From: Rhodospirillales bacterium
Lineage (GTDB): Bacteria > Pseudomonadota > Alphaproteobacteria > ATCC43930 > CGMCC-115725
DNA length: 36,166 nt
Direction: 5' to 3'
Assembly: GCA_027315365.1 (NCBI GenBank)
Contig: DAHUYF010000149.1
Span: forward strand, 1-36,166
Shown: one piece after another, positions 1 through 36,166 of the stretch
Layout of the letters: each line of letters opens with the position of its first letter
How positions within the stretch are numbered: the stretch's first letter is position 1
The notes under the pieces: model-generated
Database searches by the model: none
What the model saw: only the letters and a program-made list of their open reading frames with translations
Told to the model about the DNA's origin: nothing
Position numbers and translations under genes: made by a program

Positions 1-11
1 GCACCGCCCCC

Positions 12-1754
12 TCACCCGGCCAGCCTGAAATACAGCATCGGCAGCTTCTCCGGCAGGCGCTCCAGCCGGTCGACCTGCAGCACGTTGCGGCGGCCGAAGA
101 TGCGGGTGAGGTAGCTGTCGCCGCCGGCGTCGAGGCCGACGCAGAAGACGTCGACGCCGAGATGCGCGAGGCCCGTCACGGCGCGGCGCGCATCCTCGAC
201 GAGATAGCGCCGGTCGGCGACGTCGACGTCGGAGGGCTCGCCGTCGCTGATCATCAGCAGCAGCCGGCGATAGGAGATGCGGCCGGCAAGCTCGCGCCCG
301 GCATGGCGCAGCGCCGCACCCATGCGCGTCGAGAAGCGGCCGGCAAGGCCGGCGAGCCGACGCTTCGCCGCGCCGTCATAGGCGCCGGCGAAATCCTTGA
401 CCCGGCAGTAACGGACGTCGGCGCGGGTGTCCGAGCAGAAGGCGTGGATGGCGAAGGGATCGCCGAGCCCGGTCATCGCATGCGCGAGCAGCGCCGCCGC
501 CTCGCGCTCCAATTCCAGCACGCTCCTGCCGGCGCCGCGGACGATGTCGTTGGTCGATTGCGAGACGTCGAGCAGCAGCAGCACCGAGAGATCGCGCAGG
601 CGGCGTTCGAGCCGGGCATAGACCTTGGGGTCGGGCGCGCCGTGCAGGCGCCGGTCGATCGCCGCGTCGATGCAGGCGTCGAGATCGAGCCGGTCGCCCT
701 CGGCCTGGCGGCGCAGGCGCAGCGGACGGCTCACCTTGGCGGAGCGGATGAGCGCGGCGATGCGGTGTACGGTCGCGGGATGGCGCTCGAGGATATCGTC
801 GATCGCCGCCGCGCGGCCTTCCGGCGCGGCATACTCGACCAGCGTCGTCCAGTCGGCGCGATCGCGGGCGATGAGGAAATCCCATTCCGGGTAGCGCGCG
901 ACCGGGATGCCGATCTCGGCATCAGCCGATGCCGGCGCGGCGCGGCCGGCGGCTTCGTCCGCCCGCTCCTCCGGCGCCTCGCGCTCGCCTCGCGGCGCGT
1001 CCTCGCGGCGCTCGATCCGCACGGCTTCGAGCAGGGTTTCCGCCGCATCGCCGGCGGCGCTTTCGCCGAAATCCCACAGCCCCTGATTGTCGTCGCGATA
1101 GGGCGGCTCGACGACATGGGTCTTGGCGTTGAACTGCGCGCGCATCTGCCCGAGATCGTTGCCGAGGAGTCCGCCGATCGCGCGGCTGATGCCGGGATCC
1201 TCCCAGCGCGCCGCCGCCGCGAAGAACATCTCGCGTCCCTTCGCGACCCAGCCATTGTCGTCCGCGTAGCCGGGATCGATGAGAGCGCGGGCGAGCCGCG
1301 CCATCAGGGCCGGCGCGGTGGCCGCCCCGGTGGCCGCCGCGACGTGGAAGGAAAGCCACAGCCGGCGCAGCCCCGGATATTGCCGCATCGCCAGATGCTC
1401 GACGCGAGCGTCCTCGATCAGCGAGACCAGCGCCACCTGGACCGGCTTCAAACTGCCGAGCGGGAAGCGCGCGCCGCCGAAGCGCCGATGCGCGCCGAGA
1501 TGGGCGAGCGCCGCGCGATAGAGATCGGCGGCGCTCCGCCCGGAATAGCCGGGGAAGGAGTCGGGCAGGCGCAGGATGCCGCCGTCGAAACTGCTGCGGC
1601 GCGGACGGTCGGCGGCGCCGCCCGAGAACGGGCGCAAGGGCGCATCGAGACGCCACAGCGCCATCGCATAGGCTTTGAGCTGGCGCTCGAGATCGGCGAA
1701 CCGGACCTCGTCGCCCGGCCGCGGCAGCCCCTCGGGAGGGAGCGGGCGCGTCAC
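12..1754 (-). CDS. VWA-domain protein of the CbbO/NorD type
   Basis: A 580-residue protein with a C-terminal von Willebrand A domain. The MIDAS motif DVSQS is visible after a run of leucines (LLLLDVSQSTND), and later VWA strands include LLLMISDGEPSD. The long N-terminal part matches the general layout of CbbO/NorD, which work with a MoxR-type AAA partner (CbbQ/NorQ) to activate or remodel a target enzyme. The partner gene ends 5 bases upstream, so the two are surely co-transcribed. The start is a GTG preceded by TGAGG; no better ATG lies nearby. Its place at the end of an amidase operon suggests a client in that operon, but this is inference. Family assignment is firm; the target is unknown. 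Confidence 0.85.
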   Translation of the reverse strand: MTRPLPPEGLPRPGDEVRFADLERQLKAYAMALWRLDAPLRPFSGGAADRPRRSSFDGGILRLPDSFPGYSGRSAADLYRAALAHLGAHRRFGGARFPLGSLKPVQVALVSLIEDARVEHLAMRQYPGLRRLWLSFHVAAATGAATAPALMARLARALIDPGYADDNGWVAKGREMFFAAAARWEDPGISRAIGGLLGNDLGQMRAQFNAKTHVVEPPYRDDNQGLWDFGESAAGDAAETLLEAVRIERREDAPRGEREAPEERADEAAGRAAPASADAEIGIPVARYPEWDFLIARDRADWTTLVEYAAPEGRAAAIDDILERHPATVHRIAALIRSAKVSRPLRLRRQAEGDRLDLDACIDAAIDRRLHGAPDPKVYARLERRLRDLSVLLLLDVSQSTNDIVRGAGRSVLELEREAAALLAHAMTGLGDPFAIHAFCSDTRADVRYCRVKDFAGAYDGAAKRRLAGLAGRFSTRMGAALRHAGRELAGRISYRRLLLMISDGEPSDVDVADRRYLVEDARRAVTGLAHLGVDVFCVGLDAGGDSYLTRIFGRRNVLQVDRLERLPEKLPMLYFRLAG

Positions 1755-1759
1755 GGGCC

Positions 1760-2557
1760 TCAGGCGCAGGCGGCGATGGCCGCCGTCAGCGCCCCGCGGA
1801 TGTCCTCGTCATCGGTGATCGGCAGCACCAGCGCCACCTGGCAGGCGGCATCGAGCGCGATGCCCTGCGCCATCAGCCGGCCGGCCTGGATCAGCATGCG
1901 CGTCGAGGCGCCCTCGTCGAGGCCGTGGCCCTTCAAGTTGCGCGAGCGCTCGGCGATGGTCACCAGCAGCGCCGCCGCGCCGCGGTCGATGCCGGCCTCG
2001 TGCGCGACGATCTCGGCCTCGAGCTCGGCGCGCGGATAGCCGAAATCGATGGCGCCGAAGCGCTGCTTGGTCGATTCCTTGAGATCCTTCAGCACGCTCT
2101 GGTAGCCGGGATTGTAGGAGATGACGAGCTGGAAATCGGCATGCGCATGCACCAGCTCGCCCTTTTTCTCCAGCGGCAGGATGCGGCGGTCGTCGGTCAG
2201 CGGATGGATCACCACCGTGGTGTCCTGGCGCGCCTCGACGATCTCGTCGAGATAGCAGATCGCGCCATGGCGGACGGCCAGCGTGAGCGGCCCGTCATGC
2301 CACACCGTGCCCTGCGCATCGAGCAGGAAGCGGCCGACCAGATCGGAAGCGGTCATGTCCTCGTGGCAGGCCACCGTCACCAGCGGCCGCCCGAGGCGCC
2401 AGGCCATGTGCTCGACGAAGCGCGTCTTGCCGCATCCCGTCGGCCCCTTGAGCATCATCGGCATGCGGTTGGCATAGGCGGCCTCGAACAGCGCGACCTC
2501 GTCCGCCACCGCGCGGTAGTAGGGCTCCTCGTCGATCAGGTAGTCGCTGAGATCCAT
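1760..2557 (-). CDS. MoxR-family AAA+ ATPase (CbbQ/NorQ type)
   Basis: A 265-residue AAA+ protein of typical CbbQ/NorQ length. Walker A is GPTGCGKT at residues 38-45, Walker B is ICYLDEI at about 100-106, and a sensor-1 Asn follows in [10 protein letters not shown] chose the ATG at 2557 ([11 protein letters not shown]) because a GA-rich stretch (AAGAAGAG) precedes it. An in-frame ATG at 2581 has no visible ribosome site, and further upstream the frame runs into a repeat. It pairs with the VWA protein directly downstream. Such pairs act as ATP-driven activases of Rubisco or nitric oxide reductase. The Pseudomonas amidase operon also carries an ATPase gene (amiB), but whether this one is its counterpart needs alignment. 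Confidence 0.88.
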
Positions 2558-2635
2558 CCCGGGCTCTTCTTGTGCGGTCATCGCGGTCCGGCGGCGGCGC
2601 CCCGGGACAGGTCGAGGACCTGCCGTAATCCGCCG

Positions 2636-2679
2636 CTCTCCGCCCCATCGGGGCGGAGAGGCTGGGTGAGGTGGGGCTG
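2636..2679 (-). repeat. dispersed palindromic repeat, copy 1
   Basis: On the minus strand the element reads CACCTCACCC, then a GC-rich hairpin with an 11-bp perfect stem and a 3-base loop (2636-2660). It matches copy 2 at 2811-2849, in the opposite orientation. Elements of this type, a 'CTCACCC' arm plus a 'CTCTCCGCCCC' hairpin, are scattered between genes in many alphaproteobacterial genomes. It may stop or slow transcription between amiE and the AAA gene, though no T-run follows. Confidence 0.75.
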
Positions 2680-2722
2680 GCAATACCGCCGAGAGCGAGA
2701 ACGGAGATCACGCGGCACGGCT

Positions 2723-2806
2723 ATTCCCATCATCCGATTTTGGCACAACGAGGTGCTTGATAATCTCGACAACGCCCTGGAGACCATTCGCCGCGCGCTC
2801 GAAGCG
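2723..2806 (+). pseudogene. remnant of a DUF559 protein gene (C-terminal tail)
   Basis: In frame on the plus strand this stretch encodes IRFWHNEVLDNLDNALETIR, which resembles the conserved tail of DUF559 (Vsr-like endonuclease fold) proteins: a core strand, RFWN-EVL-NL, then a helix. No start codon or N-terminal domain lies upstream, because the AAA gene occupies the opposite strand there. It is therefore a decayed fragment between two inverted copies of a dispersed repeat. The identification rests on recalled family patterns, not a search. Confidence 0.5.
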
Positions 2807-2810
2807 CCGC

Positions 2811-2849
2811 CACCTCACCCGACCTCTCCGCCCCGAGGGGGCGGAGAGG
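2811..2849 (+). repeat. dispersed palindromic repeat, copy 2
   Basis: This is the plus-strand partner of the repeat at 2636-2679. It has CACCTCACCC followed by a hairpin with a 12-bp perfect stem and a GAG loop (2823-2849). The copies point away from each other, with about 130 bases between them holding the DUF559 remnant. It lies 28 bases beyond the amiE stop codon. Confidence 0.75.
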
Positions 2850-2876
2850 AGAAGATGTCCAATCGCGAACAACCGC

Positions 2877-3917
2877 TCAACGATGGCCCGCGGTCTTCTG
2901 GTTGGGAATCCCCTCGATCGGACATTCCTCGGTGCCGACCGTGGGGCGGGTGAGGGCCTCGACCATGGTGCGCGTGCCTTCGGGATCGCTGATCCATTTC
3001 TGGTAGAAATCATAGGGGCACGCCGCCTCGCCGCGGGCGTCCTCGCGCGAGTTGATCTTGCCGGTGTAGCCGCGATGCACCAGCTTGAACAGGTGGTTCT
3101 CCGACTGCATGTTCTTGCGCGCGTCGCGGATCAGCGACTTCGAGAGCTGGGCGTATTGGATGCCGTAATCCTCCTCGCCGCACTCGCCCAGCGTCCGGCC
3201 GTCGAAGCCGATGATCGCCGAATGACCGAAATAGGAATAGACGCCGTCGAAGCCGGCGGCGTTGGCGACCGCGACATAGACGTTGTTGGCCCAGGCCATC
3301 GCCTTGGCCATGATCACCTGCTGGTCCTTGGCCGGGTACATGTAGCCCTGGCAGCGGACGATGAGCTCGGCGCCCTTCATGGCGCAGTCGCGCCAGATCT
3401 CGGGATAATTGCCGTCATCGCAGATGATCAGGCTGACCTTGAGCCCCTTCGGCCCCTCGGAGACGTAGGTGCAGTTGCCGGGATACCAGCCCTCGATCGG
3501 CACCCACGGCATGATCTTGCGGTATTTCTGGACGATCTCGCCCTTGTCGTTCATCAGGATGAGGGTGTTGTAGGGCGCCTTCTTGGGATGCTCCTCGTGG
3601 CGCTCGCCGGTCAGCGAGAACACGCCCCAGACCTTGGCCTGGCGGCAGGCCTCGGCGAAGATCTCGGTCTCGTCGCCGGGCACGCTGGACGCGGTGGCGT
3701 ACATCTCCTTCTGGTCGTACATGATCCCGTGCGTGCTGTATTCCGGGAAGATGACCAAGTCCATGCCGGGCAGCCCCACCTTCATGCCGGTGACCATCTT
3801 GGCGATGTTGCGCGCGTTCTCCAGCACCTCCTGCTTGGTATGGAGCCGCGGCATCTTGTAGTTCACGACCGCCACGCCGACCGTGTCTTTGCTGCTCGAG
3901 ATATCGCCGTGTAGCAT
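2877..3917 (-). CDS. amiE: aliphatic amidase AmiE
   Basis: A 346-residue nitrilase-superfamily amidase that hydrolyses short aliphatic amides to the carboxylic acid and ammonia in the cytoplasm. The catalytic triad is complete and falls at the positions known for the Pseudomonas aeruginosa enzyme: Glu59 (FPEYS), Lys134 (KYRKIMPW) and Cys166 (LIICDDGN). The hallmark IEGWYPG follows the Lys. Length is normal for AmiE; formamidase AmiF is a close relative and a weaker alternative. The ATG at 3917 has a strong ribosome site (GGGAGG). It lies 43 bases after the last transporter ATPase gene, so the amide would be imported and then hydrolysed, probably as a nitrogen source. Confidence 0.95.
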
Positions 3918-3960
3918 CGAGACCTCCCATTGCTGACGGCGCCTGCGCCGCCCGGTGAAA

Positions 3961-4656
3961 TCAAACCGCCATATGCCGGTGGACCAATTCGTCCGTGAGC
4001 TTGCCGACCTCGCCTTCCGCCGCGACCCTCCCCTTCTCCATGATGACGAAGCGCTGCGCCGCGCGGCGCGCGAAGGCGACGTTCTGCTCGACCAGGATGA
4101 TGGTGATGCCGTGCTCGCGGTTGAGCCGCAGGATCGCCTGCTCGATCTGCTCGACGATATTGGGCTGGATGCCCTCGGTCGGCTCGTCGAGCAGGATGAG
4201 GCGCGGATTGACGGCAAGCGCCCGGGCGATGGCGAGCTGCTGCTGCTGGCCGCCGGAGAGGACGCCGCCCATGCGGCCGAGACTCTCGCGCAGCACCGGG
4301 AAGAGCTTGAAGGCGAGGTCCGGGATCTCGCGCTTGCCGTCGCGGCGCGCGAAGCTGCCCATGACGATGTTCTCGCGCACGGTGAAGCGCGGGATGATGC
4401 CGCGCCCCTGCGGCACGTAGCCCAGCCCATGCAGCGCGCGCTCATGCGTTGGCGCGCCGGCGATGTCCTTGCCGTCGAGCACGATGCGGCCCTCGGTGCG
4501 GTCGGTGAGGCCCATCACCGTCTTCAGCAGCGTCGTCTTACCGACGCCGTTGCGACCGAGCACGGCCAGGAACTCGCCCTCGCGCACGCTCACCGAGACG
4601 TTCTGCAGCACCGGCGTGTTGCCGTAGTAGGAGGCGATGTCCTGCATCTCAAGCAT
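3961..4656 (-). CDS. urtE: urea/amide ABC transporter ATPase UrtE-type
   Basis: A 231-residue ABC ATPase of the LivF/UrtE group. Walker A is GRNGVGKT (34-41), the signature is LSGGQ (133-137) and Walker B is LILLDEP (153-159). The phrase [17 protein letters not shown] is typical of this group. It would drive uptake with the UrtD-type ATPase and two permeases. Its ATG overlaps the end of the urtD-type gene by 8 bases, so translation is likely coupled. Co-transcription with amiE and AmiC/AmiR argues for short-chain amides or urea as substrate rather than amino acids. Confidence 0.9.
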
Positions 4657-5407
4657 CGGCGATGCCTCCGCTGCCGAGATAGGCCTCGCGCACGGCGGGA
4701 TCCTTCTGCACCTCGGCGGCGCGGCCCTCGGCCAGGACCCTGCCCTGATGCATGACGGTGATGACGTCGGAGATCTCGCGCACGAAGGCCATGTCGTGCT
4801 CGACCACCAGCAGCGTGTGGCGGCCGCGCAGCGCGTTGAAGATCTTCGCCGTGTGCATGGTCTCCTGCGCCGTCATGCCGGCGGTCGGCTCGTCGAGCAG
4901 GATGACCTCGCTGTCCTGGGCGAGCAGCAGCGCGATCTCCAGCCACTGGGTCTGGCCGTGCGAGAGGTATCCGGCCGGCTGATCGAGCACCTCCTCGAGG
5001 CCGACCAGCTCGGCAAGCTTCTCGAGCCCGTCATTCTCCGCGCCGCGCTTGAAGCCGAGCAGATTGCCGAAGACGCCGAGATGCTTGCAGTAGGCCACCT
5101 CCAGATTGTCGCGGACGCTGAGCTGCCGGAAGACGCTCGGCACCTGGAACTTCCGCCCGACGCCGCGGCGCGCGAGCTTGTATTCGGGAAGGCGGGTGAC
5201 GTCCTGGCCCTTGAGCGTGATCCGCCCCGCACTCGGCTTGACCTTGCCGCAGATGACGTCGAGGGCGGTGGTCTTGCCGGCGCCGTTCGGGCCGATGAGG
5301 CAGCGCAGCTCGCCGCGGTCGATGCCGAGATTCAGGCCGCTCACCGCCTTGAAGCCGCTGAATTCGACGGCGATGTCCTGAAGCTCGAGAATGCGCTCGC
5401 CTGCCAT
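4649..5407 (-). CDS. urtD: urea/amide ABC transporter ATPase UrtD-type
   Basis: A 252-residue ABC ATPase of the LivG/UrtD group. Walker A is GPNGAGKT (39-46), the Q-loop region reads GVGRKFQVPSVF, the signature is LSHGQ (148-152) and Walker B is VILLDEP (168-174). The GRKFQ-PSVF stretch is characteristic of UrtD. The ATG at 5407 (MAGERILELQD) is chosen because the ABC domain begins directly after it; upstream frame extension overlaps the permease gene. It lies 5 bases after the urtC-type stop. Confidence 0.9.
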   Translation of the reverse strand: MAGERILELQDIAVEFSGFKAVSGLNLGIDRGELRCLIGPNGAGKTTALDVICGKVKPSAGRITLKGQDVTRLPEYKLARRGVGRKFQVPSVFRQLSVRDNLEVAYCKHLGVFGNLLGFKRGAENDGLEKLAELVGLEEVLDQPAGYLSHGQTQWLEIALLLAQDSEVILLDEPTAGMTAQETMHTAKIFNALRGRHTLLVVEHDMAFVREISDVITVMHQGRVLAEGRAAEVQKDPAVREAYLGSGGIADA

Positions 5408-5412
5408 GGCCG

Positions 5413-6549
5413 CTACCGCGCCGCGCTCTGGCGCCGCGAGGATTCGCTGCGCTCGATCGCCACCACCGAGGCGGCGGCCGTCGCCGCGCGGCCGCGCCGC
5501 CGCTTGCCCAGCGCCAAGTCGATCAGGCTGATCAGGCCGTTGGGCAGGAAGAGGACGATGACGATGAACAGCCCGCCCATGATCAGCATCCAGGTGTCGA
5601 GGAAGGCCGGAGTGTCGGAGAGGCTGCCCTGGACGCCGGTGACGACGATGGCGCCGAGCGCCGCGCCGACCAGCGAGGCGCGGCCGCCCACCGCGCACCA
5701 GATGACGATTGACAGGCTGATCGGCACGGCGAGGAAGGTCGGCGAGGCGAACTCCATCACCAGCGTGTAGAGCATGCCGGCGAAGCCGGCGATCGCCGCC
5801 GACAGGCAGAAGACGAAATTCTGGTAGGCCGCGACGTTGTAGCCGAAATACCAGACCCTGGTCTCGTCGTCGCGGATCGCCTGCAGGATAAGTCCCGTCT
5901 TGCTGTTGACGAAGGCGAGGCCGAGGAACAGGCAGAGCGAGAGCGTGATGGCCGCGAGATAGTAGGTGGCGTCGCTGTAGGCGTCGAACTCGATGCCGAA
6001 CAGCTTGAGCGTGGTCAGGTCGGTGATGCCGTTGAAGCCGCCGGTGTAGGGCTGCTGATCGATGATCACCAGGTTGATCACCACCAGCATCGCCAGGGTG
6101 ATGATCGCGACATAGACGCCGCTGACCCGCGCCGGGAAGACGAACCAGCCGATCAGGAAGGCCACCACCGCCGGCACCGCCATGCCGGCCGCGATGGCGA
6201 AGGCATAGGAATGGAACGGCACCCAGAACCACGGCAGGGCCTGGACGTTGTTCCACACCATGAAGTCGGGAAGCCCGCCGGCGCCGGTCTGGATGGGAAT
6301 GGTGCGCAGCTTCAGCGCCATCGCCATGCAGTAAGAGCCAAGCCCGAATCCCACCGCCTGGCCGAGATTGAGGATGCCGGCATAGCCCCAGGAAAGGCTC
6401 AAGGCCAGCGACAGGATGCCGAAGACCAGATAGCGCGCGAATTTGTTGAGCAGGTAGCCGTTGTCGACGAAGAGCGGCACGACGAGAATGGCGGCGCAAA
6501 AGAGAGCGTAGCCGACGAGCCGCAGGATGGCGTCGCGATTGCGTGTCAT
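5413..6549 (-). CDS. urtC: urea/amide ABC transporter permease UrtC-type
   Basis: A 378-residue inner-membrane permease of the LivM/UrtC family with many hydrophobic helices. Landmarks include NLGQAVGFGLGSYCMAM near the N-terminus and the cytoplasmic motif AIRDDETRVWYFGYN, which contacts the ATPase and matches the UrtC pattern RD-E-RV---GYN. The C-terminus is basic and Ala-rich (KRRRGRAATAAAS). It starts with ATG 6 bases after the UrtB-type gene. Confidence 0.9.
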   Translation of the reverse strand: MTRNRDAILRLVGYALFCAAILVVPLFVDNGYLLNKFARYLVFGILSLALSLSWGYAGILNLGQAVGFGLGSYCMAMALKLRTIPIQTGAGGLPDFMVWNNVQALPWFWVPFHSYAFAIAAGMAVPAVVAFLIGWFVFPARVSGVYVAIITLAMLVVINLVIIDQQPYTGGFNGITDLTTLKLFGIEFDAYSDATYYLAAITLSLCLFLGLAFVNSKTGLILQAIRDDETRVWYFGYNVAAYQNFVFCLSAAIAGFAGMLYTLVMEFASPTFLAVPISLSIVIWCAVGGRASLVGAALGAIVVTGVQGSLSDTPAFLDTWMLIMGGLFIVIVLFLPNGLISLIDLALGKRRRGRAATAAASVVAIERSESSRRQSAAR

Positions 6550-6555
6550 GAAGGA

Positions 6556-7428
6556 TCAGCTCCGGCGTAACCGCATGGCGAAGAGTCCCTGGGGAAAGAG
6601 ACGGATGAGCACCACCATCCCGAGGAAGACGACCGCCTTCGCCATGGTGTCGTTGCTGAGAAAGGCCAGCACGCCGTTCGCCTGGCCGATGAGGTAGGAG
6701 CTGGCGACCGTGCCGAGCAGGCTCTGCACGCCGCCGACCACCACCACCATGAAGGCGTCGACGACGTAGTTCGTGCCCATGTCCGGCGATACACTCTTGA
6801 GCGGCGACACCAGCGCGCCGGCGACGCCGGCGAGCCCGGCGCCATAGGCGAAGGTGAGCGAGTAGATCCGCGCCGCATTGATGCCGAAGCAGCGTGCGAT
6901 GTCGCGGTTCTGCGTCACCGCGCGCAGCCTGAGACCGAATTCGGTGCGGAAGATAAGAAAATATGTCGCAAGCAGCAGCGCCACCGCCAGCACGAAGATG
7001 AAGATGCGATAGGCGGATTCCTCGTAGCCCATGACGTGCACGGGATTGACCAGGAAATCCGGCATCTTCACGTAGCGCAGCTCGGCGCCGGCGCCGAGCC
7101 TCACCGCCTGCTGCAGGATGACGCCGACGCCCCAGGTGGCAAGGATGGTATCGAGCGGACGGTCATAAAGGCGGCGGATGAGCGTCAGCTCGACCAGCCA
7201 GCCGACGAAGCCGACGAGAAGGAAGACAAGGACCAGCCCGGCGATCAGGCCGATGCCCAGGAAGGTCTGCAGAAACCAGACGGCATAGGCGCCGAGCATC
7301 ACGAACTCGCCATGGGCGAGATTGATCACGCCCATGGTGCCGTAGATGATCGCCAGGCCGAGCGCGATGAGCAGCAGGATCGAGGCGATGCTCAAGCCGA
7401 CCGAGATCTGCGGAATAATGGAACTCAT
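6556..7428 (-). CDS. urtB: urea/amide ABC transporter permease UrtB-type
   Basis: A permease of about 290 residues in the LivH/UrtB family. It has the N-terminal GLAIIYGTMGVINLAHGEFV segment and the late motif FMVVVVGGVQSLLGTV. It lacks the long N-terminal periplasmic extension of cyanobacterial-type UrtB, so it is closer in size to LivH or FmdE-like amide permeases. I used the ATG at 7428 (MSSIIPQ); a TTG one codon earlier is possible. It is the first membrane gene after the binding-protein gene, from which it is separated by a hairpin. Confidence 0.88.
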   Translation of the reverse strand: MSSIIPQISVGLSIASILLLIALGLAIIYGTMGVINLAHGEFVMLGAYAVWFLQTFLGIGLIAGLVLVFLLVGFVGWLVELTLIRRLYDRPLDTILATWGVGVILQQAVRLGAGAELRYVKMPDFLVNPVHVMGYEESAYRIFIFVLAVALLLATYFLIFRTEFGLRLRAVTQNRDIARCFGINAARIYSLTFAYGAGLAGVAGALVSPLKSVSPDMGTNYVVDAFMVVVVGGVQSLLGTVASSYLIGQANGVLAFLSNDTMAKAVVFLGMVVLIRLFPQGLFAMRLRRS

Positions 7429-7446
7429 CAAACTTCATCCCGGCGC

Positions 7447-7472
7447 GGCGGGCGCCGTGCCCGGCGCCCGCC
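7447..7472 (-). promoter_or_regulatory. intercistronic hairpin between binding protein and permease genes
   Basis: A perfect 11-bp GC stem with a 4-base loop lies in the 77-base gap between urtA-type and urtB-type genes. It has no T-run, so it is not a standard terminator. Hairpins here often protect the upstream message and let the binding protein be made in excess over the membrane parts. That role is inferred from position. Confidence 0.6.
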
Positions 7473-7508
7473 TTGCCATCCAGCCCCGATGCCGCGGCGC
7501 GAAATGCG

Positions 7509-8759
7509 CTACGCCTTCTTCTGCTGCAGCCCCTCGGGGGTGCAGACCTGCCCCGGATAGGCCCAGTAGGGCAGCGGCTTCACCCACTCCTTCGACTGCT
7601 CGATGATCTTGAACTGGCCGTTGGTCTGCGCCTCGCCGATCTTCGGCCAGAGATAGGTGTGCGAGTTGTCGGGGTCGATCTTCACCAGCCCTTCGGGCGC
7701 CTTGTACTCCTGGCCCCAGGCCGCTTCGCGGATGGCCGGCGGCGTGAGATCCTTCTTGCCCAGCTTCTCGACCGCCTGCTTGAAGAGATGCACCTGGAAA
7801 TAGGCCGGCTCGGAGACGAAGTTGGTCGTCTTGCCCTTGCCCCAGCGCTTCTGGAAGGCCTCGACGAATTTGTGATTCTCCGGCGAATCGTAGGACATGA
7901 AATAGGGCGCCGAAGTGAAATGCCCGGCGGCGAACTCGCCGCCCATGGCCGCGATCTCTTCCTCGGAGGTGGTGAGGCTCGCCATCGGCATCTTCTTGGG
8001 ATCGAGGCCGGCAGCCTTGTACTGCCGGTGCAGCGCCACCACGGAATCGCCGACCACCGTCGAGAAGATGACGTCGGGCCGCGTCTCCTTGAACTTGCTG
8101 ATCACCGAGCTGAACTCGGAATGGCCGAGCGGCACGTATTCCTCGCCGACGACCTCGCCGCCCAGCTCCTTCAGCAGGATCTTGCAGACGTTGTTCTCCT
8201 CCTTCGGATAGATGTAGTTCGAGCCGATGAGGTAGAATTTCTTGCCGAAATTCTTCACCAGCCAGGGCACGAAATCCTTCTGCTGCTGGTTCGGCACGGC
8301 GCCGGTGTAGATCACGTTCTTCGAGCATTCGCGGCCCTCGTAGAGGGTCGGATACCAGTAGAGATTGTTGTACTTCTCGAACACCGGCAGCACCGCCTTG
8401 CGGCTCGCCGAGGTGTAGGAGCCGAAGACGCTGACGCAGCGGTCGCCGACCACCAGCTTGCGTGCCTTCTGCGCGAAGGTCGCGGGGTCGGAGGCGGGAT
8501 CCTCGACCACCGGCACCACCTTGGCGCCGTTGATGCCGCCGGCGGCGTTGATCTCGTCGATCGCCATGAGGGTGGCCTGGTTGAGCGAGGTCTCGATGAT
8601 CGCCGTCGTGCCGGTGAGCGAATAGAGCACCCCCACCTTGATCTCGCCGGCCGCATAGGCGAGCCCCGAATTCTTGATCCAGATCTGCGGGAAGCCGGCC
8701 GCTGTGGCCGCGCCGATCGCCGCCGTCCCCTTGAGGAATTTTCGCCTGTCGAGTCCCAT
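7509..8759 (-). CDS. urtA: Tat-exported urea/short-chain amide binding protein
   Basis: A 416-residue periplasmic binding protein of the UrtA/FmdD/AmiC family. The N-terminus MGLDRRKFLKG followed by an Ala-rich stretch is a twin-arginine signal; the mature protein likely begins near AAGEIKVGVLYSLTG. Ligand-region signatures are shared with the amide sensor AmiC encoded upstream: SRKAVLPVFEKYNNLYWYPT, GSNYIYPKE, DVIFSTVVGDS and SLTTSE. It would catch amides or urea for the permeases downstream. Its ATG follows the leader terminator and a GGGAG ribosome site, so expression depends on antitermination. Confidence 0.92.
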   Translation of the reverse strand: MGLDRRKFLKGTAAIGAATAAGFPQIWIKNSGLAYAAGEIKVGVLYSLTGTTAIIETSLNQATLMAIDEINAAGGINGAKVVPVVEDPASDPATFAQKARKLVVGDRCVSVFGSYTSASRKAVLPVFEKYNNLYWYPTLYEGRECSKNVIYTGAVPNQQQKDFVPWLVKNFGKKFYLIGSNYIYPKEENNVCKILLKELGGEVVGEEYVPLGHSEFSSVISKFKETRPDVIFSTVVGDSVVALHRQYKAAGLDPKKMPMASLTTSEEEIAAMGGEFAAGHFTSAPYFMSYDSPENHKFVEAFQKRWGKGKTTNFVSEPAYFQVHLFKQAVEKLGKKDLTPPAIREAAWGQEYKAPEGLVKIDPDNSHTYLWPKIGEAQTNGQFKIIEQSKEWVKPLPYWAYPGQVCTPEGLQQKKA

Positions 8760-8777
8760 CTGTGTCTCCCTGGAGGC

Positions 8778-8828
8778 AAAAAAGAAAACGCCCCCGCGCG
8801 ACCAGCGATGTGGTCGTCACGGGGGCGT
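8778..8828 (-). terminator. intrinsic terminator in the transporter leader
   Basis: On the minus strand a hairpin with a perfect 9-bp outer stem (ACGCCCCCG with CGGGGGCGT) and a perfect 6-bp inner stem (CGACCA with TGGTCG) is followed at once by TTTTCTTTTTT. It sits about 20 bases before the binding-protein start codon, inside the operon. That makes sense only as a regulated attenuator, since the downstream genes have no other clear promoter. Confidence 0.9.
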
Positions 8829-8869
8829 CCTTGCCCTGATGTCAATTGTGGGGCGGCACCGCTGCCGCC
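8823..8869 (-). promoter_or_regulatory. ANTAR two-hexaloop antiterminator RNA
   Basis: Two small hairpins precede the terminator. P1 (8852-8869) has a 6-bp stem GGCGGC/GCCGCC with hexaloop AGCGGU. P2 (8823-8836) has a 4-bp stem GGGC/GCCC with hexaloop AAGGAC. Both loops have A at position 1 and G at position 4, the known ANTAR recognition pattern. The 3' half of P2 is part of the terminator's 5' arm, so P2 and the terminator exclude each other. A 15-base linker separates P1 and P2. The ANTAR gene amiR ends just upstream. Confidence 0.85.
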
Positions 8870-8901
8870 TTGCGCATCACGCGCAAATAACGGGTAGCAG
8901 G

Positions 8902-9522
8902 TTATCCAAGGAGCTGCTGCGAGTCAACGATGGCGGCGGCGACGGCGCTCAACGATACGCGCCGGCTCATCGCCTGCCGCCGCATGAAGTGATAGGCCTC
9001 GTCCTCGCGCAGGTTTTCCTTCGCCATGAGGATGGCCTTGGCGCGCTCGACGTTGCGGAAGGCGCGCAGCGTGTCGTCGAGCTTGTCGACGCGTCCCCGC
9101 AGCCGCCGGTCGTAGCCGAAATGCGACCGCGCCAGAACCAGGGTGGTCAGCACCGCATGGGTGGTGAAGGGCCGGTGCAGCACGGCGTCGGGCGCGCAAT
9201 TGCGCAGAAGTTCGAGATCGGGCGGCGGAAACGGCGGAATGATCAGCACCAGCGCCGATTTGGGCTCGCCGGGAAGCCAGGGGATGCGAGCGGCAAGTCC
9301 CGGCGCCAGATCGACGAACACGACGTCGGCGTCCTCGGGCAGGCGCTCGGGCACCGGCCAGAGATGACGGACGCGGGCGCGGGTGCGCTGCAGCTCACGG
9401 ATCAGCAGCTCCCCGACCTCGTCGCGCTGCGTCGCGACGAGGATGTCGAGATCGACGATCTCGGCCGGCAGCACGCCGGCCTTCCAACTCATGCGCGTTG
9501 CCGATCGTTCCGATGGCGGCAT
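8902..9522 (-). CDS. amiR: ANTAR-domain antitermination regulator AmiR
   Basis: A regulator of up to 206 residues: an N-terminal pseudo-receiver domain, a helical linker, and a C-terminal ANTAR RNA-binding domain (about the last 60 residues, with RNVERAKAILMAKENL and EDEAYHFMRRQAM). As in Pseudomonas AmiR, control is expected by AmiC holding it inactive until amide binds, not by phosphorylation. It lies 19 bases after amiC. The start is uncertain: ATG at 9522 or at 9492 (MSWKAG), neither with a strong ribosome site. A hairpin (TTGCGC/GCGCAA, 8870-8886) follows the stop. Confidence 0.92.
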   Translation of the reverse strand: MPPSERSATRMSWKAGVLPAEIVDLDILVATQRDEVGELLIRELQRTRARVRHLWPVPERLPEDADVVFVDLAPGLAARIPWLPGEPKSALVLIIPPFPPPDLELLRNCAPDAVLHRPFTTHAVLTTLVLARSHFGYDRRLRGRVDKLDDTLRAFRNVERAKAILMAKENLREDEAYHFMRRQAMSRRVSLSAVAAAIVDSQQLLG

Positions 9523-9541
9523 CTATCGTCCGGCGACCGTT

Positions 9542-10687
9542 CTAGGGACAGAGCACCGATCTTCCGTACCCGATCAGATAGGGATCGGCAAGCACCGGAT
9601 TGACCGATTGATGCACCACCTCGAACTGGCCGCGGCGATTGGCGCGGCCGATGCGGGTCCAGAGATCGGCGTGGCTGCAGCCCGGGTTGATCGACACCCT
9701 GCCCTGCGGCGCGTCGAAGGTCGAGCCCAGCACCATCGGGCGGAGGATATCGGTGTCCATCGAGTTGGTCTGCCCCAGCGCCTTGGCGAACATGTGCACC
9801 TGGAAGTAGGCGGCCTCGACGCACATGTTGGTCGGTTCGTCGGCGCCGTAGCGCTTCTTGTAGCCGGCAACGAAGGAGGAATTCCGCTCGCCGCTGACGC
9901 ATTCGAAATAGGGCGCGGCGGTGACGTGGCCCTCGCCGACATCGAAACCCATCGCGCGGATCTCGGCTTCGGTCGTGGTCAGGCTGGCGATCGGCAGCAG
10001 CTTCGGATCGAACCGGGCGTCGGCATAGCTCTGGTAGAGATCGACAGTGGCGTCGCCGACCACGGTGGAGAAGATCACGTCGGGCGCGCTCTCGCGAATG
10101 TCGCGCATCACCGGCAGGAAGTCGCGCCGCTTGCAGCGCAGGTCGAGATAGACCTCGCCCGCCACCTCGCCGCCATTGGCGCGCAGCAGCTCGCGCATGA
10201 TGCGGTTGGATTCGCGCGGATAGACGTAATCGGAGCCGACGAAATAAAAGCGCGGGCCGTAGTGGTCCATGAGGAAGCGGCACAGCGCCACGCTGTTCTG
10301 GTTTGGCGCGGCGCCGGTGTAGATGATGTTCGGCGAGAACTCGAAACCCTCGTACAATGTCGGATACCAGAGGAGGCCGTTGAGACGCTCGACCACCGGC
10401 AGCACCGCCTTGCGACTGCTCGAGGTATAACAGCCGAAGATCGTGGTGACCTCGTCTTCGACCATGAGACGCTTGGCAAAATGCCCGAAGGCCGCCGCTT
10501 CCGACGCGGGATCGTAGAGGCGCGGCACGATCTCGCGACCGTTGACTCCGCCGGCGGCGTTGATCTCCTCGATCGCGAGCAGCGTGCCGCGCAGCTGCGT
10601 CTCTTCGATCACGGCCATGAACCCGCTGCTCGAGAAGAGCACGCCGACGCGCCAAGGTGCCGACGTCTGGTCAGGTCTACCAGTCAC
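9542..10687 (-). CDS. amiC: cytoplasmic amide sensor / negative regulator AmiC
   Basis: A 381-residue protein with the periplasmic-binding fold but no signal peptide, as expected for AmiC, which binds amides in the cytoplasm and controls AmiR. Strong family signatures are GCYTSSSRKAVLPVVERLNG, YPTLYEGFEFSPNIIYTG, APNQNS, GSDYVYPRESN and DVIFSTVVGDA. The start is GTG at 10687, supported by GGAGGAA seven bases upstream. It is the first gene of the operon and lies upstream of the regulated terminator, so sensor and regulator can be made without inducer. In Pseudomonas, amiC and amiR lie downstream of amiE. Confidence 0.94.
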   Translation of the reverse strand: MTGRPDQTSAPWRVGVLFSSSGFMAVIEETQLRGTLLAIEEINAAGGVNGREIVPRLYDPASEAAAFGHFAKRLMVEDEVTTIFGCYTSSSRKAVLPVVERLNGLLWYPTLYEGFEFSPNIIYTGAAPNQNSVALCRFLMDHYGPRFYFVGSDYVYPRESNRIMRELLRANGGEVAGEVYLDLRCKRRDFLPVMRDIRESAPDVIFSTVVGDATVDLYQSYADARFDPKLLPIASLTTTEAEIRAMGFDVGEGHVTAAPYFECVSGERNSSFVAGYKKRYGADEPTNMCVEAAYFQVHMFAKALGQTNSMDTDILRPMVLGSTFDAPQGRVSINPGCSHADLWTRIGRANRRGQFEVVHQSVNPVLADPYLIGYGRSVLCP

Positions 10688-11268
10688 GGCAATTCCTCCA
10701 CAATCTGCAGGTTGACATCCTCGAACTAATCAAAGAGGACGCCCCGTTTTTCCGAAGCGTCGTCCCGAAATACTCAAATGTCAATGCGGCCGCCGACATG
10801 GCACGCTCCTGTCGTTGCTCGCCCGCGACTTCTGCCGACCGCTTGGTGGCCGAAAGGCCGAAATCCCTCGGCTCTCTTCCGGCCGTCCCCTGCGCAGCAA
10901 ATCCCGTGCCATCGCCGGACAGGGCGGTTTCGCGCGCAAACGCGCCGCCGAAGCGTGCGGCGGTGAGCGCGATGCACTCTCTTGCTCAGACATCGGGCAG
11001 CGGCTTGGCGCGAAAGCACGCAGCAGCGGCGTCACCGAGGCGCCGGCTGCGGACAATTTTTCGTGGCTGGAAACAGGCCCGCACTATCTTCGTGTGCGCT
11101 CCCGCGCGCGTCGCTCGACGCACCTACGGGCGCTTCAGAACCAACCCATGAGCGAAGCCCGCTCGGCCGTAAGCGCCGGGCGCGATCTCGTCGAGCCTGG
11201 CCGCCCTCGGACAATCGAGCTTGATCTCGGAATCTTTCCGGATGCGAGCGGTGGCGTTCGCCCGGCGT
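10688..11268. other. 581-base intergenic region without a supported gene
   Basis: Open frames here are short, rich in Arg/Ser/Pro and look like shadows of GC-rich DNA. The amiC promoter should lie on the right of its start. The minus strand has TTGACA at 10784-10779, but I see no convincing -10 at the right spacing, and no sigma-54 site. No terminator with a T-run was found after the phosphotransferase gene ending at 11269. Confidence 0.6.
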
Positions 11269-12597
11269 TCAGCCCGCGAGCGCTGCGCTCAATCCCGGAA
11301 GCGGTGCCTCGTTTCGTCTCATCCAGCGCACCACGCCGGCGACCCCGTCGACAGCGACAAGCGCACCATCTGGGATCCGCCGGGTGGCGTCGGGGACGCC
11401 CAGCACCGTCGGGATGCCGCGCTCGCGGGCGAGCGACGCCAGATGGGACGTGCTGCCGCCGAGTTCGGTGACGAGACCCCCGACCAGCGGCAGCACATGG
11501 CTCAGCGCCGGGCTGGCGACCCGGGTGACCAGAACGTCCCCCGGCCCGACGCGCGTCAGCTCGCATTCGCACGACACCACGCAAGCGCGCCCCGTTCCCC
11601 AGCCGATGCCGGCGGGGTTGCCGTGGAGTTGGGGGTGCTTGAGCCAGACGTCGTCGGGCACGACCGCCGACCCGACCTGCAGCGGCCGCGCCTGCAGCAA
11701 GGCAAACCCGGTCTCGTCGAGCGCCCATTCGATCTCGACCGGCATACCCATCACGTCTTCCACCCGCCGCAACAGCCGGCCGAGTTCGGCCGCTCGCGCT
11801 TCATCGAGACACGGCGTTCCCGCCAGGGTGCCGGCAACCGGGCGACCCGTCGCGCCGTGGCCGTGGGTGCAGTCTCCGCGGTGCTCCTTGCGGCCGACAT
11901 CGACGGCGAGGACCCCGCCATCGCGACCGAACACGATGCGGTCGGGCGCGACTTCGCCCTGCGCGATCGCCGAGCCGAGACCCCATGCGGCGTTCGCCAC
12001 CATCTCGCCCTCGGCGGTCCGGCTCAGCCCGCCACCCGCGGCGATGGCCGGCACCAGCGGCTGGAGCAGGATCGCCATTGCAGTGTCGGCGGGATCGAGG
12101 TCGTGGGTTGCCATGTAGCGCAGGGCCCGCGTCGACCACAGCGCCGCCCAGCAGGCGCGGACCGCCGTCTGGAAATCTGCCTCGCTGTCCACGCCGAGAT
12201 AGCTCTCGAACTGGCCGGCGAAGCTGGAGCCGAAACGGTCCTCGACCAAGGCCGAGGAGCGCACCACGCCAAGCGCGCCCGCCGGTGCCGTGATCGTCCG
12301 CCAGGCGGCGAGCAGCGGCTCGAGCAGGGCGGGGTCGACCGGCCGGTCGAGCAGCGCCAGCTTCATCTCCAAGGCGTGGCGGCGCGCGGCCGGCCCTTCC
12401 GCCGCGAAAGTGCTGCGCGCAGTCTGCTGCAATCCGAGGGCGGCGACCTGCCGACGGTAGGCCTCGGCGTCGACACAGAATCCGGGCGGCACCGGCAAGC
12501 CGGCGCGGCACAAGGCGGCGAGATTGGCCGCCTTCGGCCCGAACCGGGCGGCATCCGCCGCCTCCGGCGCGTGCAGCGGAAGTATCAGGCTTGTCAT
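11269..12597 (-). CDS. two-domain PEP synthase-like phosphotransferase (ATP-grasp plus His domain)
   Basis: A protein of about 442 residues. The N-terminal part is a PEP/pyruvate-dikinase ATP-grasp domain: GPKAANLAAL, VRSSALVEDRFGSSFAGQFE, EIEWALDETGFALLQARPLQ. The C-terminal part is the swivelling phosphohistidine domain with the catalytic His in GGSTSHLASLARERGIP. The C-terminal TIM barrel that binds pyruvate in PEP synthase is absent. So it could form phosphohistidine from ATP, but its acceptor is unknown. The ATG at 12597 is preferred, with GGAG nine bases upstream; ATG at 12612 is possible. It is the last of three minus-strand genes beside an ABC transporter, which suggests it phosphorylates an imported compound. 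Confidence 0.82.
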   Translation of the reverse strand: MTSLILPLHAPEAADAARFGPKAANLAALCRAGLPVPPGFCVDAEAYRRQVAALGLQQTARSTFAAEGPAARRHALEMKLALLDRPVDPALLEPLLAAWRTITAPAGALGVVRSSALVEDRFGSSFAGQFESYLGVDSEADFQTAVRACWAALWSTRALRYMATHDLDPADTAMAILLQPLVPAIAAGGGLSRTAEGEMVANAAWGLGSAIAQGEVAPDRIVFGRDGGVLAVDVGRKEHRGDCTHGHGATGRPVAGTLAGTPCLDEARAAELGRLLRRVEDVMGMPVEIEWALDETGFALLQARPLQVGSAVVPDDVWLKHPQLHGNPAGIGWGTGRACVVSCECELTRVGPGDVLVTRVASPALSHVLPLVGGLVTELGGSTSHLASLARERGIPTVLGVPDATRRIPDGALVAVDGVAGVVRWMRRNEAPLPGLSAALAG

Positions 12598-12657
12598 CGC
12601 TCGATGCTCCATAGCGGCGCGCCAGTCCTGCCCGATCCCCGGCACTCTCCCGTCGGG

Positions 12658-13932
12658 TCAGACACCGTCGATGCCCAAGGTCGAATAGCCCGGCATCGGG
12701 TCGACGACGGTGATCTGCTCGACCGGAAAGTGGGAGATCAGCTCGACGCGATCCGGATGCACGATCAGCATCTCTTCGATCCGCACGCCCCATTGCAGCG
12801 GCTTGCCGTGCTGAGTCTCGAGCGCGAACACCATGCCCGGCTTGATCTCGACCGGATGGTCGAGCGACCAGATGCGCGAGATCACCGGCTGATCGTATTG
12901 CGCGAGGCCAAGCCCGTGGCCCCAGAGATTGGCGGCCGCTTGATCTTCCTCCTGGTAGCCCCAAGCCTCCTTTGCCGAAGGCCACTTCGACGCGATCTCG
13001 CGCGTCGTGGTGCCGGCCTTCACCGCCTTGATCGCGTCGTAGAGCCATTTGAGCGCGGTGGCGTAGACGTCCTTCTGTTCCTGGCTCGGCTCCTTGCCCA
13101 CGCAATAGGTGCGATAGTAGCAGGACTTGTAGCCGTTCCAGGTCAAGGCGGCCAAATCCATGAACACGATGTCGCCGGGCTTGATGATGCGGTCGGAGAA
13201 GTTGCGCCAGTTCGGCCAGGTGTTCGGGCCGGACGAGACGATGACGTCCTCGACATCCTCCATGCCGGGGATCGAATAGAGGAACTGCATGATGTGCGCG
13301 GTGACCTGATTTTCGGTCACGCCGGGCTTCAGGAACTTCATGCATTCCCAATGCGCGGCGTCGCCGATGGCACCCACCATGCGCATGCATTCCTGCTCGT
13401 CCTCGTTCTTGACCGCGCGCGCCTCCATCATCGCGGTCATGCCGTCGGTCCACTCGATCTTCGCGTCCTTGAACGCCTGCAGCATGTTGATGTCGACGAA
13501 ATCGACGCCCAGCTTCATGCCGTCGACGCCGGCCTTCTTCATCTCCTGCACGATGGCATTGGTGAATTTCCTGACCTGCTGGGTCGATGCCGGACCGGCG
13601 GCGCCCTTGATCCAGGCATAGGACCAGCGGACATTCTGCTTCGGAATCCATGGCGAATGGCGCTCGATCTGCAGGCCGATGTCGCCCTGCTCGAACAGAA
13701 CGGGCGCATCGTCGCCGCACAGCATGGCGTAGCGCAAGCCGGGCTTGAGCCGGTTCCAGCCCGGCGTCATTGTGCTCGTCACGTAGCGCACGTTCTCGTC
13801 GTACATGAGCAGAAGCGCACCCAGGCCATGCGCCTTCATGCGCTCGCGCGCGCGCTCGAGCCGGTATTTGCGCAGCCTGTCCCAATTGATGCGCTGCTGC
13901 CAATCCAGTCCGACCATTCCGAAACTTGCCAT
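12658..13932 (-). CDS. M24-family (creatinase/DddP-like) protein with lost metal ligands
   Basis: A 424-residue protein with an N-terminal creatinase-like domain (LGALLLMYDENVRYVTS) and a C-terminal pita-bread M24 fold. His in WGHGLGLAQYD and both Glu (MVFALETQHG, VRIEEMLIV) are present. In the stretch DIVFMDLAALTWNGYKSCYY the first Asp is kept, but the second metal-binding Asp of normal M24 enzymes aligns with Cys, and the extra Asp of DddP aligns with Ala. Creatinase, a metal-free member, also lacks these. The function may be C-N or C-S bond cleavage rather than peptidase action. The ATG at 13932 follows GGGAG. Confidence 0.8.
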   Translation of the reverse strand: MASFGMVGLDWQQRINWDRLRKYRLERARERMKAHGLGALLLMYDENVRYVTSTMTPGWNRLKPGLRYAMLCGDDAPVLFEQGDIGLQIERHSPWIPKQNVRWSYAWIKGAAGPASTQQVRKFTNAIVQEMKKAGVDGMKLGVDFVDINMLQAFKDAKIEWTDGMTAMMEARAVKNEDEQECMRMVGAIGDAAHWECMKFLKPGVTENQVTAHIMQFLYSIPGMEDVEDVIVSSGPNTWPNWRNFSDRIIKPGDIVFMDLAALTWNGYKSCYYRTYCVGKEPSQEQKDVYATALKWLYDAIKAVKAGTTTREIASKWPSAKEAWGYQEEDQAAANLWGHGLGLAQYDQPVISRIWSLDHPVEIKPGMVFALETQHGKPLQWGVRIEEMLIVHPDRVELISHFPVEQITVVDPMPGYSTLGIDGV

Positions 13933-13989
13933 CGTGCTGCTCCCGCCCAAAATGCCGATGAAGTTACGTCGACTCCGCGCGCGCCCGGT

Positions 13990-14985
13990 CTATCCGGCAA
14001 CCGTCTCGACCCGGCCGGTTCGCACCGATCGGGCCACCGCTTCGAGGGCGGCGATCGTCGCGACCATCTCCCGCTGCGGTACCGGGTACGGCGCGCCACC
14101 GCCCGCGGCCGCCGCGAAGGCCTCGAGATTGACCCGCACCGCCGGCGTTGCCGGATAGGCCGCGCTGGAGCGCTCCCCGTCTTTCCGGGAGATGGTCAAG
14201 GACGAGCCGGTCGGGGCGTCGGGGTGGCTCAGGTCTCGCATCTCGGCCCAGCCCTTGCTGCCGTAGAGGGCAAAGCGTCCGTCATAAGGCGTCGCCAGGA
14301 TCGCGCTGATCAGCGCGTTGGCACCGCATTTGAACGTCACGAGAGCGCCGAGCGTATCGCCGTTCGCCAGGACGCCGTCGTGTCGCGCCACGGTCGCAAA
14401 CGCCCGCTCGGCGGGTCCGAAGAAGCTTACCGCCAGATCGAGCATATGGATCCCGGTCGCCGTGAGGGGCCCGGCCGGCGCCTCCGCGCTGGACAAGCGC
14501 CAGCTGCCGGCCGGCAGGTCGAGGAACTTGTCCTGATGGAAATTTGCCTCGATCTGGAGAGGCGTGCCGAGCTCGCCCTTGTTCAGGCGCCGGTGCATCT
14601 CGACGATCGGCGCGTCGAAACGACGCTCATGACCGATGCCGAGCACGACGCGATTCCGGTTACAGGCTTCGATCGCCGCCTCCGCTTCCCGGGACGTGAG
14701 GGTCAGCGGCTTCTCGCAGAACACGTGCTTTCCGGCGGCCGCGGCCAGAAGGATCTGGTCGAAATGGGTGGTGTGGGGCGTGCACAGGATCACCGCGTCG
14801 ATGCCGGGATCGCGGAGGGTTTCGGCATAGTCGGTGGAAATCTGCACGCCGCATTGTCGCGCGAACTCGGTGCCGGCGGCGCTGCGGGTCACCGCCTTGG
14901 TGGCGCGCAACTTCTCACTGCGGCGCAGCATCTCGACGATTGTCTGACCCCACCAGCCCAGTCCGATAACCGCCGCGTTCAGCAT
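13990..14985 (-). CDS. Gfo/Idh/MocA-family NAD(P)-dependent oxidoreductase
   Basis: A 331-residue dehydrogenase. The Rossmann fold begins at the N-terminus (AVIGLGWWGQ, residues 5-14), and the family motif EKPLT lies at 91-95, followed by a GHERRFDAPI segment. These enzymes usually oxidise sugars, cyclitols or related alcohols, but members vary widely, so the substrate cannot be read off. It is the first gene of the minus arm, facing an ABC transporter operon across a shared regulatory region, and 57 bases ahead of the M24 gene. Confidence 0.88.
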   Translation of the reverse strand: MLNAAVIGLGWWGQTIVEMLRRSEKLRATKAVTRSAAGTEFARQCGVQISTDYAETLRDPGIDAVILCTPHTTHFDQILLAAAAGKHVFCEKPLTLTSREAEAAIEACNRNRVVLGIGHERRFDAPIVEMHRRLNKGELGTPLQIEANFHQDKFLDLPAGSWRLSSAEAPAGPLTATGIHMLDLAVSFFGPAERAFATVARHDGVLANGDTLGALVTFKCGANALISAILATPYDGRFALYGSKGWAEMRDLSHPDAPTGSSLTISRKDGERSSAAYPATPAVRVNLEAFAAAAGGGAPYPVPQREMVATIAALEAVARSVRTGRVETVAG

Positions 14986-15096
14986 GAAGCGTCTCGGTCA
15001 AGCATCTCGCGGCGCACCTCGGTTCCCTGATCGGCAAATGTGTCGTCGCATTCTCGGCGGCAGATCCCGCTCGCATGGTTCTGGCGCCGACGGCGT

Positions 15097-15122
15097 GCGG
15101 CATTGATTTAGATCAATGCCGC
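15097..15122. promoter_or_regulatory. FNR/FixK-type palindrome in the divergent promoter region
   Basis: The core TTGATTTAGATCAA (15103-15116) matches the FNR/FixK/Anr consensus TTGAT-N4-ATCAA exactly, and the symmetry extends to an 11-bp arm on each side of a TTAG centre. It lies 118 bases from the oxidoreductase start and 157 from the binding-protein start, so it could serve either promoter. I see no clear -10 box at the expected distance on either side. Confidence 0.75.
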
Positions 15123-15272
15123 CGCGGTGCTTCCCCCATTGAGTCGATGCACCACCGCTGCGGCCGATGACGAGCCGCCGATCGCGTGAGCGCGTGAAGA
15201 GCGGGGCGCAGACTTGGTGTCGGCTTGTCGGGTGGATATCGGGCGCAAACCTCGAAGATAGGGAAACGAGCC

Positions 15273-16517
15273 ATGAGGCAGGTATGGCGCCTGTTCATGC
15301 TATCCGCGCTTTGCAGCGGCGTCGTCTTTGGTGCGGCGATCGCGGCGGAGCCGGACCATGTCGAGGTCGGCGTTCTGCTTCCGCTCACCGGTCCCTTTGC
15401 CGGGGTGGCGGAGACCCAGAAGGAAGGCGCGCTGCTGGCGGTGGACGTGGTCAACCAGCGGGGCGGACTCGACATGCCTTGGGGCAAGGTGAGGGTGAGC
15501 GCAGTCGTCGATGACGACGAGGCCAAGCTGGATGTCGGCGTCCGCCGCTACCGCTATATGGTTGCGCAAGGCGTCAAGGGCGTCGGCGGCCAGACCTGGG
15601 CACCGCTCGCCTACGCGGTGAACGCGATGGTGAGCCGAGAGGCGATGACGTATTTCCCGCTCTGCGTGATGTCGAAGGAAGGCTACCAGAAAGGCAAGCT
15701 CGCCGATTCCACCTTCGCCACGGCCTACAGCCCCTGGTCGATCGGCTACATGAGCGGAAAGTCGGCAATCGACGTCCTCGGCAAGCGACGCATCTTTTTC
15801 CTGGCACGCTCCGATAGCTTCGGCTGGGACATGCGCGACGGCGTCCGCGCCGCCGCGAAACAATACGGCGCGGACGTCGTCGGTTACGACGAAGTGCCGC
15901 TCGGAACGAGCGACTTCACCGCGATCTTGACGAAGGTCCAGGCCGCCAAGCCGGACATTTTCGTCTTCGCACAGTTCGGCGCCGACGCCGTGGCCCTGTT
16001 GAAGCAAGTGCATCAGATGGGCCTCGGCAAGGACATGGATGTTTTCAACGCCTTCATCACCAATGTGGTGGCCAGCGGCGTACCCGCGGAGGATCTGCAA
16101 GGCGTCTACGCCATGACCTACTTCTACTACGATCTCGGCACCTTCCCGGACAAGGACGTGGCCGCAAGCGCGCGGGCGTTCACTGATCTGTTCCGCGCGA
16201 AATACCAGTCGCCTCCCGATGCCTACGCGGCTATCGCGTACATCGCCTACACGGAAATGTTTCGCGGCTTCGAGGCCGCCAAGTCCTTCGATCCGCACAA
16301 GGTTGCCGCGGCGCTGATGGCGAACTCCGGCGCGTTCAACACGGTGAAGGGACCCGCGCAATGGCGCGAGGACCACGAGCCGATCTACAAATACGCCGCC
16401 TTCCTGGTCAGGGGGAAGGGTCCCAACGAGCGGAAGGACGGATGGGACCTTTTCACGGTCATCGGCTCGCAGGGCGGCCAAGAGGTGCTGCCGACGCCCA
16501 AGGCTCTCGGTTACTGA
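15273..16517 (+). CDS. ABC transporter substrate-binding protein (LivK-type)
   Basis: A 414-residue periplasmic binding protein. The N-terminus MRQVWRLFMLSALCSG...AAIAAEPD is a Sec signal with likely cleavage after the AIAA region, followed by VEVGVLLPLTGPFAG, a standard type I fold start. It belongs to the amino-acid/amide (HAAT) class but is clearly different from the amide binding protein in this window: it lacks the YPTLYEG and GS-Y-YP signatures. A weak GGGA ribosome site precedes the ATG. It heads a six-gene transport operon; the ligand is unknown. Confidence 0.9.
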   Translation: MRQVWRLFMLSALCSGVVFGAAIAAEPDHVEVGVLLPLTGPFAGVAETQKEGALLAVDVVNQRGGLDMPWGKVRVSAVVDDDEAKLDVGVRRYRYMVAQGVKGVGGQTWAPLAYAVNAMVSREAMTYFPLCVMSKEGYQKGKLADSTFATAYSPWSIGYMSGKSAIDVLGKRRIFFLARSDSFGWDMRDGVRAAAKQYGADVVGYDEVPLGTSDFTAILTKVQAAKPDIFVFAQFGADAVALLKQVHQMGLGKDMDVFNAFITNVVASGVPAEDLQGVYAMTYFYYDLGTFPDKDVAASARAFTDLFRAKYQSPPDAYAAIAYIAYTEMFRGFEAAKSFDPHKVAAALMANSGAFNTVKGPAQWREDHEPIYKYAAFLVRGKGPNERKDGWDLFTVIGSQGGQEVLPTPKALGY

Positions 16518-16538
16518 CGCCTTGACCGGCAACCCGGC

Positions 16539-17321
16539 GTGAGCACCGACATCATCAGAGCCGACGGCGTCACCAAGCGCTTCGGCAGGTTCGTCGCCGT
16601 CGATCGCATCGACTATGGTTTACGGGAAAATGAAGTGTCCGGCATCATCGGGTCGAACGGCGCGGGCAAGTCCACGCTTTTCAATTTGCTGACCGGCTAT
16701 TGCGCGCCCGACGAAGGCGTCATCCACTACCGAGGGCAGGACATAACGCGCGTCACACCGCAGGAGCGGGTCGCCAGAGGCATTACGCGCACCTTCCAGC
16801 TGACATCCGCGTTCGACAATTTGAGCGTGGTCGACAATCTCGTCCTGGCGTTCTTTCGCGCGCACCGGCAGCCGTCGTTGCTACGGCTCCTGATCAACCG
16901 GCGCAAGCGGCACCGCGACGCGGAGCAAATCGGCGAAACCTTGCAGACGTTTGGCTTCGATGGTATCCGCGACCGGGAGGTCAAGCGCCTAGGCCTCGGC
17001 GAAAAGCGGCGCCTCGAAATCGCCATGGCGGTCCTGTCCGAGCCGAAAGTGCTGTTGCTCGACGAGCCACTCGCGGGGCTGGCGGAATCCGAGATCAAGG
17101 GAGTTCTCGACGTGCTCCGTCGGCGCCGCGGGCTCCAGGCGATCCTGATCGTCGAGCACAAGATTTCGCATCTGCAAGATCTCGTGCAACGCCTCACCGT
17201 CATGCATGAGGGTCGCATCATCGCCGATGGCACCTGCGAGGAGTGCCTGAGCGATGCGGCCGTGCGACGGAGCTATTGGCAGATCGACGTCGCGGCCGGG
17301 AGGGAGGCCGTCGCCCCATGA
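16539..17321 (+). CDS. branched-chain-type ABC transporter ATPase (LivG type, first copy)
   Basis: A 260-residue ATPase with Walker A GSNGAGKS (38-45), a LivG-type signature LGLGEKRRLEIAMAV and Walker B VLLLDEPLAGL. The GTG start is 21 bases after the binding-protein stop; no ATG is available before the Walker A. Its stop overlaps the next ATPase start as ATGA, showing tight coupling. A second LivG-type gene closes the operon. Confidence 0.88.
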   Translation: MSTDIIRADGVTKRFGRFVAVDRIDYGLRENEVSGIIGSNGAGKSTLFNLLTGYCAPDEGVIHYRGQDITRVTPQERVARGITRTFQLTSAFDNLSVVDNLVLAFFRAHRQPSLLRLLINRRKRHRDAEQIGETLQTFGFDGIRDREVKRLGLGEKRRLEIAMAVLSEPKVLLLDEPLAGLAESEIKGVLDVLRRRRGLQAILIVEHKISHLQDLVQRLTVMHEGRIIADGTCEECLSDAAVRRSYWQIDVAAGREAVAP

Positions 17322-18016
17322 GCGAGGCCGGCGGCGACGCCCTGTCCGTCATCGGCTTGAATGTCTGGTACGATGAGGCGAAGGCTCTGTTCGATGTCAG
17401 CCTGCGCGCCACATCGGGGCAAGTCGTCGCCTGTGTCGGCCGCAACGGCGCCGGGAAGACCACGCTCCTCAGGACGGTCGCCGGCTTTCTCAAGCCGCGA
17501 TCGGGTTCGATCGCCTCCGCCGGAGTCGATCTCGTCGGGTTACCGTCTTACGGGGTTGCCCAACTCGGCATCAAATACGTTCCCCAGGACAAAATGGTCT
17601 TTTCCGATCTCACGGTCAGGGAAAACCTGGAGCTGAGCAGCTACGCCACCGGGGATTACGACTGGGAGCCGGTCACCACCTATTTTCCCAAGCTGAAAGC
17701 GCTCATGGACCATAAAGCGGGCCATCTGAGCGGCGGCGAGCGGCAGATGCTGATGATCGGCCGGGCGATCCTCGGGCGCCCCGGACTTCTTCTCGTTGAC
17801 GAGCCGACCGAAGGCCTGGCGCCCGGCATCGTCATGCACCTGAAGCACGTCTTCCGGGACCTGAGCAAGCGGGCGACGCTGGTGATCGTCGAACAGAACC
17901 TGCCGATGGTGTGCGCGATTGCCGACACGCTGTACGCCATGAGCGACGGACGCATCGTCGCGGAGTTCGCCGGCCGCGGCTCGGTTCGGCCGGAGGTTTG
18001 CGAACGATATCTTTGA
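17318..18016 (+). CDS. branched-chain-type ABC transporter ATPase (LivF type)
   Basis: A 232-residue ATPase with Walker A GRNGAGKT (41-48), signature LSGGERQM and Walker B LLLVDEP. IKYVPQDKMVFSDLTVRENL is the LivF-type segment. The ATG overlaps the upstream stop (ATGA, 17318-17321). A gap of 123 bases separates it from the permease. Confidence 0.88.
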   Translation: MSEAGGDALSVIGLNVWYDEAKALFDVSLRATSGQVVACVGRNGAGKTTLLRTVAGFLKPRSGSIASAGVDLVGLPSYGVAQLGIKYVPQDKMVFSDLTVRENLELSSYATGDYDWEPVTTYFPKLKALMDHKAGHLSGGERQMLMIGRAILGRPGLLLVDEPTEGLAPGIVMHLKHVFRDLSKRATLVIVEQNLPMVCAIADTLYAMSDGRIVAEFAGRGSVRPEVCERYL

Positions 18017-18139
18017 TCACGCGGAGAGAATCAAGCGTGGGGAATTGGCCATGAGCCGCAGCTGGAGAAGTTCGACAGGTCGCGGCGGGTCGGCCCCGGG
18101 CTTCGCGGCGCTCCGCATTGCGATCGATGGGGTCTGACG

Positions 18140-19117
18140 ATGAATGCGTTCCGATGGTGGCGAGGCCTGGTATCGGCTTTCGGGCTGCTTTACCTGCTGC
18201 GGCTGCTCCTGCCGCTCCCCTTCGCCAACGAGGTCATCATCTTTTCGATCTACACCATAGGCTGCAATTTTCTTCTGGGTCATGTCGGCCTCATCTCATT
18301 CGGCCAGCCGGCCTATCTCGCCGTCGGCGCCTACGCGACCGCGTCCTATCTCTATTATTTCGGCACCAACCCGTATGTCGGGATACTGATGGGAGTAGCG
18401 GGCGGATTAGCCGCTTCTCTTTTCGTCGGCCCCTTCTTCGTGCGATTGCGCGGCGACTATTTCGCGCTGGTCAATCTCGCCCTCGCCGTGATCGTGTTCT
18501 ACCTGACGCAGAACGTTCTGGTAGCGATTACCCATGGCGACAACGGGCTGCTGATCGTCGATCGCCTGTCGCGCACGCCGGTGCTGGATCTGTCGAGACC
18601 GAACCAGTTCTTCATCTTCGCGCTGCTGATCGCCTTCGCTGTCTGGGCATTCTACAAGTACCTCGACGACTCGATCTATGGCGCGTGCTGCCTTGCCGCC
18701 AAGATCAACGAAAACAAGCTGCGGTTTCTCGGTTACGACGATCGCGGCATACGCCTGCTCGCCTTCGTCATCGCCAACACGACGACGGCCCTGGCCGGCG
18801 CGATGTATGCCGTCTATCTCGGCTTCGTCAGCCCTGAGATCACAAGTCCGGCGCGGGCCGCCGACCCGTTGGTGGTGACGATTCTCGGCGGGGTCGGCAC
18901 GCTTTATGGCCCGATCGTCGGAGCCGTCGTCTATACCGGCATGATGGATCTGGCGAGCAAGTTCATGTCGAATTGGGAACTGATCATCGGTATCGTGCTG
19001 GTGTTCGTCATGCTCGCCGGAGAGAAGGGCATCTGGGGAACCCTCGAGCCGCGCCTGAAGCGGGCGCTTTTGTCGCCCGCGGCCGGCTCGCGACCGATCA
19101 AAGGCGCAAGCAGATGA
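18140..19117 (+). CDS. branched-chain-type ABC transporter permease (LivM type)
   Basis: A 325-residue multi-helix permease. LivM-family landmarks are LLGHVGLISFGQPAYLAVGA near the start, the cytoplasmic loop KINENKLRFLGYDDRGIRLL, and VVTILGGVGTLYGPIVGA near the end. Its stop overlaps the next permease start as ATGA. It forms the transmembrane pore with the following LivH-type protein. Confidence 0.88.
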   Translation: MNAFRWWRGLVSAFGLLYLLRLLLPLPFANEVIIFSIYTIGCNFLLGHVGLISFGQPAYLAVGAYATASYLYYFGTNPYVGILMGVAGGLAASLFVGPFFVRLRGDYFALVNLALAVIVFYLTQNVLVAITHGDNGLLIVDRLSRTPVLDLSRPNQFFIFALLIAFAVWAFYKYLDDSIYGACCLAAKINENKLRFLGYDDRGIRLLAFVIANTTTALAGAMYAVYLGFVSPEITSPARAADPLVVTILGGVGTLYGPIVGAVVYTGMMDLASKFMSNWELIIGIVLVFVMLAGEKGIWGTLEPRLKRALLSPAAGSRPIKGASR

Positions 19118-19986
19118 TCGATGCCCATTTGCTGACCTCCGGCATCATCTTCGGCTTGAGCCTCGGGAGCATCTTTTTCCTGATGACCGTCGGGCTTTCG
19201 CTTTGCTTCGGCCTGATGCGCATCATCAGCCTCGACCAGCTGCTCTATTATTCTCTCGGCGCCTACGTCACCTATTCGATCAGCCATGCAACGTCATATG
19301 TCTGGCTGGGCGTGCTGGCCGGAGCGGTCGTCGGCGGCCTTGCCGCGTTTGCGGTGGAACGGCTGCTCTATCGGCGGATCTACGAGCGCGACATCACCTT
19401 CAGCATGATCACCTCGTTCGGGATGCTGATCGCCGGCATCGGCGCCATCAAGTATATATGGGGACTGACGCCGCGCCCGGTTTCGGTACCGATCACCGCC
19501 GAGGTCGACATCCTGGGCACCCTGGTGCCGATCTATCGTCTGGTCATCATCGGCGCCGCCTTCGTCGTCTATGCCGGCATTTGGCTGTTTCTAAATCGGA
19601 CGATGGTCGGAAAGGCGATCCGGGCCGGCATCGAGAACGTCGAACACGTCGAAGGTCTCGGCATCAACGTCTATCGGTTGTTCGCCGTCACGTTCATCAT
19701 CGCCGGCACATTGTCTGCACTTGCAGGCGGGCTCTATGCGCCGCTGATCATGGTGGATCCCCAGATGGGCCTCGACGTGCTGGCATTTGCTTTCATGGTC
19801 GTCATCATCGGCGGCCTGGGCAGCATCAAGGGCACCTTTGTTTCGGCCTTTCTGGTGGGGCAGGTCGTATCGCTCGGCTCGCTGGCCTACGCGCCTCTGG
19901 CCCAGATGGCGCCCTTTGCCATCATGCTGGTGGTCCTGCTGGTCAAGCCGACCGGTCTCTACGGCAGTCCATTGCTGAAACGATGA
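19114..19986 (+). CDS. branched-chain-type ABC transporter permease (LivH type)
   Basis: A 290-residue permease with the LivH-type N-terminus GLSLGSIFFLMTVGLSLCFG and the late motif FAFMVVIIGGLGSIKGT. I chose the ATG at 19114 (MIDAHLL), which overlaps the upstream stop, because the helices begin right after it; longer frames would overlap LivM. Confidence 0.88.
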   Translation: MIDAHLLTSGIIFGLSLGSIFFLMTVGLSLCFGLMRIISLDQLLYYSLGAYVTYSISHATSYVWLGVLAGAVVGGLAAFAVERLLYRRIYERDITFSMITSFGMLIAGIGAIKYIWGLTPRPVSVPITAEVDILGTLVPIYRLVIIGAAFVVYAGIWLFLNRTMVGKAIRAGIENVEHVEGLGINVYRLFAVTFIIAGTLSALAGGLYAPLIMVDPQMGLDVLAFAFMVVIIGGLGSIKGTFVSAFLVGQVVSLGSLAYAPLAQMAPFAIMLVVLLVKPTGLYGSPLLKR

Positions 19987-20096
19987 TGAGGCGTCGAACC
20001 CGGACCCGCAGCGATGCGGATGTCGTCGCGCGGCGGATCGCCTGGAGAGGCCGGGATATCTCGCTGCCGACGTCTCACGACGAGGGTGCGGGGTGA
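19983..20096 (+). CDS. possible 37-residue coupling ORF between permease and ATPase
   Basis: An ATG overlapping the permease stop (ATGA, 19983-19986) opens a 37-residue frame. It ends in a TGA that overlaps the GTG start of the next ATPase (GTGA, 20093-20096). The product would be basic and Arg-rich (MMRRRTRTRSDAD...) with no domain I recognise. The two exact overlaps suggest it may carry ribosomes across a 106-base gap. Chance cannot be excluded, as GC-rich DNA gives many open frames. Confidence 0.35.
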   Translation: MMRRRTRTRSDADVVARRIAWRGRDISLPTSHDEGAG

Positions 20097-20839
20097 TACA
20101 GACGAGCGCGCTGTCGATCCGAAAGCTGGACAAATCCTACCAGGGATTGCGCGCGACACGCGGTGTCGATCTCGAGGTTGCGCCGGGCGAGCGCCGCCTC
20201 ATCATCGGACCGAACGGCGCAGGCAAGACGACGCTGTTCAACCTGATCGCGGGCGAGATCAGACCCGACACCGGCTCGGTCGCGCTCTTCGGCCGGGAGA
20301 TCACGCGGCTGCCATCGCACCGGCGCGTTCATCTCGGCCTGTCGCGCACCTACCAGATCATCACGCTTTTCCCGCGCGACACGCTCCTGAGGAACGTGAT
20401 GCTGTCGCTTCTCGGCCTGTCGCCGCTGCGCTGGAATCCGTTGCTGCGGCTCGATCGCCAACGCCCGCTGGTCGAGCGGGCGGAGCGCGCACTGGCACGC
20501 GTCGGCCTGGCGCACATGAAGCACCGGCCGCTGGTCGAGACCTCGTACGGCGAGCGCCGCCGGGTCGAGATTGCGATGGCGCTGGCACAGAACCCTCGCC
20601 TGCTCCTCCTCGACGAGCCCTTCGCCGGACTGTCAGTCGACGAGCGGCGCGAGGTCAAAGCTTTGCTTTTCGCGATCCCACGGGACGTCACGATCGTCAT
20701 GATCGAGCACGACATGGACGTGGCGCTGGACTTCGCCGAACGCATCAGTGTCATGCATTTCGGTGCGGTAGCGGTCGACGGCACGCGCGCCGAGGTGGTG
20801 GCAGACCCGCGCACCAGGGAGATATATCTCGGCGCATGA
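20093..20839 (+). CDS. branched-chain-type ABC transporter ATPase (LivG type, second copy)
   Basis: A 248-residue ATPase with Walker A GPNGAGKT (39-46), a LivG-like signature TSYGERRRVEIAMAL and Walker B LLLLDEPFAGL. It has an insert with WNPLLRLDRQRPL before the signature. The GTG start at 20093 follows GAGGGTGCGGG. With it the operon codes for three ATPases but one binding protein and one permease pair; normal HAAT systems have two ATPases. Confidence 0.88.
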   Translation: MIQTSALSIRKLDKSYQGLRATRGVDLEVAPGERRLIIGPNGAGKTTLFNLIAGEIRPDTGSVALFGREITRLPSHRRVHLGLSRTYQIITLFPRDTLLRNVMLSLLGLSPLRWNPLLRLDRQRPLVERAERALARVGLAHMKHRPLVETSYGERRRVEIAMALAQNPRLLLLDEPFAGLSVDERREVKALLFAIPRDVTIVMIEHDMDVALDFAERISVMHFGAVAVDGTRAEVVADPRTREIYLGA

Positions 20840-20890
20840 CGCACTTTTGCGCGCTGACCCGGCGGCAGCCTTGGCCGGCTGTCAGCCCGT

Positions 20891-20914
20891 CCTCGGGCAC
20901 CGATACGCCCGAGG
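20891..20914 (+). terminator. possible hairpin terminator after the transporter operon
   Basis: A perfect 8-bp stem (CCTCGGGC with GCCCGAGG) around an 8-base loop lies 52 bases after the last transporter gene. There is no T-run on the plus strand, so it may be a weak or factor-assisted stop. The rest of 20840-21070 holds nothing I can support. Confidence 0.3.
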
Positions 20915-21070
20915 GCAGGAGCAGCAAGAAGCCCGACGATGCGGCCAGGGTCCCCGGCCTGCCCGGCGGCGAGTCCGGCCGCGAGGGGCCATCCGTCAGC
21001 CGACGACCAGCGCGGGTCGCAGTCGAAGTAACTGCGCGCGCTGCCGGCTGGCCGCGGCACCTCGCCGCTG

Positions 21071-21331
21071 CTACCACATCATACCCGGCGCCGGCGGATA
21101 CCAGCCGGGGCCCCAGCCGCCGCCGGGGCCATACCAGCCGGGTTGCGGGGTCGAGTAGCGGCGGACGAGGCTCTCGCGCTGGAGGCAGTTGGCGAACTCG
21201 GTCGTGCCGGCCTTGAAGCCATAGCCCGCGCAGGTGGCCTCGTCCTGCGCGCGCAGCTCTTCCGGCGTGGCGCAGGCGGCGAGCGCGAGCAGCAGGAGCG
21301 CCACGGCGCCTGTCCCGAGGGCGGCGGTCAT
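21071..21331 (-). CDS. small lipoprotein
   Basis: An 86-residue protein with a type II signal: a short N-terminus, hydrophobic VALLLLALAAC and a lipobox (LAAC) whose Cys would be lipidated. The mature part has two Cys (ATCAGYGFKAGT and ANCLQRES), which may form a disulfide in the periplasm, then a Gly/Pro/Trp/Tyr-rich tail. The ATG at 21331 is preferred over an upstream TTG. Function unknown; small lipoproteins with a C-GF--GT--FA-C pattern recur in Alphaproteobacteria, from memory. Confidence 0.7.
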   Translation of the reverse strand: MTAALGTGAVALLLLALAACATPEELRAQDEATCAGYGFKAGTTEFANCLQRESLVRRYSTPQPGWYGPGGGWGPGWYPPAPGMMW

Positions 21332-21477
21332 CGGCGTTCGGCTCTTGCGCCAATGGCGAAAAGCAGTTTGCGTGGTCAAGCGGCACGTCCCTTACCCGGT
21401 ATTGCTCGGGCGCCCGATGATAGCGTGGGCGCTGGCCCGCGGCGAGCGCCCGCCACCAGATCCAGTGTCGTTCGCCA

Positions 21478-22053
21478 TCAACGCCGTTGCAGAGACTCCA
21501 CCAGCTCCGCCAGCCGATCGTACCAGTTCGTCTGCTCTGCCGGGGTCGCATGGGCGTTCGCGCCGCTCGGATTCGGCACGAGGAAGAGCCGTGTCGCGCC
21601 GATCTGCGTCTGCTGCAAGCCGAGCGCGATGGGCGGTGCCTCGCCGGTGAGGGAGAAATGCACCCGGCGATAGCCGGTAATCCCGTGAAAGCAGGCGATG
21701 CGCGGTCGATGGCGTTCGAGCTTCGCCGCAAGCTCGATGATTCCGTCATCAAGTTCCTGCTGCGGAAGCTGCGCCGCTCTCGCGGTGGGACGCTTGACCA
21801 GATCGGTGAAGCCGAACCCGTGATCGAGCAGCGCTCGATCGTGCTCCGGCGCCAGCACCGCGAGTCTCATCGCCTGCCGCGCCCGGCGGCTCAGCCGCGA
21901 ACGCGAGAAGGCGGGCCAGAACCGATTGGTCGGACGCGCGAAATAGTGCCCGCGCGTCGCCGAGAAGACCGACGGGTTGATGCCGACGAACGCCACGTCG
22001 AGTCCGTCGCGGAGCAGGTCCGGAAGGCTGGCCACGGCCTCGACGGATCGCAT
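21478..22053 (-). CDS. mug: G/U mismatch-specific DNA glycosylase (Mug/TDG family)
   Basis: A 191-residue member of the uracil-DNA glycosylase superfamily. The active-site motif GINPS (24-28) carries the catalytic Asn, followed by HYFARPTNRFWPAF, matching the Mug pattern of a GINPG box and an ANRFW box. The second motif VPNPSGANAH corresponds to the DNA-intercalating loop. It removes uracil or thymine from mispairs with G. The start is uncertain: ATG at 22053, or GTG at 22062. It seems unrelated in role to its neighbours. Confidence 0.88.
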   Translation of the reverse strand: MRSVEAVASLPDLLRDGLDVAFVGINPSVFSATRGHYFARPTNRFWPAFSRSRLSRRARQAMRLAVLAPEHDRALLDHGFGFTDLVKRPTARAAQLPQQELDDGIIELAAKLERHRPRIACFHGITGYRRVHFSLTGEAPPIALGLQQTQIGATRLFLVPNPSGANAHATPAEQTNWYDRLAELVESLQRR

Positions 22054-22128
22054 CTCGACCACCGCTGCAATTCACCGGCGCGACAGCAGTACCATGTCGG
22101 TCGGCGCCGGTCGATCGGCGGCGCGGCG

Positions 22129-22518
22129 CTACTGTTTCGGCGGCTGCAGGCGCTGGAAAAGCTTGGCGCGCACGGTCGGGTCGTTCTGCGCGACCTGCAG
22201 GATGGTGTTGTACTCGTCGAGTGACAGGCCCTGATCGGTTACGGCTTTCTTCAGCGCGCTATTGCCCTCGCTCGCCAGGCGTTGCTGCTGATCTGCCGGC
22301 GCCGCCTCGATCTTCTGCTGATAGCTCTCCTTGAGCGTGGTCACATGCTCCAGTGCCGCCGCGGCGGCGTCGAGCTTCTTGTCGGGGATGGCGGCGGCCG
22401 GCGCCGCCTGATGCTGACCCTGCGGCGGCGTCGGACTCTGGGCGTTTGCCGCCGGGACCGACAGCAGAACCGCGGTGCCGAGAAGAGCGGTGGCGAACTT
22501 CTCTACCATGAGGCGCAT
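22129..22518 (-). CDS. exported DUF4168-like protein
   Basis: A 129-residue protein with a Sec signal (ATALLGTAVLLSVPAANAQ, cleavage after ANA) and a helical mature domain: LDAAAAALEHVTTLKESYQQ near the start and LSLDEYNTILQVAQNDPTV near the end. This pattern fits DUF4168, a family of small periplasmic proteins of unknown role. The ATG at 22518 has a near-perfect ribosome site (AAGGAGA, six bases away). It has a Pro/Gln-rich linker after the signal. Confidence 0.75.
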   Translation of the reverse strand: MRLMVEKFATALLGTAVLLSVPAANAQSPTPPQGQHQAAPAAAIPDKKLDAAAAALEHVTTLKESYQQKIEAAPADQQQRLASEGNSALKKAVTDQGLSLDEYNTILQVAQNDPTVRAKLFQRLQPPKQ

Positions 22519-22696
22519 GGAATTCTCCTTGCGATCCGACGCCACGCCGGCGACGGAGCGGACAATGGTCTCCAAACAGCAGGCGCGCCGCGCGGTTCCC
22601 GCAGCCATTCCCTTGCCTCGGCGCAACAGCGGCACGACGGGGCCCAATGCTGCGGTTTCGATACTTGATTCTCGATCGCGTGTCGACGCCGGAACA

Positions 22697-23086
22697 TTAG
22701 CGGCGACGCGGCTCGTTGCGCGACGCGGCAGCGGCAGCGGCGCGGCGGCGGCCGTTTGCCCGCGGCCGATCCGACGGGCCGGCCGGGCTGGTGTTGCCGC
22801 AATAGAGATCGTAGAGCAGGCGGATCACGCGCGCCGCCGCGGAACTGCCAAGGCGATAGTAGATCGTCCGGGAGTCGCGGCGCGTCGCGACCAGCGCGTC
22901 GCGACGCAGCCGCGCCAGGTGCTGGGACAGATGCGGCTGCCGCATGCCGAGCAAGGCCTCGAGCTCGCTGACCGACCGCTCGCCATCCGCCAGATGACAC
23001 AGGATGATCAATCGATGCTGGTTCGCGAGCCCCTTCAGCAGCGCCGTCGCGCTCGCGGCGCTTGCCTTCATCTTCACGGCCTTCAT
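22697..23086 (-). CDS. shdrR: ArsR-family regulator, sHdrR/SqrR/BigR type
   Basis: A 129-residue winged-helix regulator. The recognition helix is in MRQPHLSQHLARLRRDALV and the wing is RRDSRTIYYRLG. Cys30 (LIILCHLADGE) and Cys96 (LLYDLYCGN) are 66 residues apart, the same spacing as the sulfur-sensing pair in SqrR, which closes with a polysulfide bridge when sulfane sulfur rises. That makes it the likely repressor of this sulfur-oxidation locus, as sHdrR is in Hyphomicrobium. The C-terminal 30 residues are Arg/Ala-rich. Its ATG overlaps the end of the ligase-hydrolase gene by four bases. Confidence 0.88.
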   Translation of the reverse strand: MKAVKMKASAASATALLKGLANQHRLIILCHLADGERSVSELEALLGMRQPHLSQHLARLRRDALVATRRDSRTIYYRLGSSAAARVIRLLYDLYCGNTSPAGPSDRPRANGRRRAAAAAASRNEPRRR

Positions 23087-25008
23087 GATCCGGCAATTCG
23101 CCCCGTCCCCGTTGAGCCGGCGGGAGGATATCCGGCGGTGGCGCGCATATCAAACGGCTCGCCTGACGTCTCGGCGGCGCGAAGCGCTGCAATGAAGCGG
23201 GCGGCGGCGGCAATCAGCGCCCTGGGCGCCTGATGATGCGGCGCGTGGCCGCACTCGGGCAGGCGGATTGCTTCGATCGGCGCCGGACACAAATCGGCCA
23301 GCCGGTCGAGCTGCGCGCTGGTGAAGAACTCGTCCTCCTCGCCCTGGAGGGCGAGGACGGGGCAGCGAATTCGCGCCAGATAAGGCTCCAGCCCCCAGCT
23401 CGCCTCGCCGGGCGCGGTCCAGGCCTCGACCAGCCGCCGGAACAGGTCCTCCGTCTTGGCGCCGTGATAGCGCGCGAGCCTCGCCCTGAGATCGCCGCGC
23501 TCGAAATCAGCGATCTGTTCCGCGATTCCGGCGGCGGTTCGCTCCTCGCGGAAACTGTGCGGTGCGATGGCGACGACACCCCGCACCGCATCGGGGAAGG
23601 CGCCGGCGAAGGCGAGCGCGATCGCGGCGCCGTCGGAATGGCCGATCAGGATCGGCCGGTGCAGCCCGGCCGCGCGCAGCAGATCGGGCAGCGACGACAG
23701 CGCCTCGTCCAGCAGGTAATGCATCGAGTAGGGCCGCTCCAACGGCTCCGAATCGCCCGCCCCCCAGCGGTCGTAGACCAGGGCGCCGCACCCGGTCGCG
23801 TCGGCGATGCGCTGGGGAACATCCCGCCAGAGCCGGGCGCAGCCCAGCGCGTCGTGCAGGAAGACCAGGGGCGGAGCGGCATCGGAAACCTGGCCGATGC
23901 GGTGGGCGCGCAGGCGGCGGCCGGCGGCGACGAAGCTCTGCTGCGCCAGCGCCGCCTCGACGACCGCGCGGATATCCGCCGGCCCGAGACTCAGGAACTG
24001 CGTCCGCGCGCCCGCGAAGAACGCGTCGACTTCCCTTCCCGCGGCGCCGACCTCGCAGCCGCGCAGGCTCGCCTCCAGATCGAGAATGGCGCGCGGCGGC
24101 GTCACGAAGAAATCGCCGGTGATCAGCGCCTCGCGAATGCGGCCCCGCGCCGGGCCTTCCAGGCGGATGTCGGCGCGCAGCGACCCGCCGCGCCGGGTCA
24201 GCGAGGCGCTGACCATCGTGTCGTCGATTTCGGGTGCGTCCAGCATTTCGACGAAGGCGTCGGTGCCGATCTCCTCGCGATGCAGGTGCTCGGCGAGCGC
24301 CTCCTCGACTTCCGTGATCTCGCCCCAGCGCGGCGCGATGCCGAGGCCTTCGGCGAAGCCCTCGAGCAGCGCCCGATAGATCGTACCGAGATCGGGCAGA
24401 GCGTCGCCCAGCAGTTCGCGCAGCGAGACCACCCGCTGGCGCGCCGAGCTCAGCTCGCGCTTGGCGAGCTTCTCGACCGGCACCTTGAGTGCGGCGATCA
24501 TCTCGGCGGGATCGAAATCGATGAGCAGCGTCCCCTGGTAGAACAGCGTGCTGCCGTCGAAGAAGCCGCCGGTGCCGCTGACCTTCCGCCCGTCCACCTC
24601 GATGTCGTTGCGCGGCCGGTAGCGCGCCGGCACGCCGAGCTTGTTGAGGCCGAGCGCCGCGGCCTCGCAGATCCGGCGGGTCGCGGTGTCGAGATCACGC
24701 AGGCCCAGGCTCGCGCGGTCGAAGACCAGCTCCCAGCCGATCTGTCCCTCGTCAAGATAGAGCCCGCCGCCGCCGGTAATCCGCCGCCCGACCTCGATGC
24801 CGCGGCGCCGGCAATGATCGAGCCGCACCTCGTGACCGAGGATCTGGTGCATGCCGATCAGCGCCGAGGGACGGAAGCGCAGGAACCGGATCGTGTCGGG
24901 GATGCGGCCTTCGCTGCGCGCGCCGATGAGCGCCTGGTCGAAGGCGATGTTGGCACGCCCGGCTCGGATGCCGGTGTCGATCACCCGGAAGGACGCCGCG
25001 CCGGTCAT
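23083..25008 (-). CDS. lipoate-protein ligase sLpl(AB) fused to an alpha/beta-hydrolase
   Basis: A single 641-residue frame. Residues 1 to about 260 are the LplA catalytic domain: RRITGGGG (75-82) for lipoyl-AMP binding and Lys142 in NDIEVDGRKVSGTGG. Residues about 265-360 match the LplB accessory domain. Residues about 370-620 are an alpha/beta-hydrolase with oxyanion region FLHDALG (His385-Asp386), nucleophile Ser458 in GHSDG, acid probably Asp559 (GEEDEFF) and His588 (ECGHAPHH). The first part would load lipoate or octanoate on LbpA. The hydrolase role is unknown; cleavage of a lipoyl amide or ester is one idea. The ATG at 25008 overlaps the LipS stop (ATGA). Confidence 0.85.
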   Translation of the reverse strand: MTGAASFRVIDTGIRAGRANIAFDQALIGARSEGRIPDTIRFLRFRPSALIGMHQILGHEVRLDHCRRRGIEVGRRITGGGGLYLDEGQIGWELVFDRASLGLRDLDTATRRICEAAALGLNKLGVPARYRPRNDIEVDGRKVSGTGGFFDGSTLFYQGTLLIDFDPAEMIAALKVPVEKLAKRELSSARQRVVSLRELLGDALPDLGTIYRALLEGFAEGLGIAPRWGEITEVEEALAEHLHREEIGTDAFVEMLDAPEIDDTMVSASLTRRGGSLRADIRLEGPARGRIREALITGDFFVTPPRAILDLEASLRGCEVGAAGREVDAFFAGARTQFLSLGPADIRAVVEAALAQQSFVAAGRRLRAHRIGQVSDAAPPLVFLHDALGCARLWRDVPQRIADATGCGALVYDRWGAGDSEPLERPYSMHYLLDEALSSLPDLLRAAGLHRPILIGHSDGAAIALAFAGAFPDAVRGVVAIAPHSFREERTAAGIAEQIADFERGDLRARLARYHGAKTEDLFRRLVEAWTAPGEASWGLEPYLARIRCPVLALQGEEDEFFTSAQLDRLADLCPAPIEAIRLPECGHAPHHQAPRALIAAAARFIAALRAAETSGEPFDMRATAGYPPAGSTGTGRIAGS

Positions 25009-26273
25009 CGTTCGGGGCGCTTCGCCTCGGGCAGGCCGCGCTGCAGCTGGCGCCGGATGCGGCGGAGGTCGCCGCCGTCGGGCGCGAAGGGATAGGAGGC
25101 GATGTTGCTCGGCGGCGAGTCGCCGAAGGGCCGGTCGCAGGCCGAGATGTCCGCCGCCGCCTTGCCCGGGCAGCCGGAGGTGCGGAAGGCGACGCCGCCC
25201 GCCATCACCGCCTCCAGCTCGGCCTGCGGATAGCCGAAATCGACGAGGCAGCCGCCGCCGTCGAAGCGCATGCGCTCCAGGCGATGGCCGCGGTAGTCGA
25301 TGAGATATCGGGCAAGCTGGACGCGGCGCCATTGCGGCCGCGGCACCGGCGGCAGATGGTCCATGAGCGACCCGGCCTCGGGAAAAAAGGCGAACATATG
25401 GCTGTGGCCGCCGAGATCGCGGATCGCTTGCACCTGCGACAGCACGTCGTGATCGCTCTCTCCCATGCCGACGATGAGATGGGCGCCGAAGCGCTCGGGC
25501 CCGAAGATCTCGGCGGCGGCGCGCAGGATCTCCCAGTACTTGTCCCAGCTGTGCGGCGACTGCACGCCGCGCCCGCGGGTGCGCTCAAACAGCTCGGGAT
25601 TGGTCGCGTCCAGCGCTACGGTGAATATCTCGGCGCCGAGATCGTAGAGCTCCTGCACGTCCTGGCGCGTCATCGTCGTCGGATTCGACAGGATCGATAC
25701 CGGCACGTGCTTCACCCGATCGACCCATTTCTTCAGCACGATGCGCGTGTCTCGATCCGAGTCCGGATGCGTGATCATGCTGATGCACATGCGGTGGAAG
25801 CGTCCGCCATCGCCGCCGGCGGCGACGATCTCGATCACCTCGTCATAGGGCACCGCCGGCCAGTCGACGCGGATGAAGTTGCGGTCGGCATAATTGCGCT
25901 CGGCCTCGCGGTGGCGCGCCAGGCCGCAATAGGCGCAGTTGGCGCGGCACCCCTCGGGATAGGTCAGCAGCAGATTGAGGCAGCGCGTGCAGTCGGTGCG
26001 ATGCATGTAGCCCTTCATCACGCCGAGCGTGATCGCCGCCGCGGTCGACATCTGCACATAGTCCGGCGAGCGCATGTTGGGCGTGAGGATGTTGTCGTTC
26101 GGCCGGTAGAGGCCGCTGGCCACGCCGCCGGCGGCCTTGACCCGCGCGCCATTGCGCGCCTCGACCGGCACCGCGGCAGGCGCGCGCGGCTGCATGCCGG
26201 CGGGATCGTTGAACGCGCGCGCGCGGCCGGTGAAGTCCGGAACCGCATCCCGCGGCATCTCTACACAGCCCAT
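25005..26273 (-). CDS. LipS-type radical SAM lipoyl synthase subunit
   Basis: A 422-residue radical SAM protein. The cluster motif is C-X3-C-X2-C (EGCRANCAYCGLA), and a second Cys pair precedes it (RTDCTRCLNLLLTYP), fitting the auxiliary [4Fe-4S] cluster that donates sulfur in lipoyl synthases. A third Cys group lies near the C-terminus (FRTSGCPGK...ISACDRPF). LipS1 and LipS2 together insert two sulfurs into an octanoylated carrier. I cannot tell which of the two this is. The ATG at 26273 has a strong GGAGGAGG site. It sits 16 bases after the LipT-like gene. Confidence 0.82.
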   Translation of the reverse strand: MGCVEMPRDAVPDFTGRARAFNDPAGMQPRAPAAVPVEARNGARVKAAGGVASGLYRPNDNILTPNMRSPDYVQMSTAAAITLGVMKGYMHRTDCTRCLNLLLTYPEGCRANCAYCGLARHREAERNYADRNFIRVDWPAVPYDEVIEIVAAGGDGGRFHRMCISMITHPDSDRDTRIVLKKWVDRVKHVPVSILSNPTTMTRQDVQELYDLGAEIFTVALDATNPELFERTRGRGVQSPHSWDKYWEILRAAAEIFGPERFGAHLIVGMGESDHDVLSQVQAIRDLGGHSHMFAFFPEAGSLMDHLPPVPRPQWRRVQLARYLIDYRGHRLERMRFDGGGCLVDFGYPQAELEAVMAGGVAFRTSGCPGKAAADISACDRPFGDSPPSNIASYPFAPDGGDLRRIRRQLQRGLPEAKRPER

Positions 26274-26289
26274 GTCGAGCCTCCTCCTC

Positions 26290-27363
26290 TCACGCCGCCC
26301 AGTATTGCGGATAGGCGATCCAGCCGGCGCGCAGCGCGGACGCGTCGGGACCGCCCCGGCCATAGGCGTCGAGCACGGTACGGCGGCGGCCGAGCGCCCG
26401 CGACAGCGCGCCGTCGAAGATATCGCCGAGTTCCTCCTCGTATTCCGCCAGCGCGCCCGGCCGGCCGGCGAGCCAGCCGGCGGCGGCGCGGCCCGCGAGC
26501 CGGCCCGAGATCGCCGCCGCGGCGATGCCGGCCCCGGTCACCGGGTTGGTCAGCCCGGCGGCGTCGCCGGCGAGCAGGACCGGCGTCTCGCCGATCGCGC
26601 CCAGGACGCTGAGACGGCCGCCGACCGGGATCGCACCACCGGTGAGGTGAGACACGCCGCCGCCGATGCGTTCCTCGGCGACGAGCCGACGGCGCAGGGC
26701 GCCGAGCAGCGGCTTCAGCAGCGGCCGGATCTCACCAGCCGCGCCGATGCCGAGATTGGCGCGCGCGTTTTTCGGAAAGAGCCAGCCATAGCCGCCGGCA
26801 TAATCGGCGTGGAGATAGATGTCCGTGGCGTCGTGCGGAGCAAGCAAAGGCACCGTGACCTGCCGCGTCTCGACCAGCGCGCGGTTGACGCTGCTGATGG
26901 CCGCGCCGATGCAGGAATGCGGCCCGTCCGCGCCGATCAGGAGCCGTGGCCGGAATCGGCTGCCATCCGAGGCGCAGACCGTGCCATCCGCCTCGATGCG
27001 GCGCACGCTCACGCCATAGCGGCACTCGGCGCCGGCGGCGGCGGCGCGCTCGGCAAGCAGCCGGTCGAAAGCGGTGCGATCGATCATGCGGCCGGGGAAG
27101 CGCGGCGTCTCGTCGGCGGGCTCCGCCGCGACGAAGGTCTGCATGCGGTCGACGGTCTGGGCGGTCACCATCGCCAGCCCCGGCACTTCCTGGTCGAGCA
27201 GCGCCGGCACGAACTCCGCGCACTGCACCGGCCGCCCGGGCTCGGCGCGGCGCTCGATGGCAACGACCCGCGCGCCCGCTTCGGCGGCCGCCGCCGCGGC
27301 GCGGCTTCCGGCGGGGCCGAGGCCCACGACCAGTACGTCGGGCGCGGCATCGGGCATGGCCAT
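26290..27363 (-). CDS. lipT: LipT-like FAD-dependent oxidoreductase (geranylgeranyl reductase family)
   Basis: A 357-residue flavoprotein. The N-terminal FAD fold reads VLVVGLGPAGSRAAAAAAEA, and the late FAD motif is GDAAGLTNPVTGAGIAAA. It belongs to the geranylgeranyl-reductase-like group found beside lipS1/lipS2 in sHdr loci, where LipT is proposed to supply electrons to lipoate assembly. It lies between the two LipS-type genes, 4 bases after one and 16 before the other. I used ATG at 27363 (MAMPDAAPD) after TGAGGCG; an upstream start would overlap the radical SAM gene. Confidence 0.82.
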   Translation of the reverse strand: MAMPDAAPDVLVVGLGPAGSRAAAAAAEAGARVVAIERRAEPGRPVQCAEFVPALLDQEVPGLAMVTAQTVDRMQTFVAAEPADETPRFPGRMIDRTAFDRLLAERAAAAGAECRYGVSVRRIEADGTVCASDGSRFRPRLLIGADGPHSCIGAAISSVNRALVETRQVTVPLLAPHDATDIYLHADYAGGYGWLFPKNARANLGIGAAGEIRPLLKPLLGALRRRLVAEERIGGGVSHLTGGAIPVGGRLSVLGAIGETPVLLAGDAAGLTNPVTGAGIAAAAISGRLAGRAAAGWLAGRPGALAEYEEELGDIFDGALSRALGRRRTVLDAYGRGGPDASALRAGWIAYPQYWAA

Positions 27364-27367
27364 CGCC

Positions 27368-28399
27368 TCAGCCGGCGCAGGCCCGACGGCCGGCGAGCCC
27401 ATCGAGCGCCACCGAGCAGCAGGCATGCTCCTGCTCGACCGGGCGGCCGATGGCGCGGGCGAGCGCCACGATGCCGGGCGCGGGATAGGCGATGCCGTCG
27501 AACCCCGCCATCACCGCATAGGCGTCGGTCAGCAGCTTGTGGGTGCCGGCGGGACGGGCACAGCCGAGTTGCACCGGCGCATGGCGAATGCGCCGGCGCG
27601 CCGCGACGAAGACGCTCGCGACGTCCTCGGACAGCACCGCCGCGAAAGGCCGGTCCGCCGGCGCGTAATAGGGCATGACCACGACCAGCACCAAGGCGGC
27701 GACGCGGTGGCGCGCGACGATCTCGAGCGCGCGCTCCTCGCCGAGCAAGCGGCCGTAATGCAGGCCGATGACGATATGCGGCACGATCTCCATGCCGGTG
27801 CCGCACAGCGCCGCCAGCGTCGCCTCGAAATCCTCGACCGGCCGGTCGAGGTGGTAGACCTGCCGGATCGTCTCCGCCGCGCCGATCACATCCATCATCG
27901 CGACGTCGATGCCGGCCGACGCCATGCGCCGGGCGCGTCGCTCGTCGAGCAGCGCCGAATGGATGGCGATGCGCAGCTGCGGAAAGTCGCGCTTCAGCGC
28001 CTCGATCGCCGGGTAGTAGCGCTCGTAGGACACCTCGTTGCGACGGTTGGAGCCGCCGGAGAGCAGAAAGCCCTTGAGGCCCTGGAGCAGGACGAGGTCG
28101 CGCACCTTGCGTTCGAGCTCCGCCGGGCTGGTCGCCGGGATCATCGGTTCCAGGATCTTCGCCTGGCAGTGATCGCAATTGAGCGCGCAGGCGCCGCCGG
28201 TGACGGAGAAGGCCGGGAAGCTGCTTTTGCCGCAGCCTCTCAGCTCGTCAGTGGCATAGGGGCGGAAGCTCGGCGTGTAGAAGCGCAACGGGCCGGGCGG
28301 CCGGTCGCGCGCCTCGGCCTCGAGCGCATCGACGAGATCGCGGTCGAGCGGCAGATCCTCCAGCGGCTCGATTTCCCGAATCAGCTCGCGCCAACCCAT
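27368..28399 (-). CDS. LipS-type radical SAM lipoyl synthase subunit, second
   Basis: A 343-residue radical SAM protein with C-X3-C-X2-C in VTGGACALNCDHCQAKIL. Upstream is RGCGKSSFPAFSV, and the C-terminus has Cys in LGCARPAG and EHACCSVALDG that could bind an auxiliary cluster. It is the other member of the LipS1/LipS2 pair and the first gene of the minus arm. Only 62 bases separate its start from the divergent lipX-like gene, so the two share a promoter region. LipS1 versus LipS2 is not resolved here. Confidence 0.82.
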   Translation of the reverse strand: MGWRELIREIEPLEDLPLDRDLVDALEAEARDRPPGPLRFYTPSFRPYATDELRGCGKSSFPAFSVTGGACALNCDHCQAKILEPMIPATSPAELERKVRDLVLLQGLKGFLLSGGSNRRNEVSYERYYPAIEALKRDFPQLRIAIHSALLDERRARRMASAGIDVAMMDVIGAAETIRQVYHLDRPVEDFEATLAALCGTGMEIVPHIVIGLHYGRLLGEERALEIVARHRVAALVLVVVMPYYAPADRPFAAVLSEDVASVFVAARRRIRHAPVQLGCARPAGTHKLLTDAYAVMAGFDGIAYPAPGIVALARAIGRPVEQEHACCSVALDGLAGRRACAG

Positions 28400-28461
28400 C
28401 GCGTCCTTCCTGCTTTCGGTTTAGCATGCCGCCGAGGGCGCTTCGCGGACGGTGATCGATC

Positions 28462-29163
28462 ATGAAGAGGCTCTGCATCCTCCAGCACACCGAAGCCGAA
28501 TTCCTCGGCCTGATGGAGGATCATCTCGAAAGCCGCGCCATCCGCTTCCAGTACTTGCGCCCGTTCACGGCGGGAAGCTCGCTCCCGGCCGATGCCGCGG
28601 GCTTCGACGGGCTGGTGCTGCTCGGCGCCGGCCCGCTGGGCATCGTCAGCGGCCCGCTGCTGCCGAGCCTCGCCGCCGAGCTGCGGCTCGCGCGCGACTT
28701 CCTGCGGCGCGACCTGCCGATTCTGGGATTCGGGCTCGGCGCCTGCCTGCTCGCCGCCGCGGCGGGCGGCGGCGCCGACGAGGCGCCGCTGCGCTTCACC
28801 CTCGGCACCGCCCGGCGCGTGGCGCCGGCCGCGCTCGGCGGCCATCTGCCGGCGCACTTTCCGCTCGCCGTCTATATGCGCGACCGGCCGGTGCTGCCGC
28901 GGGACGCCGCGGTGCTCGCCGTCGACGAGGCGGGCGAGCCGGCGCTCTTCGCCTTTCGCGGTAATTGCCTGGGGTTCCTCGGCCATCCCGGCGTCAAATC
29001 GGCGATGATCGAGGATCTCGTAATGGAATTCGACGACGCGCCGGAGGGGGTGGCGGAGACGCTGCCGCTGCTGCGCGCCGCGCAAGGCGCGATCGCCGCG
29101 GCGCTCAGCGAGATCATGGTGGGTGTGGTGATGGCTGCGCACCTGATGGAGCCGCCTCCCTGA
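28462..29163 (+). CDS. lipX: LipX-like, degenerate class I glutamine amidotransferase
   Basis: A 233-residue protein with a class I GATase fold. The nucleophile elbow normally reads G-x-C-x-G; here it is GFGLGACLL, with Gly91 in place of Cys and a displaced Cys95. The His is kept (GHPGVKSAM, His175) but the usual HPE Glu is Gly177. Glutaminase activity is therefore unlikely. GATase-like genes (lipX) occur in sHdr loci next to lipoate assembly genes, from memory of that literature. It is divergent from the LipS gene and upstream of dsrE, separated by a regulated region. Confidence 0.75.
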   Translation: MKRLCILQHTEAEFLGLMEDHLESRAIRFQYLRPFTAGSSLPADAAGFDGLVLLGAGPLGIVSGPLLPSLAAELRLARDFLRRDLPILGFGLGACLLAAAAGGGADEAPLRFTLGTARRVAPAALGGHLPAHFPLAVYMRDRPVLPRDAAVLAVDEAGEPALFAFRGNCLGFLGHPGVKSAMIEDLVMEFDDAPEGVAETLPLLRAAQGAIAAALSEIMVGVVMAAHLMEPPP

Positions 29164-29289
29164 CCGGCGCCCGGCGCGTCCTTCCTGGACCGCGGCTTCA
29201 GTACAGCACGAATCTCCGGCTGACGACATATTAAATGCGATATCTCGAATGTATAGGGCCGACGGTCGCGCGGGTTGGCGATTTCGCGA

Positions 29290-29317
29290 TTGAAACATAA
29301 TAAAAACAGAATATGAT
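29290..29317 (+). promoter_or_regulatory. candidate sigma-70 promoter of the shdr operon
   Basis: TTGAAA (29290-29295) and TATGAT (29312-29317) are separated by 16 bases, in an A/T-rich island that stands out in this GC-rich DNA. Transcription would begin near 29324, about 110 bases before dsrE and upstream of the FNR-type box. Confidence 0.5.
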
Positions 29318-29374
29318 GCCAGCTGGCGGTCGACGCGCGCAACGCAAGCTTGCCGACGGGCGGCGCGACCGACC

Positions 29375-29388
29375 TTGATATGGATCAA
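29375..29388 (+). promoter_or_regulatory. FNR/FixK-type box upstream of dsrE-shdr
   Basis: TTGATATGGATCAA matches TTGAT-N4-ATCAA exactly. Its centre is about 54 bases before the dsrE GTG, so a class II activator position (-41.5) would put the start of transcription near 29423, leaving a short leader with the ribosome site. It also lies downstream of a sigma-70-like promoter, where it could act as a block. Confidence 0.7.
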
Positions 29389-29435
29389 AGAAAGCGCCGA
29401 TCGACAAGGCGCACGCGGGAGGAGACGGAGCCGGA

Positions 29436-29816
29436 GTGGCACGCAAGCTGGTCATCATCATGGTCAATACCGATCCTCGCAACGGCGAGGAGCTCGGCGC
29501 GCCGTTCTTCCAGGCGACGGTGGCGGCAGCCATGGACTACGAGGTCGAGGTGATCTGCACCGCGACCGCGGGACAGCTGATGAAGAAGGGCGTGGCCGAG
29601 AGGCTGGTGGTGAAGCCGGGCTCGCCCAAGACGGTCTATGACTTCATCAAGGACGCGCATGGGGCGGGGGTCAAGTTCTACTGCTGCTCGCCCAATCTCG
29701 ACCTCTTCGACATGACCGGGGCGGATCTCATACCGGAATGCGCCGGCATCGTCGGCGGCGCCCATGTCATCGAGGAGGTCATGGAGAATGATGAGGCAAA
29801 GGTTCTGACCTATTGA
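29436..29816 (+). CDS. dsrE3C: DsrE-family sulfurtransferase (DsrE3C type)
   Basis: A 126-residue DsrE-like protein. MARKLVIIMVNTDPRNGEE is the family start, and the active-site region has adjacent cysteines in VKFYCCSPNLDLFDM, where a DsrE3C Cys carries persulfide sulfur. It would hand sulfane sulfur to the sHdr system, often with TusA, which is not in this window. The start is GTG with GGAG upstream; the gene lies just before shdrC1. Confidence 0.87.
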   Translation: MARKLVIIMVNTDPRNGEELGAPFFQATVAAAMDYEVEVICTATAGQLMKKGVAERLVVKPGSPKTVYDFIKDAHGAGVKFYCCSPNLDLFDMTGADLIPECAGIVGGAHVIEEVMENDEAKVLTY

Positions 29817-29833
29817 GGACGCGCGAGGTCGAG

Positions 29834-30571
29834 ATGACAGCCGCACCGATCGGCGATCCCGTGTCGAACGCCCCGGTCGTCGCCTACGAGGCCCTCGAAG
29901 CGGTGTTCGAGGACATCCGCTCGCACGCGCTTTACGACCACGAGCTGCACGGATGCCTCAATTGCGGCATCTGCACCGCCACCTGCCCGTCCGCCCATTA
30001 CTACGACTATTCGCCGCGCGAGATCGTCCAGCTGCTGTGGACCGAGAATCTCGAAGGCATCTACGAGGCGATGCAGGAGAAGATATGGGCCTGCGCCCAA
30101 TGCTACACCTGCGCCGCGCGCTGCCCCTTCGACAATTCTCCGGGCGGTCTGGTCATGATCATGCGCGAGGTCGCGATCAAGCATTCCATGCCCTCGGCCA
30201 AGGAGGCGCTCCGGCCGTTCTCGCGCGTCCTGCTCAAGGTCATCTCGACGGGCAACCAGCTCGCGCCGAACATGATTACGCGCGACGCCTTCCCCGATTG
30301 GGGACCGAACGTGACCAAGGTCGAGGCGCCGCTCGACGTGCTCCGCAAGGCGATCCCGGTGCCGACCATGCACACGACGGACACCGCCTGGGAGGTCAAC
30401 CTAAAGACCTCGGTCGAGCTCTACACCATCTGGGAAGAGACCGGCGTGCTGCAGCAGCTCGAGAGCATCGACGAGAACCTATTCGATGTGATCTGCGACG
30501 TGATGGATGAAAAGCGCGACCAATACGCCGAATGGCAGGAAGAGCAGAAGGAAGCGGAGGCCGACGCCTAG
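29834..30571 (+). CDS. shdrC1: sHdrC1, iron-sulfur subunit of sulfur-oxidising heterodisulfide reductase-like complex
   Basis: A 245-residue electron-transfer protein with two [4Fe-4S] motifs: C41-LN-C44-GI-C47-TAT-C51-P, and Cys87, 90, 93 and 97 in ACAQCYTCAARCPF. This is the HdrC layout. The C-terminus is acidic. It passes electrons between HdrB- and HdrA-type subunits of the cytoplasmic complex. The ATG at 29834 (MTAAPIGD) has GAGG upstream; an in-frame TTG at 29813 is less likely. Confidence 0.92.
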   Translation: MTAAPIGDPVSNAPVVAYEALEAVFEDIRSHALYDHELHGCLNCGICTATCPSAHYYDYSPREIVQLLWTENLEGIYEAMQEKIWACAQCYTCAARCPFDNSPGGLVMIMREVAIKHSMPSAKEALRPFSRVLLKVISTGNQLAPNMITRDAFPDWGPNVTKVEAPLDVLRKAIPVPTMHTTDTAWEVNLKTSVELYTIWEETGVLQQLESIDENLFDVICDVMDEKRDQYAEWQEEQKEAEADA

Positions 30572-30609
30572 CCGACCCGTGGCGCAGGAAATGCTGGAGG
30601 TGACGTGCG

Positions 30610-31983
30610 ATGGATGACGACAAGCTGCCACAGGGCGCCTACACCGGCTTCGGCAACGAGTGGCGTCGGCCCGAGCTCAGCCCGGATGATGCGCAGAAGG
30701 CGACCTCCTGGGTCGAGACCCGGATCGACCGGCGCTCGATGCTGACCACCAAGCAGAACGTCGAAGACGTCCGCGACATCATGTGGCAGCTCGAGAAGGA
30801 TGGCGAGATCGTCATTCACCGCGTCAGCGAGCAGCACGATCCCGTCACCGCCCGCACCCTCTACGGCTGGCAGAAACGGATCCCGACCAACCAGCTCTGG
30901 CACCACAAATCCTGCGGCCAATGCGGCAACATACCGGGCTACCCGACATCGTTGCTCTGGCTCATGAACAAGCTCGGGACGCGCTATCTCGACGAGACCG
31001 ACCAGACCTCGTGCACGGCGTGGAATTACCACGGCTCCGGCGTCGGCAACGTCGTCAGTCTTGCCGCGGTGTTCCTGCGCAACTTCCATCAGGCCTATAT
31101 GTCGGCCAAGGCGCAGGGCCTGCCCGAGGGCTACTACTACCCGCTCGTCCATTGCGGCACCTCCTTCGGCAATTACAAGGAGATGCGCAGCTTCCTGCTG
31201 CACTCGCCCAAGCTGCGCGAGCAGGTGAAGAAGATCCTCGCCAAGCTCGGCCGCCTCGTCGACGGCAAGCTGCTGATCCCCGAAGAGGTGGTGCATTATT
31301 CCGAGTGGCTCCACGTCATGCGCGCGCGCATCAACGAGCAGCGCGTGATCGATTGCAGCCATCTCCGGGCCACCGTCCATCCCGCCTGCCACGTCTACAA
31401 GATGGTGCCGGAGGACGTGATCTATGACGACACGGTGATGGACGGCAACCGCGTCGCGGTCTCCACCGGATTGCTGCAGACGCTCGGCGCGCAGGTGGTC
31501 GACTACTCGACTTGGTACGATTGCTGCGGCTTCGGCTTCCGCCACATCATCGGCGAGCGGGAGTTCACGCGCTCCTTCGCCATCGACCGCAAGATCAAGG
31601 TCGCGGTCGAGGAGGCGCGCGCCGACGTGATGGTCGGCCACGACACCGGCTGCATCACCACGCTCGACAAGAATCAGTGGATCGGGCGCGCCGTCGACAA
31701 GGTCTATGATCTCGCGATCATGGCGGATTGCCAGTTTGCGGCGCTGGTCTGCGGCGCGCATCCCTACAAGCTGGCGCAGCTCCACTGGCACGCCTCGCCC
31801 TTCGAGGGGCTGCTCGAGAAGCTCGGCATCGACTGGCAGAAGGCAAAGGCCGAATTCGAGGCCTATCTGAAGGAAGTCGCCGCCGGTCGCATCGAAACGC
31901 TCTACGATCCCAAGCAGGTGATCACCTCGGGACCGGGCTTCGTTGCGCCGGCGCTCGCGGCGAAAGGAGCGGAACCGGCATGA
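30610..31983 (+). CDS. shdrB1: sHdrB1, CCG-domain subunit with one degenerate site
   Basis: A 457-residue HdrB-like protein. The C-terminal CCG site keeps Cys260, Cys305-Cys306-Gly307 and Cys348, with Asp345 where the first Cys of the final C-X2-C is expected. The N-terminal site is altered: the usual YPGC is YPTS, CCG is SCTAW (Cys135), and only Cys182 remains nearby. So at most one non-cubane [4Fe-4S] cluster is likely. Extra Cys102/Cys105 (SCGQCG) and a long N-terminus are present. A good GGAGGTG site precedes the ATG; the stop overlaps shdrA (ATGA). Confidence 0.9.
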   Translation: MDDDKLPQGAYTGFGNEWRRPELSPDDAQKATSWVETRIDRRSMLTTKQNVEDVRDIMWQLEKDGEIVIHRVSEQHDPVTARTLYGWQKRIPTNQLWHHKSCGQCGNIPGYPTSLLWLMNKLGTRYLDETDQTSCTAWNYHGSGVGNVVSLAAVFLRNFHQAYMSAKAQGLPEGYYYPLVHCGTSFGNYKEMRSFLLHSPKLREQVKKILAKLGRLVDGKLLIPEEVVHYSEWLHVMRARINEQRVIDCSHLRATVHPACHVYKMVPEDVIYDDTVMDGNRVAVSTGLLQTLGAQVVDYSTWYDCCGFGFRHIIGEREFTRSFAIDRKIKVAVEEARADVMVGHDTGCITTLDKNQWIGRAVDKVYDLAIMADCQFAALVCGAHPYKLAQLHWHASPFEGLLEKLGIDWQKAKAEFEAYLKEVAAGRIETLYDPKQVITSGPGFVAPALAAKGAEPA

Positions 31984-33029
31984 GACCGGCGCTGGTGGTC
32001 GGCGGCGGGCCCGCGGGCCTCTCGGCGGCGCATGCGCTCGCCGCGATGGGACGACATGTGGCCCTCGTCGAGAAGGCGGACACGCTAGGCGGCGCGCCGA
32101 TCCTCACCGGCTACGCCAAGCTCGTGCCCTCGGGCGAATGGGCGAAGGACGCCATCGGCGGCATGGTACGGCGCGTCGAGGGTAATCCGCTGATCGATAT
32201 CCATCGCGGAACGGTGGTGAAGAGCTTCTCGGGCGAGCCCGGCGCCTTCCGCGCCCGGCTGTCCTCCGGGCCGGAGCTGGAGGTCGGCGCCGCCCTGCTC
32301 TGCACCGGCTTCACGCATTTCGACTCCGTCAACAAGCCGGAATGGGGCTTCGGCACATATCCCGACGTCGTCACCACCGCCCAGGTGGAGCAGATGATCT
32401 CGTCGGGCAGGGGCGTACGCTGTCCCTCCGATGGGCGCGCGCCCGACCGGGTCGCGATCCTGCTCTGCGTCGGCTCGCGCGACCGGCAGATCGGCCGCGA
32501 ATGGTGCTCCAAGATATGCTGCACCGTGTCGGCCAACATCGCGATGGAGATCCGCGAGCAGCTGCCGGGCTGCAATGTCTACATCTACTACATGGATATC
32601 CGCACCTTCGGGCTCTACGAGGACACCTACTATTGGGAGAGCCAGGAGAAGCACAAGGTCAAGTACATCAAGGCGCGCATCGCCGAGGTGACCTCGGACG
32701 GCAAGCGCCTGATCGTCAAAGGCGAGGATACGCTGGTCAAGCGGCCGATCACCATTCCCTTCGACATGGTGGTGCATGCCATCGGCATGGATCCGAATGT
32801 CGACAATATGACGCTCTCGGCGGTCTTCGACATCAAGCTCGAGAAGCATGGCCACATCGCCAAGGCGTCGAGCTATACCAGCATGTGCGGCACGTCGCGG
32901 CCGGGGGTCTTTGTCGCCGGCGCGGCGACCGGGCCGGAGACCATCGATGATTCGATCGCCCAGGGCCAAGCCGCGGCGATGGCCGCGCTCGCCCAGCTCC
33001 ACGGAAGCGTGCGGGAGGCCGCCGAATAG
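31980..33029 (+). CDS. shdrA: sHdrA, FAD and iron-sulfur subunit
   Basis: A 349-residue flavoprotein, the compact sHdrA form lacking the extra domains of methanogen HdrA. The FAD motif GGGPAG is at residues 8-13, and an HdrA-type Cys cluster is seen in REWCSKICCTVSANIAMEI, fitting an unusual [4Fe-4S] site. GVFVAGAATGPETIDDSI is the late FAD segment. It is the electron-distributing core of the complex. Its ATG overlaps the shdrB1 stop and has AAAGGAGC upstream. The next gene begins on its last base. Confidence 0.93.
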   Translation: MRPALVVGGGPAGLSAAHALAAMGRHVALVEKADTLGGAPILTGYAKLVPSGEWAKDAIGGMVRRVEGNPLIDIHRGTVVKSFSGEPGAFRARLSSGPELEVGAALLCTGFTHFDSVNKPEWGFGTYPDVVTTAQVEQMISSGRGVRCPSDGRAPDRVAILLCVGSRDRQIGREWCSKICCTVSANIAMEIREQLPGCNVYIYYMDIRTFGLYEDTYYWESQEKHKVKYIKARIAEVTSDGKRLIVKGEDTLVKRPITIPFDMVVHAIGMDPNVDNMTLSAVFDIKLEKHGHIAKASSYTSMCGTSRPGVFVAGAATGPETIDDSIAQGQAAAMAALAQLHGSVREAAE

Positions 33030-33895
33030 TGTGGGGACGCGCCAGACATAGCGCCGTGCCTGCCCAGGGACCGGTCCTCGACCTCAGCGGCCCGCGGCTC
33101 CGCCAGGCGTTCGAGCATCTCGCCGAAGCGGCCGAACCCGGCGGCGGGATCGAGCGCTATGTCGGCGCGCTGGCGCTCAAGAGCTCGCTCTTCGAGGAGT
33201 TGCTCGGCAACGGACGGGTGAGCACGCTTGGCGAGACCGAATTCTGCGACCTCTGCGGCTTCATCACGCCGGTGCGTCGGCGCGTCGGCGCCTGGCTCGG
33301 CCGGCACGGCTTTGCGGCGATGCGCCATAGGCTCGAGCGGCTGCTCATGGGACGGGCCGATGCCGCGACCGCCGATGCGCGGCTCGCCGCCTTCACCAGC
33401 AGCTTCCCCGCCGATCGCGAGCACCGCTGGGCGCGCGACCTGGCGGCCGAGATCCTGCACTTCATCGCGCCCGAGCATTATCCGCTGATGACACGCTGGA
33501 TGTGGGATGCGCGCACCAACACCGGCGTGCTGCGCGAGATCTGGCACGCCGAGCATGTCGATGCGGCCGCCATCGCCGTCGCGGACGACGTCGCCGTCTT
33601 CGCGACGCTGCGCCAGGAGCTCGAGGGCTTCCTGCGCGACAATGGCGTCTTTCGCGACCTGACCTTCTACCTCGACCTGCTCTGCGCGCACGTCTATTCC
33701 TTCTACATAAACGGTCGCGGCGGCCAGTATCTCAGGACCGATTTCGGCGCCAAGGAGGATCCGATGGCGCATACCCGCCGGCTGCTCGGCCTCGATGCGG
33801 TCGACACCGAGACCGGCCGGACCCGCCTCAAGCTGATCGACGGCACCGCCCATGTGCTGGGCGAGATGCCGCGGCTCGGGCCCGGGAGGCCCTGA
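33029..33895 (+). CDS. conserved hypothetical protein of the shdr operon
   Basis: A 288-residue soluble protein starting with GTG on the last base of the shdrA stop. It is rich in helices and has one CXXC (TEFCDLCGFITP) plus a third Cys (LDLLCAHVYSFYING). No known domain is visible to me. A hypothetical gene stands between shdrA and shdrC2 in other sHdr loci, so it is likely the same component. It may help assemble or regulate the complex; no function is shown. Confidence 0.85.
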   Translation: MWGRARHSAVPAQGPVLDLSGPRLRQAFEHLAEAAEPGGGIERYVGALALKSSLFEELLGNGRVSTLGETEFCDLCGFITPVRRRVGAWLGRHGFAAMRHRLERLLMGRADAATADARLAAFTSSFPADREHRWARDLAAEILHFIAPEHYPLMTRWMWDARTNTGVLREIWHAEHVDAAAIAVADDVAVFATLRQELEGFLRDNGVFRDLTFYLDLLCAHVYSFYINGRGGQYLRTDFGAKEDPMAHTRRLLGLDAVDTETGRTRLKLIDGTAHVLGEMPRLGPGRP

Positions 33896-33896
33896 C

Positions 33897-34643
33897 ATGC
33901 CGATCCATGAGAAATCGTTGATCCGGCCGGAGAACCTCGCCATCCACGAGGATCTGACGATCGAGGGCGTCGACGTCTCCGGCCATTGGAGCACCTTCAT
34001 CAAGTCGCGTGCGGTTACCGACTACAACGAGGCGATGGAGCAGGAGATCGCGGCGCTGCCCGGCGGCGAATACATCCATCGCTGCTGGCAATGCGGCTCC
34101 TGCACCAATTCCTGCACCGTCAACGCCGTCAACCCCGACTTCAACCCGCGCTACTGGATCTATCTGATCCGGCTGGGGATGGAGGAGGAGCTGCTGCGCG
34201 ACAAGGACATCGTCTGGCAGTGCGTCTCGTGCAACAAATGCACCTACGCCTGTCCGCGCGACGTGAACCCCGAAGGCGTGATGAAGGCGACCGCCCATTG
34301 GCTCGAGCTCAAGGGGCATACCGACCAGAAGCCGTCGATGGCCTTCGACGAGATCTTCTCGGCGCAGGTCTTCGCCACCGGCAAGATCGAGGAGGGCCGG
34401 ATCATCCGCCAGTTCTTCGCGCGCACCGGCCAATCTTTGTTCCAGGACTGGCTGCTGGCGCTGGCGCGGGGGCTGGCGAAGCGGCTTCCCGTCGGGCTGC
34501 TCGCCCGGCTCGGCTTTGCCGCCCTCTTCCGCCCGCGCACCAGCGGCTGGGGCCGGGCGCAGGCGGCGATGGCAGAATATCTCGGCGAGCAGCAGGCGGC
34601 GCGGCGCAGCGCCCTCGGCATCGAAGAAGGAGCGAAGCGATGA
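33897..34643 (+). CDS. shdrC2: sHdrC2, iron-sulfur subunit
   Basis: A 248-residue HdrC-type protein with two [4Fe-4S] motifs: Cys63, 66, 69 and 73 (RCWQCGSCTNSCTV) and Cys109, 112, 115 and 119 (QCVSCNKCTYACPRDV). The C-terminal third is Arg/Ala-rich and helical. It pairs with the HdrB-type subunit that follows, whose ATG overlaps its stop. The ATG lies one base after the upstream stop. Confidence 0.92.
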   Translation: MPIHEKSLIRPENLAIHEDLTIEGVDVSGHWSTFIKSRAVTDYNEAMEQEIAALPGGEYIHRCWQCGSCTNSCTVNAVNPDFNPRYWIYLIRLGMEEELLRDKDIVWQCVSCNKCTYACPRDVNPEGVMKATAHWLELKGHTDQKPSMAFDEIFSAQVFATGKIEEGRIIRQFFARTGQSLFQDWLLALARGLAKRLPVGLLARLGFAALFRPRTSGWGRAQAAMAEYLGEQQAARRSALGIEEGAKR

Positions 34644-35563
34644 GCGGCAAGCACCGCAAGGTCGCCTATTACCCCGGCTGCGCGCTGGAGGAGACCGGGC
34701 ACGCCTACAACCGGTCCACCAAGGAACTCGGCAAGGCGCTCGGCCTCGAGCTCGTCGAGCTCGAGAACTGGAACTGCTGCGGCGCGATGGAGGTGAAGAA
34801 TCTCGATCCGAAGCTGCAGACTTATCTCTCGGCGCGCAATCTCGCCATCGCCGGCAAGATGGGTTTCGACACGGTGATGGCGCCGTGCAACGGCTGCTAT
34901 CACAATCTCAAGAAGGCCGAGTACGACCTCGGGCATGATGCCGGTTCGCGCGAGGTGGTCGAGCGGCTGTCGCAGAAGGCGGGGCACGAGACCTACGAGG
35001 CGGGCGGCGTCAGCACCATCCACGCACTCGATTGGATCAAGGAGGCGATCGGCGAAGACGGGCTGAAGAACCGGGTCGAGAATTCGCTCAAGGGCCTTAA
35101 GATCGCAAACTATTACGGCTGCATGTACACTCGGCCGCGCCACATCTTCCCGGAGAAGGACAAGGGGCCCGGTTCCGAATCGACATCGAAGCCGCATTTC
35201 ATGGACGATCTGTTGGCGGCGGCCGGCGCCGACTGCGTCGAGTTTCCGCTCAGGACGGCGTGCTGCGGCGGTGCGCACACCCTCTCCGACAGCGACATCT
35301 CGACCAAGCTGGTGCTCAACCTGCTGACCACCGCCGAGGCCTGCGGCGCCGAGGTGATCGCCACCGAATGCCCTACCTGCCATACCGGTCTGGAGATGCA
35401 TCAGGTCCGCGCCGAAAAAGTCTTCGGCAGGAAGACGCGGGTGAAGATCCTCTATTTCACCCAGTTGCTCGGCATGGCGCTCGGACTGTCCGCCCGGCGC
35501 GTCGGCGTGCAGGAAAATCTTTCCGACGCCTCCGACCTGCTGCGGCAAAAGGGATTGGGATGA
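34640..35563 (+). CDS. shdrB2: sHdrB2, CCG-domain subunit with both sites intact
   Basis: A 307-residue HdrB-like protein. Site 1 is complete: Cys14 (YYPGC), Cys46-Cys47-Gly48 and Cys83/Cys86 (APCNGC). Site 2 is also complete: YYGCMY, TACCGGAH and TECPTCHTG. Each site can hold a non-cubane [4Fe-4S] cluster where disulfide or persulfide chemistry occurs. In contrast, sHdrB1 in this operon has lost site 1. It likely meets lipoylated LbpA. Starts and stops overlap both neighbours. Confidence 0.93.
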   Translation: MSGKHRKVAYYPGCALEETGHAYNRSTKELGKALGLELVELENWNCCGAMEVKNLDPKLQTYLSARNLAIAGKMGFDTVMAPCNGCYHNLKKAEYDLGHDAGSREVVERLSQKAGHETYEAGGVSTIHALDWIKEAIGEDGLKNRVENSLKGLKIANYYGCMYTRPRHIFPEKDKGPGSESTSKPHFMDDLLAAAGADCVEFPLRTACCGGAHTLSDSDISTKLVLNLLTTAEACGAEVIATECPTCHTGLEMHQVRAEKVFGRKTRVKILYFTQLLGMALGLSARRVGVQENLSDASDLLRQKGLG

Positions 35564-36027
35564 TGACCGGCTTGCCGGGCGTTGCGCCTGAAGCGGCGAT
35601 CATGGAGCGCATCGACGCGATCGCTGCCACGCGCGACGACGCGCTTGCCGTAGCGGCGGCGGTGCGGGCCGACGAGCTTCTCGCGCTCGGCGAGGCGATC
35701 CTCGAGCGCTGGCTGCAAGCCCATGGCGCGACGCCGACGCGACAGACATTGGAGGGCTTCCGCCTCCTGGCGCTCCACCGGCAGGCCGCCAAGGGCGATC
35801 CCGGCTTCAACGCCTGCCGCGAGACCTGCCGCGAACTCGTCTACCACCGCAATCTGATCCGCCTCGATGCCGCCCATCCCGAAACGCCGCGGCGTCTGCG
35901 CCTGGCCGCCATGGTGGCGCGCCACCTCGCCCTCTTCATCGACGGCAGGCTCCAGGCGGCGGCGCTGGGCGAGTTCTGCTGCTCCTCGCGCCCGCTGCGC
36001 GAGCACGACGCCACACTCCACGAATAG
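35560..36027 (+). CDS. hypothetical protein between shdrB2 and lbpA
   Basis: A 155-residue helical protein starting on an ATGA overlap with shdrB2 (or at the next ATG, 35563). It has a Cys pair in FNACRETCRELVYHRNLIR and another in GEFCCSSRPL. It has no signal peptide and no domain I recognise. The position, inside an operon of iron-sulfur proteins and just before the lipoyl carrier, suggests a part or assembly factor of this system. Confidence 0.75.
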   Translation: MMTGLPGVAPEAAIMERIDAIAATRDDALAVAAAVRADELLALGEAILERWLQAHGATPTRQTLEGFRLLALHRQAAKGDPGFNACRETCRELVYHRNLIRLDAAHPETPRRLRLAAMVARHLALFIDGRLQAAALGEFCCSSRPLREHDATLHE

Positions 36028-36036
36028 GACGCTTCC

Positions 36037-36166
36037 ATGCCCACGGTACGCGGCTGCACCCTGCCGGACGATTTGCTCTACGACGTCGGGAACAACATCT
36101 GGTATCGCGAGAATGGCGACGGGACGGTGACGGTCGGCATGACCGCGGTGGCCGCGGCGATGGCCG
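36037..36166 (+). CDS. lbpA: LbpA lipoate-binding protein (N-terminal part, cut by the window)
   Basis: Only 43 residues are in view, starting MPTVRGCTLPDDLLYD and continuing NNIWYRENGDGTVTVGMTAV. This matches the start of GcvH-like carriers, and at the end of an shdr operon it should be LbpA, the lipoylated carrier that feeds sulfur intermediates to sHdr. The lipoyl-Lys is beyond the window. The ATG is 9 bases after the upstream stop. Confidence 0.88.
   Translation, partial: MPTVRGCTLPDDLLYDVGNNIWYRENGDGTVTVGMTAVAAAMA

Follow-up and report, generated by a model that had tools for sequence, protein, structure and literature searches.

In P. aeruginosa the leader lies before amiE, and the regulator genes follow downstream. 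The antitermination mechanism has been published for this amiE leader, for K. oxytoca nasF and for the eut genes of E. faecalis, and the dual hairpin of P. aeruginosa amiE was assigned in the same work, where it forms part of the seed of the search (PMC3369931). In the ANTAR model described there, a protein dimer reads the loops of two hairpins, the second hairpin (P2) is held and the terminator is blocked (PMC3369931; structure in PMC8934654). Natural eut linkers measure 5-12 nt; linkers of 3 and 14 nt fail with EutV, and a 14-nt linker crippled a eutP reporter (PMC3369931). An actinobacterial survey of ANTAR RNAs accepted linkers of 2-25 nt (PMC8164766).

Here we describe a leader of this kind in a 36,166-nt stretch of DNA from a Rhodospirillales bacterium, the whole of which is called the window below. 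The leader lies between a regulator gene and a transporter operon whose products would take up and break down amides.

Gene neighbourhood and anatomy of the leader

The leader occupies the 142-nt stretch 8901-8760 on the minus strand, between amiR and the gene for a transporter substrate-binding protein. The neighbouring features are listed below in order of coordinate.

2877-3917, minus strand: amiE, aliphatic amidase (NF009802, 717.3 bits, cut-off 427; PDB 2plq, 643 bits; start codon chosen)
3961-4656, minus strand: UrtE-type ATPase (TIGR03410, 310.7 bits, cut-off 285.8)
4649-5410, minus strand: UrtD-type ATPase (TIGR03411, 328.5 bits, cut-off 304.1; first in-frame ATG a few bases in)
5413-6549, minus strand: UrtC-type permease (TIGR03408, 356.8 bits, cut-off 296.2)
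6556-7431, minus strand: UrtB-type permease (TIGR03409, 319.7 bits, cut-off 250.3)
7509-8759, minus strand: transporter substrate-binding protein with twin-arginine signal (PF13433, 492.5 bits; TIGR01409, 22.5, cut-off 16.7)
8902-9522, minus strand: amiR, ANTAR antiterminator with AmiR_N and ANTAR domains (PF21332, 58.5 bits; PF03861, 54.6 bits)
9542-10687, minus strand: amiC-like amide sensor, Peripla_BP_5 (PF13433, 457.7 bits)
10896-10911, minus strand: possible sigma-54 promoter, TGGCACGGGATTTGCT, 208 nt before amiC

By their profile matches, the genes downstream of the leader encode an ABC transporter of the urea/amide type together with an aliphatic amidase; the binding protein scores 435.5 bits against the UrtA model, under its cut-off of 492.75. 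The regulator is identified as AmiR by its AmiR N-terminal and ANTAR domains and by the AmiC gene beside it, and its family profile finds AmiR of P. aeruginosa (1qo0) as the best match in the PDB and EutV (6wsh) as the second. The residues through which EutV contacts RNA include K149, E160, Y164, R168, M172 and R175 (PMC8934654), all six of which are kept in the window AmiR; at EutV positions R142, N173 and R177 it has F, S and S, and at 143 and 147 R replaces K. The AmiC-like protein has P. aeruginosa AmiC (1pea, 290.3 bits) as its second PDB match, after 8tg1 (303.6 bits), and no signal sequence is seen at its N-terminus, which starts VTGRPDQTSAPWRVGVL.

The match TGGCACGGGATTTGCT is the sole one with zero mismatches among the 5 found with up to 2 mismatches (5.47 expected), scored against the sigma-54 promoter consensus. 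A site of this kind ahead of amiC would hint that nitrogen control is layered over the amide switch. Across 79 upstream regions the window match has 0 mismatches and six regions have a match with two (1.1 expected); the site is not conserved in relatives and hence stays just a lead.

Other gene groups share the window. A second branched-chain-type ABC transporter set lies at 15225-20839, with a Peripla_BP_6 binding protein identified by search and the rest read from the gene list, and the region 11272-20839 also holds an M24 peptidase, a Gfo/Idh/MocA oxidoreductase and a PPDK-N/PEP-utiliser protein. The cluster at 23083-35563 comprises two HdrC-like proteins and HdrB-like, HdrA-like, DsrE2-like proteins and lipoyl synthases like LipS1 and LipS2, all below curated cut-offs, together with a cysteine-rich-domain protein above its cut-off; we take it to resemble a sulfur-oxidising heterodisulfide-reductase-like system. 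At its edge, a 749-aa frame (23083-25332, minus strand) joins a lipoate-protein ligase domain (residues 126-326) to an alpha/beta hydrolase domain (487-708) and may be either a fusion or an artefact.

Within the leader, the following elements are found, from 5' to 3'.

8886-8870, minus strand: P0 hairpin, directly 5' of P1
8869-8852, minus strand: P1 hairpin, GGCGGC-AGCGGT-GCCGCC; 6 bp, loop AGCGGU (8863-8858)
8851-8837, minus strand: linker between P1 and P2, 15 nt
8836-8823, minus strand: P2 hairpin, GGGC-AAGGAC-GCCC; 4 bp, loop AAGGAC (8832-8827), 3' arm 8826-8823
8828-8788, minus strand: intrinsic terminator hairpin, -33.9 kcal/mol, covarying in relatives
8788-8778, minus strand: T-tract of the terminator, TTTTCTTTTTT

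As expected of an ANTAR target RNA, P1 and P2 each combine a stem of 3 bp or more with a loop of six bases that carries A at position 1 (A1) and G at position 4 (G4). The 3' arm of P2 (8826-8823) lies inside the 5' arm of the terminator, which makes P2 and the terminator mutually exclusive. The initial annotation had described just such a pair of six-base-loop hairpins with A1 and G4, the second sharing its 3' arm with a strong T-run terminator, and had placed them between amiR and the transporter; all three points are borne out by the coordinates above, to which P0 is an addition. The fold energy of the terminator hairpin was equalled by 0 of 200 shuffles. P2 by itself is weak (-6.1 kcal/mol against -33.9 kcal/mol for the terminator) and would thus need help to win. 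The leader terminator was not among the 3 listed by a simple scan of 7400-11000 (2.6 in shuffles), probably because of an unpaired base in its stem. Rfam yielded no family at gathering score in the window, and just two weak matches to unrelated families (E up to 1) in 8700-8960.

When folded in isolation, P1 forms an A1-U6 pair that closes a GCGG tetraloop. This pair is absent in many relatives, so we take the hexaloop to be the common form of P1. The 15-nt linker lies outside the EutV range and is the one published ANTAR-RNA feature that the window leader lacks; because this range is known for EutV only and the actinobacterial survey took 2-25 nt, it is not taken as defining an ANTAR RNA. Linkers in the curated relatives span 8-16 nt, the only lengths that the filter itself allowed. 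On the evidence of its sequence, the leader is a new example of the known class of ANTAR antiterminator RNAs.

Chance expectation, conservation and covariation

The strict finder seeks P1, P2 and a terminator, with the loop rule (A1 and G4 in both loops) as an option. With this rule, it made 0 matches in 5000 dinucleotide shuffles of 8600-8911, and the leader is its sole match on both strands of the window; a laxer finder adds one pair at about 11215. Relatives came from a scan of named genomes, of which the best 80 of 150 loci, with their 83 AmiR copies, gave 84 leaders together with the window. Without the loop rule, the strict finder detects a unit in 57 of the 84, window included, where 30 rounds of dinucleotide shuffling give 0.17 on average; with A1 and G4 imposed on both loops it detects 18 against 0 in shuffled sequence. 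The strict unit is missing from 27 of the 84 leaders.

A covariance model built from 32 units, with the window and L033 left out, recovers the window leader at 71.6 bits (E 8e-18 genome-wide) and the runner-up at 20.9 bits, while an earlier model, R1, which had the window among its training units, gives 73.6 bits and 24.8 bits for the next match. The initial annotation had proposed a covariance-model search as a check, and a model made from relatives indeed finds the window. Neither model reveals a convincing second leader in the same genome: the next match of R1 (24.8 bits, contig C208), between genes read from their translations as a glycerol-type ATPase and a DeoR-type regulator, is chance-like, and so by its score is that of the other model (20.9 bits, contig C88).

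The genetic context is widely preserved. In 79 of the best 80 of 150 loci amiC precedes amiR on one strand, L036 being cut at a contig end, and in 70 of the 80 this strand also has a binding-protein gene downstream. The ten loci without the latter include L041, L070 and L097, which end at most 0.6 kb from amiR, L038 and L044, where amiE takes its place, and L099, L100, L102, L109 and L112, which have none of the queried genes downstream. R1 marks a leader 3' of amiR, on the coding strand, in 56 of the 57 loci L033-L089, many of which are R1 training loci; the sole exception is L041, which ends shortly after amiR, and L037 has one extra weak antisense match. In the distant loci L090-L111, a related finder identifies 0 units and the model gives mostly weak matches, some with a poorly formed P1.

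The number and placement of the units vary. Two tandem units lie 3' of a single amiR, before the transporter, in eight loci (L036, L037, L042, L043, L047, L048, L049 and L064), and L083 and L084 have two amiR copies with a unit after each. Model matches also occur 5' of amiC, weaker ones just 5' of it in the distant loci L009, L090, L113, L122 and L123 and stronger ones in L227, L229, L234 and L235. Since units stand on either side across loci, the switch can be placed before the regulatory genes, after them or both. L209, L214 and L224-L226 have units but no amiR in the 1.5 kb that was fetched. In L209 (1501-1581) and L214 (1501-1582), which belong to genomes of the window's family, the ANTAR units precede a related binding-protein gene and are possible trans targets.

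It is worth considering whether another protein reads the leader. The genome has a second ANTAR gene, on contig C173, whose product is read from its translation as NasT-like, and EutV and NasR have loop preferences in common (PMC7496416), so this protein rather than AmiR could be the one that binds. However, the element adjoins amiR, as it does in the 56 of 57 loci mentioned above (many in the training set), and the genes it would control serve amides. We give binding by the C173 protein very little credence. Several relaxed-finder matches in the 9.2 kb around the C173 gene were judged unconvincing.

Curation of the relatives kept 46 distinct units and dropped 18 rows, mostly wrong registers; it also lost the real units of L059 and L086, the second unit of L064 and leaders in which P2 is not GGC/GCC. 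Covariation was assessed in an alignment of 37 of these 46 units; a further alignment drew on 32 of them. P1 and P2 taken jointly contain five double-change pairs, four of them in P1 (19 cells against a shuffled mean of 7.3), and P1 and the terminator jointly contain seven, three of them in the terminator stem (30 cells against 9.3 shuffled). P2 is nearly invariant in the 37-unit set, and its 3-bp core is invariant in the curated units because curation demanded GGC/GCC. The support for P2 comes from two sets of loci outside model training, in each of which it has three double-change pairs, although both were aligned with the model itself, a step that favours structure, the first includes weak matches down to E 0.01, and the L179 unit is identical in sequence to training row L057. 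In the second set the loop-closing pair of P2 changes from C-G to U-A in 8 distinct units. Slid control versions have paired cells in far smaller numbers and score lower for covariation. Of the five measures, only the count of further pair types does not clearly exceed its controls: it is 16 in the first set against 17 in one slid version, 13 in the second against 13.1 shuffled, and 11 for P1 and P2 in the 37-unit set against 14 in one slid version. The initial annotation had named a lack of covariation in homologous leaders as grounds for abandoning its reading; the stems of P1, P2 and the terminator all covary. Comparison at the sequence level establishes both the anatomy and the conservation of the leader.

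These data also bear on a simpler reading of the strong terminator directly 3' of amiR, which might just end an amiC-amiR unit, the transporter having its own promoter and the hairpins being incidental. This is very unlikely: only 18 nt separate the T-tract from the next start codon, which leaves little promoter room and implies that the transporter needs read-through, no sigma-70-like site was found in 7400-11000, and dual hairpins occur in relatives far above shuffles and covary.

A third alternative involves P0. At the P0 position, 24 of 43 leader units have a hairpin of at least 5 bp, compared with an expectation of 3.3 under mononucleotide shuffling, and the sequences of these hairpins are unrelated. 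With the amiR stop codon only 32 nt 5' of P1, transcription-translation coupling or Rho might set read-through, the ribosome that ends amiR freeing or blocking the hairpins, P0 serving as a buffer and AmiR being dispensable. Such a scheme leaves two covarying hairpins and the loop conservation unexplained, and the distance from the amiR stop to P1 is variable, from +9 to +76 in the first units of relatives; we regard its probability as close to negligible. In the Bradyrhizobium group the P0 loop is often AATAGC, that is, a six-base loop with A1 and A4.

Loop position 4 and AmiR residue 165

All 92 loops of the 46 curated units have a purine at base 4 (P1: G in 34, A in 12; P2: G in 29, A in 17). 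With a single exception base 1 is A or G, which for P2 is partly by construction because the finder demanded A or G there; later matches with U1 in P2 are L085, L141, L184, L186, L188, L191 and L243. The initial annotation had invoked A1 and G4 as the rule of ANTAR recognition, a rule that the loops of the window leader obey and that does not hold in all relatives, where G1, U1 and A4 also occur. To judge from these relatives, recognition is less strict than the published rule would have it. EutV itself is impaired by a G4A change in either loop (G32A, G56A; PMC3369931).

A4 in both loops is found in five lineages with a readable AmiR, namely the Bradyrhizobium group, L039/L045/L046, L190, L241 and L223, and additionally in L242, which has no AmiR within reach. 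In the AmiR tree, whose bootstrap is unsettled and from which the later-found L241 and L223 are absent, the Bradyrhizobium A4 group accounts for 14 rows (support 100/99), and L039/L045/L046 group with L041 and L183 in a five-member clade (100/99) whose sister, L040, has G4 in both loops. Within the Bradyrhizobium group, L053/L180 and L057/L179 keep G4 in one loop, so that A4 looks there like tolerance rather than a full switch. Reading the Bradyrhizobium P1 as a tetraloop closed by a G1-C6 pair fails for the loops GACACT, GACACA and GACAGA.

Four of the five A4 lineages have a small residue (G, S or A) at position 165 (EutV numbering), beside the Tyr164 that stacks on base 4; residue 165 is H, Q, R, N or K in most G4 systems examined. 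Among the ANTAR columns from EutV 125, it is the only one flagged: G or S in 33 rows of the Bradyrhizobium and L039/L045/L046 groups, including L057 and L053 with G4 in one loop each, against H, Q, R, A and S in 23 hand-picked rows with G4 in P1, under a rule that at most 3 of the 23 be shared (one S is). Rows examined later have A in L190, which is a long branch, G in the Bradyrhizobium-like L238, S in L241 and N, together with Phe164, in L223. Where Tyr164 is followed by N, K or Q, the first units have G4 in P1. Residue 165 is no full explanation of A4: the clade of L083, L084, L086, L088 and L089 has A or S at this position yet G4 in P1, and L223 has A4 with N165 and F164. Nor does Phe164 account for A4, as L088 combines F164 with G4 in both loops. 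With such exceptions in both directions, the association of residue 165 with A4, which was picked after the fact, is taken merely as a lead. Evolution of the ANTAR loop rule itself, with a purine rather than strictly G at base 4, is a tentative and somewhat doubtful possibility; such a shift could separate AmiR and NasT circuits in one cell.

Proposed mechanism and comparison with known systems

Based on the above data, we propose that the leader is, with high probability, an ANTAR-type attenuator through which AmiC and AmiR would control the amide transporter and amidase genes by antitermination. With 15 nt between the amiR stop and P0 and 18 nt between the T-tract and the start codon, regulator and target genes would share one transcript, and transcription would enter from upstream through amiC and amiR. 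Without amide, AmiC would hold AmiR, as in P. aeruginosa, the terminator (8828-8788) would form and the polymerase would halt before the transporter. With amide, AmiR would be freed by AmiC and would bind the P1 loop, then the P2 loop; P2, once held, would withhold its 3' arm from the terminator, allowing read-through into the transporter genes and amiE. Because amiC and amiR precede the switch, basal production of sensor and regulator would continue, and switching would be confined to the genes for uptake and breakdown. While the six kept RNA contacts of EutV favour this reading, the linker, longer than EutV tolerates, the changed contacts at R142, N173 and R177, the tetraloop that P1 may adopt when folded alone and the 27 of 84 leaders with no strict unit speak against an attenuator, as would a promoter inside amiR, which is possible.

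Neither the window leader nor loops with A4 were found in the published literature searched; the supplementary tables of PMC3369931 may list the leader. The locus offers a clean and conserved case of ANTAR antitermination for amide uptake. Its single run of genes takes in sensor, regulator, switch and targets, which makes it useful as a compact model; the wider comparison adds natural tandem switches and a testable question of protein-RNA recognition, that of loop base 4 against residue 165.

The leader is close in kind to that of P. aeruginosa amiE, with which it shares the sensor and regulator families, the target enzyme, the dual hexaloops and the terminator overlap (PMC3369931). In contrast to that system, it lies 3' of amiR and before a UrtBCDE-type transporter, and amiE comes last. 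With the eut leaders of E. faecalis it has in common two hexaloop hairpins, A1 and G4, and the overlap of P2 with the terminator (PMC3369931, PMC8934654), but its linker measures 15 nt as opposed to 5-12, and some of its relatives have A4; moreover, AmiR would be set free by AmiC, in place of phosphorylation by a kinase. K. oxytoca nasF has the same RNA motif and likewise belongs to a nitrogen-source gene set, although NasR, as described in PMC7496416, senses nitrate itself, without a separate sensor of the AmiC type. The NasS-NasT leaders of Bradyrhizobium and Paracoccus also pair a sensor partner with an ANTAR protein and act by terminator read-through (PMC6759348, PMC5424462); they differ in responding to nitrate, where the signal here would be an amide, and in the genes that they control.
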